A stretch of 64,000 nt of DNA from the NCBI GenBank assembly GCA_011390635.1, contig JAABSA010000018.1:1-64000 (forward strand), written 5' to 3'. Numbering within the stretch: the first letter of the stretch is position 1; each line of letters starts with the position of its first letter. Shown here piece after piece: positions 1 to 64,000 of this stretch. The DNA comes from Desulfotignum sp. GTDB lineage: Bacteria; Desulfobacterota; Desulfobacteria; Desulfobacterales; Desulfobacteraceae. Both the position numbers and the translations under genes were made by a program. Under the pieces are notes generated by a model. It was not told where the DNA came from and ran no database searches. It saw nothing but the letters and a program-made list of their open reading frames with translations.

Positions 1-292
1 GCAGCGTCATGCAGGCATTGCTGATGGCCGCCATGCCCGAAGCGGTGACCACGGCAGCCCGGCCTGATTCCAGGGAGGCCAGTTTTTCCTCCAGGAACCG
101 GTTGGTGGGGTTGGTCAGGCGCATGTAGATATGGTCGGGCTGCTGACCGGCAAAAGTCTGGCTCAGGTTGTCTGCAGTTTCATGAAAATGGGCAGCGGAC
201 TGGAAAATGGGGGGAAGGGTAGCCCCTTCCCAGTCATGGTCTTTGATCCCTTCATGAATGGCCCTTGTTTCAAAGTGAAGCGGTTTGTTCAT
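1..292 (-). CDS. O-acetylhomoserine sulfhydrylase-like PLP enzyme, 5' part only
   Basis: The first 97 codons of a Cys/Met-metabolism PLP-dependent enzyme (MetY/MetB fold) run off the left edge of the window. The translation starts MNKPLHFETRAIHEG, continues with PPIFQSAAHF and YMRLTNPTN, and ends in the conserved ALESGRAAVVTASGMAA-type region just before the PLP pocket. The family makes homocysteine or cysteine from activated homoserine or serine and sulfide. The start at 292 is preferred because GAGGAA lies 8 bases upstream. An in-frame ATG at 310 has no ribosome site. The lysine that binds PLP lies outside the window, so the exact subfamily cannot be decided. Confidence 0.75.
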   Translation of the reverse strand, partial: MNKPLHFETRAIHEGIKDHDWEGATLPPIFQSAAHFHETADNLSQTFAGQQPDHIYMRLTNPTNRFLEEKLASLESGRAAVVTASGMAAISNACMTL

Positions 293-644
293 CAGGCAGT
301 TCCTCACCATAATATATCAGGTTTGAAAAAACTTTAATATCACCTTGTGGTATTTAATTGTCAAGATTTAATTGTTACCCTGCATCCCCAGACAATCCAG
401 ATGAAATGAAAGAGACAGAAAAAAAGGGCGGAGCGTATCGTTCATCGGGCGGGTTCCTGGGATTATCCGATCGATCAGGATGCGTATACATCATTCAGGA
501 ACTGGGAGGAAATGAACCGGGGAGGGAAATGAAAACGGATCCATGAAAAATCTTGATGTCAGCGCTCATACCATATAAATAAAATGATCGGCCGCATTTT
601 GCGGGCTGTGAATATAACCTTAACCACACAAGGAGTCAGACCAT
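293..644. other. intergenic region between divergent genes
   Basis: This 352-base stretch separates the minus-strand MetY-like gene from the plus-strand crotonase. It is AT-rich near 310-370, where the promoter of the MetY-like gene should be, and again near 560-620 before the crotonase. A 62-codon open frame at 358-546 has no ribosome site and no recognisable protein, so it is not called. No clear -35/-10 pair or terminator was found. Confidence 0.4.
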
Positions 645-1367
645 ATGCCGGTGGTAACATGGAAAAAGGAAAACAGAATCGCGGTAATGGAGATGTGCAA
701 CGGCCCCAACCGGATGAACCAGGGATTTTCCCAAGATTTTAACCAGTGCCTGGACCAGGTGCAGGAAGACACTGATGTCCGGGCCGTGATCCTGACCTCA
801 ACCGATGAAAAGAATTTTTCCCAGGGCATTGATGTGGAATGGATCGGCAAAAAAATCCAGGAACAGGAAAATGACACGGTGATGGCCTTTATGTATAACA
901 TGAACAAGATTTTCAAACGCCTGCTGCTGTTTCCCGTGCCGGTGGTTGCCGCCATTAACGGCCACGCCTTCGGCAACGGCGCCATCCTTTCCTGTGCCTG
1001 TGATTTCCGGTTCATGAAAAAGGACCGGGGATTTTTCTGCTTTCCCGAGGTGGATGTGGGCATTCCGTTTCTGCCCGGCATGATCGCCTTTGTGCGCAAG
1101 GCAATGCCGGAACCTCTCTTCAACCGGATGATCCTGTCAGGCCAGCGCGTAACAGCCGAGGATCTTAAGGCGCACAATGTCATCATCAAGGCCTGCGGCA
1201 ACCAGGAAACCCTGATGTCGGAAGCCCTGGCCTTTGCTGCTGCTTTTGATAAAAAAAGGGGGATTTTCCAGGAATTGAAGCAGCGCATGCACAAAGACCT
1301 GATCAGGGTTTTGGACGAGCAGGATCCGGTGTATATCGATGCCCTAAACCTGTTTGTGGCCGATTGA
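645..1367 (+). CDS. enoyl-CoA hydratase/isomerase (crotonase) family protein
   Basis: A 240-residue crotonase-fold protein, slightly shorter than the usual 250-270. The oxyanion-hole segment PVVAAINGHAFGNGAILSCA is present near residues 98-117, followed by a conserved DRGFFCFPEVDVGIPF stretch near 127-142 where hydratases or isomerases place a catalytic glutamate. The wording around this point resembles delta3,delta2-enoyl-CoA isomerases more than bacterial hydratases. That subfamily assignment is inference. AAGGAG sits 9 bases before the ATG. The gene stands alone, with 237 bases to the next gene, and probably serves beta-oxidation of unsaturated or branched acyl-CoA. Confidence 0.8.
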   Translation: MPVVTWKKENRIAVMEMCNGPNRMNQGFSQDFNQCLDQVQEDTDVRAVILTSTDEKNFSQGIDVEWIGKKIQEQENDTVMAFMYNMNKIFKRLLLFPVPVVAAINGHAFGNGAILSCACDFRFMKKDRGFFCFPEVDVGIPFLPGMIAFVRKAMPEPLFNRMILSGQRVTAEDLKAHNVIIKACGNQETLMSEALAFAAAFDKKRGIFQELKQRMHKDLIRVLDEQDPVYIDALNLFVAD

Positions 1368-1604
1368 ATGGCTGGCGGATCAAATGGCTGAAGAGATCCT
1401 TCAGAAAAGGGCCAGGTGACGTCAAGGCGGTGAGAAACATATTCCCCGTCAGGCATTACCGGACCTGTAACGCCAGTGGGGTGACGGATGCAGGGACAGC
1501 GTGAAGCGATATGCCATCTGCAATTGACTGCGCCTTGACTTTCCCCGATGTTTGTGATTTGTCACTGTTGTGATTTATTTATTGTTTTTAACTAAGGAGT
1601 AGAT

Positions 1605-3314
1605 ATGGACTGGTTGCATTCGATCCGCACCAAACAGATGGGGGGATTTCTGGCCATTGCCGCCATTACCGCCATTGTCAGTCTGGTGAGCTATAATGGG
1701 ATGAAAAACCTGGAGGCCAGTTTCCGGCAGGTGATTGAAACAGCCCCTCTGACAGAATCGGCCATTAACATGAAACTGTCTGTGAGCCAGGATATCGCTG
1801 CCATCTTGACCCTGATGGCTGCTTTGGACACGGACCAGCTGGATGCTGCCTGGCAGGTGCACCAGAACAATATTGCCCGATTCAGCCAATTCCAGAAAGC
1901 CATTCTCGAAGGTGGTGACATTGATGGAAAAACCATTTTTCCCACCAATGATCCTACACTGCGCCAGATTATTCAGGATGTAAAAGAGTTCCACACATCG
2001 GTTTTTCTGCCCAGTTTCAAGGTGGCCTATGACCAGATGCATCTGCAGTTATCTGCAGAACCTTATGATTATGCATTGTTGGATACCATTGATGAAAAAA
2101 CTATTGTCCTGGCCAATGACCTTACCCAACAGCTGGACCAGGCCGGCACCATATCCCAGGGGCTTATCCACCAGGCTGAAACTGACCTGATAAGAGAAAA
2201 GCAGCAGGCGGTTACAATTTTGGCGGCAGCCACCCTGGTGGGAATTGCAGCGGCTATACTGCTGGGTTTTTTTGTATCGGGCCGCATTGCCGGACCGGTT
2301 AAAGAAGCAGCGGCATTTACCAGGGATGTTGCCCGGGGAGATTTTACCAAAACCCTGGATGTTACCCAGAAAGATGAAATCGGTTCCATGGTGAAAGCCA
2401 TGAACCAGATGGTACAGGGGCTGGCATCGGTTTTTAAAAATATTGCCCTGGGGGTGGCCACCCTGGATCAGACATCAGCGGATTTATCGCAGATTTCAGA
2501 CAGTCTGAAGACCCGCGCTGAAAAAATGACCCAGAAATCAGGTGCCGTAAGTGTTGCGGCCCTGGCAATGCAGGAACGGGTGTCCTCCGTTGCAAACAGT
2601 TCCCGGGCTTTTTCAGATAACCTGGATACGGTGTCGGCTGCCATGGAACAGATGAATGCCACTGTGACGGAAATTGCCAAAAATACCAGCGAGGCCCGGC
2701 AGATTTCCGAGACAGCCGTGTCAACAGCCCGGAATGCTTCTGACCGGGTGGATGAACTGGGCAAAGATGCCGCCGAAATCGGGCAGGTCACCCAGACCAT
2801 CACCGATATATCAGGCCAGACCAACCTGCTGGCATTGAATGCCACGATTGAAGCTGCCCGGGCCGGAGAGGCAGGCAAGGGTTTTGCTGTTGTTGCCAAT
2901 GAAATAAAGGGACTGGCCCAGCAGACGGCAGATGCAGCAAAAGATATTTCAGAAAAAATTACGCGCATCCAGGATTCTTCCAAAGGCACGGTGACAGAAA
3001 TTCAACAGATTTCAAAGGTGATCAATGATGTGAATACCATTGTTACCGCCATCGCCGGTGCCATTGAAGAACAGTCCAGCACTTCCAGGGAAATTGCTGA
3101 AAACATCTCCCTGGCTGCCCGGGAGATACATGAGAACCATGACCATATTGCAGACATATCCCGGGCATCGGCCCAGATAACCAAAGACATCCAAAGTGTC
3201 AACACCCATGCCGGCACCGTCACGAATACCAGTCAGGAAGTCAGCGAAAATGTGACCCGGATCACGTCGTTTGCCGCCAGCCTCGGACAGTCAATCAGCC
3301 GTTTCAAAGTGTAA
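1605..3314 (+). CDS. methyl-accepting chemotaxis protein
   Basis: A 569-residue chemoreceptor. A first membrane helix lies at about residues 10-30, a periplasmic four-helix-bundle-like sensor domain at 31-200, a second helix at about 203-225, then a HAMP domain (about 222-275) and a long cytoplasmic signalling domain. The conserved hairpin tip that contacts CheA and CheW is clear around residues 400-440 ([17 protein letters not shown], then [12 protein letters not shown]). There is no C-terminal CheR-binding pentapeptide. The ligand cannot be told from the sequence. AAGGAG lies 6 bases before the start. The radical SAM gene follows after 26 bases and may be cotranscribed. Confidence 0.93.
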
Positions 3315-3340
3315 CAGGTTCCCGGGGGACATGGAACGGC

Positions 3341-4360
3341 ATGAACATTTTATCATTATCCCTGAATCAACTGGTCCACCGCCTTGAAACTGCCTGTGGA
3401 AAAGGCCGGTTCCATGCCCGGGCTCTGTACCGGGAAATTTATAAAAATGGCAATCCAGACCCCCTTTCAGCCCCGGAGTTTGCGGCCTCTCCAAAGCTTG
3501 TACAAAATTTGGAAAAAAGCATCCGACTGGAACCAGGCAGGGTAAAAGAAGTTTTCCAGGACGGCAGTCTTACCAAATTCATCACCCGGCTGGCCGACGG
3601 TCTGGACATCGAGTCTGTGATCGTTCCCATGAACCGGTACAACACCTTGTGCGTGTCCAGTCAGGTGGGATGCCGCATGGGATGTGCTTTCTGTGAAACC
3701 GGCCGAATGGGATTGAAACGCAACCTTAAGGTGTCTGAAATTACCGGCCAATTGTACAATGCCAGGCATATATTGAAAAAGCAGATCAAAAACATCGTGT
3801 TCATGGGCATGGGAGAACCCTTTGACAACTTTGACGCTGTCATGGCTGCCCTCCAGATCATGAACGAGCAGACAGGTTTTGATATCGCCCTGCGCCATAT
3901 GACCATTTCCACTGCCGGGCTGTTGCCGGGTATCCAAAAACTGGCTGCCATGCATCTGCCCGGCATCCGTCTGGCCATATCGGTCAATGCTGCCGACAAC
4001 CACACCAGATCCAGGCTGATGCCTGTTAACAAAGCCTGGCCCCTGGAAAAACTCAAAGAAACCCTGGCAGAATTTCCGTTGCCCCGAAAAGGAACTTTTC
4101 TGTTTGAATACATCCTCATCAAGGGGGTGAATGATCTGGCCGCCCATGCAGATCTGCTGGCAGACTTTATTCATCCGCTGCCGGTGCGCCTGAATCTCAT
4201 TCCCTGTAATCCGGTACCCGGCCTTGGCCATGAAAGTCCGTCTGATGAGGATATGAACCGTTTTTCCCAACGCCTGGTTGAAAAAGATATTTTTGTTATC
4301 CGGCGCTGGAGCAAAGGCAGGTCTGTGTCTGCCGGATGCGGTCAGCTGGGACAAAGGTAG
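3341..4360 (+). CDS. rlmN: RlmN-type 23S rRNA adenine-C2 methyltransferase (radical SAM)
   Basis: A 339-residue radical SAM enzyme of the RlmN/Cfr family. The cluster cysteines C111, C115 and C118 form CX3CX2C in the stretch VGCRMGCAFCETGRMG. C104 in TLCVSSQ corresponds to the resolving cysteine of E. coli RlmN, and the C-terminal AGCGQL carries the cysteine that takes the methyl group. All residues needed for dual S-adenosylmethionine chemistry are therefore present. RlmN methylates A2503 of 23S rRNA and A37 of some tRNAs. Cfr-like specificity for C8 cannot be excluded from sequence alone. Length is slightly short for RlmN (typically 345-385), because the N-terminal accessory domain is compact. 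Confidence 0.8.
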   Translation: MNILSLSLNQLVHRLETACGKGRFHARALYREIYKNGNPDPLSAPEFAASPKLVQNLEKSIRLEPGRVKEVFQDGSLTKFITRLADGLDIESVIVPMNRYNTLCVSSQVGCRMGCAFCETGRMGLKRNLKVSEITGQLYNARHILKKQIKNIVFMGMGEPFDNFDAVMAALQIMNEQTGFDIALRHMTISTAGLLPGIQKLAAMHLPGIRLAISVNAADNHTRSRLMPVNKAWPLEKLKETLAEFPLPRKGTFLFEYILIKGVNDLAAHADLLADFIHPLPVRLNLIPCNPVPGLGHESPSDEDMNRFSQRLVEKDIFVIRRWSKGRSVSAGCGQLGQR

Positions 4361-4380
4361 ATGATTTGTCTGTTTTTTTT
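4350..4380 (+). terminator. possible weak intrinsic terminator after rlmN
   Basis: GACAAA at 4350-4355 pairs with TTTGTC at 4365-4370, and a run of eight T follows at 4373-4380. The stem overlaps the rlmN stop codon and is only six base pairs, half of them A-T, so it is a weak candidate. Confidence 0.3.
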
Positions 4381-4387
4381 ACCCGCC

Positions 4388-4415
4388 TTGACAGGAGACC
4401 GCATATAGGGATAGT
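4388..4415 (+). promoter_or_regulatory. candidate sigma70-type promoter for the diguanylate cyclase
   Basis: TTGACA at 4388-4393, a 16-base spacer and GATAGT at 4410-4415 lie 40 bases before the start codon of the GGDEF gene. The -35 box is perfect and the -10 box matches four of six positions. Confidence 0.4.
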
Positions 4416-4454
4416 CTGCGTTTTAACCCTAACTTTTGTGATGCGGAAAAATTC

Positions 4455-5486
4455 ATGAATTATCTAGAAGACAAAAACAGATCAGGTGAGTATCTGCGCC
4501 TGGCTTTAAGCTATCTGGTCAAGTATGATCTGCCGGCCAATCCGGTCAATTACACGGTCTGGTATGAATATGTATCCGGCAGAAACCTGAAATTGAAAAA
4601 AGCCGTGGATCTGTCCATGAAATCCAATCATTCCATGGATAGGGGATGCATTGAAAATTTTTATAAAAAATATGTCACTGATGGTGACCGCATCGTCATT
4701 TCCCGGCTTCTCACCAAGATCAATCTCATGCTAAGAGATATTAGCCATCATATTCTGGAAACCGAAGGAGATCTGGCCGGCCATGGTAAAAATCTGGGAG
4801 AACTGGCAGAAAAAATCAATACGGCCCATGACTTTGAAGGAATCAGGGAGATTGTGGACCAGATGCTGGAAGAGACCAGGGGGCTGATAAAATCCGGATC
4901 ACGGCTCCAGAGCCGTATGAGTGTGTCAACCCAGGATCTGAAGCAACTGTCCCTTGAGTTGGAACAATCCCAGAAAGAGGCACAGACTGATGCCCTGACC
5001 GGTCTGGCCAACCGGCGGGGTCTTGAAAAAGTCTTTGAACTGGAGCGTATCAGGGCAAAACAGAACATGGTTCCGTTTTCTGTGATTCTCATGGATATTG
5101 ATCACTTTAAAAAAGTGAACGATGCCTATGGCCACCTTGTGGGAGACAGTCTGCTTAAGGGGATTGCCAGAATATTAACCCAGTATTTGAGAAGAAACGA
5201 TGTTGCTGCCCGGTTCGGGGGAGAAGAATTTCTGGTTGTCCTGCCGGAAACCGATATCGATGGCGCCAGTACTGTGGCAAAAAAAATCCAGAAAGCCTTG
5301 TCCCGCAAAGAATGGAAAGTCAAGGAATCTGGTAAGCGTATCGGTGCGGTAACGGTTTCCATGGGTGTTGCAAAGTACACCATGAACGAGCCGCAGGAGG
5401 CCCTTGTCAAGCGGGCGGATGATGCTCTTTACCAGGCCAAGCGAAGCGGCAGAAACCAGATTGTGACACAGGCGGATATAGGATAG
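4455..5486 (+). CDS. diguanylate cyclase (GGDEF domain)
   Basis: A 343-residue soluble protein. Residues 1-165 form a helical N-terminal region of a type common in proteobacterial cyclases, with no membrane helix and ending in a coiled-coil linker. The GGDEF domain spans about 172-340. Metal and substrate residues are in MDIDHFKKVNDAYGH (213-227), and the active-site motif is GGEEF at 255-259. An RRND inhibitory site at 246-249 lies five residues before it, so product feedback is expected. The protein should make cyclic di-GMP and is likely active. The ribosome site before the start is weak. It faces the YcaO gene tail to tail. Confidence 0.92.
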   Translation: MNYLEDKNRSGEYLRLALSYLVKYDLPANPVNYTVWYEYVSGRNLKLKKAVDLSMKSNHSMDRGCIENFYKKYVTDGDRIVISRLLTKINLMLRDISHHILETEGDLAGHGKNLGELAEKINTAHDFEGIREIVDQMLEETRGLIKSGSRLQSRMSVSTQDLKQLSLELEQSQKEAQTDALTGLANRRGLEKVFELERIRAKQNMVPFSVILMDIDHFKKVNDAYGHLVGDSLLKGIARILTQYLRRNDVAARFGGEEFLVVLPETDIDGASTVAKKIQKALSRKEWKVKESGKRIGAVTVSMGVAKYTMNEPQEALVKRADDALYQAKRSGRNQIVTQADIG

Positions 5487-5550
5487 CCCGGCAATCTTTT
5501 TATGCAGATCCGACCATGGATCCGGTTAACCGGACTTTCGTTACTGTTTG

Positions 5551-7278
5551 TCATCCTTTTAATCTTTTGATATTATCCCGGGCAAAATCAATAGCCGGAT
5601 CAATTTCCAGGGCCATTTCATAATATTTTATCGCCAGCGCCGTTTCTCCCAGTTCCCGGTAATTTGAGCCGATATTGGCATAGTTGATGGCCTGGGACGG
5701 ATCAACTTCCAGGGCCTGTTCAAAACAGGTGATGGCTTTGTGATGATTTTTTTGCAGAAAATGGCACACACCCATGGTGTTGAGCAGGTCCGGCCGCTGG
5801 TCGTCAATGGCCAGCCCATTGCTGCAGGTTTCCACGGCAGTGTCATATTGGCCCAGATCCTTGAGGCAGGCTCCCATGTGGGAGCAGATGTCGGGCAGGT
5901 TCAACCGGGCCGGTTCTCTGTTCATGGCGGTTTCAAATTCCTGTAAAGCGGTTTGATGATCACCGATAGCGTTGTACACCAGGCCTTTGTAGAAACTGGT
6001 GTAATATTTATCCGGCAGGGCCTGTTCCAGGGTTTCCAGCCGGTCCAGGGCCTGGATGGGATCCAGGGTTTCGGTGATGAGCCGGGCTGAAAACATGCCC
6101 ACGCTTGCGGATGCAGCCCGTTCCCTGAAATGGGCGCCCGGCATGATGGAGTAAAAGGCCGGGATGTCCAGTTCCGGGTGGCGGGTATCAATGGCCAGAA
6201 CCTGATAGTCTTTTTTTCCCAGAGTGGCGATCAGGTTTTCCACTTCCACCCGGATATTGGCATCTGACAGGTCCGGCAGATCACCGAGGCCGACCATGGT
6301 CTTTGGCTGGGTGATAAAGGCGGCATCTGCAATGCGGGTGAATTTGGGCAGGCCGGATGCCACATAGTTGGCCCCGGAGTTGAAATCCCCTGCCAGCTGG
6401 GCCACTTCTGTCAGGGCCCGGCCCATGGCTTTCTGGGGATCAGGGGAGGTACCGGCGGTCCACACGATCTCGCTTTTTTCCGGGAAAGTGGTCGGATCCC
6501 AGGCCAGAACAGCAATGGTGCAGATGCCTGTGTCCAGAGAAAAATCCGAGGCATGGATCTGAATGCCGCAGTTTTGGTATTTTCCCAGCATCTGTTTTAC
6601 CAGTGGATCGGTGAAGGTATCGGTGCGGATGCCCGGAACATCCAGTTTTCCATGGCTTACCAGAGAGGATGTATGCCGCTCCACCAGCTCGCAGATGCCC
6701 TGGCTCAAGGCTTCTTCATTGCAGTTGCCGGCACAGGGACCGTTGAATTCATTGATCATGTAAAACCAGTTAAAAGGGATCAGCACCTCCCGGCCCAGGG
6801 TCAGATTATATCCTTTGGTCCATTGCAGGTTCAGGCTGTCAAATACGGGTTTGACCCTGAATGCATCTGCTTCATTGTCATGCACCGACCGGATGATCCG
6901 GTCAAAGGCCAGGGCCTTTTCCCCCAGATCTTTTGCAGGGGCAGAGAAAAAATGGTCTTTTTTGTTCACAAAGGAAAAAAAACTGAAACGTTCCGCCAGT
7001 TCCATTACGGCACTGGCTTCTGACTGGTCCGGGGTGCCCCCTTTTCCCATCTGTTTGCTGGTGCCGATAACCTGTCTGGCATCAGCACCGCACTCACTGA
7101 AAAAAACCGGTATGTCCAGGCGGCCGTTGTCAATGCGCCGGGTCCGGCTCAAGATATCCAGGCGGGTGGCAGCTGCTTGTTTTTTAAACCATGCCACGGT
7201 TTTTTGTGGAGACATGATTTTATCCTGGTCATAGGTGTAGCCTTTGACAGCGTCCTTTAATTCGATGGTGTATGTCAT
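5551..7278 (-). CDS. YcaO-domain protein with C-terminal TPR repeats
   Basis: A 575-residue fusion. The YcaO domain covers about residues 60-400 and shows the three ATP-binding segments: SEASAVMELAER, EEALSQGICELVER and AMGRALTEVAQ. Residues 405-570 carry about four TPR units (for example ALQEFETAMNREP and AITCFEQALEVDP). YcaO enzymes use ATP to activate amide backbones, making azolines or thioamides, and E. coli YcaO aids ribosomal protein S12 methylthiolation. The TPR part probably binds the protein substrate. No short precursor peptide, TfuA or cyclodehydratase partner is seen nearby, so the target is unknown. A MOSC gene lies 127 bases upstream on the same strand. Confidence 0.88.
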   Translation of the reverse strand: MTYTIELKDAVKGYTYDQDKIMSPQKTVAWFKKQAAATRLDILSRTRRIDNGRLDIPVFFSECGADARQVIGTSKQMGKGGTPDQSEASAVMELAERFSFFSFVNKKDHFFSAPAKDLGEKALAFDRIIRSVHDNEADAFRVKPVFDSLNLQWTKGYNLTLGREVLIPFNWFYMINEFNGPCAGNCNEEALSQGICELVERHTSSLVSHGKLDVPGIRTDTFTDPLVKQMLGKYQNCGIQIHASDFSLDTGICTIAVLAWDPTTFPEKSEIVWTAGTSPDPQKAMGRALTEVAQLAGDFNSGANYVASGLPKFTRIADAAFITQPKTMVGLGDLPDLSDANIRVEVENLIATLGKKDYQVLAIDTRHPELDIPAFYSIMPGAHFRERAASASVGMFSARLITETLDPIQALDRLETLEQALPDKYYTSFYKGLVYNAIGDHQTALQEFETAMNREPARLNLPDICSHMGACLKDLGQYDTAVETCSNGLAIDDQRPDLLNTMGVCHFLQKNHHKAITCFEQALEVDPSQAINYANIGSNYRELGETALAIKYYEMALEIDPAIDFARDNIKRLKG

Positions 7279-7405
7279 GAAAATATCTTTCGTGTTTTAG
7301 ATTCTACAGTTGCCGGCTAAAGTTACAGGATTGGCGGTGTATACACACGGCACAGGAGACAAATCCAAAAAATGGTTTTCTTACATTAAATGCCTGGCAA
7401 CCTCA

Positions 7406-7837
7406 TTATGCCACAAGCTGGACAGCATCACCCACTTTTATGTGCCCGCCCTTGAGAATTTTTGCAAACACCCCTTCTTTGGGCATGATGCAGTCTCCGG
7501 TCCGGTAGAAAATGGCACATTTTTTATGGCATTCTTTTCCGATCTGGGTGATCTCCACAAGGGCTTCTTCCCCCAGCTGCACCTGCTGGCCTATTTTCTG
7601 TACCTTCCAGTCAATGCCGGTGGTGGCAATGTTTTCGGCAAAATCTCCAAAATTGAGCACAAACTCTCTGGTACTTACGGCCTCAATGCTTTCAGCTGCC
7701 AGAAAGCTGAGCTGACGGTGCCAGTCACCGGCATGGGCATCACCCTGGATACCGTGGTTTTCCAGCAGTTCTGCCTGGTCGACACAGTGCTTGGTGGTGC
7801 CCTTTTTTTTGCTGACAGCAATGGAAACTATTTTCAC
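7406..7837 (-). CDS. MOSC domain protein
   Basis: A 143-residue stand-alone MOSC domain, the fold found at the C-terminus of molybdenum cofactor sulfurases. The conserved cysteine is C116 in GDCIMPKEGVFA, with C103 and C107 in KECHKKC just before it, and the typical HGIQGDAHAG segment lies near residue 28. Such proteins are thought to carry or transfer sulfur to metal cofactors, often molybdenum or tungsten enzymes. No molybdenum cofactor synthesis gene adjoins it. It may share a transcript with the YcaO gene downstream, which is a sulfur-chemistry neighbour worth noting. Confidence 0.85.
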   Translation of the reverse strand: MKIVSIAVSKKKGTTKHCVDQAELLENHGIQGDAHAGDWHRQLSFLAAESIEAVSTREFVLNFGDFAENIATTGIDWKVQKIGQQVQLGEEALVEITQIGKECHKKCAIFYRTGDCIMPKEGVFAKILKGGHIKVGDAVQLVA

Positions 7838-7945
7838 AAAATATCCTTTTGTTCCGGTGTTTTTATCATAAATGAAATCTATATCACAATGTGGCAGTAA
7901 ATTTCAATACCATATGCAATGAAACGTAATCTATTATAGAACATA

Positions 7946-8233
7946 TTATTTTTTGACAGGCAGGTCTTGGTGAGTTGGCTCTTCAGGTTGACCCAAAGAC
8001 TGCTGCCCGGAATAAAACGCCTGATCTATATGCCGGTTGATTTTCCGGGCAAGACCATCCGGCAGTTTTTGAAGGGAAAAAGAGTTCTGGATGCAGGCTT
8101 CAAGGTAGTTGTCGATAGTATACAGGCGGCTGCATGTCTCACATGTGTTAATATGGGCCAATATCTCAGGGTCTTCCGGTTGGTTGTGGATGGTTCGGTC
8201 CTGCAGCCAGATAAGAAAGTCTTTACAGTTCAT
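7946..8233 (-). CDS. zinc-binding anti-sigma factor, soluble
   Basis: A 95-residue protein with the HX3CX2C signature (HINTCETC, residues 27-34) of zinc-containing anti-sigma domains. It starts three bases after the stop of the ECF sigma gene, so translation is likely coupled. No membrane helix is visible, unlike most anti-sigma proteins of this class. The remainder is polar and the tail is proline-rich. A cytoplasmic signal such as redox state or metal is therefore the likeliest trigger, but that is inference. Confidence 0.75.
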   Translation of the reverse strand: MNCKDFLIWLQDRTIHNQPEDPEILAHINTCETCSRLYTIDNYLEACIQNSFSLQKLPDGLARKINRHIDQAFYSGQQSLGQPEEPTHQDLPVKK

Positions 8234-8236
8234 GGG

Positions 8237-8815
8237 TCAGGTTGATTCCGGTTTAATAGTGATATTGAGGATGTTTTCCCTTTTGTTTTTTGGTTGCTTC
8301 AGCAATGTTACCTTCAAAGCTTCTTTCGCCCTATTCAGCCTGGACATAACGGTGCCAAGGGGGATATCCAGGGTTTTGGCAATATCTTTATAAAGCATAT
8401 CATCCATGTAATACAAGATCAAAATCTCTTTGTATTTCATGGGCAGCTGATCAATGGCCTGGTTCACTATCCTGGTGTCAGCTGCCCGGTTCAGCAGGAC
8501 ATCCGCCTCATCTTCTTGTGTTCCGTCCTTGAGAAATTCAATGTAATCAATCTTGTGCAGCTGCTGCCGGGCATTGTCTTTCTGGCAGGTTTTTAAAAAA
8601 TTATTGCGCAGTATTCTCAACAGCCAGGGTTTAATTTTCTCTGGATCCTTGAGTTGAGAAAATTTATGGAAAGCCATCAAATAGGTTTCCTGTACAATAT
8701 CTTCAGCATCAAATACATTGCCGGTATATTTGAGGGCCACATTGTATAAAAGCCTCATATGGGGATATGTCAGCTTTTTAAACTGCTTTTGGGTTAGTTT
8801 TGTTTTCAATATCAT
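8237..8815 (-). CDS. ECF RNA polymerase sigma factor
   Basis: An RpoE-like sigma factor of 192 residues with region 2 (DAEDIVQETYLMAFHKF, about residues 36-52) and region 4 (YKDIAKTLDIPLGTVMSRLNRA region). It should direct core polymerase to a small regulon, held in check by the anti-sigma protein encoded immediately downstream. The ATG at 8815 is chosen over an upstream TTG at 8845 because AGGA lies nine bases before it. A stronger GGAGGAGG at about 8832-8841 would lie inside the longer form. No autoregulated promoter was recognised in the 160 bases upstream. Confidence 0.88.
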   Translation of the reverse strand: MILKTKLTQKQFKKLTYPHMRLLYNVALKYTGNVFDAEDIVQETYLMAFHKFSQLKDPEKIKPWLLRILRNNFLKTCQKDNARQQLHKIDYIEFLKDGTQEDEADVLLNRAADTRIVNQAIDQLPMKYKEILILYYMDDMLYKDIAKTLDIPLGTVMSRLNRAKEALKVTLLKQPKNKRENILNITIKPEST

Positions 8816-8976
8816 GTAATCATATCCTGACTTCGCCTCCTCCAACTAAGATAATCAGGTTATGAATCAAATCAATTGCTTTTTTTATATTTATAAGACA
8901 GGTACGGGGTCTGTTTTATTCCAGGATTTTAGTCTGCAGGCTCCTCAGGTTATTTTTCTGGTATCATTTTTCATCA

Positions 8977-10098
8977 TCATGAGACTTTCCGGGCATTCAA
9001 TGTCTGGTCAATCAAAGGGATGAATTTAAGGTTTGCTTTGGGAAAAGCAAACCTTTGGATTTCTGGAAGACTGATCCATTGATAGTCAATGGGACCGTTC
9101 AAGGTCACCTCTCCGGACATATAATCACAATAAAATACATCCATTTCAATCTTAAAATGGGTATAGGCATGCTTGATCCGGGTCAGAAATGATGAAATGC
9201 TGACATCAAGGCCGGTCTCTTCTTTGATTTCCCGGATACAGGCTGCACGGGCAGTTTCCCCTTTAAGGCGCTTGCCACCCGGAAATTCCCATAACCCGCC
9301 CAGAAGACCGGACAGTTTTCTTCTGGTCACCAGCAGTTTGCCGTTTTTTATGACAATGCCGGTGCTGATGCGGTGGCACGGGATTTTTTTTGTTTTCAAC
9401 CGCAACGGAAATGTCTGGATCTGGGCGGCAGACAGGGCACAGCAATTATCTGCAATGGGGCAGACGCTGCATGCCGGGACAGCTGGTGTGCATACCAGGG
9501 CCCCAAGTTCCATGACCGCCTGGTTGAAACGTCCCGGGTCATTCCGGTCCAGGAGGCTGTCGGCAATGGTTTGAAATTGTCTGTGTGCAGAAGAAAGATT
9601 CACCGGGACATCCAGGCACAGGAGTCTTGCCAGCACCCGTTTGACATTGGCATCCACCACGGCATGGGCCTGCCCGAATGCCATGCTCAAAACCGCAGAT
9701 GCAATATAATCCCCCACCCCGGGCAATGCTGTAAAATCCGAAAATCGGGAGGGAATACGGCCATGCAGATCCGATACAACCCTGCAGGCAGCCTTGTGCA
9801 GATTTCTGGCCCGGGCATAATATCCCAGGCCCTCCCACAATTTGAGCACCTGTTCCAAATCTGCTTTTGCCAGGTCCTCCAGAGTGGGAAATGCCTCCAC
9901 AAAGGCCAGAAAATAAGGCACCGCTGTTTTGACCCGGGTCTGCTGGAGCATCACCTCCGACACCCAGATGCGGTATGGGTCGGCATTTTCCCGCCAGGGA
10001 AGGTGCCGGTGGCAGGCATCATACCAGTGCACAAGATTCTTTCGGATGACAAGAAGATCGGCGTGGTTGAATTCCGACATTTTTTTCAGGTGGTTCAT
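8977..10098 (-). CDS. mutY: A/G-specific adenine DNA glycosylase MutY
   Basis: A 373-residue base-excision repair enzyme that removes adenine paired with 8-oxoguanine. The helix-hairpin-helix LPGVGDYIASAV and catalytic aspartate in VVDANVKRV are present, followed by the four-cysteine iron-sulfur motif CX6CX2CX5C (CTPAVPACSVCPIADNC). The C-terminal Nudix-fold domain recognises 8-oxoguanine. Here the Nudix box is fully intact (GX5EX7REIKEETGL), which is unusual for MutY and suggests that hydrolase activity may be retained. Two ATG codons, at 10098 and 10080, are possible starts and neither has a strong ribosome site. Confidence 0.93.
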   Translation of the reverse strand: MNHLKKMSEFNHADLLVIRKNLVHWYDACHRHLPWRENADPYRIWVSEVMLQQTRVKTAVPYFLAFVEAFPTLEDLAKADLEQVLKLWEGLGYYARARNLHKAACRVVSDLHGRIPSRFSDFTALPGVGDYIASAVLSMAFGQAHAVVDANVKRVLARLLCLDVPVNLSSAHRQFQTIADSLLDRNDPGRFNQAVMELGALVCTPAVPACSVCPIADNCCALSAAQIQTFPLRLKTKKIPCHRISTGIVIKNGKLLVTRRKLSGLLGGLWEFPGGKRLKGETARAACIREIKEETGLDVSISSFLTRIKHAYTHFKIEMDVFYCDYMSGEVTLNGPIDYQWISLPEIQRFAFPKANLKFIPLIDQTLNARKVS

Positions 10099-10163
10099 GT
10101 AACATTGTCCATAAAATTAAAGTTCCGGGCCGGCGGCAGCCAGGGCATATTTGGTTTTTACCT

Positions 10164-12119
10164 TCATTGTTTGATTGTCCGGACCTGCCCGGAGGGTTTA
10201 AAGCGTTTTACCTGATCAATAAATTTTTTAGTCGCATTGTCCGGACAGGTTCTGTGAAACCGGATCTGGATGTACATATCTGTTATGGCCCCGGCTTTTT
10301 GTCCAAGATCCGGCCTGTTTGTTTTTATCATTGCCAAAAAATCCATGGGCCCCTGACCAGGGTTTCTGGCCAGACCGATATGTTCCAGACGTGAGCAAAA
10401 AAGGGCATAGGCTTGTGCCACCGGATCTTTTTGATCCGGTTCAAAACGGTACAGAAAAAACCAGAAAAAACCAGCCATGACCAAACCACTGAGTGTCAGC
10501 AGCAAAATGGAAACCGTGCCTGATCCCCATGATGTGCCGAATCCCAGCTGCCGTAGCAGCGCTTTCTGTCCTGAAAAAGAATACCCGGTGAACCATGCCT
10601 CCCATGTAATATTCACAGCTTCCAGCATAAAGGTCATTTTTTTAAAAACAGAGAACACGGCAGGGCTGTCGGCAGAATAGGAAAATGAGCCGTCCGGGTT
10701 CCGCGCCAGGCGCTCGGGAGCCACAGCCAGCGTGGGATCGATTCTTGTCCAGCCTCTGTGCGGTAAAAATGCCTCCACCCAGGCATGGGCAAAGGACTGG
10801 CGGACCGTCAGATAATTGCCATAGGGATTGCGCTCTCCGCCCAGGTATCCGCCCACCACCCGGGCCGGCACATCCACAACATTGAGCATAAAGGCCAGTG
10901 CACCGGCATAATGCTCGCAATACCCCTGCCGGGTTTCAAGCAGAAATTCATCCACAGGATGGGTTCCGGTCTGAGGAGGGGTAAGGGTATAGGTAAAGTT
11001 GTTATCCTTGAAATAGGTGAGTATCCGTTGGATCTTTCCGCTGACATCAGGGATGTCCTGGGTCAGGGATCGGGCAAGGAGCCGGGCTTCGGGGTTGTTG
11101 TCATGGCCGGTAAACACCGGATCCGGTGCCCGGGCGCCTGTTTTTGCAGGATCCATTTCAGATGGACCAATGCGGGAAACCGCCTGATAGGTTTTTTTCC
11201 GGGTCACCCGGTATCGGGAATAAAGGGTGTGGCCTGTGGTAATATCCGTGCCGGGAGGCCCAAGCACCGGCCGATCCAGGGCAAAAAGCCATTGGCTTTT
11301 ATGGGGTTCCAGAATGATGGTATGGGACACAAGATTTACTGAATCAGGCTGGTCAGGGGGGATAAAAGAAGGATTTTTTACCGGATGCCACTGGGTGCCG
11401 TTGAAGGTGTCAAAAACAATTCCCCGCCAGTACAATGCATCTGTCGGCGGGAAAGACCCGTCAAATGAGACCCTGAAGGCCAGAGACTGGTCCCGTGCCA
11501 TGCGGGAAATGCTGCCCGGGGCCAGAATTTCCGAGAAACCGGATTTTCCGGCTCCGGGAGCTTCCATGCTGAACAATCCGTGCTGGAGCCGGGGGAAAAG
11601 CAGAAACAACAGGACCATCAAGGGAATGGCCTGGGCCAGAATGCGGCCGGACAGGATGATGCTGGACCTGAACCGGCCTCTGGGATGGTTGATGCGCACA
11701 AGGGCTGCGGTGGTGATAAAAACACTGAAAAACATGTATAGCACAATCCACAAAGATTCCGACCGGAACAGGCTGGTGATGATAATAAAGTAGGTGAGCA
11801 GCACCGTGATCATCCGGTGGCGGTGGGTGGCCATTTCAAATGGCTTGATGGCAGCCATGACAGCCATGAGCCCCACAAAGGCATCGGCATCGATTCTTAT
11901 CCTGAACGTGATCAAAAGCCCTGCTATGCCTGCCAGGGCAAGGACATGGCGCAGGATGGGTCCGGGAACCGGCCACCCGGCTTTAAGCCCTGCCAGTACA
12001 TATCCCCACATGACACAGCACCAGACAATAACCCACACCGGCAGTCCCGGTGTATGCGGGGCAATGGCAGCCGCCAGGGCTGCAATAATGGGAACCGCCT
12101 GAACATTGTCCCGGTTCAA
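10164..12119 (-). CDS. membrane-bound transglutaminase-like protein (DUF3488/TGc)
   Basis: A 651-residue membrane protein with about six N-terminal helices (residues 10-180), a large extracytoplasmic transglutaminase-like domain and one helix near residue 540. The cysteine protease-like triad is present: Cys in QGYCEHYAGA, His in SFAHAWVEA and Asp in WTRIDPTLAV. The family is regularly linked to DUF58 and MoxR genes, as here, but its substrate is not established. The start is taken as TTG at 12119, whose TTGA overlaps the stop of the DUF58 gene and which follows AAAGGAGG by four bases. A longer frame back to 12266 lies inside the upstream gene. Confidence 0.85.
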   Translation of the reverse strand: MNRDNVQAVPIIAALAAAIAPHTPGLPVWVIVWCCVMWGYVLAGLKAGWPVPGPILRHVLALAGIAGLLITFRIRIDADAFVGLMAVMAAIKPFEMATHRHRMITVLLTYFIIITSLFRSESLWIVLYMFFSVFITTAALVRINHPRGRFRSSIILSGRILAQAIPLMVLLFLLFPRLQHGLFSMEAPGAGKSGFSEILAPGSISRMARDQSLAFRVSFDGSFPPTDALYWRGIVFDTFNGTQWHPVKNPSFIPPDQPDSVNLVSHTIILEPHKSQWLFALDRPVLGPPGTDITTGHTLYSRYRVTRKKTYQAVSRIGPSEMDPAKTGARAPDPVFTGHDNNPEARLLARSLTQDIPDVSGKIQRILTYFKDNNFTYTLTPPQTGTHPVDEFLLETRQGYCEHYAGALAFMLNVVDVPARVVGGYLGGERNPYGNYLTVRQSFAHAWVEAFLPHRGWTRIDPTLAVAPERLARNPDGSFSYSADSPAVFSVFKKMTFMLEAVNITWEAWFTGYSFSGQKALLRQLGFGTSWGSGTVSILLLTLSGLVMAGFFWFFLYRFEPDQKDPVAQAYALFCSRLEHIGLARNPGQGPMDFLAMIKTNRPDLGQKAGAITDMYIQIRFHRTCPDNATKKFIDQVKRFKPSGQVRTIKQ

Positions 12120-13012
12120 GAGGCCTCCTTTTTTTGGTTGTACAGGGCAAGGGCCCGGAGACATTTTTTCTTGTGGGGTTGTCCTTTGCCCGGTTCTATC
12201 AGGATGCCGGGCAGCTTTAATCCATAGGGTTGTTCTTGGCTGTCCGCCGCAAGAACCATACCGCACAGCCGGGACAGCCTGTATTCGGTATCCCTGGAAT
12301 GCAGGGCATCAAAATCCAGCATGATGAAGCGGTCTGCTTTGGCTGTGAAGTCCTTGACAAAGATGCCCTGCCCCCGGGAAACCGCTTTCCAGGCGATGCG
12401 GCCCACATCATGGCCTGGCTGGTACAAAGACAGTCCCTGAAAATCATCCGGCCCGGCAGCCTGTGTTTCAGAAATTCCTCCGATACCGCCGCCCCCCCGG
12501 CCTGATCCGGCAGATCCTTTTACAGGAACCGGATACACAAGACAGGTCATGTGCACACAAAGCCTGGCCCCAATACGGAAGAATCCAAAAGGGAAAACAG
12601 AAGATACACGCAAAGGCCCCGGGCTGCATATCCCCCGTGTTGTGGTTTCTGTTGAAATGTCCAGGGTTTTTGTCCCGTTTTTCGGGATGGTTGTCCACAT
12701 ACCGGCCTGTTTTGGCAGGGCAATATGCACAGACACCCTTTCCTGGTTTTTTGCGTGCACCTGTATGGTAAATGCCGCTGTCTGGCCGGCAAAAACCGGC
12801 CTTGCAGCCACAAAGGTGATATCCATGCCTGCCAGGTTGTTCAACGAATAAAACAAGGATATCAGGGCCATACCCCCCAACAGGAAAACCAGGATAAAAC
12901 CGGCATTATTATTGTAGTTGACCGAACCGGCCATCATGGCCCCAAGGATGGTGAGAAAGAGCAGCCCATGCCGGGTGGGGCGGATAAAAATCTGTTTTCT
13001 GGTCAGGGTCAT
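12116..13012 (-). CDS. DUF58 family protein
   Basis: A 298-residue protein with two N-terminal membrane helices (about 14-32 and 37-57), a beta-rich region and the DUF58 core near residues 190-240, including GDDFQGLSLYQPGHDVGRI-like wording and VSRGQGIFVKDF. DUF58 is related to von Willebrand A domains and is encoded with MoxR ATPases in many bacteria, where the set is thought to act in assembly or maturation of envelope proteins. It lies 17 bases downstream of the moxR-like gene and overlaps the transglutaminase start. Confidence 0.85.
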   Translation of the reverse strand: MTLTRKQIFIRPTRHGLLFLTILGAMMAGSVNYNNNAGFILVFLLGGMALISLFYSLNNLAGMDITFVAARPVFAGQTAAFTIQVHAKNQERVSVHIALPKQAGMWTTIPKNGTKTLDISTETTTRGICSPGPLRVSSVFPFGFFRIGARLCVHMTCLVYPVPVKGSAGSGRGGGGIGGISETQAAGPDDFQGLSLYQPGHDVGRIAWKAVSRGQGIFVKDFTAKADRFIMLDFDALHSRDTEYRLSRLCGMVLAADSQEQPYGLKLPGILIEPGKGQPHKKKCLRALALYNQKKEAS

Positions 13013-13029
13013 GGATATTTTTGCCCGGC

Positions 13030-13950
13030 CTACACAGGTATGGGGATGGTTTTCAGCAGATCCCTGAGCCTGTCCGGGGAAAAATGTTCCAGGTCCGTGC
13101 TGGATCGCAGCCTGTGACAGGCAACCCAGGGCAGCATCTGCTGAAGATCTTCGGGCAGGGTGTGGTCCCGGCCGTGGAGATAGGCCCAGGCCCGGGAAAC
13201 CCGGGACAAAGACAGACCGGCCCTGGGGGACAGTCCGAACTGGAAGGTGCCCGATGTCCGGGTGAACTCCAGGATGTCCTGGAGATAATCCAAAAAAATG
13301 TCAGACACATGGACCTGTTCTACTTGTGCCTGGATTTTTAACACCCCGGTCGTGTCCATAAAAGGGTTTATTGCTGCCAGGGCAGGCTCTGCACCAGTGC
13401 CTTTTAAAATATTTTTTTCCGCTTTACGGCCAGGGTATCCCAGGTGGATGCGCATAAGGAACCGGTCCATCTGGGATTCAGGTAAAGGAAAAGTGCCGGC
13501 CTGCTCCAGGGGGTTCTGGGTGGCAATGACAAAAAACGGAGCCTCCAGTGCCCTTGTTTCTCCTTCAATGGTCACCTGTTCCTCTTCCATAGCTTCCAGC
13601 AAGGCGCTCTGGCTTTTGGGGGTGGCCCGGTTGATCTCATCGGCTAAAAACACCTGTGTGAAAATGGGGCCGGGATGAAAGGTGAAGGTGCCGGCATGCT
13701 GGTCAAAAACAGACATGCCCAGAATATCTCCGGGCAGAAGATCGGAGGTGAACTGCATGCGCTGGAATTTCAGTCCCATGCACCGGGCCAGCACCTTTGC
13801 CAGAGTAGTCTTGCCGATGCCGGGAAGGTCTTCAATGAGCAAATGGCCCCGGGCAAAAATACAGGCCAGTGCCAGACGGATCTGGGGTTCTTTTCCCAGG
13901 ACTACCGTGCCCACCTGCTGGACGATCTTTTCAAATTCCTGTGTCATCAT
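13030..13950 (-). CDS. MoxR-family AAA+ ATPase
   Basis: A 306-residue AAA+ ATPase of the MoxR group. Walker A is GIGKTTLAK (about residues 40-48), Walker B is VFLADEINRA, and sensor 1 is VIATQNPLEQAG. MoxR ATPases act as chaperone-like factors with partner proteins of the DUF58 or von Willebrand type, and the next gene is such a partner. It is the first gene of the three-gene operon, 20 bases after the aminopeptidase stop, so all four may be cotranscribed. Confidence 0.92.
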   Translation of the reverse strand: MMTQEFEKIVQQVGTVVLGKEPQIRLALACIFARGHLLIEDLPGIGKTTLAKVLARCMGLKFQRMQFTSDLLPGDILGMSVFDQHAGTFTFHPGPIFTQVFLADEINRATPKSQSALLEAMEEEQVTIEGETRALEAPFFVIATQNPLEQAGTFPLPESQMDRFLMRIHLGYPGRKAEKNILKGTGAEPALAAINPFMDTTGVLKIQAQVEQVHVSDIFLDYLQDILEFTRTSGTFQFGLSPRAGLSLSRVSRAWAYLHGRDHTLPEDLQQMLPWVACHRLRSSTDLEHFSPDRLRDLLKTIPIPV

Positions 13951-13970
13951 GGATTACCGGTTCCCCCAGA

Positions 13971-15509
13971 TCACTTTGGTTGTTCCCATTTTTTCCAGGA
14001 CCGGATCAGGGAGATAAAGGTCCTGACCCCGATGCCGGAAGGACCCTTGGGAATATAGGATTTTTCCGTAAAATCCCAGGCAGTACCTGCAATGTCCAGA
14101 TGTGCCCAGGGGGTTTTGTCCACAAATTTGGACAGGTAGGCAGCCGCGGTGATGGTGCCCCCGGGTTTGCCGCCTACATTTTTGATGTCCGCAACCTTGG
14201 ATTCGATCTGTTTTTCATAGTCCTTGTTCAACGGCAGGCGCCACAACGGTTCTCCGGCATCCTTGCCTGCGGCAACAAGACGTTCGCTCAAGGCATCGTT
14301 GTTGGAAACCAACCCGGAATAGTGATGGCCCAGGCCGATGATCACCGCCCCGGTCAAGGTGGCAATATCCACCACACAGTCAGGGGTGTAGGTTTTGATG
14401 CCGTACGCCAGGGCATCGGCCAGAATCATGCGGCCTTCTGCATCCGTGTTCACGATTTCCGATGTGACCCCGTTGTAATGGTGGATGATGTCACCCGGAT
14501 GGATGGCGCTGCTGCCGGACATGTTGTCCGTAGCCGGTACAATGGCCACCACCCGAAGATCGGGTTTTTCTTCTGCCACGGCGGCCATGGCGGTCAGAAC
14601 AGCCGCACCGCCGCACATGTCATATTTCATCTCTTCCATGCCGGAAGCAGGCTTGATGCTGATACCTCCTGAATCAAAGGTGACTCCCTTGCCCACCAGG
14701 AGCAGGGTATCCGTTTTTTTACCGGGACTGTATTCCAGAACCACCATGCAGGGCGGGGTGGATGATCCCTGGTTCACACCCAGGATACCGCCCATGCCCA
14801 GTTTTTGCATATCTTTTTTTCCCAGGCAGGTATATTTCAGGCCATGGGTTTTGGCCAGATCGGCTGCATAGTCTGCAAACTGTCCCGGGGTCCAGCCGTT
14901 GCCCGGTTCATTGGCCATATCCCGTGCCGCACAGGCGGCCCGGGCTGCGGTAACCCCCATTTTTGCCCCCTTGCGCACCGGTTTGACAAAAGTATCTGAA
15001 AAGAATTTGATATCTGCAAGCCCTTTATAGTCGGTTTTCTTTCTGGTGGTTTTTTTGTATTTGCCAAACCTGTAATCCCCTAAAAGAATGCCTTCTGCCA
15101 GGGCCTGGGATATTTTGTCCACAGGTACCTGCGGTATATGGGGCACACACACCAACAGGGTTTTTGCCTTGGTTTTTTCACAGGCCCTGGCTGTGTTTCC
15201 CCCGAGCCTGCGCAGGTTGTCCAGGATATCGGCCAGGTCTTTTTCGGGTTCAGCTTTTCCCATGCCCAGAACCAGGATCCGCTTGCCCCCTGTTTTTTTT
15301 TCTTTTGTATCTACATCGGGATAATACATGAGTTCTTCATCCATTTTGCCCAGAAAATCCCCCAGCTCATGGGCTTTTTTAACCCGGTCTTCTACCTTTG
15401 GATCACACACCGGGGGCATATCTTCTCTTTTGGTGGCAAAATAGACCACAAGATCGGATGCAATGGTGTCAATGGGTTTTTCAGTGACAGTCAGTCGGGT
15501 GGTTTCCAT
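13971..15509 (-). CDS. pepA: leucyl aminopeptidase (M17)
   Basis: A 512-residue cytosolic dizinc aminopeptidase. The C-terminal catalytic domain holds the family signature NTDAEGRMILADAL, which carries metal ligands and the catalytic arginine, and the catalytic lysine segment GKGVTFDSGGISIKP. The first 180 residues are the regulatory or DNA-binding-like N domain, slightly longer than usual and lysine-rich. The start at 15509 is favoured because GGAG lies six bases before it. Another ATG four codons upstream is less well placed. Role: turnover of peptides with N-terminal leucine or other residues. Confidence 0.93.
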   Translation of the reverse strand: METTRLTVTEKPIDTIASDLVVYFATKREDMPPVCDPKVEDRVKKAHELGDFLGKMDEELMYYPDVDTKEKKTGGKRILVLGMGKAEPEKDLADILDNLRRLGGNTARACEKTKAKTLLVCVPHIPQVPVDKISQALAEGILLGDYRFGKYKKTTRKKTDYKGLADIKFFSDTFVKPVRKGAKMGVTAARAACAARDMANEPGNGWTPGQFADYAADLAKTHGLKYTCLGKKDMQKLGMGGILGVNQGSSTPPCMVVLEYSPGKKTDTLLLVGKGVTFDSGGISIKPASGMEEMKYDMCGGAAVLTAMAAVAEEKPDLRVVAIVPATDNMSGSSAIHPGDIIHHYNGVTSEIVNTDAEGRMILADALAYGIKTYTPDCVVDIATLTGAVIIGLGHHYSGLVSNNDALSERLVAAGKDAGEPLWRLPLNKDYEKQIESKVADIKNVGGKPGGTITAAAYLSKFVDKTPWAHLDIAGTAWDFTEKSYIPKGPSGIGVRTFISLIRSWKKWEQPK

Positions 15510-15770
15510 GTTCATCTCCATTTGCTTGTGTATGATAACAAAACTGGTAACAATACCCTGATTATTACCATAGATACAAAAAGATGTCAGCTATTCCCAT
15601 GGAATGTTTTTTTCAGACACAGAAAATACAAAATCCATTGACTTTTAGCGGGGTTTCCTATTCTATCTTGAAAGGGAACATCTCAGGAAAACAAAGCAGC
15701 CACATGGAGTGGCAGCTGAAGTGGAGCATTCCCCAAAAAAATAATGCCTTAAAAACAAGGAGGAGAATAT

Positions 15771-16322
15771 ATGGAGAAAATGAAAGTGCGTGAACTCATG
15801 GTGACGACAGAGAAATTTCCAAAAATATCGGAGAACGCATCTTTGTTTGATGCGCTTTCAGCTTTGGAAACGGCCCAGGAGGAGTTTTTATCCGGAAAAG
15901 CCGAGCAGCGAAACCTGCTGGTGGAAAATGAAAAAAAACAGATCATCGGAAAAATTTCCCCCATTGATCTGTTCAAGGGACTGGAAAAAAATTACAACAA
16001 AGTGAATGTGGAAGAGACCCTTGGTAAATTCGGCCTCAAGTATATCTGGACTGCCATGCGGAAAGACTATAATTTATGGGAAAGTCCGTTCAAGGACCTG
16101 TGCCGCAAAGCCGGTGATGTGCATGTCAAAGACTTTGTCAATATTCCGGGAGAAGGCCAGACAGTCGGGGCGGAAGACAATCTTTCCAAATGCTTTCACC
16201 TGTTTGTTGTGAACCGGCATGACGCTCTCTTTGTCATGGAAAAAAATGAATTTGTGGGCATGCTGCGGTTTTCCGATGTGTACAAAGCAGTCTCCCGGAC
16301 AATGAAAGAATGCAGTTTTTGA
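15771..16322 (+). CDS. CBS-domain protein
   Basis: A 183-residue protein made of a CBS pair: the first unit covers about residues 5-70 (VRELMVTTEKFPKI, then LLVENEKKQIIGKISPIDL) and the second about 118-180 (VKDFVNIPGEG, ALFVMEKNEFVGMLRFSD). The linker between the units is unusually long. CBS pairs sense adenine nucleotides or other small ligands. No catalytic domain is attached. A strong AAGGAGGAG precedes the start. It is a single gene, tail to tail with the GntR regulator, and its partner is unknown. Confidence 0.82.
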   Translation: MEKMKVRELMVTTEKFPKISENASLFDALSALETAQEEFLSGKAEQRNLLVENEKKQIIGKISPIDLFKGLEKNYNKVNVEETLGKFGLKYIWTAMRKDYNLWESPFKDLCRKAGDVHVKDFVNIPGEGQTVGAEDNLSKCFHLFVVNRHDALFVMEKNEFVGMLRFSDVYKAVSRTMKECSF

Positions 16323-16400
16323 CAGTGACATGACAGCGGTCCGCCCGGAGCGATAGCCGGCACCACATCGAACAGTAAATCATGGTTTTGGATGGGATGG

Positions 16401-17111
16401 TCACATTTTCCTGCCTTTAAAAAAATCGCGCACAAAAGCAATATGGGTGTTCATGGATGTATAGGCCTTGTCCGGATCACGGGATGTGATGGCTTCGAGA
16501 ATGGCCCGATGCTGGGTCAATATTTTTTGAATATTTTCAGGATCTTCATATAAGCTGGTCAGGTTTTCCCTGATGCCGTGGAACAGATAATCATAAAAAT
16601 TGCGCATGATCAGGATGTGCAAAGGATTTTTGGCGGCATAGGCAATGGCCATGTGAAAGCTGGTGTCCGCCTCTGTGCCCAGACGTCCGGAACTCACTTC
16701 ATGCTGCATTTCATCAATACTCTGCGCCAGGGCGGTGATATCGGTTTCATCCGCCCGCTGGGCCGCCAGGGATGCGGCATTGCACTCCAGGCCCAATCGT
16801 ACCTCCAGCAGATCCACCAGGGAAGCGGACTGGGATTCCATGGCCTTGGCCAAAGGGTTTTCCTCCACCGCTTCCATGGGTTTGACAAAGGTGCCCTGCC
16901 CCTGTTTCTGGGTAATCAAACCCATGGTGACCAGGCGCTGGATCGCATCCCTGATGGTGGTGCGGGACACATTCATGGCCTGGGCCAGTTCCCGCTCCGT
17001 CATCAGTTTTTCCCCGGGCTTGAGTGTTCCCCTGTAAATGAGTTCCCGGATCTGATCAAATACCTGATCTGAAATACGCTTGGGCTTTATGGGCTTGATG
17101 GGTATGGTCAT
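16401..17111 (-). CDS. GntR/FadR-family transcriptional regulator (FCD domain)
   Basis: A 236-residue regulator with an N-terminal winged helix-turn-helix (about residues 14-75, including ERELAQAMNVSRTTIRDAIQ) and an all-helical FCD ligand domain (about 95-230) holding the Asp-Arg and His metal-binding positions typical of LldR, GlcC and PdhR. It is the last gene of the GlcD-GlcF-SDR set, and two identical TGGTACTACCA palindromes sit at the divergent promoters of the adjoining oxidation and transport operons. That operator is of the type used by LldR-like proteins. A 2-hydroxy or 2-oxo acid such as lactate is the likely effector, by inference. Confidence 0.85.
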   Translation of the reverse strand: MTIPIKPIKPKRISDQVFDQIRELIYRGTLKPGEKLMTERELAQAMNVSRTTIRDAIQRLVTMGLITQKQGQGTFVKPMEAVEENPLAKAMESQSASLVDLLEVRLGLECNAASLAAQRADETDITALAQSIDEMQHEVSSGRLGTEADTSFHMAIAYAAKNPLHILIMRNFYDYLFHGIRENLTSLYEDPENIQKILTQHRAILEAITSRDPDKAYTSMNTHIAFVRDFFKGRKM

Positions 17112-17211
17112 AATCCTTTGCTATATGGCGCTCCAGCTTTATTTGTCCAAGATGTAAACCAGAAATTATTCCCTATTCCATATATTTAATCAAGGTTTTT
17201 TTACTCACATT

Positions 17212-18048
17212 TTAATAGGTCAATACCATTCCGCCGTCAAACAAAAGATCCCCGCCCACCAGGTATTTTGAAAAACGGGAAAATCCGAATACAAACAGAT
17301 TGGCCACTTCCACCGGTGACATCATCTCCTTGACCCGGGAAGAACCCATCATGACATCGGTCACCACCTGTTCAGGAGTGATCCCCCGCTGTTTTGCCTG
17401 GGCCGCCACCTGGTTCAGGGCCAAAGGTGTTTTAACGAACCCGGAGCTGATGGTAAAAGACCGGATTTTTCCCTCACCCTCGGCGGATATGGACTGGCTC
17501 AAAGCCCGGAGCCCAAATTTGGTGATGTTGTAGACCGGTTTGTTTTTCGTACAGATGTGGGCATGGACTGATGCCATGTTGGCTATTGCGCCGGCGCCTG
17601 CCTGTTTCATATGGGGTATCACCAGCTGTGACAAAAAAAATGGGGTCCTGAGCATGAGTTTCTGCATCAGATCATAGGTTTCCATGGGAAAATTTTCCAC
17701 CGCATCAATGTGCTGGATCCCGGCGATATTGGCCAGGTATTTAATCTGCCCCAGTCCGGCTGCCTTTTCCACAGCCGCCCTCACCTGTGCATCATCGGTC
17801 AGGTCGGTTTTGATGAAGGTCATGTTTGCCCCGCCCAAAGCCTGTGCCATTTCAACTGTTTTTTCCCCTTCCGTCTCATTGATATCCAGGCCTGCCACGG
17901 TTACCCCGTTGACAGCTGCTGCAATGGAAACAGCCCGTCCGATACCGGTACCGCAGCCGCTCACAATACAGACATTTTGTTTGCCAAAATCATCATCTTC
18001 CAGTATCAGTATATCTTTTTTGGTGATTTCAGGTTCTTTGATTTCCAT
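17212..18048 (-). CDS. short-chain dehydrogenase, 3-hydroxybutyrate dehydrogenase-like
   Basis: A 278-residue NAD(P)-dependent dehydrogenase. The cofactor loop is SGCGTGIGRA (about 31-40), the catalytic serine lies in NMASVHAHI, and YNITKFG supplies the Tyr and Lys. The layout, with a C-terminal GGDLLFDGGMV, resembles bacterial D-3-hydroxybutyrate dehydrogenases, but the N-terminal 20 residues are extra. It sits 28 bases after the GlcF-like gene in the same operon, so the substrate may instead be another hydroxy acid handled by the cluster. Confidence 0.75.
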   Translation of the reverse strand: MEIKEPEITKKDILILEDDDFGKQNVCIVSGCGTGIGRAVSIAAAVNGVTVAGLDINETEGEKTVEMAQALGGANMTFIKTDLTDDAQVRAAVEKAAGLGQIKYLANIAGIQHIDAVENFPMETYDLMQKLMLRTPFFLSQLVIPHMKQAGAGAIANMASVHAHICTKNKPVYNITKFGLRALSQSISAEGEGKIRSFTISSGFVKTPLALNQVAAQAKQRGITPEQVVTDVMMGSSRVKEMMSPVEVANLFVFGFSRFSKYLVGGDLLFDGGMVLTY

Positions 18049-18076
18049 GGTGTTCTCCTTTCAGGTTGACAGACTT

Positions 18077-19399
18077 TTATGGGGTGTTTTTTTCAAGGCG
18101 CGAGGCGTAAATTTCCATGGGATGCCTGACCTTTATGGATGATCCGGCCTTTCCCAGCATATCTGAGATCTGCATCATACAGGCCGGACAACCTGTGGAT
18201 ACAGTTGTGCAGCCGGTTTTTTCTATGTTTTCCCGCTTGATTGTTCCAATGGTGCTGGACAGGTCATAATGGTAAATATTAAAACTGCCGCCCATACCGC
18301 AGCATTTATCGGAACCCGTCATTTCCTTCAATTGACAGCCGGCCGCGGAGATAACCTGCCGGGGCTGTTCTGCCACACCCAAAGACTTTTTCAGATGGCA
18401 GGGATCGTGGTAGGTCACGATGTCGGGTCCCGGGTCAGATCCTGCTGGATCTGAAAAGTTTTTCAGCGAATCAATGCCCACCCGGTCCACCAGGAACTGG
18501 TTGATGTCCATGGTTTTTTCAGCCAGGACCCTCAGTTTTTGCTGTATAACATCGGACGGATTTTTGTAGACAGTCGGCCACAGTTTTTTTATGGTGGAGG
18601 TACAGGTGGCACAGGCGGTCACCAGCACATCAAATGGTTCTTTTTCAAAAAGGGCCAGGTTGTGATCCACCAGCCGTGTAAAGCTGTCCCGGTCACCGGA
18701 TGCCAGGGAAGGAATACCGCAGCATCCCTGGCCGGGGGGGATAATTACCCCCACCTTATGATGGGACAGGACTTTCAGGGATGCTTTGGCCACATTGGGA
18801 AAAATTTTGTCTATCAGGCAACCGGTGAAAAAAGCGGCCCGAAGCCCGGACCCGGTGCTTGTATAGCCTTTTTTCGGCAGGGTTTTGTGAAACGGGGTGG
18901 TGCTCAGGGGCATGAAATGCCTGTTGGCCAGCAGCGGAGAGATCAGACGGGCACAGGAGGTACCCTGGGCATCGGCAGAAGGTTTTGTGAAAAGGCCCTG
19001 GAAACGGCCGGCCCATTCCACCATAGCGTCGAAACGGCCGGGATTGGCCAGCAGCTGCCTGAAGATCAGTTTTTTGGCAGGGGACAGGCCTTTGTATTCC
19101 GCCAGGATGGCCCGTGCCTTGATGAAAATTTCCACCACATTGACCCCGGAAGGGCAGTTGGCGGCACAGGAACCGCAGAGCAGGCACCGGTTCAGCCGTT
19201 CGTTCACCCCGTCAGGATCCGTAAAAATATTGTCCATCAATCCTGTGAGCAGGGCCAGTTTTCCCCGGGCCACATCCGCTTCTTTGCGGGTCTGCTCGAA
19301 AAGGGGGCAGACCGACTGGCACATGCCGCAGCGAATGCAGGTCACCAGCTGCTCTTCCAGCTCTTTTACCAGGGTTGCCAGTTCTTTCATGCCTGCCAT
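18077..19399 (-). CDS. glcF: iron-sulfur subunit of glycolate/D-lactate dehydrogenase (GlcF-like)
   Basis: A 440-residue protein with two 4Fe-4S ferredoxin motifs (CIRCGMCQSVCP near residue 20 and CLLCGSCAANCP near 72) followed by two CCG domains, seen at GQGCCGIPS and DKCCGMGGSF. This is the GlcF/HdrD-like electron-transfer subunit that passes electrons from the flavin of GlcD to quinones or other carriers. It starts six bases after the GlcD stop. The substrate of the pair, glycolate or D-lactate, cannot be told from sequence. Lactate is favoured by the neighbouring TRAP and Lut genes. Confidence 0.85.
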   Translation of the reverse strand: MAGMKELATLVKELEEQLVTCIRCGMCQSVCPLFEQTRKEADVARGKLALLTGLMDNIFTDPDGVNERLNRCLLCGSCAANCPSGVNVVEIFIKARAILAEYKGLSPAKKLIFRQLLANPGRFDAMVEWAGRFQGLFTKPSADAQGTSCARLISPLLANRHFMPLSTTPFHKTLPKKGYTSTGSGLRAAFFTGCLIDKIFPNVAKASLKVLSHHKVGVIIPPGQGCCGIPSLASGDRDSFTRLVDHNLALFEKEPFDVLVTACATCTSTIKKLWPTVYKNPSDVIQQKLRVLAEKTMDINQFLVDRVGIDSLKNFSDPAGSDPGPDIVTYHDPCHLKKSLGVAEQPRQVISAAGCQLKEMTGSDKCCGMGGSFNIYHYDLSSTIGTIKRENIEKTGCTTVSTGCPACMMQISDMLGKAGSSIKVRHPMEIYASRLEKNTP

Positions 19400-19405
19400 T
19401 ATAGG

Positions 19406-20788
19406 TTATACTCCTGTTATTTTGCCGGGGTTCAAGATGTTGCGGGGGTCCAGGGCTGCCCGCAGCTGCCTGGAAAACAAGATGGAGGAATACCCGGCTT
19501 CCTTTTCCAGGAAAGGGGCTTTGGCAATGCCTGTGCCGTGCTCTCCGGACAGGGTACCGCCCATGGCCAGGGCCGTGTCAAAGATCTCTTCAATGGCCTG
19601 TTCCACCCGGTGAAATTCTTCCTTGTTTCTGCGGTCCGTGAGGATGGTGGGATGCAGGTTGCCGTCCCCGGCATGGCCGAAAGTGCCGATATCGATTTTG
19701 TATTTTCTGCCGATCTCCTGAAGTGCCCGTACCATGTCCGGAATCCTGCTTCGGGGAACCGTGGCATCCTCCAGCACCAGGGTGGGTTTGAGCTGGGCCA
19801 GGGCGGACAAAGCAGCTCTTCTGGCTGCCCAGATCCTGTCCCGCTGGGCATCATCTTTTGCCCGGTCAATGCTCCGTGCCCCCATTTTCAGGCACAGGGC
19901 CTTTACCTGTTCCGCTTCTTCAGCCACCACTGCCGGGTGGCCGTCCACTTCGATGAGCAGCAGTGCTGCCGCATCTTTTGGGAGTCCGGCCTTTGAAAAG
20001 TCTTCCACCGCCCGGATGGTGAAGTTATCCAGGATTTCCAGGGTGGCCGGCACAATACGCGCGGAAATGATACCGGCCACGGTTTCCGATGCCTGTTCAA
20101 TGGTGTCATACACCGCAACCATTGCCTGCCTGGCCTTCGGGGCGGGGATGAGTTTAAGAATCACCTGGTCCAGGACTCCCAGGGTGCCTTCAGACCCCAC
20201 CATAAGCCCGGTGATATTATAACCGGTAGCGCACTTCACGGTTCTGGAACCGGTTTTGATATAATTGCCCTTTGCGTCAAAAAACTGCAGCCCCATGACA
20301 TAATCCTTGGTCACCCCGTATTTGAGTCCCCGCAGTCCTCCGGCATTTTCCGCCACATTCCCGCCGATGGTGGAAACCGCCATGCTGCCCGGATCCGGCG
20401 GATAGAACAGCCCCAGTTTTTCCACTTCAGCCGCCAGGGTTGCGGTCACAACGCCTGGTTCCACCACGGCATACATGTCTGCTTCATTGATTTCAATGAT
20501 GCGGTTCATCCGGCCGGTGAGTACCACGATGCCGGATGTCCGGGGAATAGTGCCGCCGGAAAGATTGGTGCCTGATCCTCTGACCGTCACAGGGATATGG
20601 TTTTCATGGCACAGGGCGATGATTTCACCGAGCTGGGTTGCGTTTTCGGGAATCACGGCAGCCGCGGGCATGACCGGGTCCAGCACTGCGGCATCATAGG
20701 AATAGGTGAGCATGTCTTCTTTCTGCGTCAGCAGATGCTGTTTACCCACAATTTTTTGCAGGGCATCAAGGATGGACTTGTGGATCAT
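19406..20788 (-). CDS. glcD: FAD-dependent 2-hydroxy acid dehydrogenase (GlcD/D-lactate dehydrogenase-like)
   Basis: A 460-residue FAD-linked oxidase of the VAO fold. The FAD segment TVRGSGTNLSGGTIP (near residue 70), DPGSMAVSTIGGNVAENAGG (near 133) and the C-terminal GHAGDGNLHP with the end motif NPGKI are clear. It oxidises D-lactate or glycolate to the 2-oxo acid. The ATG at 20788 follows AGAGG by five bases. An upstream GTG would overlap that ribosome site and is rejected. It heads the minus-strand operon and its promoter carries a GntR-type operator. Confidence 0.87.
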   Translation of the reverse strand: MIHKSILDALQKIVGKQHLLTQKEDMLTYSYDAAVLDPVMPAAAVIPENATQLGEIIALCHENHIPVTVRGSGTNLSGGTIPRTSGIVVLTGRMNRIIEINEADMYAVVEPGVVTATLAAEVEKLGLFYPPDPGSMAVSTIGGNVAENAGGLRGLKYGVTKDYVMGLQFFDAKGNYIKTGSRTVKCATGYNITGLMVGSEGTLGVLDQVILKLIPAPKARQAMVAVYDTIEQASETVAGIISARIVPATLEILDNFTIRAVEDFSKAGLPKDAAALLLIEVDGHPAVVAEEAEQVKALCLKMGARSIDRAKDDAQRDRIWAARRAALSALAQLKPTLVLEDATVPRSRIPDMVRALQEIGRKYKIDIGTFGHAGDGNLHPTILTDRRNKEEFHRVEQAIEEIFDTALAMGGTLSGEHGTGIAKAPFLEKEAGYSSILFSRQLRAALDPRNILNPGKITGV

Positions 20789-20807
20789 AGGCACCTCTTT
20801 GATTTTA

Positions 20808-20851
20808 TGGTACTACCAATTCACTATCAGGTAAATTTTCGGTGTTGTCAA
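20808..20851 (-). promoter_or_regulatory. glcD promoter with GntR-type operator
   Basis: On the minus strand, TTGACA (20851-20846), a 17-base spacer and GATAGT (20828-20823) are followed at once by TTGGTACTACCA (20819-20808). The palindrome TGGT-ACT-ACCA sits over the expected transcription start, as for repression by LldR/GlcC-type proteins. The same word occurs at 21009-21019. Confidence 0.65.
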
Positions 20852-20977
20852 ATGGTTATTTCATGACATCGCCTCTGGTTATGCGCAGTCATAAAAAAAT
20901 ATAACCTTTTGTTTTTTCTGAATATAATACCGTATAGCAGACTTTCTGACAAAAAACAAACAAAAATTATTTTTTTC

Positions 20978-21020
20978 TTGACAAAGCGGCCCATATGGAT
21001 TTTAGTATTGGTACTACCAA
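20978..21020 (+). promoter_or_regulatory. TRAP operon promoter with GntR-type operator
   Basis: TTGACA (20978-20983), a 17-base spacer and TTTAGT (21001-21006) are followed by the perfect palindrome TTGGTACTACCAA (21008-21020) over the expected start point. The geometry mirrors the divergent glcD promoter. The leader from here to the dctP start is about 160 bases. The rest of the 386-base divergent region shows only AT-rich sequence. Confidence 0.65.
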
Positions 21021-21174
21021 GAAAGCCAGCAGTATAAAACAATGAAATGACCATTTTGGACTTACCGGAATACCTTTAAGACCGATCCGGGAAAGGAGGC
21101 AAACAAACCATCTCAGGCAATATCTGGAGACAGGCGTGTGAATAATCAATTTTTTTTTAAGGATGGAGGAAAGC

Positions 21175-22323
21175 ATGAAAAAAGCATTACGCATAGTGGT
21201 AACCCTTCTGATGGCAGTTGTCTTTATCTGCGGCACTGCCCATGCCAAACGCGAAAAATTCGGAGAAGATCCCCGGGCAAAAGAAGCAAAACGGGTATCA
21301 TTCAAGACATCGGATGAAAAAATCCGCTGGAAAATGGTCATGCCCTGGTCTAAAGGGCTTTTGTTCTATGACATTGCATCTCATTTTGCCGACAGTGTCC
21401 GCCTGGCATCTGCCGGCCGCCTGGATATCAAGCCGTTTGCAGCCGATGAACTGGTACCTGCCATGCAGAGTTTTGATGCGGTAAGCACTGGCGCGGCTGA
21501 AGTTGGTCATGACTGGCCCGGTTACTGGAAAGGCAAAAATGAAGCATTTGTAGCCCTGGCGTCTGTTCCTTTCGGTCTGGATGCAGAATTGTACAACATC
21601 TGGCTCTATGAAAGAGGCGGTGTGGAAATGATGCAGGAAATCTATGGCCAGTTCAACCTTTTTGCCCTCCCCGGTGGCCAGTGCGGCCATGAAATGGGAC
21701 TTTCTTCCAACAAAAGAGCCACCAGTATGGCAGATTTCAAAGGCATGAGACTTCGTACGCCGGGCTGGTTCATGGATATCATGAACAACCTGGGAGCATC
21801 GGTATCTCCGCTTCCCGGGGGCGAAGTATATCTGGCCCTGGAGCGGGGGGTTATCGATGCAGCGGAATTCTCCTCTCCGGCCATCAACTATCCCATGGGT
21901 TTCGATGATGTCACCAAGTACGTGATTCAGCCGGGTGTTCATCAGCCGGGTATCCAGTGTGCCCTGTTTTTCAACAAAGATGCCTATGAAAAGCTCCCCG
22001 AAGACCTCAAATGGATCATTGACATTGCTGCCAAGGAAACCCAGCTGTGGAGCTACAGCTGGATTAACAACCTGAATGCCGAAGCCATTCACCTGTTCCA
22101 GGAAAAAGTGGAGTTTGTGCATATGGATGAAGCGACCCGTACCCAGTTCCGGAAAACCACCAAAGAGTATATGGATACTGTCAAGGCCAAATTTCCGGAC
22201 GTCAAAAAAATCCTGGATTCCCATGATCAATTGATCGAAGACTATGCTGAGTGGAGAAAAGTCCGCGGCGGGGCAACCCCCTGGCCTTATGAAACTTACA
22301 TAAGCGGCCAGCACCATGAATAA
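21175..22323 (+). CDS. TRAP transporter solute-binding protein (DctP family)
   Basis: A 382-residue periplasmic binding protein with a signal peptide (MKKALRIVV, a hydrophobic core, cleavage after GTAHA near residue 24). The DctP fold shows LASVPFGLDAELYNIWLYE and GMRLRTPGWFMDIMNNLGA, which carry the arginine that clamps substrate carboxylates. The VPFG-plus-WLY wording resembles the TakP and TTHA0766 group, which bind 2-oxo acids or lactate. GGAGG lies just upstream of the ATG at 21175. With the hydroxy-acid dehydrogenases on both sides, lactate or a related acid is the likely cargo. Confidence 0.87.
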   Translation: MKKALRIVVTLLMAVVFICGTAHAKREKFGEDPRAKEAKRVSFKTSDEKIRWKMVMPWSKGLLFYDIASHFADSVRLASAGRLDIKPFAADELVPAMQSFDAVSTGAAEVGHDWPGYWKGKNEAFVALASVPFGLDAELYNIWLYERGGVEMMQEIYGQFNLFALPGGQCGHEMGLSSNKRATSMADFKGMRLRTPGWFMDIMNNLGASVSPLPGGEVYLALERGVIDAAEFSSPAINYPMGFDDVTKYVIQPGVHQPGIQCALFFNKDAYEKLPEDLKWIIDIAAKETQLWSYSWINNLNAEAIHLFQEKVEFVHMDEATRTQFRKTTKEYMDTVKAKFPDVKKILDSHDQLIEDYAEWRKVRGGATPWPYETYISGQHHE

Positions 22324-22452
22324 GTTCATTGTGCTGATGTAAAACCGAAACCTTAGAAAAGTCCGGCAGCCCTGTCTTGTAAACATCCCAATATAACACA
22401 GGCTGCCGGACCCTGACCGTTTTTTGATTTATTTTCAGAAAAGGAAACCAAC

Positions 22453-22968
22453 ATGTTGGAATCGTTATCAAACAATCTGGAAAAGATGATCCGCAAACAG
22501 GGAGATATCACCTCTTTTCTCGTATATCCGCTGCTGTTCATCGTGGTATATGAGGTGTTTATGCGGTATGCCCTCAATGCCCCCACCACCTGGGGATTTG
22601 AGGCCACCACCTTTTTGTACGGACTGCATTACATGTTCGGGCTTTCCTATGCAGATGTCCATGGGGCCCATGTAAAGGTGGATATTTTCAGCTCCCTTGC
22701 CTCGGAAAAAGTTCAGACGGTTCTCAGCATTATCACCAATCTGGTCCTGTTCATGCCGGTGACCATCTGCCTGACCCTGTATGGAATTAAATACGCATAT
22801 AACTCCACCCTGGGTCTTGAAGTGAATTCCACCTCCTGGGCGCCTCCCATCTGGCCGCTGAAGATATTGATGGCATTGTGCCTGGTGTTTTTACTGCTCC
22901 AGGGCATCGCCAATCTGTTAAAGGATATCAACTCACTCAAACAACAAGGAAGAAAGGTTCTCCCATGA
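22453..22968 (+). CDS. TRAP transporter small permease (DctQ)
   Basis: A 171-residue protein with four membrane helices (about residues 22-40, 55-70, 90-112 and 132-152), the normal size and layout of DctQ subunits. It forms the membrane unit with the DctM protein, whose start codon overlaps its stop (ATGA). AAGGA precedes the start. The 129-base gap from dctP holds no promoter that I could see. Confidence 0.88.
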   Translation: MLESLSNNLEKMIRKQGDITSFLVYPLLFIVVYEVFMRYALNAPTTWGFEATTFLYGLHYMFGLSYADVHGAHVKVDIFSSLASEKVQTVLSIITNLVLFMPVTICLTLYGIKYAYNSTLGLEVNSTSWAPPIWPLKILMALCLVFLLLQGIANLLKDINSLKQQGRKVLP

Positions 22969-24305
22969 GTCTTGAATTCATGACAGTGGCCATGTTTGCC
23001 ACCCTTATTTTCGCCATTACCCTTGGTCATCCCCTGGCCTATACCCTGGCAGCAGTTGCCACCCTTTTCGGTCTGATAGACAACGGATTTTCCATTCCCA
23101 GGTTGTTTGAAATGTTTATCAACAATACATGGGGGCTGATGGAAAACTATACCCTGGTGGCCATCCCCTTGTTTATTCTCATGGCCCAGCTCCTGGACAG
23201 ATCCAAGGTATCGGAAGCATTGTTTGAATCCATGTACGTGGTACTGGGCAGTATCAAGGGCGGGCTGGGCCTTGCCGTTGTTCTGGTGTGTACGGTATTT
23301 GCAGCCACCACCGGGATTATCGGGGCATCGGTTGTGGCCATGGGCCTGCTGGCCACCCCGGCCCTCATGGGCAAGGGCTACCAGAAAGAAATGACCGCAG
23401 GTATCATCTGCGCCTCAGGCACCCTGGGCATACTGATTCCGCCCTCCATCATGATGGTGGTGTACGGCGGGCTCACCGGTATGAAGGAAACTTCCGTGGG
23501 CAACCTGTTTGCCGGTGCCATCTTCCCGGGCCTTTTGCTGGCAGGCCTGTATTTCACTTATATTCTCATTCGCTGCAATATCAACCCCACACTTGGTCCC
23601 CCTATTTCAAAAGATGAGGCATCCGGGTATACGGCTGCACAAAAATGGGCCATGACCCTGAAATCTTTGGTCCCGCCCCTGGCATTGATCCTGGCGGTCA
23701 TGGGAACAATTCTTGGCGGGGTAGCCACCCCCACGGAAGCCGCCGGCCTGGGGGCCTTCGGTGCCGTGCTTCTGGCTTTTTTCAACAAAAAACTCAACTG
23801 GACCGTGCTCAAGGAAAGTGGCTATGCCACATTGAAAACCACCTCCATGGTCATGATGCTGTTCATCGGCGGAAAGTTTTTTTCTGCGGTATTTTTGAGC
23901 ATGGGCGGCGGTGATGTGGTGGCAGACCTGCTCATCGGTTCTGGCATGAATGAATGGATTATTTTGTTCATCATGATGTTCATCGTGTTTATCATGGGCA
24001 TGTTCATTGACTGGGCTGCCATCCTGCTGGTGACAGTGCCTATTTTTCTGCCCATTGCCATTGAACTGGGATTTGATCCTTTGTGGTTTTCCCTGCTGCT
24101 GTGCGTGAACCTGCAGACCTCGTTTCTCACCCCGCCCTTCGGGTACGCCCTGTTTTACTTCAAGGGTGTTGCGCCGCCGCAATTCACCATGATGCATATT
24201 TACAAAGGCATTCTTCCCTTTGTCATGCTGCAGTTGATCAGTATCATCCTGCTGTGCCTGTTTCCGTCCCTGGTCACCTGGCTGCCGGGGGTGTTTTTCG
24301 GATAA
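22965..24305 (+). CDS. TRAP transporter large permease (DctM)
   Basis: A 446-residue membrane protein with about 12 helices, the sodium-coupled transport subunit of the TRAP system. Typical DctM wording includes GASVVAMGLLATPALM, TLGILIPPSIMMVVYG and TPTEAAGLGAFGA. It starts within the dctQ stop codon, so the two are translationally coupled. A small hairpin (GAGCG/CGCTC at about 24306-24319) lies just after its stop, with no T-run. Confidence 0.92.
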   Translation: MSLEFMTVAMFATLIFAITLGHPLAYTLAAVATLFGLIDNGFSIPRLFEMFINNTWGLMENYTLVAIPLFILMAQLLDRSKVSEALFESMYVVLGSIKGGLGLAVVLVCTVFAATTGIIGASVVAMGLLATPALMGKGYQKEMTAGIICASGTLGILIPPSIMMVVYGGLTGMKETSVGNLFAGAIFPGLLLAGLYFTYILIRCNINPTLGPPISKDEASGYTAAQKWAMTLKSLVPPLALILAVMGTILGGVATPTEAAGLGAFGAVLLAFFNKKLNWTVLKESGYATLKTTSMVMMLFIGGKFFSAVFLSMGGGDVVADLLIGSGMNEWIILFIMMFIVFIMGMFIDWAAILLVTVPIFLPIAIELGFDPLWFSLLLCVNLQTSFLTPPFGYALFYFKGVAPPQFTMMHIYKGILPFVMLQLISIILLCLFPSLVTWLPGVFFG

Positions 24306-24335
24306 GAGCGGTTACGCTCAAATACCGGACATGCA

Positions 24336-24389
24336 CTGCCGGTAACAACAAAGCATGAAAGAATTCAGAGGGTTGTTCCGTTCTTTCAT
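24336..24389 (+). repeat. copy 1 of an imperfect ~54-base repeat flanking the lut operon
   Basis: This stretch is about 75-80% identical to 27256-27308. It contains ATGAAAGAA (24355-24363) and its exact complement TTCTTTCAT (24381-24389), plus AACAAC (24344-24349) and GTTGTT (24372-24377). The two pairings interleave in the order of an H-type pseudoknot. It lies in the leader of lutC, 24 bases before the start codon. Confidence 0.55.
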
Positions 24390-24413
24390 ATAAAAAAAGG
24401 GGAGGGGGCAGAT

Positions 24414-25031
24414 ATGGTGAATACAACCACTGGCAGTACAAAAGATCTGGCTGCAACATTTACACAAAAAGCCTCCCTGGTGAGCGCCTTTGTCCATGGT
24501 GTACAAGACCTGACAGAGGCCATGGACAAAACCCTTGAACTGCTTGCTCAAAAACCGCCCCTGGATCCGCAGATGGCCTCTGGGAAAAAAAGGAACCCAT
24601 CAGAAAGAATCCTGGCAGCCCCCAACCTTAATCATGACACATTCTTGCAGCTGTCTGACCGGTGCGGGGCATTTCCCCATATCCACCTGATCCGGGACAG
24701 GCTTCGCGATTTTCCCGGGGGGATTGACATGGGGGTGACAACAGCGGATTTCGGTATTGCAGACACCGGCACCCTGGTCATCAATTCCAATGATGAACAA
24801 ACCCGCCTGGCCACCATGCTCTGTGAAATCCATGTGGCGTTTCTGACAACGTCTGCCATCAGAGAAACCGCCTTTGCCATGACAGATGAGCTGACAGCAC
24901 TGGTCACAGGCTGTGGTTCCTATACCGCGTTTGTCACCGGCGCCAGCCGGACTGCTGACATTGAAAGGGTTCTGGCCATAGGGGTTCACGGACCTTTGGC
25001 ACTGCATATCATGCTGATGGAAAAGGACTGA
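24414..25031 (+). CDS. lutC: LutC-like LUD-domain lactate utilisation protein
   Basis: A 205-residue LUD-domain protein of the LutC/YkgG family, one part of the LutABC L-lactate dehydrogenase complex. The LUD signature is seen in VTTADFGIADTGTLV (about residues 103-117), then CEIHVAFL and the C-terminal GVHGPLALHIMLMEKD. LutC is required for L-lactate oxidation to pyruvate in Bacillus and in sulfate reducers. Its catalytic role is not settled. It starts two bases before the larger LutBA gene, and the TRAP operon precedes it. Confidence 0.87.
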   Translation: MVNTTTGSTKDLAATFTQKASLVSAFVHGVQDLTEAMDKTLELLAQKPPLDPQMASGKKRNPSERILAAPNLNHDTFLQLSDRCGAFPHIHLIRDRLRDFPGGIDMGVTTADFGIADTGTLVINSNDEQTRLATMLCEIHVAFLTTSAIRETAFAMTDELTALVTGCGSYTAFVTGASRTADIERVLAIGVHGPLALHIMLMEKD

Positions 25032-25033
25032 TC

Positions 25034-27181
25034 ATGGGAAAAAAACAGGATATCAGTGCCTACAGAAAAAGGCTGGATACCGCTTTGGACAACCAGTTTC
25101 TGCGCCAGGCCATGGACAAGTTTGCCGTGGCCTACCGCACTTCCAGGGAAAATGCCTTTGCACAGATAGATGTGGATTCCCTGGTAAAACAGGTGGCAGA
25201 TGTCAAGGCAGCTGCCGTTGAAAATATGACAGCCTTGCTGGAACAGTTCACACACAAGGCTTCCGCCTGCGGTATCCATGTGCACCTGGCAGATTCGGCA
25301 GAAGATGCCAACCGCATTATCGGTGAGATCGCCCAAAAAACCGGTTCAAAAAGAATTGTCAAATCCAAATCCATGACCGCAGAAGAGATCCATCTGAACA
25401 GATGGCTGGAAAATCTGGGTCTGGAAGTCACTGAAACCGACCTGGGAGAGTGGATCGTTCAGCTGCGCAAAGAAGGCCCTTCCCACATGGTCATGCCGGC
25501 CATCCACCTGTCACGCTTCCAGGTGGCGGATCTGTTCTCCGATGTTACCGGAACAGACCAGGATGCAGAGATCGACCGTCTGGTCAAGGTGGCCAGAAAA
25601 GAGCTGCGGGAAAAATTTGTGCAAGCGGATATGGGCATCACCGGTGCCAACTATGCTTTGGCTGACACCGGCACCATCGGCATTGCCACCAATGAGGGCA
25701 ATGCACGGCTGGTCACTACCCTGCCGAAGGTGCACGTGGCCCTGGTGGGCATCGACAAGCTGCTGCCAACGATTGCCGATGCCCTGACCGTCAACCGGAT
25801 CCTGCCGAAAAATGCCACCGGCCAGGCTATCACCTCCTATGTCACCTGGATCACAGGCCCGTCTGAATGCACCACCGCCCCGTCGGGAAAACGGGAAATG
25901 CACATCGTGTTTCTGGACAACGGGCGCAAAAAAATTGCCGCAGATCCGGTGTTCTCCCAGGTGCTCCAGTGTGTGCGGTGCGGGGCCTGCGCCAATGTGT
26001 GCCCGGTGTACCGCATGGTGGGAGGCCACCAGATGGGACACATCTATATCGGGGCCATCGGCCTGATCACCACCTATTTTTTCCATGGCATGGAAAATGC
26101 CAAAAATCTGGTGCAGAACTGCACCAACTGCGGTGCCTGCAAGGCGGTGTGCGCCGGCGGCATCGACCTGCCCCACCTGATCAAGGAGATCCATGCAAGG
26201 ATCCAGGATGAAGCCGGGCATCCCCTGCAAAGCCTGCTGCTGGGAAAGGTACTCAAGAGCAGAAAGCTGTTTCATTCTCTTTTGCGCACCGCCCACCTGG
26301 CCCAGAAACCGTTGCTGGATAAAAAAGAGAAACCCTATCTGCGCCACCTGCCCATGATTTTTTCTTCGGATCACAATTTCAGAAGATTGCCTGCCATTGC
26401 AGATGTGCCGTTCCGGGACCGGTTTGAGAAACTGCATCAGCCGGTAAAAAATCCCAGGTTCACCATTGCGCTGTTTTCCGGATGTGTCCAGGATTTTGTC
26501 TATCCAGAACACCTGGAAGCAGCCATGAGAGGGTTTGTCCAGCACAACATCGATGTGACATTCCCCATGGGGCAGTCCTGCTGCGGCCTGCCTGCCGTGA
26601 GCATGGGGGAAAAATCAGCGGCCCGGGATGTGGCACTCCAGAACCTGGATGCGGTTGACCTGGACGGGGTGGATTATATTGTGACCCTGTGCGCCTCCTG
26701 CGCCTCCCATCTTACGCACGGGGTGCCGAAACTGCTCAAGCACTACGCCCCGGAAAAAGCAGCGGCATTTGCTGACAAGGTGGTACCGTATTCGGTGTTC
26801 ATGAACGATATTGTGGGCATTGCATCTGCGGACAGTGCCGGCGCAAATGCCGGCAGAAAAACCGCGTTTCACTCCCCCTGCCACCTGTGCCGGGGCCTGG
26901 GGATTCACCATGCCCCCCATGCGCTGATTGAAAAATCGGGAAATCAGTATGTTCCCACAGATGAAGAAGAGACCTGCTGCGGGTTCGGCGGCAGTTTTTC
27001 CACCACCTTCCCGGCGGTGTCCAATGAAATTCTCACCAGAAAACTGGATGATGTAACAGGATCCGGTGCGGATCTCCTGGTAACCGAATGTCCGGGGTGC
27101 GTGCTCCAGCTCCGGGGCGGAGCTGCCAAGCAGGGCAGAAAATTCACGGTGTGTCACCTGTCTGAACTGTTGTATCCTTAA
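25034..27181 (+). CDS. lutB: fused LutB-LutA iron-sulfur protein for L-lactate oxidation
   Basis: A 715-residue protein that joins what are two proteins in Bacillus. Residues 1-300 are the LutB LUD domain (ADMGITGANYALADTGTIG). Two 4Fe-4S motifs follow, CVRCGACANVCP near residue 312 and CTNCGACKAVCAGG near 362. The LutA-like part has two CCG domains, seen at SCCGLPA near 516 and TCCGFGGSF near 647. The same fusion is known from Desulfovibrio. It should take electrons from L-lactate to the quinone pool or another carrier. LutC is encoded immediately upstream. Confidence 0.9.
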   Translation: MGKKQDISAYRKRLDTALDNQFLRQAMDKFAVAYRTSRENAFAQIDVDSLVKQVADVKAAAVENMTALLEQFTHKASACGIHVHLADSAEDANRIIGEIAQKTGSKRIVKSKSMTAEEIHLNRWLENLGLEVTETDLGEWIVQLRKEGPSHMVMPAIHLSRFQVADLFSDVTGTDQDAEIDRLVKVARKELREKFVQADMGITGANYALADTGTIGIATNEGNARLVTTLPKVHVALVGIDKLLPTIADALTVNRILPKNATGQAITSYVTWITGPSECTTAPSGKREMHIVFLDNGRKKIAADPVFSQVLQCVRCGACANVCPVYRMVGGHQMGHIYIGAIGLITTYFFHGMENAKNLVQNCTNCGACKAVCAGGIDLPHLIKEIHARIQDEAGHPLQSLLLGKVLKSRKLFHSLLRTAHLAQKPLLDKKEKPYLRHLPMIFSSDHNFRRLPAIADVPFRDRFEKLHQPVKNPRFTIALFSGCVQDFVYPEHLEAAMRGFVQHNIDVTFPMGQSCCGLPAVSMGEKSAARDVALQNLDAVDLDGVDYIVTLCASCASHLTHGVPKLLKHYAPEKAAAFADKVVPYSVFMNDIVGIASADSAGANAGRKTAFHSPCHLCRGLGIHHAPHALIEKSGNQYVPTDEEETCCGFGGSFSTTFPAVSNEILTRKLDDVTGSGADLLVTECPGCVLQLRGGAAKQGRKFTVCHLSELLYP

Positions 27182-27255
27182 TGCCCGGCAATGTGACAGG
27201 GGTAATCACAGGGCAATTACATGTGCCGCAGTCCCTTTTGATTAACGCCCATGGC

Positions 27256-27308
27256 CTGCCGGCCACAACAGATCATGAAGGAATCATGCGGTTGTTCGTT
27301 TCTTTCAT
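27256..27308 (+). repeat. copy 2 of the repeat flanking the lut operon
   Basis: The partner of 24336-24389, 2.9 kb downstream and 75 bases after the lutB stop. ATGAAGGAA (27275-27283) pairs with TTCTTTCAT (27300-27308) through one G-T pair, and ACAAC (27265-27269) can pair with GTTGT (27291-27295). The interleaved arrangement of copy 1 is kept although the primary sequence differs. Confidence 0.55.
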
Positions 27309-27323
27309 AAAAATCGATACCCC

Positions 27324-27418
27324 GCCCTCTGTGGGTGCCTTGCGCCCGGCCCGAGATAAAATCTGACGGTCCGTTCACAATGCACCCGCAGAGGGCTTGT
27401 TCAAAAGAGATCGGGCGC
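27324..27418 (+). other. long interleaved inverted repeats in the lutB-methyltransferase spacer
   Basis: The arms 27324-27338 and 27382-27396 are complementary at 14 of 15 positions. A second pair, GCGCCCG (27342-27348) and CGGGCGC (27412-27418), is perfect and interleaves with the first, again giving a pseudoknot order. No T-run follows, so it is not a plain terminator. The rest of the 374-base gap (27182-27555) holds no supported gene. Confidence 0.5.
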
Positions 27419-27555
27419 TGCATCTTTCTAAGGCCGCCTCAGAGGCTGACCCTGGCTTGTGTTTTTCCGGCATTCATGTTAGGGTCTAGTCTTAAGATTG
27501 CGAAAACAATACGCAATTTCAAAAATATTTTAAACAAGAAAAGAAAAGGAGAACA

Positions 27556-28341
27556 ATGCAGACCCCGAAAAGACACCGTATTCAACTGCCGCAAACTTCG
27601 GCCAGCAAACTGTCCCAGGATGAAGCCTACTTTTATGTGTACACATCAGACAAAGAAAAGATCAAGCTGCGGTTCCATGATTATGACAAAATATATGACA
27701 TTCCCGGGCTTTACGAACAGATATTTTATGACCGCCTCAAGTGTGTTTCACCTGTCAAGGTGGCGGAAATTTTGAAATCCGCCATCAACCAAACCAATGA
27801 AAATTTCACTGAACTGCGGGTGCTGGATCTGGGCGCAGGAAACGGGTTAATGGGAGAGGCCTTTAAAAAATACGGCGTAGCCCGTCTGGTGGGCGTGGAC
27901 ATCATACCGGAAGCCAAAACAGCAACCGAGCGGGACAGGCCCCATCTGTACGATGCCTACTATGTATCTGACTTCTGCAACCTGTCCCCGGATGAAAAAG
28001 AAGAATATCAGTCCTGGTCTTTGAACTGCCTGACCGTTGTTGCGGCCCTGGGATTCGGAGATATCCCCACCAAGGCATTTGTGGAAGCATTCAACGTGAT
28101 CCAGTCACAAGGATGGGTGGGATTCAACATCAAGGAGACCTTTTTGAATGAATCAGATGATTCGGGATTTTCCCGCATGATCCGGGAACTGATTTTTTCC
28201 AAATATATGGACATGTATCATCTGGAGCGGTACCGTCACCGGCTGTCCATAGAAGGAGAACCCCTCTACTACTACGCCATCGCTGCAAGAAAAAACGCAG
28301 ACATTCCTCCACAACTGGCTGAAAAGTTTTCCGCGCAGTAA
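27556..28341 (+). CDS. class I SAM-dependent methyltransferase
   Basis: A 261-residue protein with a Rossmann methyltransferase core. Motif I is VLDLGAGNGLMG (about residues 90-101) and the acidic loop after strand 2 is LVGVDIIPEAK. The first 75 residues form an extra N-terminal domain. The substrate is not recognisable. A ribosome site AAAGGAGAAC precedes the start. It stands alone between the lut operon and the convergent phn transport genes. Confidence 0.8.
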   Translation: MQTPKRHRIQLPQTSASKLSQDEAYFYVYTSDKEKIKLRFHDYDKIYDIPGLYEQIFYDRLKCVSPVKVAEILKSAINQTNENFTELRVLDLGAGNGLMGEAFKKYGVARLVGVDIIPEAKTATERDRPHLYDAYYVSDFCNLSPDEKEEYQSWSLNCLTVVAALGFGDIPTKAFVEAFNVIQSQGWVGFNIKETFLNESDDSGFSRMIRELIFSKYMDMYHLERYRHRLSIEGEPLYYYAIAARKNADIPPQLAEKFSAQ

Positions 28342-28464
28342 TATCCCGTCACAACATGCCGACACCAGATTATTCCCGGCACCTGTATCTAAAGCGGGAA
28401 ACCCTCAACCCAAATGCCCCTCATCATTTTCTTGTTTTTTTGACAGGAACTGAGGAGTAAGGCA

Positions 28465-29286
28465 CTAAGCCAGTGCGGCTTTTCTTATCCGCAACGGTTC
28501 AGGGGTGAAAACAGGCCCGGAAATGCTGGTGGAGGTCATCGATTCATTGAGTTCCTGCTCAGCCCCGTAAATATCGCGCACCACCGACGGGGTGAGTTTG
28601 GACGGCACATCATCAAACACGATGCAGCCCTGGAGCATGCCGATCACCCTGTCACAATAGGTCCTTGCCGTATCCAGGGTGTGCAGGTTGCACAACACGG
28701 TCAGATTGTCCCGGTCCCGGATCTCCCGCAGGGCGGTCATTACTTTTTCCGCGCTCAAAGGATCCAGGGAGGCGATGGGCTCATCCGCCAGCACCATTTT
28801 CGGCTGCTGCATCAGGGCCCGGGCAATGGCCACCCGCTGCTGCTGTCCCCCGGACAGGGTTTCGGCCCGCTGCAGGGCCTGGTCCGCAATCCCCAGGCGG
28901 TCCAGGGCGGCCAGGGCTTCATCCACCAGGTGCCGGCCGAAAATACAGAACAGGCTCTTGAGGGTGCTGTGGCCGTTCAGCCGGCCCATGAGCACATTGG
29001 TTACCACGTTCAGCCGGGGCACCAGGTTGAACTGCTGGAAGATCATGGCACAGTCCCGCTGCCACCGCCGTTTTTCCCTGCCCGAAAGCTGCAGTATGTC
29101 CCGGTCATTGATCCGGATGGATCCCCGGGTGGCATCGGTGAGCCGGTTGATCATGCGCAGCAGCGTGGATTTTCCGGCCCCGGAAGGCCCGATCACGCCT
29201 ATCATCTGGGGCTGGTCAATGGAAAAGGACACCGCATCCACAGCGGTTATTTTTCCGAATGTCTTGGTCAGATCTGTTATTTTCAT
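28465..29286 (-). CDS. phnC: phosphonate ABC transporter ATP-binding protein
   Basis: A 273-residue ABC ATPase of the PhnC group. Walker A is [11 protein letters not shown] (about 34-44), the signature is [15 protein letters not shown] and Walker B is MVLADEP. It is the last of four transport genes read leftward (phnD, phnE, phnE, phnC), 43 bases after the long permease gene. The complex imports phosphonates, and possibly phosphite or phosphate esters, for the C-P lyase encoded at 50-56.7 kb. Confidence 0.93.
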
Positions 29287-29329
29287 GGCATCCTCAATTG
29301 GTTTGGATAAAAAGGATCATCTGCAATGA

Positions 29330-30688
29330 TCATGTTCCGGACCGGCCGTGAATCAGGCGGCTCCGCAATTTTCCGGAAACCGTGTCCATGACCATGACCA
29401 GAGAAATGGTCAGCAGAATGAGATAAAATACATTTTCCCAGTGGCGCTGGGTGTTCATGGCTTCCACCAGCATCAGGCCGATGCCTCCGGCACCCAGGGC
29501 ACCGATGATGGTGGCGGACCGGACATTGGCCTCCAGGTAGTACAGGGTCTGGGATACAAACACTGGAATGATCTGGGGAATGACACCGAACCGGTAAAAC
29601 TGCAGACGGTTGGCTCCGGTGGCATGGACCCCTTCCATCTGTTTTCGGTTGACCCCTTCCAGGGCCTCGGAAAACAGTTTGCCCAGAGACCCTGTGTCGG
29701 TAAAGGCGATGGCCAGGGCACCGGTCAGGGGTCCCAGGCCAAAGGCCCGGATAAAGATCAGGGACCAGATGAGCATGTCAATGCCCCGTAAAAAGTCGAA
29801 CAGCCGGCGGACGGCAAACCGCAGGGCCTGTGCCGGTGTGAAGTTGGCTGCTGCCAGCACCGCCAGGGGCAGTCCCACAAGAGCAGCGGTAATAGTACCC
29901 AGCACCGCCATCAGAAAGGTTTCCAGCAGGGCCACAAACACCTGTTTGTGCTGCCAGCCCGGATTGTTCCAAAAAGTAGTTGCCATCAGGCGCCAGTTGG
30001 CCATGTCAGGGTCGAGCCGGTGGTCTGAAAATGCCAGTGAAAACAGCTGCCCCGGAGAATATCCGGCAAGTTCCGAACGGAAAGGGAAGAAAAAGTTCTC
30101 CCAGCCCATAAAATACCGGTGCACCTCGATCCGTGCTTTGGACACCTGGACCCGCCGGCCGATGGTGGGCCGGGCGTCGAATTTGGCAGGCGTGGCCCGG
30201 AGCCAGTCCGGCGGGTCCACGCCCCGGGGCAGGGTTGTCTCGATGCCCGCATCCGTTATCCTGACATGGACCGGGCCGATGTCCGGTATTTGAAATACCA
30301 CATGGGTATCGTAAATATCCACCTGGTATCCCCGGCCAAGATCCACACGGCTCATGTCATCGGAAACTGTCACCCACCCGGGGGGTGTTTCATAGGTGGC
30401 GGTGCGCTCGCCTTCCACTGCAATGGAAAGACCGCCCGCACCTCGGATGTTTTTGGTGACATGGACCTTGTGGGCCACGGCATCGGTGGCCAGCATAACC
30501 GCCCGCTGGGGCTGGGACCTGCTGATCAGGTGCCATAGATCAAAAGAGATGAAGGTGTACAATAAATACAGGACCGTCAGCCCGGTTCCTGCCATGATCA
30601 TCAGGCTCTCGCGCCGGACTCGGAAAAACACGGCGGTTGATCCGGTGATCGGTTCCGGCGGCTGTATGGCCAGGGTGGATGATGTCAT
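29330..30688 (-). CDS. phnE: phosphonate ABC transporter permease, long form
   Basis: A 452-residue PhnE permease, much longer than the usual 260-290. After a first helix (about residues 32-52) there is a polar stretch of about 190 residues, rich in beta-type sequence and likely extracytoplasmic. The normal permease core follows (about 255-445) with the EAA loop seen in EALEGVNRKQMEGVHATGA and FYRFGVIPQIIP. The extra domain may dock the binding protein or sense substrate, by inference. It lies 12 bases downstream of the shorter permease, and the two probably form a heterodimer. Confidence 0.88.
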   Translation of the reverse strand: MTSSTLAIQPPEPITGSTAVFFRVRRESLMIMAGTGLTVLYLLYTFISFDLWHLISRSQPQRAVMLATDAVAHKVHVTKNIRGAGGLSIAVEGERTATYETPPGWVTVSDDMSRVDLGRGYQVDIYDTHVVFQIPDIGPVHVRITDAGIETTLPRGVDPPDWLRATPAKFDARPTIGRRVQVSKARIEVHRYFMGWENFFFPFRSELAGYSPGQLFSLAFSDHRLDPDMANWRLMATTFWNNPGWQHKQVFVALLETFLMAVLGTITAALVGLPLAVLAAANFTPAQALRFAVRRLFDFLRGIDMLIWSLIFIRAFGLGPLTGALAIAFTDTGSLGKLFSEALEGVNRKQMEGVHATGANRLQFYRFGVIPQIIPVFVSQTLYYLEANVRSATIIGALGAGGIGLMLVEAMNTQRHWENVFYLILLTISLVMVMDTVSGKLRSRLIHGRSGT

Positions 30689-30700
30689 GGGGGTTCCTTT

Positions 30701-31582
30701 CTATTCTGAATCCCTGCCGGTCACCAGGCGCCGGCGGATAAAAGAGGACAATTGGTCGATAACAAAAATGGACAGAATCAGCAGCACAAAAAGGGCTGCA
30801 GTCTCATCACCGGCCCCTTTGCCCCAGCCGATAGTGCGCCGCAGTTCCATGCCGATGCCCCCCGCGCCCACAAAGCCTAAAATGGCCGATGCCCGCACAT
30901 TGATTTCAAACCGCAGCATAAAATAGCTCAGGTAGTTGGGCAGCACCTGGGGAAGCACCCCGTACCGCATGCGCTGCAGCCAGGTGGCACCGCAGGATGC
31001 CAGTCCTTCCACAGGATCTGCATCGGCATTTTCATTCACCTCTGAGAACAGTTTTCCCAAAGCCCCGGCCGTGTGGATGGCCACCGCGATCATGGCCGGC
31101 ACCGGGCTGGAACCCAGGATAAAAATCAGAAACAGGGCGATGATCAGTTCCGGAAACGCCCGCATGATGTCCATGATCCGCCGGACAATGGTTACCACCA
31201 CCGGGGGCTTGACCCCCAGGTTGGCGGATCCCAGAAAAGCCAGCACCACAGCCAGAGCTCCGCCCACGATGGAGGCGGCCCCGGCAATGTTCAGGGTTTC
31301 CACCAGGGCCGGAACAAACCGGCCCATGAGCGGAAAAAACGAAAAACCGGTGGCCCATGCCTCTTTGACAATCTCGGCAGGATAGTCGAAAAACTGCTTC
31401 ATTCCGGTGAGAAATCCGCCGGAATTCAAGTCGTTTGCCATTCCGTATCCGGAGATCAGGACCGCTGCAACAAGAACAATGCCTGCCATGGAATAGAGGC
31501 GGCGTTTTTTTTCCATGGCCATGATTTCAGTCTGGATGGCGTGCAGAGACATGGATTGCATCCTTTGGGTAACAGGAATCAC
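30701..31582 (-). CDS. phnE: phosphonate ABC transporter permease
   Basis: A 293-residue PhnE permease of normal length with about six membrane helices. The cytoplasmic EAA loop is seen in DPVEGLASCGATWLQRMRYG. The N-terminal 25 residues are polar. It pairs with the longer permease encoded directly downstream. The binding-protein gene ends 53 bases upstream. Confidence 0.9.
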   Translation of the reverse strand: MIPVTQRMQSMSLHAIQTEIMAMEKKRRLYSMAGIVLVAAVLISGYGMANDLNSGGFLTGMKQFFDYPAEIVKEAWATGFSFFPLMGRFVPALVETLNIAGAASIVGGALAVVLAFLGSANLGVKPPVVVTIVRRIMDIMRAFPELIIALFLIFILGSSPVPAMIAVAIHTAGALGKLFSEVNENADADPVEGLASCGATWLQRMRYGVLPQVLPNYLSYFMLRFEINVRASAILGFVGAGGIGMELRRTIGWGKGAGDETAALFVLLILSIFVIDQLSSFIRRRLVTGRDSE

Positions 31583-31635
31583 ATATGATGGAGGCTGACA
31601 GTGCCATCAGCCGCCATCATAATGCTTTACTGCAA

Positions 31636-32565
31636 TTAATTGGATTTGGCTTTTCGTGCTGCAATGATACTCAGGTAATCGGAATGATCGATGGGTGCAA
31701 TGGCCTTGATTTCACCGGCCATGAAACCATAGGCACATTCCGCATCCATGGAAGGCAGGCTGGCCAGCATGGCGGTGATTTTGAGCTTCACCGATTCCGG
31801 CAGGTCCTTGCGCAGTACAATGGGACCTTCCGGAATCACTTTGGACCGCCAGATCTCCTGGATCTGGGTCATGTCCACCAGGCCGGCATCCGCAGCTTTT
31901 CTCAGTGCCCCGCTGTTGTATCCGTCCACCCAGTTGCCAATGCCGCAGGCCCAGGTCACCCCGCCGTCAATATCCCCATTGGAAACCGCCACAATGGTCT
32001 GTTCATGGCCCCCGGTAAATTTGACTTCCTTGAAATAAGCACCGGATTCCATGGGATATCCGGCCTGGGGGATTTCAATGGAGGGAATCAGGTATCCGGA
32101 GGTGGAATTGGGATCGCCAAATCCGAACACTTTTCCCTTCATGTCGTCCAGGCTTTTAATTCCACTGTCCACCCGGGCAAATCCGATGGCGTGATATCCG
32201 AATGACCCGTCTGTGTTTATCTTGGTGAGCACCGGCTCCACCGCATCCGGGTTGGTCAAAAACACCTTGGCATAGCCGGATGCCCCCAGCCAGGCCATGT
32301 CCAGGTTTCCGCCCAGAAGCCCCTCGATCACCCCGTTGTAATCTGCCGGAGCGTAAATTTTGGTGGGAACCCCCAGCACCTGTTCTGCTTTTGCACGCAG
32401 ACATTCATTGGACCGCAGCCGGTCCGAGGCGTTTTCACCGCCCAGAATGCCGATACGAAATTCCGTGATGGTTTCCTGGGCCATGGCGCCTGTGGCAGAA
32501 ATCCACAGGGCCAGAACTCCGATAAAAAACAATTTGGTTTGTGTCATCCATGTCCTGTACTTCAT
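31636..32565 (-). CDS. phnD: phosphonate ABC transporter substrate-binding protein
   Basis: A 309-residue periplasmic binding protein of the PhnD family with a signal peptide cleaved near residue 29 (after ATGAMA). Family wording includes FRIGILGGENASDRL, PADYNGVIEGLLGG, MAWLGASGYAKVF and GFGDPNSTSGYLIPS, where the Ser and Thr residues normally bind the phosphonate oxygens. It is the first gene of the transport operon. AAGGAG lies seven bases before the start. No clear Pho box was found in the 246-base divergent region. Confidence 0.93.
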   Translation of the reverse strand: MKYRTWMTQTKLFFIGVLALWISATGAMAQETITEFRIGILGGENASDRLRSNECLRAKAEQVLGVPTKIYAPADYNGVIEGLLGGNLDMAWLGASGYAKVFLTNPDAVEPVLTKINTDGSFGYHAIGFARVDSGIKSLDDMKGKVFGFGDPNSTSGYLIPSIEIPQAGYPMESGAYFKEVKFTGGHEQTIVAVSNGDIDGGVTWACGIGNWVDGYNSGALRKAADAGLVDMTQIQEIWRSKVIPEGPIVLRKDLPESVKLKITAMLASLPSMDAECAYGFMAGEIKAIAPIDHSDYLSIIAARKAKSN

Positions 32566-32593
32566 TGTGTTTCTCCTTAAATATTTGGTTTGG

Positions 32594-32611
32594 TTGATAT
32601 GGTGGTATCAA
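32594..32611 (-). promoter_or_regulatory. small inverted repeat in the phnD leader
   Basis: TTGATA (32594-32599) and TATCAA (32606-32611) form a perfect inverted repeat separated by six bases, about 30 bases upstream of the phnD start. It could be an operator or a short hairpin. No bound protein can be named. Confidence 0.25.
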
Positions 32612-32811
32612 TCAGCATTTTTCCCTGCTGTTGCATGCCATAAAACCATTTGTTTGTTCATGTCATATTAGGCAGAAGTTATGATTGTATTTAAAAGAAT
32701 TTTTCCGACTGCCTTACAAAAAAACAACACAATGCAAACATGCTTTTATTGTATCGCTGTTATGGTGCGGTGAATAAAAATCATACCCATATATAAAGGA
32801 ATATAAACGCC

Positions 32812-35532
32812 ATGACAGAAACCAGGGGGTTCCAGCAGAACATCCAGCAGGCTTTCCAGAAACAACTGGCCAGTCACCGGAGGGCGGTGCCGGCAAAAGC
32901 GTGCATTAAAATCGATCTGCACTGCCATGACTGCAACTCCGATGTGACAGACGAGCTTCTGGGCAGAATTCTGCGGTTTCCGGAAACCTGGCTTCAGACA
33001 GAGGACCTGGTAGCCTGTCTTGCGGAAAACCGGTGCAATGCCGTCACTATCACCAACCACAACAATGCCAGGTCCTGCTGGGATCTTTTGGAAAAGGGCC
33101 GGGATGTCCTGCCGGGCGCAGAATTCACCTGCTATTTCAAAACATTCAATACCCATCTGCATGTGCTGGCCTACGGTTTCACCCCGGCCCAGGAGGAAAC
33201 ACTCAATGGGTTGAGAAACGATATTTTTGCGTTTATCAGCTATGCGGCAGACCAGGATATTCCGACCCTGCTGCCCCATCCTTTGTATGTCAATGCCGGC
33301 AGCGGCCGGCCTGATCCTGCCATGTTCGAGCAGCTGGTGCTCATGTTCGACCGGTTTGAGGTGCTCAACGGCCAGCGGGATGTATGGCAGAACCTGCTGA
33401 TCTGGGAATGGCTGGACAGCCTGACCGAAGAACAGATCGATCTGTGGCAGAAAAAGCACGGGATCAGGGCCGCAAATTTCTGCAGATCCATTTATAAAAA
33501 ACAGGTGACCGGGGGATCCGACGACCATATGGGCCTTTTTGCCGGTACCTGCGGTACCTGGATGCATGTGTCGAACCTGGAGGACAAAACAAGACAAACC
33601 CCCATGTCACAGCTGGCCCTGGAAGCCTTGCGGACAGGTACGCTGCATCCCTATGGCAGTGTCACCATTCATGAAAAGCTCAATATCGCCTTTATCGATT
33701 ACCTGTCCCAGATCGCATTGCACATGAAAGAACCCGGCCTGGTGCGCATGTTTCTTCATAAAGGCAGCCTGCGGGACAAACTGATCTGCCTGGGATTCAG
33801 CAATGCCATGCAGGAACTGCGGCGTCACAGGTTCACCCTGTTTTTTTTCAAATCCTTTCACGAAGCACTGCACGGCAGGCGGCCCAGCCTGATGAGCCGG
33901 TTCAGGGTCACACCGGATTTCAGGCCTTTGATCCGGAAAATCGATGAGATTGCCCGGGCAAAAAACCGGTCCAGAGACCTGTATTTCGATCTGCTGAAAA
34001 CCGGCTCTTCCCGGATGTTCACCAGTCTGAACCAGATCATTGCCAGGCGCATCAAAGCCCAGGCCGCACAACTGAAAGATCTGGACATTACCCGGGCCGT
34101 GGACACCGCAGATCTGATCCGCAAATGTGAAATCCCTTCCCACTTCCGCGCATTGTTTGAACAAGAGGCGGACCCGTCTTTTGATCACGGATCCCGGATC
34201 AATGTGCCGGAATTTTTCGATACCCTGTCATTCCCGGTGCTGGCCTGGGCGGTCATTGCAGGGGCATCCCTGCTTTCCACCCGGGTACTCATGGGCCAGC
34301 GGGAGTTTGTGAACGGGTTTGCGCAGGTCATGGGCAGACATACGCATCCCCGGCGGGCCCTGTGGCTCACGGACACCCTTTGTGACAACAACGGGGTATC
34401 TGCCTCTTTGACCAGAAAGCTTGCATTTATCCAGACCCATGACATGCCCGTTGATTTTCTCATCTGTCATGACCGGATAAAGCCGTCCCCCCATTTAACG
34501 GTGGTGCCGCCTGTGGGGAGCTTTGCTTTTCCCGGTTATCCGGACCAGGTATTTTATGTGCCGGACCTTCTGGCAGTGAAAGAGATATTTATCCAGGGTG
34601 GATATGACCGGATCATCTGCTCAACCGAACTGCTGATGGGCCTGTTGGCCCTGTTTCTCAAACACGCCATGGGCGTTCCAGTATATTTTTTCATGCACAC
34701 GGACTGGCTGGAATTTTTCAAATACACCACCCAGCTGTCACCTCCGGGCATGGACCGGCTCCGGCGGACCCTGCGGGCTTTTTACCGCCAGTGTGACCAT
34801 ATTTTTGTGTTGAACCAGGACCATTTTGACTGGCTGGTGGGACCGGCCATCGCCTATGATGCAGCCCGGGTGTACAAAACCGCCCACTGGGTGGATGACA
34901 ATTTTTATCCCCGACCCGGAAACCGGCAGCACTTTTTCAAGGGACAGATAACTGACACTGACATCGTGCTGCTGTATGCAGGACGGCTGAGCGAGGAAAA
35001 AGGGGTGTTTGACCTGCCAATGATCCTGGAGCATCTGGAAGAAAATGCCGCAAATGTCAAACTGGTGATTGCAGGCACCGGCCCTGCACAGGACCGTCTG
35101 AAAACGTGTCTGCCAAACGCTGTGTTCCTCGGGTGGGTGGACAAAGAACAGATGCCGGAACTGTATTCCAGGGTGGACCTGCTGGTGCTGCCGTCCCGGT
35201 TTGATACTTTCGGCAATGTCATCCTGGAGGCCATGAGCTGCGGGGCGGCTGTGGCTGCCTATGCGGAAAAAGGACCGCTGGACATCATCCAGACACAGCA
35301 AAACGGCATTCTGGCCGATGACATCACCGGTCTGGCCGCCGGCATTGCCTGCTTTGCTAAGGACGCCGCCCTGCGCAGGCATCTGAAGGAAAACAGCCTG
35401 GAACGGGCAAAGGCGTTTTCATCTGAAGCTATTTTTCACCGGTTTTTAACACATCTGGGACTGGCAGATGCGGCTGAGGTCCCTGTTTTTGACAAAAATA
35501 TCCGGCCGGTGAAAAAGTCACACGCCGCATAG
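32812..35532 (+). CDS. PHP-domain / GT4 glycosyltransferase fusion
   Basis: A 906-residue two-part protein. Residues 30-290 form a PHP-type phosphoesterase domain: IDLHCHDCNSD, TITNHNNARSC (Asn where most PHP proteins have Asp), GAEFTCYF, TLLPHPLY and TGGSDDHMG give most metal ligands. Residues about 500-890 are a group 1 glycosyltransferase with the nucleotide-sugar site near FDTFGNVILEAMSCGAAV and YAGRLSEEKGVFD. A helical middle part joins them. It is divergent from phnD and lies beside phospholipid-type genes. The PHP part could act on a cyclic phosphate or a phosphoglycan, but both substrates are unknown. Confidence 0.8.
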   Translation: MTETRGFQQNIQQAFQKQLASHRRAVPAKACIKIDLHCHDCNSDVTDELLGRILRFPETWLQTEDLVACLAENRCNAVTITNHNNARSCWDLLEKGRDVLPGAEFTCYFKTFNTHLHVLAYGFTPAQEETLNGLRNDIFAFISYAADQDIPTLLPHPLYVNAGSGRPDPAMFEQLVLMFDRFEVLNGQRDVWQNLLIWEWLDSLTEEQIDLWQKKHGIRAANFCRSIYKKQVTGGSDDHMGLFAGTCGTWMHVSNLEDKTRQTPMSQLALEALRTGTLHPYGSVTIHEKLNIAFIDYLSQIALHMKEPGLVRMFLHKGSLRDKLICLGFSNAMQELRRHRFTLFFFKSFHEALHGRRPSLMSRFRVTPDFRPLIRKIDEIARAKNRSRDLYFDLLKTGSSRMFTSLNQIIARRIKAQAAQLKDLDITRAVDTADLIRKCEIPSHFRALFEQEADPSFDHGSRINVPEFFDTLSFPVLAWAVIAGASLLSTRVLMGQREFVNGFAQVMGRHTHPRRALWLTDTLCDNNGVSASLTRKLAFIQTHDMPVDFLICHDRIKPSPHLTVVPPVGSFAFPGYPDQVFYVPDLLAVKEIFIQGGYDRIICSTELLMGLLALFLKHAMGVPVYFFMHTDWLEFFKYTTQLSPPGMDRLRRTLRAFYRQCDHIFVLNQDHFDWLVGPAIAYDAARVYKTAHWVDDNFYPRPGNRQHFFKGQITDTDIVLLYAGRLSEEKGVFDLPMILEHLEENAANVKLVIAGTGPAQDRLKTCLPNAVFLGWVDKEQMPELYSRVDLLVLPSRFDTFGNVILEAMSCGAAVAAYAEKGPLDIIQTQQNGILADDITGLAAGIACFAKDAALRRHLKENSLERAKAFSSEAIFHRFLTHLGLADAAEVPVFDKNIRPVKKSHAA

Positions 35533-35602
35533 TACATAGTATCGCTGCACTGGAAAGCTTGAAAAAGCGGAACTGTCTCAATAAAAAATCGGGGTCTGTT
35601 TC

Positions 35603-36019
35603 TCAAAAATACGGGAAGGACTGCTTTTTTTCAATTTCCTCCAGGGCTTTGATGGACAGGGTGGCCCAGGGCTGCACTTCCAGACGTCTTTCATCGATGG
35701 GTTCGCCGGTGAGTTCACAATAGCCGAATCCACCCTCTTCAATTCTTTCCAATGCCCTTTCAATCTGGGTGATCAACACATCACAGCGCCGGGAAAAATC
35801 GATCTCCTTTTCAATGCTGCTCATCAGGATACTCTGGTCCACCACATCCGCATGTTTCATTCTCAGGCTGCGGATATTTTTTTTGATGTCAGACCTTTTC
35901 CGGACCAGATCCTGTTGTTTGGCCAGCAGTTTTTCTTTGAACCAGGACAGCTTTTCATTGTCCAGACAAGGGATGAAAGCATTGTTCATATCAGTGGATG
36001 ACGGCAGTAACCTTTTCAT
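35603..36019 (-). CDS. DksA/TraR-family protein with one zinc-finger cysteine
   Basis: A 138-residue DksA-like protein. A long coiled-coil (about residues 25-95) is followed by the C-terminal globular part FGYCELTGEPIDERRLEVQP. Only one of the four zinc ligands remains, at CELTG, and the final pair is replaced by ATLSIKA. Zinc-free DksA forms of this kind are known in other bacteria and still act on RNA polymerase. The coiled-coil tip lacks an obvious DxxDxA motif, so activity is uncertain. CAGGAG precedes the start. Confidence 0.78.
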   Translation of the reverse strand: MKRLLPSSTDMNNAFIPCLDNEKLSWFKEKLLAKQQDLVRKRSDIKKNIRSLRMKHADVVDQSILMSSIEKEIDFSRRCDVLITQIERALERIEEGGFGYCELTGEPIDERRLEVQPWATLSIKALEEIEKKQSFPYF

Positions 36020-36104
36020 GGCAGACTCCTGATAAATATTTATGATACCTTGTATATGTAACCCGGTACCGTTATACCGGTATTATTGCAGTATTAAAAA
36101 TGGA

Positions 36105-37157
36105 TTAAACCCTTGTTTTTTCTACATGAAAGAAGATGCTGGATCCGGTGACCACGCTTTTTCCGGTGTGGAGAAAGGCGGCGGCCCAGACCCCCTGGAC
36201 AAAAAGAACCATCCAGGGATTCCAGAGGGTGGAAACCGCCTCATGGAGCCGGGGCAGGGGCAGGCTGCCGTCCACCGGCAGCAAAAGGGCCATGGCACCG
36301 GCACAACCAAGGGTCGCCAGGGCCATGATCTGATAGGCAGAGATGTTGAGACCGCCCCTGAAATCCGCCCGGAGAAATTCGGAAACAAACCGCCATATCT
36401 GTGTGACGGCCAGGGTGATCAGAAAAGCAAAGCGAAAGTATCCATTCAGAAACAGGGCCGTGCCCGCCAGTCCGGTACCTGTATACAGGGCTGCCGTAAT
36501 GATCTGCACCGGCAGCACTTTTTGCCCGTCATACCCGGATGCATAGGTGATCTTTTTCAAGGGACCGGTAAACACCAGGTAAAACCGGGAAAACAGCTTC
36601 CGGATGTACGGATGGCACTGGTCCAGGGGTTTGCCGTAGCAGCAGCCGAAGCTGAGACAGGCCAGGCGGCCCAGGCCTTCGCCGAATGCATAGGCAATGG
36701 ATACCGCAGACAGCAGCACCATCGGCTGCACAGGACCAACCATGACCGGTCCAGGGATCCGGTTGATGAAAAACAACAGCACAGGTGACACCAGGATGCC
36801 GGCAAACACGGCCCCGCCCACGGTCAGGGTGCCTTTCTTTTTTTCCACTATCCGGGCGATGATCCTGGAGGCGGGCAGACAGGCGGCAAGTACGCCGGCG
36901 ACAAACAGGCACACCCCGGCCAGGGGTATCCGGGCGGCAGTGGCGAGAATCAGAAACAGGATCACGGCAAAGGTATAGGCATTGGCGGACAGGAGCCCGT
37001 AATAAGTGAGATTAAGGCCCTGCCAGCCGGCTCCGGTTTTGTGCCGGGGCAGCACCGCCATGATCTGCCATTTTTCCTCTGGCAGGGATCTGAACCCCCA
37101 CCACAACGATCCTGCCACCATCATTGCCATACCTGTGATAAAAATGATCTGGTCCAT
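36105..37157 (-). CDS. Lgt-like prolipoprotein diacylglyceryl transferase-family membrane protein
   Basis: A 350-residue protein with seven to eight membrane helices. The stretch GEGLGRLACLSFGCCYGKP (about residues 160-178) matches the Lgt signature region, in which the arginine and following glycines serve diacylglyceryl transfer to lipoproteins. The usual second signature HPXXLYE is not clear, and the loop QCHPYIRKLFSRF is atypical. Its ATG overlaps the stop of the decarboxylase gene (TGATG), so the two are coupled. It may transfer a lipid group to another acceptor, by inference. A small CCGGTA/TACCGG hairpin lies downstream. Confidence 0.7.
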   Translation of the reverse strand: MDQIIFITGMAMMVAGSLWWGFRSLPEEKWQIMAVLPRHKTGAGWQGLNLTYYGLLSANAYTFAVILFLILATAARIPLAGVCLFVAGVLAACLPASRIIARIVEKKKGTLTVGGAVFAGILVSPVLLFFINRIPGPVMVGPVQPMVLLSAVSIAYAFGEGLGRLACLSFGCCYGKPLDQCHPYIRKLFSRFYLVFTGPLKKITYASGYDGQKVLPVQIITAALYTGTGLAGTALFLNGYFRFAFLITLAVTQIWRFVSEFLRADFRGGLNISAYQIMALATLGCAGAMALLLPVDGSLPLPRLHEAVSTLWNPWMVLFVQGVWAAAFLHTGKSVVTGSSIFFHVEKTRV

Positions 37158-38197
37158 CAGACGGCCTTTCCTATGGTTTCTCTGACCTGGATATCGGTTT
37201 CCACCAGCGGGATGCAAAAATGGGTCGAGAAACGGGTTTTCACATCACAGCGCCGGGTGTTTTCCACCAGATCCCGGCAGAATTGGATGCGGTTTTTTTC
37301 ATATATCAATACCACCGTGGAACTGCCGGGCCTGAACAGGCTTTTGGGCTGGCCTTTTTTCAAAAACACGCCCTTTTGCACCGGCATGACCGGATCATAC
37401 CGGTCCGGGCTGAAGCATTGCACGATGCGCCCGATCATCAGGGCCACAATCTCCACCATGGCCACCAGTCCCACACCGGTTCCGTTTGCCACATCCGTGT
37501 CAATAATGGTCACCACCCGGCGGTTTTTGGAATACGGGGTGACCGACTGCACCACAGCCCCGGGATTGCAGGAATGGTACCGGCCGTTGATTTCATATAT
37601 ATCCACCACATTTCCCGATACCGGGGCGTGGTTGTAGTGGTATTTGTCCGGTGTCAGGCGGAACACGGCATAATCCCCGTGTCTGAATGCCCTGCGCCAC
37701 CGGACCCTGTCCATTCCGATCAATTCGTCATACTGAAAGAATTTTTCCTTGATGAACAGGTCGCCGGAATCTGCAAAAGAGCCTGTCAGGACCCGGGCAT
37801 CTGCCGGCGACACCACAGCCCAGGGATCATCTGTCATGGGCCGGCATTCCCAGAACCGGATTTTGCGTTCAAAAAACCGGCGCAGGGTGTTCAGCCCGTC
37901 CACCGAACCGTATATATCTCCGGCAGGAATACCCATGCGGTGCAGGAGCCCGGCAGGATCTGAGATGGTTTTTTTCAGGGGCAGGTCGTAGCAGAGAAAT
38001 CCCAGAAACGCCGAAGCCCTGGCAGAGACCAGAAGATTGAACATGCCCGGGGCATTTTCCCGGATCACGGAATACAGCGTGCAGATGGTCCGGTCATACA
38101 ACAGGTTTTCGGTTTTTATCCCGGTTGTCTCCCGCTGGATATACTGGTGAACATGGCGGTTCATCGGGCAGGAGGCAGCTGCGTTAACAGGGTTCAT
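37157..38197 (-). CDS. psd: phosphatidylserine decarboxylase-like protein
   Basis: A 346-residue PSD-family proenzyme. Conserved segments are VSPADARVLTG (near residue 130), RLTPDKYHYNHAPVSG, which carries the catalytic histidine, and the self-cleavage site FRPGSSTVV near 305, where GSS replaces the usual GST. Cleavage there would create the pyruvoyl group. The protein also has an N-terminal extension of about 90 residues. It overlaps the 803-residue gene by 14 bases and the Lgt-like gene by three, so a shared pathway is likely. Whether the substrate is phosphatidylserine or a related phospho or phosphono lipid is unknown. Confidence 0.82.
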   Translation of the reverse strand: MNPVNAAASCPMNRHVHQYIQRETTGIKTENLLYDRTICTLYSVIRENAPGMFNLLVSARASAFLGFLCYDLPLKKTISDPAGLLHRMGIPAGDIYGSVDGLNTLRRFFERKIRFWECRPMTDDPWAVVSPADARVLTGSFADSGDLFIKEKFFQYDELIGMDRVRWRRAFRHGDYAVFRLTPDKYHYNHAPVSGNVVDIYEINGRYHSCNPGAVVQSVTPYSKNRRVVTIIDTDVANGTGVGLVAMVEIVALMIGRIVQCFSPDRYDPVMPVQKGVFLKKGQPKSLFRPGSSTVVLIYEKNRIQFCRDLVENTRRCDVKTRFSTHFCIPLVETDIQVRETIGKAV

Positions 38198-40595
38198 GCA
38201 GACGGCTCTCCAGGTTCACGTATAACATGATCAGAAAAATCAGCTTTTTGGTATTTTCCACACAAATGGTTCCGTCCATCAGGGGCGTTTTTACCTGGTG
38301 TAAAAATGATTCCAGGCTCTGGCCGGGGAGAATAGTACTGATAACATCCTTTAAACCCGGCTCCCTGAAACTGGCCCACAGGTCCATTCGGGTAAATTCA
38401 TTGACCAGGGTCTTGAACCCTTCTGCCATATGCCGGGTGCAAAGGGTGTCCCGGTAAAAGGTTTCCGCATACCCGTTAAAGGTATCTCCGGCATAGTGCA
38501 TGGGGTTTTTTTTCTTTTGGGTGTGTAAAATCCCGGTAACCAGTTTTCCCCCGGCGGACCGGCTTTCCGGGGAGTTGATCCGGCCCTGCAGGTCAGCCAG
38601 GGAAGCCTGCATGCGGAAAGATTCCACCAAAGCCCTGCCATCGGTCTGGAGGGTGTCGATCAGGGCCTGTTTGTAATCGTGGATTTTGATTCGGGTATAT
38701 CCCGGATACCGCCGGCTTTTGCGGGTGTTGGGAATCCGGGATACGATTTTGACAAGAAACCGGTTCGAGTTGTCGGTCTTGACGTAACAGGTGGGCAGGT
38801 TGAGGGCGGCACAGAAAAACATCTGCCGCCGTTCGCTTTCCACCCCGGGGGTGTCGGGAATCATGGCATGGGTGACATCCTTGTTGAGAATATACTGAAA
38901 GGCAAGGGCCGTGATCAGCGTCTGCATGTCTGCAGCCCCTCCCATATCGGCAGGGATATCTTCAAAAATGCTGTAGTACCGGTGCTCAAACCCGCTGTAT
39001 CCCATGCGGTCAAATTCCCTGAGCCGGACCAGCTGGTACAGGGGCATACGGGTATCAAAAATACCCATCTGGGCCAGGTCACTGCCCAGCCGGACACTGT
39101 TTCCCGGTGTGCCGTCCAGGGCGGGACTCTGGTCGGTACTCATCAGCGAAACCAGGTAGTCCACCAGCCGGAAATCCGGTACAAAGTCTCCTTTGAGTCC
39201 TAATGTCGTGCTGATGAACCGATCCAGCCAGACCGGACCGAATGGGGTGACGGCCTGACCCAGGATACGGTTGGCAGCCTTCTTTTTCCACCGCCGCCAG
39301 ATCATGCGCAGATGGGTGTAATCCAGTTCATGGGGAAGAAATCCCAGGATTTTTTCCGGATGAAAGTCTTCAAAATTGAGGCGGAATGGGGAGGCGCTGT
39401 AGGTGCCGGGAAACAGGCATAAAAAATGCTCCGCCACTTTGATGGCCAGATCGCCTAAGTGTTTTTCATGCACTGCGGTGAACCCGGATCCCGGATCTGC
39501 CATAAGCCCGGAGAGTTTCCGGCTGCCGATACTGATGTGGGTGCCGTTGTTGGCCAGGCTGATATTGGAACTGCTGGGCAGGATCACCAGGTTTGAATTG
39601 ATGATGCCGGCTTCCTTGAGTTTGGCAATGGCGTTGATCTGGCTTCTGGACAGCACCTCATGACACAGTTTCATATAGGCGTGTTTTTCTTCGCCCCGGT
39701 TCCATCCCGACAGGCAGGGGCTCATGAAAAGATAGCGGTAGAAGGCATCGGAGAGACATGCATTGAGCCGGTGCTGCATCACCGGCGGAGAAGCGGAAAA
39801 ATACACCCGGACCTGCTGGCCGTTATCCATAAGACCCAGTTTCTGTTCCGCATACCGCACCAGCAGCTGGGTGAACAAAAACCGGATCAGGGTTTCCGTG
39901 GCAAGGGTACGGCCGATTCCACGGGACCCGGCTCCGGACCGCACAGGGTGAAAGGAAAAAATTTCAGGCGAGGTGTTGTCATTAAGAAAATGGTCCATCA
40001 TCCGCTCCCCGGTCTGTTTGATGCGCGGATGAATCAGGGGGGCCGACCCGATGACATCCGCCAGGGACAGTTTGAGCAGATAGGAAACCGGCACCCGGAT
40101 CATGTTCTCTCCGGCCCTGGTAAACCTGAACTGTCCGGCATCCGACCGGAGGCCGGTACCAGGATTTGTCTTGTCCGCATGCAGATCTGCGGCAAACACC
40201 TCCCGGGCAAAGGTGTTGAGACACTGTTCAGGAAACCGGACCCAGGAATTTTCCCAGACATCGTTTTTCTGTTCCAGATACCGTTCCAGAGCAGTGATCG
40301 TTTTCCGTGACGTGTCACCTGATGCGGCCCGGCGGACCATGTTCTTGAAAAAATTGGCAGACTCAATGGTTATTGGGAGGTCCACATCCTCTCGTTTTCC
40401 CAGCACCACGGCCTGGAACTCATTTTCCGCACCCGCGGTGACATCCCTGAAGGAAAAGGGCAGCGATTCAACAAACGCCTCCATGGATCCGGTCTTGATT
40501 TCCAGGGCAGGATACAAAAAGGTCAGATCGGTTCCGGTCATGGAAGACCGGACCGGTGGTCTTTTGTTTTCAGGTGCTGCCTGTATGGCGGGCAT
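38184..40595 (-). CDS. unrecognised 803-residue protein
   Basis: I do not recognise this protein. It is 803 residues, soluble by appearance, with no signal peptide and no membrane helix. Notable segments are GAGSRGIGRTLATETLIRFL near residue 225, VILPSSSNISLANNGTHISI near 338, a GFLPHELDYTHLRMIWRRW stretch near 415 and a basic, Arg/Lys-rich region near 640 (RIPNTRKSRRYPGYTRIKI). No Walker or Rossmann motif and no acyltransferase HX4D could be confirmed. It overlaps psd by 14 bases, so it probably works in the same pathway. An alternative start exists at residue 19. The ribosome site GGGAGG is 12 bases before the chosen ATG. Confidence 0.7.
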   Translation of the reverse strand: MPAIQAAPENKRPPVRSSMTGTDLTFLYPALEIKTGSMEAFVESLPFSFRDVTAGAENEFQAVVLGKREDVDLPITIESANFFKNMVRRAASGDTSRKTITALERYLEQKNDVWENSWVRFPEQCLNTFAREVFAADLHADKTNPGTGLRSDAGQFRFTRAGENMIRVPVSYLLKLSLADVIGSAPLIHPRIKQTGERMMDHFLNDNTSPEIFSFHPVRSGAGSRGIGRTLATETLIRFLFTQLLVRYAEQKLGLMDNGQQVRVYFSASPPVMQHRLNACLSDAFYRYLFMSPCLSGWNRGEEKHAYMKLCHEVLSRSQINAIAKLKEAGIINSNLVILPSSSNISLANNGTHISIGSRKLSGLMADPGSGFTAVHEKHLGDLAIKVAEHFLCLFPGTYSASPFRLNFEDFHPEKILGFLPHELDYTHLRMIWRRWKKKAANRILGQAVTPFGPVWLDRFISTTLGLKGDFVPDFRLVDYLVSLMSTDQSPALDGTPGNSVRLGSDLAQMGIFDTRMPLYQLVRLREFDRMGYSGFEHRYYSIFEDIPADMGGAADMQTLITALAFQYILNKDVTHAMIPDTPGVESERRQMFFCAALNLPTCYVKTDNSNRFLVKIVSRIPNTRKSRRYPGYTRIKIHDYKQALIDTLQTDGRALVESFRMQASLADLQGRINSPESRSAGGKLVTGILHTQKKKNPMHYAGDTFNGYAETFYRDTLCTRHMAEGFKTLVNEFTRMDLWASFREPGLKDVISTILPGQSLESFLHQVKTPLMDGTICVENTKKLIFLIMLYVNLESRLHEPC

Positions 40596-40699
40596 GGCGG
40601 ATTCGATCCTCCCTGCAGGTTCTGTTTTCGACTGTCCGGGAGAATTATCCGCCTCAAGTGTTGGAAATGAATTACCTTACTGATAGAATTGTGTTTCAA

Positions 40700-41350
40700 T
40701 CAGTATTTTTCGATAAACGCTTCCACATCATACAGGTCCTTGAACCCCTGTTCCAGTTTTTGCCGGGGCCAGTCCCAGAAGCGGATCTCCAGGAGCCGGT
40801 TGATGATTCTTTCGGGAAACCGTTTTTTAAGGGGTTTTGCAGGGGAGCCGGCCGCAATTTCATAGGGGCCCACCGGATGGGTCCTGGTGACAACAGATCC
40901 TGCAGCCACAACGGCTCCGTCGGCAATGGCTGCGCCGGGCATCACATAGACCCCGTGCCCCAGCCAGACATCATGGCCGATGGTCACGGCATCCTGTTTG
41001 CGCCATTCAAAAAATGCCGCATCATCCTGGTCGGCAAACCCGTACTGCCGGCACCGGTAGGTGCAGTGGCTCTGGGTGACACGCTGATAAGGATGGTTCC
41101 CCGGATTGATCACACAATGGGAAGCAATGGAGGAGAATCTGCCGATATCGCACCAGATGGCCCGGACACTGGTAGACAGATAGGAATAGTCCCCCAGGGA
41201 GATTTCATTGCAGAAGCACCCGGCCTCCACCTCGGTGTATTCTCCGAACCGGGAGCGGATCACAGTAGATGATTCATGGATCAACGGGTGGGGGAACAGC
41301 TTTTTTTCCGTAAGTTCATTATTGGCGGATGAGCGGGTGATTTCGCGCAT
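40700..41350 (-). CDS. phosphonate-metabolism hexapeptide-repeat transferase
   Basis: A 216-residue left-handed beta-helix acyltransferase-type protein. The hexapeptide repeats run from about residue 30 to 180 (VEAGCFCNEI, GHDVWLGHGVYVMPGAAIADGAVVAAGSVV). The wording, including ASHCVINPGNHPYQRVTQSH, fits the family of transferases found in C-P lyase clusters. It could acetylate an aminophosphonate or a phosphonate-pathway sugar. It is the first gene of the minus-strand run that continues to the 803-residue gene, 104 bases away. Confidence 0.78.
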   Translation of the reverse strand: MREITRSSANNELTEKKLFPHPLIHESSTVIRSRFGEYTEVEAGCFCNEISLGDYSYLSTSVRAIWCDIGRFSSIASHCVINPGNHPYQRVTQSHCTYRCRQYGFADQDDAAFFEWRKQDAVTIGHDVWLGHGVYVMPGAAIADGAVVAAGSVVTRTHPVGPYEIAAGSPAKPLKKRFPERIINRLLEIRFWDWPRQKLEQGFKDLYDVEAFIEKY

Positions 41351-41501
41351 GGTGGCAGTCCTTTTTCAAGAAAAAGTATGGGATTCTTCATTTCCGGACA
41401 ACTATCCGGCATTTGTGTTGGAATGGGGTTACCGGAATATAATAATTGTATTCGAATCTTCGCTGAGCGAACAAAAAACAGCCTATGCATATTAAACGAC
41501 A

Positions 41502-41861
41502 TTATGTGACAAGTTCAAATACCACTCGTAACGCCTGGTTGATTTCTTTCATCTTCTCCAGAGGCAATTTTCCCCGGATATTGACCAGTCTGAGACGGTA
41601 GTCGATGGGACGGGTTTGCAAACAGTCTGCTATTGATTTCTTGGACAACCCATTATCGGATGAAGGAAAAATTTCGATATTGGTTTTAATCCGTGCTTTT
41701 TTGGCTCGCCATTCCGTAATCGGGACCACCTGGATAACAGGTACCCTTTCATTGTAAATATCGTTGGTCACAACAATGCATGGCCTGGTTTTTCCTGTTT
41801 CCGACCCTTTAGCAGGCTCCAGATTGACATCAATGACCATCCCTCTTTTCAGCACCGTCAT
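41502..41861 (-). CDS. MazF/PemK-family toxin
   Basis: A 119-residue endoribonuclease-type toxin. The MazF fold is seen in LKRGMVIDVNLEPAKGSETGKTRPCIVVTNDIYN and PITEWR (given in pieces: KRGMVIDVNLEP, then KTRPCIVVTND). Such toxins cut mRNA at short sequences. The ATG at 41861 overlaps the antitoxin stop (ATGA). An ATG three codons earlier is also possible. It forms a two-gene module with the upstream antitoxin gene and ends in an AT-rich spacer beside the phn block. Confidence 0.87.
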   Translation of the reverse strand: MTVLKRGMVIDVNLEPAKGSETGKTRPCIVVTNDIYNERVPVIQVVPITEWRAKKARIKTNIEIFPSSDNGLSKKSIADCLQTRPIDYRLRLVNIRGKLPLEKMKEINQALRVVFELVT

Positions 41862-42091
41862 TCCGGCCATCCGTTTATGGCAATTTCGGTCAGTTCTTTG
41901 AGGTCCTCGTCTTCACTGTACACTTCAGCGTAAAGATCCGCCGACTTTTTCAGGCGTTCCTGTTCTTTTTCTTTCCTGAAATGTTCTATGGCCGCGCGGA
42001 GCATGGCGCTTTTATCTTTGAATCCATAACTTTTAAAGTTTTTTAAAAACTGGGCCTGTGTTTCTTCAACACTGAATTTGGCCTGTAACAT
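41858..42091 (-). CDS. antitoxin of the MazF module
   Basis: A 77-residue acidic protein with a short ribbon-helix-helix-like N-terminal part (SVEETQAQFLKNFKSYG, DKSAMLRAAIEHF) and an acidic C-terminal tail (YAEVYSEDEDLKELTE), the usual layout for a DNA-binding antitoxin that neutralises its toxin with the tail. It overlaps the toxin gene by four bases. The family could not be named from sequence alone, and the assignment rests mainly on position. Confidence 0.7.
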   Translation of the reverse strand: MLQAKFSVEETQAQFLKNFKSYGFKDKSAMLRAAIEHFRKEKEQERLKKSADLYAEVYSEDEDLKELTEIAINGWPE

Positions 42092-42204
42092 AGCGGCTCC
42101 TTAATGGTACGTTTATTGGCCTTTATAATAGGTCTACAATTTAAGGCCTATTGCATCATATGTCAAGAAAAGAACGTAAAAAGACAGACCGGTGAAGCCG
42201 GCGG

Positions 42205-42963
42205 TTACATGGCCTTGAACAGATGTTCATAGGCCCTGCTCACCCGGATCTTCCTGTCGGTATCTGCAAACCGGATCACCATCTGGTTGGTGAAGGACCG
42301 CTGGATGGCCTGGATCTTTTCCATGTTGACAACGGCACTTCGGTGGACCTGCCGGAACTGATCCGGGTCCAGCTTGTCCGCCAGTTCCCTGATGGGGGTT
42401 TTGATCAGAAATTCATGGGAAGCGGTCTGCACAATGGTGTATTTGTCTTCGGCCTTGAAAAAAATCACCTGTGCCACCGGGATGAACCGCAATTCACTTC
42501 CGGTTTTGACCGTGATCAGGTTCAGATAGTCGGGTGTTTTCCGGTTTTCAATCAGCTGGATCACTTTTTGGATCTGGTCCCGGGATGTCGCATCCGGGGC
42601 ACGGCACCGTTTTTTCAGCCGGGCGATTGTTACGGCAAGGCGGTCCGGGTTCACCGGCTTGAGGATATAATCCACGGCCTCGCTGTCAAAGGCCTGGACC
42701 GCATATTGATCATAGGCGGTGATGAACACGATGTTGCAGCTGTCCCTGGATTGTCTGGCCACCTCCAGACCGGTCATTCCCGGCATCCGGATGTCAAGAA
42801 AGGCGATATCCGGGGCGCCCTGCTCCAGAAGGGCCAAGGCCTCCAGTCCATTTCCAGCCTGGCCGATGACGGCAAGTTCCGGCCACAGTTTTTCCAGGTG
42901 CCTGACCAGACTGGCCCGGATGATCTCTTCATCATCGGCCACAATGGCGGTGAGCGGTTTCAT
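42205..42963 (-). CDS. LytTR-family response regulator
   Basis: A 252-residue response regulator. The receiver domain (residues 1-120) has the acidic pocket in VADDEE and the phosphorylated aspartate in DIAFLDIRMPGMTGLE. The C-terminal LytTR DNA-binding domain (about 145-250) shows DQFRQVHRSAVVNMEKIQ and the end FADTDRKIRVSRAYEHLF. It overlaps the kinase gene upstream by four bases. Targets are not known. The divergent DUF2141 and flavoprotein genes are candidates. Confidence 0.92.
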   Translation of the reverse strand: MKPLTAIVADDEEIIRASLVRHLEKLWPELAVIGQAGNGLEALALLEQGAPDIAFLDIRMPGMTGLEVARQSRDSCNIVFITAYDQYAVQAFDSEAVDYILKPVNPDRLAVTIARLKKRCRAPDATSRDQIQKVIQLIENRKTPDYLNLITVKTGSELRFIPVAQVIFFKAEDKYTIVQTASHEFLIKTPIRELADKLDPDQFRQVHRSAVVNMEKIQAIQRSFTNQMVIRFADTDRKIRVSRAYEHLFKAM

Positions 42964-44093
42964 GACGTACCTTTCCGGGGGATGCCCGGCATGTCAACGG
43001 TCGTTATTGCCCCTGTCAGCATGGCATCATTTGTGGTGTCACCGGTTATTTTTGTCTGTGGGTGATTTGCCAGGGGTATCTGGATTGTGGCAATGGTGCC
43101 GGTTGGCCGGTTCCGGGTCAAGGTCACCTGTGCCGAATTTCCGTAAATGCTTTCCAGCCGCCGGCTCACGTTGTTCAGGCCGATCCCGGCCCGGTCCCCG
43201 GTATCATCCAGCCCGGTGCCGGTGTCCGACACCGCGATGACCAGGTCAGGGCCTGACAGCCGGCAGTCAATGGTGATCTTCCCACCGTCCACTTTGGGTT
43301 CCAGGCCGTACTTCAGGGCGTTTTCCACCAGGGGCTGGACCAACAGGGGCGGAAACGGCAGATCAGGCATTCCGGTTTGGTCTGTGATTTGAAAAGCCAG
43401 CCGGGACCCCATCCTGACCTGGAAGATGGTGAGATACCGGCGGACCAGGTCCAGTTCCCGGGACAGGGTGACCATCTCCTGCCGGGTCCGCTGCAAAGAG
43501 ATCCTCAGGTATTCATTCAGATCCATGAGCATCTGCCTGGCCTTGTCCGGATCCGTGTCCATCAGGGAGATGACGTTGGACAGGGTGTTGAACAGAAAAT
43601 GGGGTTCGATTTGGGCCTGGAGAAGCCGCAGGGTTGTCATGGCCGCCTCTTTTTCCATTTTCAGGCGCTTGATTTTTTCCTCCCGGATCTTTCTTTCCGA
43701 TGCAGCCAGCCTTTCCCTGGCCATAAAAAAATAGGTGATGGGTACCCCGAATACCACGCCGAACACAGTAACCTGGTAGAACACCCGGGTATATGCCATG
43801 GAAAATTCATCCAGAAAAAACAGATAGCACCAAGACAGAAACCCGCCGGCCAGCACCCCCGTGATCAGCCCGGCGGCAATGCCGGGTATCAGCCATTTTT
43901 TTAGAATTTCTTCGCTGATAATGACAGCCTGGCGGACACACAGGCAGATGGACAATCCAGTGAGCTGGGAGATCACCCAGACATCCCGGAAGCTGGAATC
44001 CCGGATCACCATGAAATGCAGGACCAGGGCAATGCCGGTATTGAAGACAGCTGTAACAGCCAGGGGTGTTATGATCGGGTTTTGACTGGACAT
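42960..44093 (-). CDS. LytS-type sensor histidine kinase
   Basis: A 377-residue membrane kinase with about five N-terminal helices (residues 10-135), a short coiled-coil (about 145-165) and a His_kinase/HATPase pair. The phosphorylated histidine lies in QAQIEPHFLFNTLSNV, and the ATP site is seen in LVQPLVENALKYGLEP and DTGTGLDDTGDRAGIGLNNV. It has no separate periplasmic domain, so the signal is probably sensed in or at the membrane. It forms a two-component pair with the LytTR regulator. Confidence 0.9.
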   Translation of the reverse strand: MSSQNPIITPLAVTAVFNTGIALVLHFMVIRDSSFRDVWVISQLTGLSICLCVRQAVIISEEILKKWLIPGIAAGLITGVLAGGFLSWCYLFFLDEFSMAYTRVFYQVTVFGVVFGVPITYFFMARERLAASERKIREEKIKRLKMEKEAAMTTLRLLQAQIEPHFLFNTLSNVISLMDTDPDKARQMLMDLNEYLRISLQRTRQEMVTLSRELDLVRRYLTIFQVRMGSRLAFQITDQTGMPDLPFPPLLVQPLVENALKYGLEPKVDGGKITIDCRLSGPDLVIAVSDTGTGLDDTGDRAGIGLNNVSRRLESIYGNSAQVTLTRNRPTGTIATIQIPLANHPQTKITGDTTNDAMLTGAITTVDMPGIPRKGTS

Positions 44094-44288
44094 GGGTTAA
44101 TTTACTAAAACCGGCCGGCAAGTGCAATGCCGTTCATCTCCTTATTCTGCTATTCATCGCTTTGATGGTGCCATTCATCTGCTTTGTATTGGCCTGGTGG
44201 AAAATCCGGTGCATATTATCGGATAAAGGCAATCAAAGAGATCTGTTATGCAATGTTTACAACAGTATTTTACAACAAGGAGGGGTCA

Positions 44289-44741
44289 ATGAAAAAGGTA
44301 TGGATTTTTTGGGTGTTTTTTGTCTTTCTAACAGGCATGGGCGCTGCAACGTCACAATCGTCAGACCTGGAGGATACTGGTATCTGCCGGTTGGAAATCC
44401 TTGTGACCGGTTTTGACAACGATCAGGGAAAAGCAAAACTGGCCCTGGTTAATTCCCGGGAAAGTTTTGCATCAGAGGATGCACAATTCATGGGAATCAA
44501 CAGCCCGGTCATCAACCGGCAGGCGCATCTGACCCTGAATCTCCCCCGGGGGGAATACGCTGTCAAGGTCTTTCATGATGAAAACGGCAATGATCAGCTG
44601 GATACCCGGATGTTCGGTATACCGGCGGAACGGTACGGGTTTTCCAACAACGTCCGGGGCACCCTGGGACCCCCGGATTATTCAGACGCGCGGTTTGTGC
44701 TGGATACAGCGGAACATGCCATTTCCATTGAAGTGAAGTAG
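44289..44741 (+). CDS. exported DUF2141 protein
   Basis: A 150-residue secreted protein. A signal peptide covers about residues 1-20 (MKKVWIFWVFFVFLTG, with cleavage near GAATS). The DUF2141 core is seen in LEILVTGFDNDQGKAKLALVN, LPRGEYAVKVFHDENGNDQLD and FGIPAERYGFSNNVRG (each quoted in part). The function of the family is not established. AAGGAGG lies seven bases before the ATG at 44289. It is followed after 120 bases by the flavoprotein and is divergent from the two-component genes. Confidence 0.82.
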   Translation: MKKVWIFWVFFVFLTGMGAATSQSSDLEDTGICRLEILVTGFDNDQGKAKLALVNSRESFASEDAQFMGINSPVINRQAHLTLNLPRGEYAVKVFHDENGNDQLDTRMFGIPAERYGFSNNVRGTLGPPDYSDARFVLDTAEHAISIEVK

Positions 44742-44861
44742 GATGGTCTGAACAGACCGGTGTAATGTTTCCAGGCCACCCAGTTGCGTTACTGTTTGGT
44801 TGGATGTCGGGCACCGGGTCGTTGGGGACGTTTTCAATAGATTAAGTTAAGGGGTATTATC

Positions 44862-46523
44862 ATGAAATCATCTGTATTATCGGAAAGACTGATAGAAAAG
44901 GAAAAAGACAGGCAGACAGTAAAAAACCAGGATACCCAGGGTGACAGGCACATGGACCGGCGGACATTTTTCAAAACACTGGCCCTGGCATCCAGTGCCG
45001 CCCTGGTGGACTGGACCGGCATGGGGGCTTTGGCGGACAGTGTCGAAAACAAGGCGGATTTTCCGGTGGTGATCATCGGCTCCGGCCTGGGGGGCCTGGT
45101 GTGCGGGGCCTATCTTTCCCGGTTCGGGTTTGACGTCACAATGCTGGAGCAGCATGGTATCCCCGGGGGGTATGCCACGGCATTCGACCGGGGGGATTTC
45201 ACCTTTGACGTGTCCCTGCATGCCACGGTGGCGGAACATGCCATGCCCCAGATGATCCTGGAAGACCTGGGGTTGTGGAAACACCTGGATGTTGCGTACA
45301 CACCGGAACTGCGGCGGATCATCACCGACCGTTTTGACATCACCCTGCCGGCCAAGGACCCGGAAGGGGTCAAAGCCCGGCTGTCAAAACAGTTTCCCCA
45401 TGAAAAAAAGGGTGTTCACGGGTTTTACACCCAGATGGAACAGGTGATTTCAGCGCTGTGGGGCGGCGAAGCACTGCAAAGCGATATCATGGGAAAGCTG
45501 GAAAACATGTCTCTGGCCCAGTGGATGGGCCAGCATGTGTCAGACCCGGATGTGAAAACCTGCATGGCAGTATTTTCAGGGTATTACGGGCTGCCCCCGG
45601 AAGAGCTGAACGCACTGTTTTATGCCATTGCCACGGGAGAGTACCTTGTCCATGGGGGCCAGTATTACAAGGCCCGGTCCCAGGATCTGAGCAACACCCT
45701 GGCACAAGGCATCCGGAACTGTAACGGCCGTATCCACTACAATACCAGGGCGGAACAGATTCTTTTCACCCAGGAAAAAACCATCACAGGGGTTACAGAT
45801 CACAAGGGAACGGTGTATCCGGCCCGGGCTGTGATCGCCAACTGCCCGGTGCCGGCCCTGGTGAACACCCTGGTTCCGCCGTCGGTCATGCCGGCATCAT
45901 TTGCGGCACAGGCACGGCAGCGCCGGCCGTCATTGTCCAGTTTTGTGCTGTGGCTGGGACTGAACCAGCCGGTGCCCGGTATCCATGACTATGAAATCGA
46001 TCTGGCCGGAACAGCCGGCCCGTCAGAAAACAATCTGTTCAACAAGGCCGACCTGGCGGAATCCGGCATCGGCATTACCCTGTACGACAACCTGTTCCAG
46101 GGATATTCTGTTGAAGGCAAAGCCACCATGACCATCATCTGTCTGAGTGATTATGCAAGGTGGCAGACATTTGAAACCGATTATTTCAACAATGAAAAAC
46201 AGGCCTATAACCGGGAAAAGGAGCGGATCGCTTCCCGGTTCATCCAGCGGGTGGAAAAGGCCCTGATCCCGGGTCTGTCAGGCATGATCGAAGAGATGGA
46301 GATCGGCACCCCCCTGACCAATGTGTTTTATACCGGCAATACCGGCGGCGCCATATACGGCTATGACCGGAACCTGCCCCACCTGGAATCCCGGACCCCT
46401 GTCAAGGGGCTGTACCTGGCCAGTGCCTGGTCCCACGGCGGGGGCTATACCCCGGTGATGATGGGCGGCAGGCAGACAGCCCGGCAGGTGATCAAAGATT
46501 TCAGAGGTGATGAAACTGCGTGA
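44862..46523 (+). CDS. Tat-exported FAD-dependent oxidoreductase, phytoene desaturase/retinol saturase-like
   Basis: A 553-residue flavoprotein. A twin-arginine signal (MDRRTFFKTLALASSAAL) begins at residue 31, followed by the FAD-binding PVVIIGSGLGGLVCGAYLSR near 68 and the C-terminal GLYLASAWSHGGGYTPVMMG that closes the flavin site. Homologues act on carotenoids, retinoids and related polyenes. Here the enzyme would work outside the cytoplasm. The first ATG (44862) has AAGGGG eight bases upstream, giving a 30-residue extension before the Tat motif. The ATG at 44952 would start exactly at the motif but lacks a ribosome site. Confidence 0.8.
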   Translation: MKSSVLSERLIEKEKDRQTVKNQDTQGDRHMDRRTFFKTLALASSAALVDWTGMGALADSVENKADFPVVIIGSGLGGLVCGAYLSRFGFDVTMLEQHGIPGGYATAFDRGDFTFDVSLHATVAEHAMPQMILEDLGLWKHLDVAYTPELRRIITDRFDITLPAKDPEGVKARLSKQFPHEKKGVHGFYTQMEQVISALWGGEALQSDIMGKLENMSLAQWMGQHVSDPDVKTCMAVFSGYYGLPPEELNALFYAIATGEYLVHGGQYYKARSQDLSNTLAQGIRNCNGRIHYNTRAEQILFTQEKTITGVTDHKGTVYPARAVIANCPVPALVNTLVPPSVMPASFAAQARQRRPSLSSFVLWLGLNQPVPGIHDYEIDLAGTAGPSENNLFNKADLAESGIGITLYDNLFQGYSVEGKATMTIICLSDYARWQTFETDYFNNEKQAYNREKERIASRFIQRVEKALIPGLSGMIEEMEIGTPLTNVFYTGNTGGAIYGYDRNLPHLESRTPVKGLYLASAWSHGGGYTPVMMGGRQTARQVIKDFRGDETA

Positions 46524-46583
46524 GTTCTTTTATCCATGCAATTGACCCGGGCGGAGAATGTCGGGCCGGGGCAGACTGACAAT

Positions 46584-46796
46584 TTATTCCATTGCCTCGG
46601 CCAGCTTGATGTCTCCCCTGATAAGGTCATTTACAACAGAAGTTCTGTCAATTCCCTTTCTGGCAGCTATTTTTTCAACAAAGGACGAGACCTCGTCATC
46701 AAGATATATGGGAATGTTCAATTTCATATCCTGACGAAAAAATTTGCCTCTCTGGCCTTTAGAAAAATCATATTCGGGTTTCATTTTATTCACCAT
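46584..46796 (-). CDS. ribbon-helix-helix antitoxin of the BrnT-like toxin
   Basis: A 70-residue protein whose C-terminal half LNIPIYLDDEVSSFVEK, ARKGIDRTSVVNDLIRGD reads as a ribbon-helix-helix DNA-binding fold of the CopG/BrnA type. It overlaps the toxin gene by 11 bases, the order toxin first, antitoxin second being normal for BrnTA modules. It should bind both the toxin and its own promoter. Confidence 0.75.
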   Translation of the reverse strand: MVNKMKPEYDFSKGQRGKFFRQDMKLNIPIYLDDEVSSFVEKIAARKGIDRTSVVNDLIRGDIKLAEAME

Positions 46797-47082
46797 ATGT
46801 TTGGAGTTCTTGTTTGGTTGCTTTTCGGCTGGAGATAATTCTGATTTTTACAGCGTTGTTATTTTCTTCCAGAAAGGTGTGGATCACAATCAAAAGCCTC
46901 CCTTTTTCCGAAAGGCCCATTGTGATCCATCTTTCTTCCGATTCACTGTGGTCTGAGTCAAATATGGAAAGTGCATTTGAATCCCTGAATACAGTTGCTG
47001 CTTCATCAAATGCAACGCCATGTTTGTGCTGGTTCTCCCCGGCTTTAACCGGGTTCCACTCGAAATTGTAATGCAATGGCAT
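46786..47082 (-). CDS. brnT: BrnT-family toxin
   Basis: A 98-residue toxin of the BrnT (DUF497) family. The family wording is plain: FEWNPVKAGENQHKHGVAFDEAA, then DHSESEERWITMGLSEKGRLL and RIISSRKATKQELQTYGE (each quoted in part). BrnT is a RelE-fold ribonuclease that blocks translation. The antitoxin gene overlaps its end. No strong ribosome site or promoter was seen in the spacer upstream. Confidence 0.85.
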   Translation of the reverse strand: MPLHYNFEWNPVKAGENQHKHGVAFDEAATVFRDSNALSIFDSDHSESEERWITMGLSEKGRLLIVIHTFLEENNNAVKIRIISSRKATKQELQTYGE

Positions 47083-47346
47083 TTTTTAATCTTTCCGGGA
47101 TTATAAAAAAGTCGAAGGTTTAACAACAAAGGGCGACTATTTCATTCGGGCTGACTTCTGATCCCTCAATAACAATTTGCATATCCTCAATATAGATTTA
47201 GGAAGCATCAGACAATTTTTCTTAATGATCTTAGTACATATAAAGCAGAAATTTCAAGAGATTTCATAATGATTGAAGACAGACAGACATTCAAAAAAAT
47301 TGGATAGCGATCCGGACCAGCTTATGGACCGGCAGAATCCGGTTTC
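47083..47346. other. AT-rich spacer between divergent toxin-antitoxin loci
   Basis: About 260 bases of AT-rich sequence with no supported gene. It should hold the brnT promoter on the minus strand. No clear hexamer pair or repeat was found, and the base composition is visibly lower in G+C than the neighbouring core genes. Confidence 0.4.
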
Positions 47347-47382
47347 TTGACATTTCATGCATTGGTGCTATCATGAATTCAT
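47347..47382 (+). promoter_or_regulatory. promoter with palindrome before the AbrB-type antitoxin
   Basis: TTGACA (47347-47352), a 16-base spacer and TATCAT (47369-47374) form a good sigma70-type promoter. The perfect palindrome ATGAATTCAT (47373-47382) overlaps the -10 box, a position suited to autorepression by the antitoxin encoded 27 bases downstream. Confidence 0.6.
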
Positions 47383-47408
47383 ATGGAATGCGATTGCAGG
47401 AGGTGCTC

Positions 47409-47660
47409 ATGGATATCATAAAAAAAGTAGGCAGCAGCGGCCAGATTTCTCTTGGTAAAAAATTTGCCGGCCAGACCGTGATGCTAAGTGAACTGGACCC
47501 AGGTGTGTGGTTGATCAAGCTGGGGCGGTTTATTCCGGAAAATGAGAAATGGCTGCATGCCCCGGACGTTGAAACCGCCTTAAACAAAGCGGTGGACTGG
47601 GCAGAAAAAAATCCGCCGGCAGACACCGACGTTCATGATCTGGAAAACCGAATCAAATGA
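47409..47660 (+). CDS. AbrB/SpoVT-type antitoxin
   Basis: An 83-residue protein starting MDIIKKVGSSGQISLGKKFAG, the swapped-hairpin DNA-binding fold of AbrB-like antitoxins, with a longer C-terminal part that ends in a charged helix. AGGAGG lies six bases before the ATG at 47409. An upstream in-frame ATG at 47373 lies in the promoter and is rejected. Its stop overlaps the next start (ATGA), which is typical of a toxin-antitoxin pair. Confidence 0.75.
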   Translation: MDIIKKVGSSGQISLGKKFAGQTVMLSELDPGVWLIKLGRFIPENEKWLHAPDVETALNKAVDWAEKNPPADTDVHDLENRIK

Positions 47661-47974
47661 CCTTCGGCGATACAGGCAATCCTGTCAGGCTGGATTTGAA
47701 CAACCCGGTATTTCAGCAGGCCCTTTTCAATTTGACCAAAATGGATCAGCGGCATGTTCTGAACACCTGTAAAAAAACATCAGCCATGACATGGCAGCAA
47801 TTGTATGCAGACCACGGATTGAAATGGGAAGCGATTCTGTCCCGAAAAGGCCCCAAGGGCTGCCGGCTGTATACTTTTCGTATCAGTAAAGGATTTCGGG
47901 CAATCGGATATCGCGACCAGTCATGGCTTCGGATACTGTCTCTTCACCCGGATCACGATTCTGCTTATCAATAG
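47657..47974 (+). CDS. RelE/ParE-like toxin candidate
   Basis: A 105-residue basic protein overlapping the antitoxin stop by four bases. The C-terminal half, CRLYTFRISKGFRAIGYRDQSWLRILSLHPDH (quoted in part: YTFRISKGFRAIGYRD), reads as the arginine-rich core and final strand of RelE/ParE-type toxins. The N-terminal half is helical. The family assignment is by shape and position and is less certain than for the MazF and BrnT modules. Confidence 0.65.
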   Translation: MTFGDTGNPVRLDLNNPVFQQALFNLTKMDQRHVLNTCKKTSAMTWQQLYADHGLKWEAILSRKGPKGCRLYTFRISKGFRAIGYRDQSWLRILSLHPDHDSAYQ

Positions 47975-48035
47975 CTGAATACCCACCATATGTTTCAATT
48001 TTGATGCTGGTTGCAAAGAAGTTGTACCGCCGGAT

Positions 48036-48119
48036 GAGCATGCGGCCTGCCGGTACCTCAAAACAATGGACGTCAAAGGGATATGCATTCCGGTCAATCC
48101 AGTCGGCATTATGGGTCAT
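48036..48119 (-). pseudogene. N-terminal remnant of a haloalkane dehalogenase-like gene
   Basis: From an ATG at 48119 the minus strand reads NADWIDRNAYPFDVHCFEVP then AGRM, which matches the start of alpha/beta-hydrolases of the haloalkane dehalogenase group. The similarity stops after about 28 codons and the frame runs into the end of the toxin gene. It is a short fragment, so the assignment is tentative. Confidence 0.4.
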
Positions 48120-48177
48120 TTTTCATCTCCGGAATGGGATAGGGGTTGAATATCAGGCTCTATCCCATGGTGAAGGA

Positions 48178-48387
48178 TTATATTTCGTTATGCTCCGCCA
48201 GTGAATAATATCCCCGGCTGGTGAAGATGATATGATCCAGCAGCGGCACTCCCAGGATTTTACCGGCTTCTGTAAGCTGGCCGGTGATGCGGATATCTTC
48301 GGGGCTCGGCTGCAGGCTGCCGCTGGGGTGATTGTGGGCCACAATGATGGCCGATGCCCGGTGGTCTGCCCGTGACAGCAAATCCAT
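48178..48387 (-). pseudogene. C-terminal remnant of a RadC-like (JAB domain) gene
   Basis: Sixty-nine codons encode only the C-terminal part of a RadC/MPN-fold protein. The zinc motif VAHNHPSGSLQPSPEDI (residues 16-32) and the end GYYSLAEHNEI are intact. Full RadC proteins of this type are 150-230 residues. The N-terminal part is missing because the RecG-like fragment on the other strand begins at the same point. The ATG at 48387 is fortuitous. Confidence 0.75.
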
Positions 48388-49405
48388 ATATTGATGAGCT
48401 GGGGGTGGAAAGAAAAAAGGTGCTTCGCATCTATGTTCCCGAGAGTTCCCAGGTCCACCGATGCAACGGACGTATATATGACCGCAATGAAGACGGGGAT
48501 TTTGACATTACCGATCATACCCGGCAGGTAGCGGATCTCTATAAAAGGAAACAGGCCACCTATTCAGAGAACAAAATCTATCCTTTTGCCAGAATAGACG
48601 ATTTACGTTCTAGCATCTGTCCGACCCTTTTTTTCTCGAAGGCATGGAGCGGATGAGTCTTCGCGATGCCATTTTCCGTGAAGTTGCCTCCAATATCCTG
48701 ATCCACCGGGAATACACCAACGCGTTTCCCGCCAAACTGATCATTGAGCGGGGGCAAGTCCGCACTGAAAACAGCAACAAGCCCCACGGGTTCGGCGCTC
48801 TTGACCTAGCAACTTTCACGCCGTTTCCCAAAAATCCCGTGATTGGTGCGTTTTTCCGTGAAATCCACCGGGCTGATGAGCTCGGCTCAGGCATGCGCAA
48901 GATGATGCGTTATGGAAAGGCGTATGGCGGTGATGACCCCCAAATGATCGAAGGGGATGTTTTCCGAATCATCGTCAAAGTGCCTGAGTTTGGCCCCGCT
49001 GGTGAATTCGAAACAAAGGGTCAAGTGGCCCGGGCAGGAAAGCATTCCGGTCAGAATAAGAGGGAAGCCACTGGTGAAGTCACTCCGAATGGGAGCAGAT
49101 CGGGACTGAGTCGGGCCCATGAGGCCCATGACAGGGCCCATGATGAAGCCCATGAGCCCATGAGCGGTATTGAATGCAAGATCTTGGAGAGTTGCGCAGA
49201 AAACCCGAAAAATACGGCAGATTTGCTGAATTTTCTGGGATATAAAAGCCGCACAGGTAATTTCAAACGGGCTGTCAGTCATTTATTGGAGATGGGTTTA
49301 ATAGAAATGACAGTCCCAACCAGGCCGAGAAGCAAGAAACAGAAATATCGATTGACGGATACCGGGAGACAGGTGTTGATTAAAATTCAGGGCGGTGCAG
49401 AGTGA
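48381..49405 (+). pseudogene. broken AlbA-domain/RecG-like ATP-binding protein gene
   Basis: Two pieces of one gene in different frames. The first, 48381-48608, reads NPYIDELGVERKKVLRIYVP and ends IYPFARIDDLR, the AlbA-type N-terminal domain without its own start. The second, about 48618-49405, resumes at LSDPFFLEGMERMSLRD and covers the ATPase-like and winged-helix parts to the stop. Around 150 residues appear to be lost at the junction with a frameshift. A histidine-rich linker (RAHEAHDRAHDEAHEP) is encoded by repeated GCCCATGA units near 49118-49165. The ATG at 48644 may allow a truncated product of 253 residues. Confidence 0.7.
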
Positions 49406-49515
49406 TAAAGTTATATAGCATCCCTTCGCCCCCGCCTGGATATCCTGCGACATGGTCTGGATGATACCCTTGTGATGCTGTGTGAAAAAAACAGCCGATA
49501 AAGAGCCGCAGTTTG

Positions 49516-49944
49516 TCAGGAATCAGTCAGGTCAAAATATTCCGCAATCCTCTTCTTGATGGCATCCCTGATTTTCCGGAGCTGCGCAAGCTTCTCATCA
49601 TGGCTGCCGGTCAGTTTTTCCGGGTCTGGAAAGGGCCAGTTCTCCCGTTTCTGGATGCCCGGATAAACGGGGCAGTTTTCGTCGGTTTCCTTGTCACACA
49701 CCGTGATCACATGGGTGAACAGCTCCCCGGACTTGAACAGGTCGAAAGCGGATTTGGGTATGCGTCCTGACATATCGATTCCCAGTTCCTGCATTACCTC
49801 AACCACCAGGGGATTTACCGCTTCCGCCGGATGAAGTCCGGCGCTCTGAACGGTAAAGTCACTGCCGCCCATTTTTGCCAGCAGCGCTTCCGCCATCTGG
49901 CTTCTGCCGCTGTTGTGGCCGCAGATAAATAGAACTTTGTTCAT
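49516..49944 (-). CDS. arsC: thioredoxin-coupled arsenate reductase
   Basis: A 142-residue low-molecular-weight phosphatase-fold protein. The P-loop CX5R is CGHNSGR at residues 8-14, and C83 and C91 (TVCDKETDENCP) supply the redox relay, matching Staphylococcus-type ArsC. It reduces arsenate to arsenite. No arsR, arsB or acr3 gene is adjacent, so efflux must be encoded elsewhere. It could also act as a phosphatase. Confidence 0.87.
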   Translation of the reverse strand: MNKVLFICGHNSGRSQMAEALLAKMGGSDFTVQSAGLHPAEAVNPLVVEVMQELGIDMSGRIPKSAFDLFKSGELFTHVITVCDKETDENCPVYPGIQKRENWPFPDPEKLTGSHDEKLAQLRKIRDAIKKRIAEYFDLTDS

Positions 49945-50020
49945 ACTGTCTCCATCATTATTGTATGTTGGTCACAATAGATAACTTTTTCCATTATTCA
50001 TTTTCAACGGTCACGGGCTT

Positions 50021-50950
50021 TCAGACCCGGCCGTTACTTGCCGCCACCAGGGCGGACAGGTTGTCCAGGGAGGTTTTTGTGTCGGAAAAGTAGCGGCTGC
50101 GCAGCTCCATGATCAGGAGCCCGTCATAATCGGGCAGCAGGGTATCCAGAATGGCCTGGATGGGGATTTGTCCGTATCCCACGGGCATGTGGGAATCTCC
50201 CTTTCCGAATGGCAGCTGGTGGGTCTGCTGCTTTTCCCAGTGGTGCACCGTTCCCCCGAAGTTGTCATGTACATGGGTGTGGACCACCAGGTCCCTGATC
50301 TGTGTCACCGCTGCGACAGGATCAAAAGCGTAAAACCGAGATGCCATAAACAGGTGGCCGAAATCCAGGTTGATCTTCACATTGTCCCGGTTGACCCGCA
50401 GGATCTGTTCCCTGAGGGGGCCGACACATTCTGCATAGGTGTAAGGGCTCTGGCTCAGGTAGGGCCTGGCGTTTTCCAGTGCGATCATGACATCCGGATA
50501 TTGTCCGGCAAGCTCCTGCAGCAGCTGTGCTTCTGCCTCAAGCATCCGGTGCTGTTCTGATGCTGTCAGGGACCGGGCCGGGGTGACGGAAAAATCTTCT
50601 TCCGCAATGAACCGGCCGCTGTGCACCACCACCACGTGTGCGTGGATCTGCCGGGCAAATTCCAGGGAGGCCTCCAACACCGCTTTGTGCAGGGCCGGAT
50701 CTGTTCGGTCCATCATGTTCACAGGGTTGGGGGAATGAATGGAATAGCAAAAGTCAAACTCCGAGAGCAGGGACATCACCTGCCGGGTTCTGGCCATGCG
50801 CAGGGTGCCGTTAAAAATGGCATCCAGCCCGTGGACCGGCAGTTCCACCGCCTGGATGCCGATCTTGTCAAATGCCTGTAAATCTTTGGTCAACCGGTCC
50901 AGAGATCCGTCGATCCGGACCGGGTCGATACTTGCACCGATATAGTTCAT
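50021..50950 (-). CDS. TIM-barrel sugar-phosphate isomerase/epimerase-like protein of the phn operon
   Basis: A 309-residue xylose isomerase-like TIM barrel (AP endonuclease 2 family). Metal-ligand type segments are CYSIHSPNPVNMM, HVVVVHSGRF, IALENARPYL, INLDFGHLF and VVHTHVHDN. Its start overlaps the phnM stop (ATGA), so it belongs to the C-P lyase transcript as the last gene. PhnP and PhnN are not seen in this window, so a role in processing the ribosyl phosphate product is possible, but this is inference. Confidence 0.8.
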   Translation of the reverse strand: MNYIGASIDPVRIDGSLDRLTKDLQAFDKIGIQAVELPVHGLDAIFNGTLRMARTRQVMSLLSEFDFCYSIHSPNPVNMMDRTDPALHKAVLEASLEFARQIHAHVVVVHSGRFIAEEDFSVTPARSLTASEQHRMLEAEAQLLQELAGQYPDVMIALENARPYLSQSPYTYAECVGPLREQILRVNRDNVKINLDFGHLFMASRFYAFDPVAAVTQIRDLVVHTHVHDNFGGTVHHWEKQQTHQLPFGKGDSHMPVGYGQIPIQAILDTLLPDYDGLLIMELRSRYFSDTKTSLDNLSALVAASNGRV

Positions 50951-52122
50951 GCAACTGCCTCATGGGTTTCGGTTTTACATACAATATGACCCTTTACCAG
51001 GGTATGGTTGATATGGGCCCAGGTGTGGGAATGATCCACGATAATGATATCCGCATCCGCACCGGGAACCAGCCGGCCGGGCTGTCCCGGCAAATTGAGG
51101 TAAGCGCCGGGACCGGCAGTAGCCTGTCCGAGGGCTTCTGCCATATCCCCGGTGAATTTTTGCCCGAGAAATGCCGCCTGGAGAAGCGATTCCGGGTAAT
51201 AATCGGAAACCAGCCCGGTGCACAATGTTTGTTTCAAGAGATCCGATGTTTTTACATTGCCGCTGGTGGACTGGTCCCGCACCAGGTTGGGAGCGCCCAT
51301 GAAAATTTTCAATCCCCTGGCAAAGGCCTTTTGGGCCGCCTGCCGGGTGACGGGAAATTCACTGGCCCCGATGCCCAAAGCGCAGATCAGATCGATTTTT
51401 TCGCTGGTGTCGTCATCATGGCTGAGCATGGGAATGCCTGCCGAACCAACGGTGTCTGCCAGGGCTTTGACCATTTCCCAGGCCCGGGGATTTTTCTGCT
51501 GTTTTTCTCTGGCCTTTTCCAGAACAATGGTTTCCGGCACCTGGTATTCAACGGACTGGAAGCGGATATAGGATTCCATGGATTTGAACTGACCCTGGCC
51601 CGGGGTATGATCCATGATGGAAACCAGGTCCACCAGGCCCTGCTCCGCCAGACGGATGACAATATGGAAGCTGTGTTCAGACCCCACTTCATACCGGATA
51701 TGGACCCTGTGTTTCACCAGGGCCTGGGGGGAATCGTTAAAGGCCCTGATTTTGCGCACACAGGCTTCCGCCTCTTTCGGTGACCGCAGCCCCAGCTCAT
51801 TGTCTGCAAAACTCACTGCATGACAAAAGGTGGTGATGCCGCAGGCAGCGGCCTGGCGGTCCAGGTTCAAGATGGCAAAATCAATATCAAAGAAAACCCC
51901 TTTGCGTTTTTCAATGCTTCTTTCCAGGCTGTCTGAATGCAGGTCCACCAGGCCGGGCATGATGAGCCGGCCCTGGACATCTATCACCTCGGCATTGACC
52001 ATGTGAATGGTATCTGCAAAAGTGTGCACAATTTTATGGTCTTCGATCAATACGGTGCCTTCGGAAGACAAAGATTTTCCGTCAAACAAAGGACCACCGA
52101 GGATCAGTCTTTTTCGGGGCAT
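50947..52122 (-). CDS. phnM: alpha-D-ribose 1-methylphosphonate 5-triphosphate diphosphatase
   Basis: A 391-residue amidohydrolase-fold enzyme. Metal ligands are in GLVDLHSDSLER (near residue 58), and the family wording FFDIDFAILNLDRQAAACGI, SIMDHTPGQGQF and PMLSHDDDT follows. It removes pyrophosphate from the triphosphate intermediate of the C-P lyase pathway. It overlaps phnL by 19 bases and the TIM-barrel gene by four. Confidence 0.95.
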   Translation of the reverse strand: MPRKRLILGGPLFDGKSLSSEGTVLIEDHKIVHTFADTIHMVNAEVIDVQGRLIMPGLVDLHSDSLERSIEKRKGVFFDIDFAILNLDRQAAACGITTFCHAVSFADNELGLRSPKEAEACVRKIRAFNDSPQALVKHRVHIRYEVGSEHSFHIVIRLAEQGLVDLVSIMDHTPGQGQFKSMESYIRFQSVEYQVPETIVLEKAREKQQKNPRAWEMVKALADTVGSAGIPMLSHDDDTSEKIDLICALGIGASEFPVTRQAAQKAFARGLKIFMGAPNLVRDQSTSGNVKTSDLLKQTLCTGLVSDYYPESLLQAAFLGQKFTGDMAEALGQATAGPGAYLNLPGQPGRLVPGADADIIIVDHSHTWAHINHTLVKGHIVCKTETHEAVA

Positions 52123-52835
52123 GGCTGCATCATCTCCTGGTTTGTCATGGGGGCAAGGTCAATGGTATGGTCGGCAAATTCCCTGTGGTCTGCCGGGTCA
52201 TGGAATACGCCGATGACACAGGTGTTATCCGCCAGGGTTTCTTTGATGAGATCAATGACTGTGCGGCGGTTTTTCAGGTCCAGGGAAGCGGTGGGTTCAT
52301 CCAGCAGCAGGATGGGGAAAGGTGCGATAAATCCCCTGGCCAGGTTGATGCGCTGCTGCTCCCCGCCGGAAAAGGTGGTGGCGGAAAGGTGCCACATGTT
52401 GGACGGAATGTTGAGCCGTTCCAGAAGGGCTTTGCCTTTTTTCCGGGCCTGTGCCGGGTCCATGTTTCTGGCCAGCAGCGGCTCGATGACCGTATCCAGG
52501 GCTGACACCCGGGGAACTACCCGCAGAAACTGGCTCACATATCCGATGGTGTGTTTTCGAAGGGTGTAGATCATGGCAGGCCGGGCTGCGGCAATATCCA
52601 CCAGGTCTTCCCCGTGCCGGACCCGGATGCTGCCGGACCCGGTTTTATAGGTGGCGTAAATCATGCGCAGCAGCGTACTTTTTCCGGCACCGGAGGAACC
52701 GGTGAGAATGGTGGCCGAACCCGGATAGAATTGATGGGAAAATTGTTCAAACACAACAATCCGGGTCCCCTGCTGGTGGTGAAACACAAAATCTTTGCCG
52801 ATGCCATCCAGGCTGAGTATCCAGTGTGGGGTCAT
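52104..52835 (-). CDS. phnL: C-P lyase ABC-type ATPase subunit PhnL
   Basis: A 243-residue ABC ATPase without a permease. Walker A is [13 protein letters not shown], the signature FSGGEQQRINLARGF and Walker B ILLLDEPTASLD. With PhnG, H and I it takes part in forming the ribosyl-phosphonate triphosphate, and it associates with the core complex. It starts 25 bases after phnK and overlaps phnM. Confidence 0.94.
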   Translation of the reverse strand: MTPHWILSLDGIGKDFVFHHQQGTRIVVFEQFSHQFYPGSATILTGSSGAGKSTLLRMIYATYKTGSGSIRVRHGEDLVDIAAARPAMIYTLRKHTIGYVSQFLRVVPRVSALDTVIEPLLARNMDPAQARKKGKALLERLNIPSNMWHLSATTFSGGEQQRINLARGFIAPFPILLLDEPTASLDLKNRRTVIDLIKETLADNTCVIGVFHDPADHREFADHTIDLAPMTNQEMMQPCPEKD

Positions 52836-52860
52836 GGGGTCCTCTCAAGCAGGTGAAGGG

Positions 52861-53652
52861 TCATGGTTTGAGCACGGAGGATACCAGCAGCTGGGTATAG
52901 GGCTGTCTGGGATCATCCAGTATCTGGTCGCTGAGTCCGGATTCAACAATTTTTCCCTGTTTCATCACATAAAGACGGTGGCATAACAGCCTTGCCACAG
53001 CCAGATCATGGGTCACCAGGATCATGGACAGGTTCAGCCCGGATACCAGTTTGCGCAGCACATCAATCAGCCGGGCCTGCACAGACACATCCAGCCCGGA
53101 AGTGGGTTCATCCATGAGCATGATTTTGGGGGCATTGACCAGGTTTGCCGCAATCTGCAGCCGCTGCTGCATGCCCCCGGAAAAGGTGGAGGGCAGGTCA
53201 TCAATGCGGCCCGGGTCTATTTCCACTTTTGCAAGCCAGGCCAGGGCCTGCTCCCGGATCTGCCGGTAATTTCGCATACCGTTGGCCATCAGTTTTTCTC
53301 CGATATTGCCGCCGGCACTGATGTGCATTTTCAATCCCTTGGAAGCATTCTGGGTCACATACCCGGTCTGGGTCCGGATAATTCTGCGCACCAGGGCTTC
53401 ATCACACCGGCACAGGTCAAGCATCCCAACGGATGAATTGAAAAGCACCGCTCCGTTGGAGGATTGGATCCGGCCGGCAATGCAGTTTAAAAGCGTGGAT
53501 TTGCCGGACCCGGATTCGCCCACCACACCGATCACCTCTCCGGGGGACACCGCAAAGCTGATGTCATGGCACCCAAGCTGCTTTCCGAAAAATTTGGAAA
53601 GGTGCCGGACCTCCAACAGCGGCAGGGAATCATTTTCCTGTACTCGGCTCAT
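52861..53652 (-). CDS. phnK: C-P lyase ABC-type ATPase subunit PhnK
   Basis: A 263-residue ABC ATPase. Walker A is GESGSGKSTLLNC, the signature FSGGMQQRLQIAANL and Walker B IMLMDEPTSGLD. PhnK binds the PhnGHIJ core through PhnJ. Its start overlaps the phnJ stop (ATGA). Confidence 0.94.
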   Translation of the reverse strand: MSRVQENDSLPLLEVRHLSKFFGKQLGCHDISFAVSPGEVIGVVGESGSGKSTLLNCIAGRIQSSNGAVLFNSSVGMLDLCRCDEALVRRIIRTQTGYVTQNASKGLKMHISAGGNIGEKLMANGMRNYRQIREQALAWLAKVEIDPGRIDDLPSTFSGGMQQRLQIAANLVNAPKIMLMDEPTSGLDVSVQARLIDVLRKLVSGLNLSMILVTHDLAVARLLCHRLYVMKQGKIVESGLSDQILDDPRQPYTQLLVSSVLKP

Positions 53653-54488
53653 GGGTTAGATTTCCCTGCATTGTTTCTGCAGTATTCGGTATCAGAACAG
53701 ATAAACACGCGGGTCCCTTTGTCATCTGTGATAATCTCATCCAGAAAGCTGTTTTGCGAACCGCAGACAGCACAGGCCCCGTCCCATTGTTCCAGTTCAA
53801 AGGGATAATCCTCAAAATCCAGGCTGACCACATCGGTGAAAGGCGGCACGGCATAAATGCGTTTTTCCCTGCCGGCACCGAACAGATGAATGGCAGGGGA
53901 CTGATGCAGTTTGGGATTGTCGTATTTGGGGATGGGGGAGGGGCTCATGATATAGCGCTGGTGCACCTGCACCGGGTAGTCGAATGCGGTGGCGATCCTG
54001 CCGAATTTTGCGATATCTTCATACAGTTTGACATGCATGCTCCCGTATTCTTCAAATCCGTGCATTTTAACGGTCTGGGATTTTTTGGGTTCAATGAACT
54101 GCAGCGGTTCCGGTATGGGCACCTGGAATACCATGATCTGTCCTTTTTGCAACGGGGTTTCCGGTATCCGGTGCCGGGTCTGGATAATGGTGGCGGCCCG
54201 GGTTTCTTCGGTGATGGCAATACCTGCGGTTTTTTTGAAAAATGCCTTGATGCTGATGGCGTTCACGGTATCATCCGAGCCCTGGTCAATGACCTTGAGC
54301 CGGTCATCCGGGCCGATGACCGATGCGGTGAGCTGGATACCGCCGGTGCCCCATCCATAGGGCAGCGGCATTTCCCGGCCCCCGAAAGGCACCTGAAATC
54401 CCGGGATGGCCAGGGCCTTTAAAATGGCACGCCGGATCATTTTTTTGGATTGTTCGTCCAGGTAGGCAAAATTATAGGCCAGCGGCAT
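53649..54488 (-). CDS. phnJ: C-P lyase catalytic subunit PhnJ (radical SAM)
   Basis: A 279-residue enzyme that cleaves the carbon-phosphorus bond of ribose methylphosphonate phosphate using S-adenosylmethionine. The distinctive CX2CX21CX5C arrangement is complete (CAVC, then CSDTEYC near the C-terminus). The start overlaps the phnI stop (TGATG). Length equals the E. coli enzyme within two residues. Confidence 0.96.
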   Translation of the reverse strand: MPLAYNFAYLDEQSKKMIRRAILKALAIPGFQVPFGGREMPLPYGWGTGGIQLTASVIGPDDRLKVIDQGSDDTVNAISIKAFFKKTAGIAITEETRAATIIQTRHRIPETPLQKGQIMVFQVPIPEPLQFIEPKKSQTVKMHGFEEYGSMHVKLYEDIAKFGRIATAFDYPVQVHQRYIMSPSPIPKYDNPKLHQSPAIHLFGAGREKRIYAVPPFTDVVSLDFEDYPFELEQWDGACAVCGSQNSFLDEIITDDKGTRVFICSDTEYCRNNAGKSNP

Positions 54489-55621
54489 CAGCGGTCTCCT
54501 TCATCAGGCACATGGTCTTTGCGGCGGCTGCGTATAAACACCAGCTCGGACTGAAAATCCACATAATGGGGCAGTTTCAGGTGCTGCACAAACCCGGATG
54601 ATTCTACATTGTCGCAGTGGGACAGGACAAACTCCGGGTCCCGGGCCGGATAATCTGCCTTCCCGGTGTTTTCATTCGTACGCAGGGACCTGTCCAGCAG
54701 GGACATGGCCATGGCTTTTCTTTCGTTCTGGCCGAATACCAGTCCATAGCCGGTTTCAAACCCGGCCGCTTTTTTCGGGGCATCATCCTGCCGGTTGACC
54801 ATGAAACATTCGGTGAGTTTAATGCGGCCGATGTTGATCTTGAACCCTAGTTCCGGCGGGGTATACCACACCGCTGCATATCCAATCTTGAGTTCTCCCA
54901 GAAACGGATGCCGGTCCAGGCCGAATCCCCGCTGGAGCGAGTAGGCCGACCCCAGAAGAAATCCCTCATCCCCCCTGGCCAGAGCCTGGAGACGCAGACT
55001 TCTGGAGGCGGGAAATGTCAACGGCTGCCGTGTGAGGTCTTCACCATCATCGTTCGGGGGTATGGCAGGATCTTTTTGCATCAGGCCCCGGGTCTGCAAT
55101 ATATCAATGACCCGGGGCAGTTCACCGGGGAAAGGAGGTGCATCATGGGATGCCGGCGCAGGGTCGGACATACCATTTTCCGTTTCCAGGGGCCGCTCCC
55201 GGGTATCCTGTGTATCATCTTCCGGACAGGATTCAATCAACCGATGGGTATAGTCATAGGTGGGACCCAGAATCTGTCCTCCGGGAATATCCTTGAAAAT
55301 TCCGGAAACCCTTCTGAAGGCCGCCATTCTTGTTGTTTCAACCGGGATGCTGTTGCCGAAGCGCTTTAGGGTGGTACGAAATGCCCGCACCAGAAATATG
55401 GCTTCCGTCATGTCTCCCTGGGCTTGTCTTATGGCCATGGCTGCGGCATGTTCATCATATAAAGACCCTTCCGCCATGACCCGGTCAACCCCAAGTCCCA
55501 GCTGGTTTTTGATCTGGTCCGGTGTTATCTTCGGCACATTGATGTCGCCACGGCGCTTTCCGGCAACCAGGATTTGTGAATTTTTTACCGCCCTTTCACC
55601 GCCTTTTACCGCCACATACAT
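54488..55621 (-). CDS. phnI: C-P lyase core subunit PhnI
   Basis: A 377-residue PhnI, the nucleosidase-like subunit that attaches phosphonate to ribose with loss of adenine. Conserved segments are MYVAVKGGERAV at the start, GRIKLTECFMVNRQ and HCDNVESSGFVQHLKLPHY-type wording near the end (quoted in part: ESSGFVQHLKLPHY). It is about 20 residues longer than in E. coli because of an acidic, proline-rich insert near 150-190. The ATG at 55621 overlaps the phnH stop and follows GGAG by eight bases. Confidence 0.95.
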   Translation of the reverse strand: MYVAVKGGERAVKNSQILVAGKRRGDINVPKITPDQIKNQLGLGVDRVMAEGSLYDEHAAAMAIRQAQGDMTEAIFLVRAFRTTLKRFGNSIPVETTRMAAFRRVSGIFKDIPGGQILGPTYDYTHRLIESCPEDDTQDTRERPLETENGMSDPAPASHDAPPFPGELPRVIDILQTRGLMQKDPAIPPNDDGEDLTRQPLTFPASRSLRLQALARGDEGFLLGSAYSLQRGFGLDRHPFLGELKIGYAAVWYTPPELGFKINIGRIKLTECFMVNRQDDAPKKAAGFETGYGLVFGQNERKAMAMSLLDRSLRTNENTGKADYPARDPEFVLSHCDNVESSGFVQHLKLPHYVDFQSELVFIRSRRKDHVPDEGDR

Positions 55622-56199
55622 CAGCACAACTCCATTTTCGTGGTTCTGGGAAGTGCCACAAACTGATCTGCATGTACAAAAAACATATCAATGCCTGTGG
55701 GATATGCCTGGTTCAACACCATGCGGTTTGTTATAAAATCAAGGGTGATGCCCCTGATGTGTAAAAAAACCTCCTTTTCGATGCCGGGTCCGGTCAGTCG
55801 CACCTGCCGGTCATTGTCAATACCCTTTGTCTGGATGATCAGTGTGGTGGATATATCAGGGGAGGCCACGGTTCCCGGATTGAAAAGCGCCGGTTCCATC
55901 ACTGTTCGGCAATCGGTGAACAGTGCAAATTTCGCCTTTTTTTCTTCCCGGGTAAAAGGGGCGCCCGTATGAAATTGCAGCCACCCGATTTCAGGGGCAT
56001 TCTCCTCCATGTCCGCCCACAAAGGTGTTTCAAAATCAAGCAGGGTAAGAAGCAGCGCCCCGGCCGCCCCATGCAGCCGGTCCGGGCAGAACAGGTCTAT
56101 GCCGGTGCCGGAAATGGTGCCGGGATAGGCCATGGCGGTGAGCATGTGCCTGAAAACAGTCTGGCTGTCAAATACCTCGGAGTCAAATCCCTTGCGCAT
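55621..56199 (-). CDS. phnH: C-P lyase subunit PhnH
   Basis: A 192-residue PhnH, a structural subunit of the core complex with a PLP-transferase-like fold but no PLP site. Family wording includes FRHMLTAMAYPGTI and LIQTKGI near 125. Length equals the E. coli protein within two residues. It starts 10 bases after phnG and ends inside the phnI start codon. Confidence 0.93.
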   Translation of the reverse strand: MRKGFDSEVFDSQTVFRHMLTAMAYPGTISGTGIDLFCPDRLHGAAGALLLTLLDFETPLWADMEENAPEIGWLQFHTGAPFTREEKKAKFALFTDCRTVMEPALFNPGTVASPDISTTLIIQTKGIDNDRQVRLTGPGIEKEVFLHIRGITLDFITNRMVLNQAYPTGIDMFFVHADQFVALPRTTKMELC

Positions 56200-56209
56200 T
56201 CATATCCCC

Positions 56210-56650
56210 TTATTCTCCGCGTTTGAGGGTAAAAAATTCAACGGTTGTATCTGATATTTCCCGGGCCAGGTTCTGGTTTTTCTGCTGCTCTTTTGTTTTC
56301 AACGCGAGCATGAGGGTTGCCATTACTTTTTCATGAAATGCCGGCATCTGGAGAAGGGCGTCAAACAAAGCGGCAAGCCGGGCATGCTCCTGGTCGCTTC
56401 CCTGTACCATGGCATACCCTTGTATGCTGTCCAAAACCGTAAGAATACAGCGGGTTACTGTCATTTCTCCCAGACAGAACGGGGCCAGGGTTCCGTCTGC
56501 CCGGCCCTGGACCATGAGTATCCCGGTTTCCGGTTTTACAAGATAGGTATAGGAAATTTTCTCATTGAGCTGTTCATAACCGGCTTTGAGATCCGCAGTA
56601 TCCGCTCCTGCCAGAAGCTGCATCCAGGTTGTCCTGTGGGTTTCAATCAT
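56210..56650 (-). CDS. phnG: C-P lyase subunit PhnG
   Basis: A 146-residue PhnG, the first gene of the C-P lyase operon. Family wording is seen in RTTWMQLLAGAD, VQGRADGTLAPFCLGEMTVTR (quoted in part) and VQGSDQEHARLAALFDALLQ. It forms the core with PhnH, PhnI and PhnJ. The ribosome site is a weak G-rich run. The upstream 145 bases hold a GGTAGTACC palindrome but no clear Pho box. Confidence 0.93.
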   Translation of the reverse strand: MIETHRTTWMQLLAGADTADLKAGYEQLNEKISYTYLVKPETGILMVQGRADGTLAPFCLGEMTVTRCILTVLDSIQGYAMVQGSDQEHARLAALFDALLQMPAFHEKVMATLMLALKTKEQQKNQNLAREISDTTVEFFTLKRGE

Positions 56651-56746
56651 GCCGGATTTTACCCCCGCTCCTGTGAGAAAATGATTACGGGATGGTTAAA
56701 CTCCTGTTAAAACCACGGTATCGATCAGATCGGCAATGATATATTC

Positions 56747-56757
56747 CGGTAGTACCA
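56747..56757 (-). promoter_or_regulatory. operator-like palindrome upstream of phnG
   Basis: On the minus strand TGGTACTACCG differs by one base from the TGGTACTACCA sites of the glcD/TRAP promoters. It lies about 95 bases before phnG. A chance match of this length is expected about once per window, so the call is weak. A second palindrome CGATCAGATCG lies at 56722-56732. Confidence 0.25.
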
Positions 56758-56795
56758 GGGGGGTCGGTCATAACACCATACCCCGGGGTCTTATC

Positions 56796-57284
56796 CTAAT
56801 CCAGGCTCAGGCCGGCCTTGCACTGGTTGCACCGCACCACGCCTCGAAAGACCTTGTGACCGCATTCCGGACAGAAATACCGGGCTTCTTCATCCAGCAT
56901 CCATTGCTGGGTGCCGATTTCCCGTCTGAGGGGGGTGCATCGGAGCATGACCTTTTTTCCCACGGTCATGGGAAATTCGTCAATGAAAGGGCAGGGAAAT
57001 TCATCACATTCATGGCATCCGGAAATGCCTTTGGCCGCGGTGCACTCCCGAATGTCACATTGCTGACAGTGCATGAACCGGTTGTCCGACAGGCAGCCGC
57101 CGCATTGAATATCATCTGTTGTCAGGTTTTGTGTGTTGGGCAGCGTACCTTTTCCGGGCACATCTCCCTTGTAAAGGGCCACCAGACGCTTCTTGAATTT
57201 TTCGTTGTTGTCCCTGTGTGCGATGAGAATAGCACAGACACCGCAATAAAGCCCGCAGGGAGATGCAAATTCCGGATTTGTCAT
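56796..57284 (-). CDS. cysteine-rich DUF3795 protein
   Basis: A 162-residue protein with many cysteine pairs: SPCGLYCGVC at the start, QCGGC, CQQCDIREC, GCHECDEFPCP and a C-terminal zinc ribbon-like CPEC...CNQC. This fits the DUF3795 family, of unknown function and frequent in anaerobes. The ATG at 57284 follows AGGAGG by seven bases. A longer frame to 57413 is rejected. It is 145 bases downstream of nothing known and is transcribed toward the phn operon. Confidence 0.8.
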   Translation of the reverse strand: MTNPEFASPCGLYCGVCAILIAHRDNNEKFKKRLVALYKGDVPGKGTLPNTQNLTTDDIQCGGCLSDNRFMHCQQCDIRECTAAKGISGCHECDEFPCPFIDEFPMTVGKKVMLRCTPLRREIGTQQWMLDEEARYFCPECGHKVFRGVVRCNQCKAGLSLD

Positions 57285-57440
57285 ATCAAACCTCCTGGGA
57301 TACGGATTTGGATCATGCACACCTGTTTGCACTGTAAAGGCCGGGGATGTGAAAGTCAACACCAATCCTGCCGAGCCACTGCCCGGCACCAAACCTGACA
57401 GTGACTCCGGCAAGTTATGGAGAAGAATGTAAATAAATTC

Positions 57441-57469
57441 TTGACATGTAGCTGTATTGTATCTAAATA
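57441..57469 (+). promoter_or_regulatory. candidate promoter for the small DUF2080 gene
   Basis: TTGACA (57441-57446), a 17-base spacer and TAAATA (57464-57469). The -10 box is poor, but the region is AT-rich and only this gene follows. Confidence 0.35.
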
Positions 57470-57535
57470 GTATCTATGGAACAGCTGGGTATGCCCGGTC
57501 TGTTCCCGGGATTGCAAACAGGAGTCTGTGGCATT

Positions 57536-57715
57536 ATGACAAACGAAGATGAGAATCAGGAAGGATCTGAATTCGATTACAGAGAAACAAAGGTAAAATT
57601 TGAGATCTATGGCCGGGAAATGATCGAGAAAACAGTGAATTCCAGCGGTAACAGTGGACGTGTATATCTGCCCCCTGACTGGATCGGCACAAAAGTGAAA
57701 GTGATAAAATGCTAA
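57536..57715 (+). CDS. small transposon-associated DUF2080-like protein
   Basis: A 59-residue protein ending EKTVNSSGNSGRVYLPPDW then IGTKVKVIKC. The phrase SGNSGRVYLP-W-G-KVKV is the signature of DUF2080, small proteins found next to transposases, mostly in archaea, with an AbrB-like fold. No transposase remains here. The ATG at 57536 gives the usual family length. The frame also has an ATG at 57476. Confidence 0.65.
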   Translation: MTNEDENQEGSEFDYRETKVKFEIYGREMIEKTVNSSGNSGRVYLPPDWIGTKVKVIKC

Positions 57716-57809
57716 AGCGGATATCAATACCTTTCAACAGGTCGGGTTCCTGATCCACACTTGTTTTACAATGCGATGGAAATGATACAAACACGGAAAG
57801 GAGAGCAAA

Positions 57810-58922
57810 ATGGGAAATGTTCCTGACACCATTCAGACATGGCAAATGATCCAACCCTTTAAAAAAGACCGGGATACCGGTGACGTTACCCCGGGTAAAC
57901 TGGAAAAAACACAGATTCCGGTACCGGAACTGGCTTCCGGTGATGTCCTGGTAAAAGTGGCCGGCTGCGGTATCTGTCATACCGACCTGGGATATTATTA
58001 TTACGGGGTGCCCACGGTGAACAAACCGCCCTTGACCCTGGGCCATGAGATTTCCGGAACCGTTGTGGCTGCGGCTGATGACGTACAGGCATGGATGGGC
58101 AAAGAGGTGATCATTCCGGCGGTCATGCCCTGCCGCAAATGTCATTTGTGTAAGACCGGCCGGGGCAACCGTTGCCTGGACCAGAAAATGCCCGGCAATT
58201 CCATGGGTATTTACGGCGGTTTTTCCTCCCATATCCCGGTTCCGGCCATTGATCTTTGTCCGGTGACCAACCGGGGCAGCATTCCATTGGAGAAACTGGC
58301 GGTTGTTGCGGACGCTGCCACCACCCCGTTCCAGGCAGCCAAACGGGCTGATGTGAATGTGGGGGACCATGCCATTGTCATCGGTGTGGGCGGGGTGGGC
58401 CAGTACATGGTCCAGATCCTCAAAGCATTGGGGTGCGCCACGGTCATTGCGGTGGATATCAACCAGGAACGCCTGGACATTATGCTCAAAAACGGGGCGG
58501 ATTTCACCGTCAATTCCATGGGCAAAACCCCCAAAGAAGTATCTGCTGAAATCAAGGCCTTCCGCAAGGAAAAAAGCCTGCCCGGATTCGGCTGGAAAAT
58601 TTTTGAAGTGTCCGGCACCAAACCCGGCCAGGAGCTGGGACTGGCCCTGTTGAGTTTTACCGGCAAGATGCTGGTGGTGGGGTTCGGCCCCCACAAGGTG
58701 GAATATTCCATCTCCCGGCTCATGGCCTTCGATGCCGAACTCATCGGCACCTGGGGATGCCTGCCGGAATACTACCCGTCTGTTCTGGGCATGATCACCA
58801 GCGGAAAGATCAATTTTGAGGAATTTGTCCAGACCCGTCCCATGAGCACCATTGTGGAAAGTTTTGATGAAGCCCATAAAAAGTCACCTGATCAGCGTAT
58901 CGTACTGGTACCTGATTTTTAA
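57810..58922 (+). CDS. had: 6-hydroxycyclohex-1-ene-1-carbonyl-CoA dehydrogenase
   Basis: A 370-residue zinc-type medium-chain alcohol dehydrogenase. Catalytic zinc ligands are in GCGICHTDLGYYYYG and LGHEISG. The structural zinc site is CRKCHLCKTGRGNRC, and the NAD site is VIGVGGVGQYMVQ. The wording matches Had/BamQ, which oxidises the ring alcohol formed after benzoyl-CoA reduction, before hydrolytic ring opening. The BamA gene two positions downstream supports this. AAAGGAG lies seven bases before the ATG. It heads a three-gene plus-strand operon. Confidence 0.9.
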   Translation: MGNVPDTIQTWQMIQPFKKDRDTGDVTPGKLEKTQIPVPELASGDVLVKVAGCGICHTDLGYYYYGVPTVNKPPLTLGHEISGTVVAAADDVQAWMGKEVIIPAVMPCRKCHLCKTGRGNRCLDQKMPGNSMGIYGGFSSHIPVPAIDLCPVTNRGSIPLEKLAVVADAATTPFQAAKRADVNVGDHAIVIGVGGVGQYMVQILKALGCATVIAVDINQERLDIMLKNGADFTVNSMGKTPKEVSAEIKAFRKEKSLPGFGWKIFEVSGTKPGQELGLALLSFTGKMLVVGFGPHKVEYSISRLMAFDAELIGTWGCLPEYYPSVLGMITSGKINFEEFVQTRPMSTIVESFDEAHKKSPDQRIVLVPDF

Positions 58923-58953
58923 TAGTTTACGTTTATAAAATAAGGATGGATCT

Positions 58954-59703
58954 ATGAAACTGGAAGGGAAAAAAGCCATTGTCACCGGCGGCAGCCGGGG
59001 CATCGGACGGGCCATTGCCCTGCTGTATGCAAAAGAGGGCGCCGATGTCCTGGTCAACTATCATTCCAATGACACGGCTGCCAAAGAAACCGTGGCGGAA
59101 ATTGAAAAACTGGGCAGAAAAGGGGTGGCTGTGGCAGCGGATGTGGCCTCATATAAAAGCGCCCGGGACATGGTCGAAGAATGCGTCAAACAGCTGGGGG
59201 GCGTGGATATCGTGGTGAACAATGCCGGGGTTTCCAAACCATCCATGCTCTTGAAAATGAAGGAAGAAGACTGGGATGCCATTATCGACATCCATCTCAA
59301 GGCAGCCTTCAATACCACCCAGGCTGCCGGCCGTCACATGAAAGAACAGAATTTCGGCAGGATCATCAACGTGATCTCCACCGCAGGTATTTTCGGCACC
59401 ATCGGCCAGATCAACTATGCCTCGGCCAAGGCCGGCATCATCGGGTTTTCCAAGTCCGCTTCCCGGGAACTGGGCCGGTACAACATCACTGTGAACGTCA
59501 TCTGTCCGGGGATTACCAAAACCGAAATGACCGGCAAGCTGCAGTCCGATGAAAAGCTGCGCAAGATCTATGAAGGCCGGATCCAGCTGGGGCGTTTTGC
59601 AGATCCCGAAGAGATCGCCCCGGCATTCGTGTTTCTGGCATCAAATGATGCCTCGTACATCACCGGCCAGGTGCTGGGCGTTGACGGCGGCTATATCGGA
59701 TAA
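58954..59703 (+). CDS. short-chain dehydrogenase (FabG-like)
   Basis: A 249-residue SDR enzyme. Cofactor loop TGGSRGIGRAIA, NNAGVS, catalytic Ser in INVISTAG and YASAKAGIIGFSK for Tyr and Lys. It resembles 3-oxoacyl-ACP reductases in general. Placed between had and bamA, it more likely oxidises a 3-hydroxyacyl-CoA, such as 3-hydroxypimeloyl-CoA formed after ring opening, or another CoA intermediate, by inference. AGGATGG precedes the start. Confidence 0.82.
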   Translation: MKLEGKKAIVTGGSRGIGRAIALLYAKEGADVLVNYHSNDTAAKETVAEIEKLGRKGVAVAADVASYKSARDMVEECVKQLGGVDIVVNNAGVSKPSMLLKMKEEDWDAIIDIHLKAAFNTTQAAGRHMKEQNFGRIINVISTAGIFGTIGQINYASAKAGIIGFSKSASRELGRYNITVNVICPGITKTEMTGKLQSDEKLRKIYEGRIQLGRFADPEEIAPAFVFLASNDASYITGQVLGVDGGYIG

Positions 59704-59794
59704 GGTTGCCCCGGCCTGGCAACCGCATCAACAAAAACCGTATGAAATATTTTGAAAAACTGCCAACAAAATAAAAAAAAACGAGGAGGAACCC

Positions 59795-60931
59795 ATGGCA
59801 TTAGAGTGGATGCCCAGAGATAACGAGGCAAAAGATCATTCATTACACAGAAATCCATACTGGAGCACCGAAGCCCCAGGTGTCATCTACGAGAAAAAAC
59901 CGTTGACTGATCCGGCAGGCAAGGTAGTGGAAGGACTCTACGTGGCCTGGATCACCCTGAACAACCCCAGACAGTACAACTCCTATACCACGGACATGGT
60001 CAAGGGCGTTATCGCCGGATTTGAGAACGCCTCCCTGGACCGGAGCGTCATCGCCGTGGTATTCACCGCAATGGGCCCCTATGCCTTCTGCACAGGCGGC
60101 AACACCAAGGAATATTCAGAATACTACTCCCGGCGGTGCGATGAATACGGCCAGTACATGGAACTGTTCAACCACATGGTGGATTCTATCCTGAGCTGCC
60201 ACAAACCTGTGATCTGCCGGGTCAACGGCATGCGGGTGGCCGGCGGTCAGGAAATCGGCCTGGCCTGTGACCTGGCCATTTCATCGGACCTGGCCGTTTT
60301 CGGCCAGGCAGGCCCCAAGCACGGATCATCTCCGGCCGGTGGATCATCCGATTTCCTGCCCTGGTTTCTGACCATGGAAGATGCCATGTGGAACTGTGTG
60401 TCCTGTGAAACGTGGTCCGCCTATAAAATGAAAATGAAGGGCATGATCACAAAGGTGGTGCCGGTATTGAAAATCGACGGCAACTGGGTGAGAAACCCCA
60501 TGATCGAAACCGATACCTTTGTGAAGGACGGGGAGATCGTGTATGGGGAATACAAGACCGGCGATGCCCTGGCAGAAGGCAAGGCCCTGGTCAAACAACA
60601 CCAGGCCAATGCGGATTTCGAACTGCTGGACAAGGAAGTGGACAAGGTGATCTGGAAGTTCGCCAACCTGTTCCCGGCCTGCTTGGTGAAATCCATCGAA
60701 GATATCCGCCAGAAAAAGAAATTTTTCTGGGATACCATGAAAAACGACCACCGCCACTGGCTGGCCGCCAACATGAGCGGAGAAGCCTTCCTGGGGTTCG
60801 GCGCCTTCAACACCAAGAAGATCACCGGCCAGGACACCATTGATTTTCTCAAGTTCCGCCAGAACGTGGCTGCCGCCCGTGACTGGGATATGGAGATGTT
60901 TGCCGAAGTAATGGGCAAACCAAAAGAATAA
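59795..60931 (+). CDS. bamA: 6-oxocyclohex-1-ene-1-carbonyl-CoA hydrolase (ring-opening)
   Basis: A 378-residue crotonase-superfamily hydrolase that opens the ring of 6-oxocyclohex-1-ene-1-carbonyl-CoA to 3-hydroxypimelyl-CoA. Diagnostic BamA/Oah wording is TLNNPRQYNSYTTDMVKG, CTGGNTKEYSEYYS, NGMRVAGGQEIGLACDLAIS and FGQAGPKHGSSPAGGS (each under 20 residues). The gene is widely used as a marker for anaerobic aromatic degradation. GAGGAGG lies six bases before the start. A strong hairpin follows the stop. Confidence 0.96.
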   Translation: MALEWMPRDNEAKDHSLHRNPYWSTEAPGVIYEKKPLTDPAGKVVEGLYVAWITLNNPRQYNSYTTDMVKGVIAGFENASLDRSVIAVVFTAMGPYAFCTGGNTKEYSEYYSRRCDEYGQYMELFNHMVDSILSCHKPVICRVNGMRVAGGQEIGLACDLAISSDLAVFGQAGPKHGSSPAGGSSDFLPWFLTMEDAMWNCVSCETWSAYKMKMKGMITKVVPVLKIDGNWVRNPMIETDTFVKDGEIVYGEYKTGDALAEGKALVKQHQANADFELLDKEVDKVIWKFANLFPACLVKSIEDIRQKKKFFWDTMKNDHRHWLAANMSGEAFLGFGAFNTKKITGQDTIDFLKFRQNVAAARDWDMEMFAEVMGKPKE

Positions 60932-60947
60932 CCGAAAATAGACTCAA

Positions 60948-60984
60948 GGGGTCCGGCCTGCATTATTACTGCATGCCGGACCCC
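60948..60984. terminator. strong hairpin between convergent bamA and the phytochelatin synthase-like gene
   Basis: A 15-base stem with one mismatch pairs 60948-60962 with 60970-60984, with a seven-base loop (60963-60969). The stem is GC-rich at its base (GGGGTCCGGC/GCCGGACCCC). Only short T-runs follow on either strand, so it may end both transcripts. Confidence 0.7.
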
Positions 60985-61034
60985 ATTTGATGTACCTATC
61001 CCTTTTGACCCTCAGGTCTGACTCCATTAAATTT

Positions 61035-61790
61035 CTAGAGGCGGATATACACGTACCCGCCCCGGCCGTATCCAAACAAATGAAACAAATGCAGGTAGTT
61101 GGTGGATATTGCCTTGTAAAACTGATCGAAAGAAACCGTATAGGGATGGGAAACAGAGATATCGACATCCAGGATGGTGACGCTGCCCGATTCTGGATCA
61201 AATGCCCCCACCGGTGAAATATGGGGGATATTCAACTCCGGAAGCAGGCTGCCCTGGTCAAAATGGGCGATGATGATGCCGTTGCCGCTGGTATCAAACC
61301 CCTCAAGCCTGGACCGCAGGTTCTGTTTGCAGGCCTGAATCTGATCGGGCGCCCGAAAGGCCTGTACCACTTCCACCCCCTGGTGGGAAATGTCAAAGGC
61401 GGTAAGAGCCGCTTCCACCACCTGGCCCAGATCCGAAAGAGGAAGCCCCCGCCGTCCCTTGTAGCCCTTGGGTCCCATCCGTTCTTTCCAATAGGCCGTG
61501 GTAACCGTATCCAGCAGATCCTGCTGGGTGACCGGTACGGCCGGCAGCCGCCCCTGGATGTCCAGCAGGGTATTCACAACACAGGCCACGGTTGCCACAG
61601 AACACGATGATTCGTGAAACTGCTTGACATGGTGGAGAAACAGTGTGTCTTTGACCCGGCTGCCGCAGATCTTCCATGGGGCTGTTTCCATCCGGGCCCG
61701 GTTATGGCCGAAGGCGCCTGTATTCGTGATCATATGAAAAAAATACCGCAGGTACAAAACACCGCGCATCAGATAAAACAAAATTTTCAT
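61035..61790 (-). CDS. phytochelatin synthase-family protein
   Basis: A 251-residue papain-like peptidase of the phytochelatin synthase family. The catalytic Cys is in FHESSCSVATVAC (near residue 63), the His in NIPHISPVGAFDP and the Asp in VTILDVDISV. Prokaryotic members usually hydrolyse glutathione or its conjugates rather than make phytochelatins. The first 25 residues hold a hydrophobic stretch that may be a membrane anchor. The ATG at 61790 is preferred to one 23 codons upstream. Confidence 0.82.
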   Translation of the reverse strand: MKILFYLMRGVLYLRYFFHMITNTGAFGHNRARMETAPWKICGSRVKDTLFLHHVKQFHESSCSVATVACVVNTLLDIQGRLPAVPVTQQDLLDTVTTAYWKERMGPKGYKGRRGLPLSDLGQVVEAALTAFDISHQGVEVVQAFRAPDQIQACKQNLRSRLEGFDTSGNGIIIAHFDQGSLLPELNIPHISPVGAFDPESGSVTILDVDISVSHPYTVSFDQFYKAISTNYLHLFHLFGYGRGGYVYIRL

Positions 61791-62020
61791 GGGCACTTCT
61801 TTTTTGTTGTCATGGTCCTGTATGAACCATGTATACCATCCAAAGTGATTCTGAATCAATCATTGTCAATAGAAAGTGCTTGTTATTTGACCGCTTTCGT
61901 TTTTTTGCGGTTGCAATATCCTTGCTGGCCGGGTAAAAAAGGTGCCATGCCCCTGCGGGCACCAGCCATTTACAGAAAACAGAATTTCAGGCACTGGATA
62001 TACAGCAAAACAGGGGGAGA

Positions 62021-63007
62021 ATGCAGACAAAAGAGAATACAATGATACCAGAACAGCCTTTGACAGATTCATCGGCCACGGCTGCCTTTGGCGGAGAGGG
62101 ATGGTCCCCCAGAACTCGGAGCCACCTTCAGGAAATCGGGGATATCTGGGCTGACTGCGGCATTGACAGCGAGTGGAAGCCGTTACAAAGCGTATTGGTT
62201 CACCGTCCCGGCCCGGAACTGGCGGTTCCCCCGGACCGGATCAATGCACTGCAGCTGGCCGCGCCCCTGGACCTGCCCCGTGCCCGGGCAGAGCATGACC
62301 GGATGTTGGAAATATATGCCAAAAACCAGGTGGATGTCCAGGTGATGGCGCCTGGCCCGTCCACCCTGCCAAACCAGCTGTATTGTGCGGACCTGCTGGC
62401 CATGACCCCCCAGGGAGCCATACTGGCGCGGCCTGCTTCCACGGTACGGGCCGGCGAGGAAAGATGGGTGGCAAAAACCCTGGGAATGCTGGGCATTCCT
62501 GTGCTCAAAACCCTCACCGGCACGGCCACCTTTGAAGGGGCCGATCTCATGTGGCTGGATCCGGATACGGTGGTCATCGGCCGGGGCCTGCGCACCAATC
62601 AGGCGGCCATTGACCAGATCACCACACTGCTGGCGGAAAATGGTATCACCACCCTGGCCTTTGACCTGCCCTTCGGCACCATGCATTTTATGGGCATGCT
62701 CCGGATAGTGGACAAAGACCTGGCCTTTATCTGGCCCCGCAGAACCCCATATGGCCTGGTTACCGCCTTAAAAGAAAGAGGTTTTGCGGTAAAACCGCTG
62801 CCCCATGAGCCGGAAGCAGTATCCAATATGGCCTTTAATTTTGTGGTACTGGGGCCTAAAAAAATCATGCTGCCTGCCGGGAACCCCAAAACCATTGCCG
62901 CCTGTGAGGCCATGGGCATCCACTGTATCCCTGTGCCGGTGGATGAACTGCAGAAAGCCAATGGAGCCATGGGCTGCATGACCGGTATTCTGCACCGGAA
63001 AATGTGA
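62021..63007 (+). CDS. amidinotransferase/arginine deiminase-family protein
   Basis: A 328-residue beta/alpha-propeller enzyme. The catalytic His is in GTMHFMGML, an acidic pair is in TFEGADLMWL and the nucleophilic Cys in NGAMGCMTG at the C-terminus. It resembles dimethylarginine dimethylaminohydrolase and arginine deiminase relatives. The substrate, probably arginine-like, is not certain. The first ATG has a G-rich run too close to it. The ATG at 62042 is equally possible. Confidence 0.82.
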   Translation: MQTKENTMIPEQPLTDSSATAAFGGEGWSPRTRSHLQEIGDIWADCGIDSEWKPLQSVLVHRPGPELAVPPDRINALQLAAPLDLPRARAEHDRMLEIYAKNQVDVQVMAPGPSTLPNQLYCADLLAMTPQGAILARPASTVRAGEERWVAKTLGMLGIPVLKTLTGTATFEGADLMWLDPDTVVIGRGLRTNQAAIDQITTLLAENGITTLAFDLPFGTMHFMGMLRIVDKDLAFIWPRRTPYGLVTALKERGFAVKPLPHEPEAVSNMAFNFVVLGPKKIMLPAGNPKTIAACEAMGIHCIPVPVDELQKANGAMGCMTGILHRKM

Positions 63008-63175
63008 AAAACATACCTGATTTTCTGGTGTCTGACAAAAAAACCCGCGATTATATATTGATTTTGTTGCCAACAATTTATATAGATCATGTGACAGATA
63101 AAAAGGACACTTACCCGGATGGGCATAAAAGGCGGTGAAAATACCCTGATGAATATTTTAGACTGGAGGAACACG

Positions 63176-64000
63176 ATGAAATCATATGCGCGTTTGGTTT
63201 GCTGCGTTGTTGCACTGATGATAATTCTGGGTCAGCACCTGGCATCGGCTGATAAAGAAGCAGAACAGCTTTTGCTGCCCACCGGCACCATGACCCTTGC
63301 CGCCCCCCCGGATGCTGAACCCGAACCCCGGTTGTCACCGGTTGTATTCCCCCATTCTCTGCATTTTGCCTATTCGTGCAAAGACTGTCACCACGAATGG
63401 GACGGTACAAGCCCGGTACAAAGCTGTGCCGCGGCAGGGTGCCATGAAAACCTGTGGGCTGCTCCCCCCGGCACCACGCCTTTGGGAGAAAAAAGAATCA
63501 AATCCCTGGCCGGGGCCTATCACCAGACATGCCGGGACTGCCACCGCCAGGAATTGGAAAAACAAAAAGCCGCAGGAATGAAGCGTACCTATACCGGTCC
63601 CATTGCCTGTGAAGGCTGCCACCCCGAACCCCATGCAGAACCGGTGAATGATCTGAACACCTTGTCCATTCCAACGGGTACCCTGACCATAAAAGCCCCT
63701 GAAGGGGTTTATCCCGAACGGGCAGAGGTTGAATTTCCCCATGGCGCCCATTTTGATTATTCCTGCCTGTTATGTCATCATGACTGGGATGGAGAAAGTG
63801 AAGTGGAAGGCTGTATGACGGAAGGCTGTCATGATCAGACAGAACCGGATCCATCCACTAGAAATATCAAGGATCCGGCCAATGTGTACTATTACCTGGC
63901 AGCCTATCACAACACCTGTCTTCCCTGTCACCGGGAAATGCAGCAAGAGCGCAGGTCTTTTGAAAAGGCCGGCGTCACCAATGAGGAAGATTTGCCGGAT
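63176..64000 (+). CDS. tandem cytochrome c3-like multihaem protein, 5' part
   Basis: The first 275 codons of a secreted multihaem cytochrome, cut by the window end. A signal peptide ends near ASA at residue 25. Two homologous class-III units follow. Unit one has CKDCHH, CAAAGCH (CX4CH), CRDCH and CEGCH. Unit two has CLLCHH, CMTEGCH (CX4CH) and CLPCH before the cut. GGAGG lies eight bases before the start. Such periplasmic proteins shuttle electrons from hydrogenases or formate dehydrogenases to membrane complexes. Haem number in the full protein cannot be given. Confidence 0.88.
   Translation, partial: MKSYARLVCCVVALMIILGQHLASADKEAEQLLLPTGTMTLAAPPDAEPEPRLSPVVFPHSLHFAYSCKDCHHEWDGTSPVQSCAAAGCHENLWAAPPGTTPLGEKRIKSLAGAYHQTCRDCHRQELEKQKAAGMKRTYTGPIACEGCHPEPHAEPVNDLNTLSIPTGTLTIKAPEGVYPERAEVEFPHGAHFDYSCLLCHHDWDGESEVEGCMTEGCHDQTEPDPSTRNIKDPANVYYYLAAYHNTCLPCHREMQQERRSFEKAGVTNEEDLPD

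Follow-up and report, generated by a model that had tools for sequence, protein, structure and literature searches.

What does an 803-residue protein of no recognisable family do between phosphonate genes and genes of a phospholipid type? The question is raised by a stretch of 64,000 nucleotides from Desulfotignum sp. (hereafter the window), in which the first-pass annotation had seen a possible pathway for making or salvaging a phosphono- or glycophospholipid, with this protein as the missing enzyme. Our analysis indicates that it is plausibly the key enzyme of a conserved three-gene unit, as a protein resembling ligases of the glutamine synthetase (GS) fold. It probably belongs to an undescribed pathway of membrane-lipid modification, because a ligase-type fold is combined with two near-constant neighbours of lipid type.

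All the genes named in that annotation were found where it had placed them, and five of them do share the minus strand: a phn-type hexapeptide transferase (40700..41350; TIGR03308 phn_thr-fam, 229.9 bits against a cut-off of 201.65), the 803-residue protein (38184..40595; GS-fold carboxylate-amine-ligase-like, no named family), a PSD-like pyruvoyl-dependent decarboxylase (37157..38197; PF02666, 3.2e-40), a non-canonical Lgt-fold membrane protein (36105..37157; PF01790, 27.5 bits against a cut-off of 24.9; the ATG is taken at 37157, the listed ORF being 36105-37217) and a DksA-like zinc-finger protein (35603..36019). The reported overlaps of cassette genes, one of 14 bases and one of the TGATG type, are both correct on recheck. 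The fusion of a PHP phosphoesterase and a GT4 glycosyltransferase (32812..35532) sits on the plus strand and intervenes before phnDEEC (28465-32565, minus strand), which therefore lies outside the cassette run. Further upstream in the window is a C-P lyase cluster (50947-56199, minus strand) that had not been mentioned. PADLOC gave no anti-phage match for P0001 (the 803-residue protein), P0002, P0003 or P0006, on which basis we reject a known anti-phage system, and a plasmid search returned zero matches.

The gene for the 803-residue protein, the PSD gene and the Lgt-like gene are conserved as a unit. A PSD-like gene follows within 600 bases in 74 of the 75 loci with room for it, and an Lgt-like gene lies within 2.5 kb in 65/68, so homologues are nearly always found beside both. 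In a single genome (L105/G400) the ligase gene is present but neither the PSD-like nor the Lgt-like protein has a match. The carriers include the culturable, non-pathogenic Desulfobacter vibrioformis. The loci are mostly from Desulfobacterota according to phylum labels read from record titles; 13/79 came out as Myxococcota, a label we distrust, since many titles give no more than 'Deltaproteobacteria bacterium'. Across 53 loci the pairwise distances of these proteins are correlated among all three (r 0.72-0.74, species relatedness not being controlled). Our literature search, which covered mostly titles and abstract openings among the matches listed, brought up no recognised description of the cassette. 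The likeliest place for an earlier mention of the 803-residue family is Iyer et al. 2009 on amidoligases (PMC3268129).

The phosphonate part of the earlier interpretation is not supported by the same survey. The idea that cassette and phn genes jointly make or salvage a phosphonolipid draws on the position of the cassette in the window, between the C-P lyase cluster and phnDEEC with the phn-type transferase adjacent. However, phnD/phnE were found near the cassette in only 3/79 loci, all Desulfotignum; of the 48 loci whose sequence continues for at least 8 kb downstream, 2 have them. Moreover, an opposite-strand gene separates phnDEEC from the cassette, and C-P lyase breaks phosphonates down. 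We give the phosphonolipid idea very little credence and reject a functional phn link; the phn genes here are consistent with a separate island for phosphonate breakdown by C-P lyase, which brackets the cassette. The hexapeptide transferase is a same-strand neighbour only in loci of the genus Desulfotignum, the exception elsewhere being one 38%-identical opposite-strand match (L010). The DksA-like gene directly follows the cassette in four Desulfotignum loci only, and one 29%-identical opposite-strand match lies further off in L063. The PHP-GT4 fusion is a recurring, non-obligate partner: its PHP part was found in 14/36 carriers of the cassette against 1/36 non-carriers (E 1e-8 or better; Fisher p 2.5e-4, with phylogeny ignored), and 22/36 carriers are without a PHP match.

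Sequence comparison bears out the claim that the 803-residue protein belongs to no known family. No Pfam, NCBIfam or PADLOC family scored above cut-off, the best Pfam value among 62 aligned family members being E 0.014. A PDB sequence search gave zero matches, and the sequence profile against the PDB reached only E 0.67, with unrelated chains. PF04107 (GCS2) matched neither this protein nor, among the families matched, any of the 62 members, and its search of the protein's own genome was also empty. Comparison with a profile of 33 GCS2/YbdK sequences gave a non-significant probability of 1.8, only the best local match falling on the expected strand, and hhalign against E. coli GshA alone gave nothing meaningful (probability 0.3). 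The AlphaFold2 model (pLDDT 89.7, pTM 0.91) had as top Foldseek matches GshF 3ln6 (E 1.9e-3, probability 1.00), GshA 3nzt (0.98) and PafA 4bjr (0.99), with zero PDB matches at E 0.001 or better. In VIA, rows 1-20 all belonged to the carboxylate-amine ligase superfamily, with Z falling from 16.1 to 9.7; type III glutamine synthetase came next (7.0, 6.2), and unrelated chains began at 4.1; the top 22 rows are thus of the GS-fold superfamily throughout (Z 6.2-16.1), although folds missing from VIA lists are no evidence against those folds. GshF, GshA, YbdK, PafA and Dop were all among the superfamily matches (Z 11.5-16.1). As judged from the model, then, the protein has the glutamine-synthetase/glutamate-cysteine-ligase fold of carboxylate-amine ligases, a superfamily that fits the enzyme class expected and not an unrelated one.

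According to PMC2588565, the superfamily has a GhExE (Ex[EH]) signature on core strand 1, [HD]x[NH] on strand 4, an Arg on strand 5 with another in the preceding loop, and Ex[RK]x2D on strand 6. In the 803-residue protein G55-A56-E57-N58-E59 lies on strand 52-65, with G, E and E present in 61/62 members (one gap), and H353, R476, R526, E537 and R539 are invariant (62/62); these residues run in the superfamily order given there. G55-A-E57-N-E59 is the candidate metal/ATP motif, and with the later residues it supplies candidate counterparts for most of the expected catalytic positions; R526 and R476 are the candidates for the strand-5 Arg and the one in the loop before it. The candidate strand-4 motif is HxS (H353 in 62/62 on strand 352-358, third position S in 61/62), the strand being assigned from the order, and the candidate strand-6 motif is ExRx2S, in which the superfamily D is replaced by S542 (62/62). 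E115 (59 E and 3 D of 62), on predicted strand 113-115, and D72 and D152 (each in 62/62 members) are further candidate positions of tentative strand equivalence. Since HxS is not [HD]x[NH] and ExRx2S is not ExRx2D, catalysis may differ from that of the superfamily.

Ligation is also not certain, because Dop, a depupylase of the same fold, is a hydrolase. The protein might accordingly be a Dop-like amide hydrolase or regulator trimming a head-group or protein amide while the PSD and Lgt-like proteins recycle lipids. We consider this improbable: Dop scores nearly as well as the ligases (best Z 14.6) and the strand-4 and strand-6 motifs are non-canonical, but no shared tag protein is found near the cassette, and PMC2588565 describes the superfamily as carboxylate-amine/ammonia ligases. 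A pupylation-like system, in which the ligase would attach a protein through its carboxylate to the amine of a lipid or a lysine, draws on the PafA and Dop matches (up to Z 14.5 and 14.6) and on the size of the 803-residue protein, which has insertions and greatly exceeds GCS2 enzymes. It is nevertheless very improbable, as a survey of loci L031-L109, reaching from 2.5 kb upstream of the cassette to 6 kb downstream, revealed no widely shared small ORF, the largest similarity group among 1099 ORFs of 25-110 aa having 9 members, and a proteasome part is in none of the ten annotated recurrent neighbour groups. We reject a cassette-encoded Pup-like tag, none having turned up in that survey.

The neighbouring decarboxylase has the predicted GSS self-cleavage site, at residues 291-293. 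In an alignment of 101 rows (92 distinct), D133 (101/101), H190 (101/101), G291 (100/101), S292 (99/101) and S293 (101/101) are conserved; D133, H190 and the cleavage-site Ser of GSS are the catalytic positions. With PF02666 and the catalytic Asp, His and Ser kept, the protein is a member of the PSD family, its activity on a given substrate being predicted. PDB relatives are 7cnw and 6l06, the best matches being phosphatidylserine decarboxylases (8e-9). In NCBIfam a phosphatidylserine decarboxylase model scores best (1e-37), but the protein stays below the cut-off of this and every other NCBIfam model matched. The family also holds amino-acid decarboxylases, and weak PDB matches include L-tryptophan decarboxylases (E 0.04-0.84). 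A separate short Psd is encoded elsewhere in the genome, so the cassette PSD is a second copy; this other Psd is taken to be the one ORF with PSD-like motifs (own3) among six aligned from the genome, the rest being noise.

The third protein has, in its predicted model (pLDDT 91.3), the fold of Lgt: the match to 5azb has Z 13.6 over 230 residues at 3.7 A and 17% identity, with the next row at 5.5. Residue mapping, which compares it with E. coli Lgt alone, aligns R184 and R283 with R143 and R239, both kept, and C187, C192 and C193 are invariant. At the position of H103, 64/64 proteins have V, A, I, T, L, C or S and none has H; the E151 counterpart is C in 64/64, N146 is replaced by C and N149 by F or Y. 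His103 and Glu151 are required for activity in E. coli Lgt, as stated in PMC4728403; their counterparts being missing, we do not file the third protein as an Lgt. A high-scoring Lgt is encoded elsewhere in the genome, and in view of it and the other Psd gene we reject the cassette as a replacement of housekeeping genes.

A lipid substrate is not the sole way to read these genes. The ligase and the PSD-like enzyme could act on a small soluble molecule, the ligase forming a gamma-glutamyl or peptide amide, the PSD-like enzyme decarboxylating the amino acid part and the Lgt-like protein attaching diacylglycerol to the product. The weak tryptophan decarboxylase matches, which recall that PSD-family members act on free amino acids too, and the good fit of GCS2/YbdK-type structures to the 803-residue model (Z 15.6, 15.2) are consistent with this, whereas the best PDB and NCBIfam matches of the decarboxylase are to phosphatidylserine decarboxylases and the recurring third gene encodes a membrane lipid-enzyme fold. 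We regard a soluble substrate as unlikely, if deserving of some weight.

The reading we prefer, held tentatively and at a little less than even confidence, is that the cassette is a dedicated aminolipid head-group pathway: an amine would be exposed by the PSD and coupled to a carboxylate by the ligase, with the Lgt-like protein dealing with the lipid moiety. The ligase fold and the gene linkage are demonstrated; we infer both the substrates and the order. The PSD-like enzyme would remove the carboxyl group from a serine-type head group and so leave a primary amine exposed, a step that should precede ligation, since the Schiff base of the pyruvoyl enzyme requires the amine to be free. Using ATP-Mg, the ligase would next activate a carboxylate in the form of an acyl phosphate and join it to the amine, capping it as an amide; the donor is perhaps gamma-glutamyl, and gamma-glutamate is the usual carboxylate donor in the GS-fold ligase superfamily. 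The Lgt-like protein may move or cleave a diacylglyceryl or phospholipid moiety, with an acceptor other than a lipobox cysteine, and in some genomes the PHP-GT4 fusion may attach or trim a sugar or a phosphate. The end product would carry an amide modification, and sometimes a sugar, on a membrane lipid or a lipid-anchored metabolite. A bolder version, which we think very doubtful, makes the 803-residue protein a PafA-like ligase conjugating a carboxylate, at the extreme one belonging to a protein, to the aminophospholipid from its partner PSD, and has the Lgt-like protein complete or undo the anchoring; if true, it would be a tRNA-independent system with an outcome analogous to Atg8-PE lipidation.

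A large, strongly conserved family without a Pfam or NCBIfam model can thus be given a fold, a set of candidate catalytic residues and an operon that is nearly constant. If an amide-modified lipid is made, aminoacylated or peptidyl lipids would have a further route, dependent on ATP but not on tRNA and used chiefly by anaerobes, and an Lgt-fold protein would gain a role other than lipoprotein maturation. Among known systems, Lgt shares with the third protein its fold (5azb) and the counterparts of R143 and R239, but not H103, N146, N149 and E151. The cassette PSD resembles Psd in its PF02666 match and its Asp, His and GSS catalytic positions, yet it is a second copy in its genome and below all matched NCBIfam cut-offs. 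PafA and Dop have the fold of the 803-residue protein (Z 11.5-14.6) and the GhExE signature in common with it, at 8-10% identity, but the surroundings of the cassette yielded no small tag-like gene shared among loci. The likeness to GshA, GshF and YbdK (GCS1/GCS2) extends over 338-417 aligned residues (3.7-4.3 A, Z 14.6-16.1) and includes a G-x-E-x-E first strand and the later conserved His, Arg and ExR. In contrast to those enzymes (about 350-520 residues for YbdK/GshA; about 730-750 for GshF, a fusion), the protein has 803 residues, 11-14% identity, no Pfam GCS2 match, HxS and ExRx2S motifs, and a gene that stands in an operon with PSD and an Lgt-like protein.

The 803-aa protein (P0001) is encoded at 38184-40595 on the minus strand of the window, second in transcription order after a phn-type hexapeptide transferase (40700-41350) and followed by a PSD-like gene (37157-38197), an Lgt-like gene (36105-37157, ATG at 37157; the ORF as listed, 36105-37217, starts from an earlier TTG) and, fifth, a DksA-like gene (35603-36019), all on that strand. 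The first-pass annotation had read this region as phosphonate genes joined to a phospholipid-type block; all the genes that it named are present in the window, and both the 14-base overlap and the TGATG overlap are found in the sequence. It had also let a PHP-glycosyltransferase (PHP-GT) fusion and phnDEEC follow. Both are there, but phnDEEC (28465-32565, minus strand) does not belong to that run and forms a separate unit, because the PHP-GT fusion (32812-35532) lies on the plus strand. Upstream, some 9 kb from the hexapeptide transferase, is a minus-strand C-P lyase cluster with PhnH, PhnI, PhnJ, two ABC ATPases and an amidohydrolase (50947-56199; PhnK/PhnL and PhnM, respectively, named from gene order), which extends over 50021-56199 when a xylose-isomerase-like TIM barrel is included. 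The 803-aa, PSD-like and Lgt-like genes, hereafter the cassette, sit between the C-P lyase cluster and phnDEEC as though inserted in a phosphonate island. A MazF/PemK-like toxin gene is located at 41502-41870 in the window and at 9489-9884 in the close relative L031; the two loci differ in where it stands with respect to the hexapeptide transferase, which suggests a mobile insertion.

The 803-aa protein had been described as belonging to no recognised family, and it indeed gave nothing above cut-off in Pfam or NCBIfam and no match in PADLOC or in PDB sequence searches; across the 62 rows of alignment A1 no Pfam value is better than E 0.014. These 62 rows have 57% mean column identity and 106 invariant columns. 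A relative is encoded by 103 of 145 pattern-matching stretches (genome_contigs), the best 80 of which were kept and yielded 79 loci, 78 with distinct ORFs. Matches occur in 36 of 86 genomes in the family search and in 36 of 296 in the phylum sample, where every match exceeds 1000 bits and no weaker relatives appear at E 0.001. The closest named relatives among the matches listed are from Desulfotignum bins (up to 90% identity), which makes an origin of the window in that genus probable, and by record titles 50 of the 79 loci (best 80 of 103 stretches) are from Thermodesulfobacteriota. Carriers named among the loci listed include Desulfobacter, Desulfatibacillum, Desulfopila, Dethiosulfatarculus, several Geobacteraceae bins and one bin each of Brocadia, Nitrospina, Nitrospinae, Nitrospirae and Planctomycetota; the assignment of any bin may err. 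One contig (G058 C1) carries the gene twice, both copies full-length, and in another (G035 C66) it is split into several pieces.

An AlphaFold2 model built with A1 has a mean pLDDT of 89.7 and a pTM of 0.91; 22 residues fall below 50, the sole run of these being 1-20. Foldseek against the PDB gave no match at E 0.001, its top three being GshF 3ln6 (E 1.9e-3, probability 1.00), GshA 3nzt (E 0.036, 0.98) and PafA 4bjr (E 0.046, 0.99). When Foldseek's candidates were aligned with VIA-align, the best rows were GshF (16.1), a YbdK-like protein (15.6), E. coli GshA (15.4), Dop (14.6), PafA (14.5), plant GCL (12.0) and yeast GCL (9.7), followed by type III glutamine synthetase (7.0 and 6.2) and unrelated chains (at most 4.1). 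The first 20 of 20 rows belong to one superfamily, with 331-417 residues aligned; these rows are the strongest evidence of our analysis. The structure search that the first-pass annotation had called for therefore points to the GshF/GshA/YbdK/PafA/Dop superfamily, and the modelled protein very probably has this fold. The relationship is not proven from sequence profiles alone: hhalign against 33 GCS2/YbdK proteins reached a probability of 1.8, its best local match (TAGAENEFQAV against TLGIELEMQVV) falling on the expected strand, and against GshA alone it gave nothing meaningful.

Candidate catalytic residues are strongly conserved. G55-A-E57-N-E59 lies on the first long strand (61 of 62 rows, one gap). 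H353-x-S355 is on strand 352-358 (H in 62/62), a candidate strand 4; R526 ends strand 523-526 and is preceded by R476 (both 62/62); and E537-x-R539-x2-S542 is on strand 535-541 (each 62/62), the equivalence of these strands being assigned from their order. Ligase chemistry is predicted for the protein and appears likely.

The PSD-like protein matches PF02666 (3.2e-40) and solved phosphatidylserine decarboxylases (8e-9), with L-tryptophan decarboxylases weaker; between 99 and 101 of 101 rows (92 distinct) retain its D133, H190 and GSS site. The AF2 model of the Lgt-like protein (pLDDT 91.3) aligns with E. coli Lgt 5azb at Z 13.6 (230 residues, 3.7 A; next row 5.5). R143 and R239 of E. coli Lgt correspond to R184 (63/64) and R283 (64/64). 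None of the 64 rows has His at the H103 position, which V, A, I, T, L, C or S occupies instead, and invariant Cys stands in place of E151 and N146; the mapping has a weak hhalign score (probability 0.7) but draws support from the fold match and from the GR and FR anchors. Substitution of H103 or E151 abolishes E. coli Lgt activity, according to PMC4728403. Since counterparts of both are absent, the protein is an Lgt-fold protein and not an Lgt by the features tested. A further psd (contig C39, 151.5 bits) and a further lgt (contig C17, 229.6 bits) are present in the genome, so a housekeeping role for the cassette is unlikely.

At 74 of 75 loci with at least 900 bases of downstream room, a co-directional PSD-like gene comes within 600 bases of the ligase gene, and the Lgt-like gene comes within 2.5 kb at 65 of 68 loci with at least 2 kb (subsets of the 79 loci from the best 80 of 103 stretches), being farther off in L058 and L066. 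To the question raised in the first-pass annotation, whether the 803-residue gene and psd always travel together, the answer is that they nearly always do. At L105 there is neither partner, and its own genome has no match to either at E 0.001; this is Desulforhopalus singaporensis, where the ligase gene stands alone (9833-12256) before xanthine-dehydrogenase-type genes. PSD also adjoins the ligase gene in 27 of 28 within-family loci, whose genomes are partly shared with the 79-locus set, so the two sets are not independent. The exception is G014 (L169 3265-7490), in which HlyD- and FtsX/MacB-type exporter genes, with a 235-aa ORF between them, separate the ligase gene from PSD and Lgt genes that are paired as usual. 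Over 53 loci the three proteins are correlated in their pairwise distances (r 0.72-0.74, a level reached in 0 of 999 permutations, species relatedness uncontrolled). A constant phn partnership did not hold up: among the 79 loci, phnD/phnE are near the cassette in L031, L033 and L050 only, all Desulfotignum.

P0006, the PHP-GT4 fusion, has a BLAST match near the cassette at 24 of 79 loci, the PHP part being covered in 19; where the ligase gene is flanked by 5 kb or more on each side (42 loci), 12 have this part. The position of the match varies: in L070 (54% identity) and L085 (split over two ORFs) it lies immediately upstream, in L058 it comes behind PSD, and in L042, L082 and L092 behind the Lgt-like gene, L092 matching in the GT part only. 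Genome-wide (E 1e-8), the PHP part occurs in 14 of 36 carriers versus 1 of 36 non-carriers of the phylum sample (Fisher p 2.5e-4, phylogeny uncontrolled; the non-carriers are eight of the same order plus the lowest-numbered others, not random, and 16 of the 36 were classed by absence from the full list of 36 matches), and in 5 of these 14 carriers it shares a contig with the ligase gene. Two further protein groups, named by scanning one representative of each, are encoded 3' of the cassette: DUF2062 proteins at 10 loci and zinc-dependent phospholipase-C-like proteins at 13. One or both follow the Lgt-like gene in L038-L041, L043, L045-L047, L051, L054, L057, L060, L107 and L108, chiefly Geobacteraceae, Desulfuromonadaceae and unplaced bins. 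Among ORFs of 25-110 aa lying from 2.5 kb upstream to 6 kb downstream in loci L031-L109, none encoded a small protein common to many loci.

Beyond the observed fold, residue conservation and gene linkage, we infer a pathway in which PSD would decarboxylate a serine-type head group to expose an amine; the ligase would then go through an acyl phosphate to join that amine to a carboxylate, which may be the gamma-carboxylate of glutamate. The Lgt-fold protein may transfer or cleave a diacylglyceryl part in the membrane, and PHP-GT, where present, may add or trim a sugar. PSD is placed before the ligase because pyruvoyl chemistry requires a free amine, although the exact order of the steps is tentative. 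Whether the substrate is a lipid is evenly balanced.

No mention of the three-gene combination was found in the literature searched, a search that was not exhaustive. The 803-aa enzyme is a new family inside a known superfamily. In PMC2588565 the defining features of that superfamily are a first strand with GhExE, acidic residues on the second and third strands, [HD]x[NH] on the fourth, an Arg on the fifth with another in the loop ahead of it, and Ex[RK]x2D on the sixth. Compared with these motifs, the 803-aa protein has HxS instead of [HD]x[NH], and Ser replaces the final Asp of Ex[RK]x2D. The Lgt-like protein carries a GRxACxSFGCCYGK motif with invariant Cys 187, 192 and 193 in the Lgt signature region, possibly for redox or thiol-nucleophile chemistry; in contrast to the Lgt signature, two of these three Cys take the place of polar residues.
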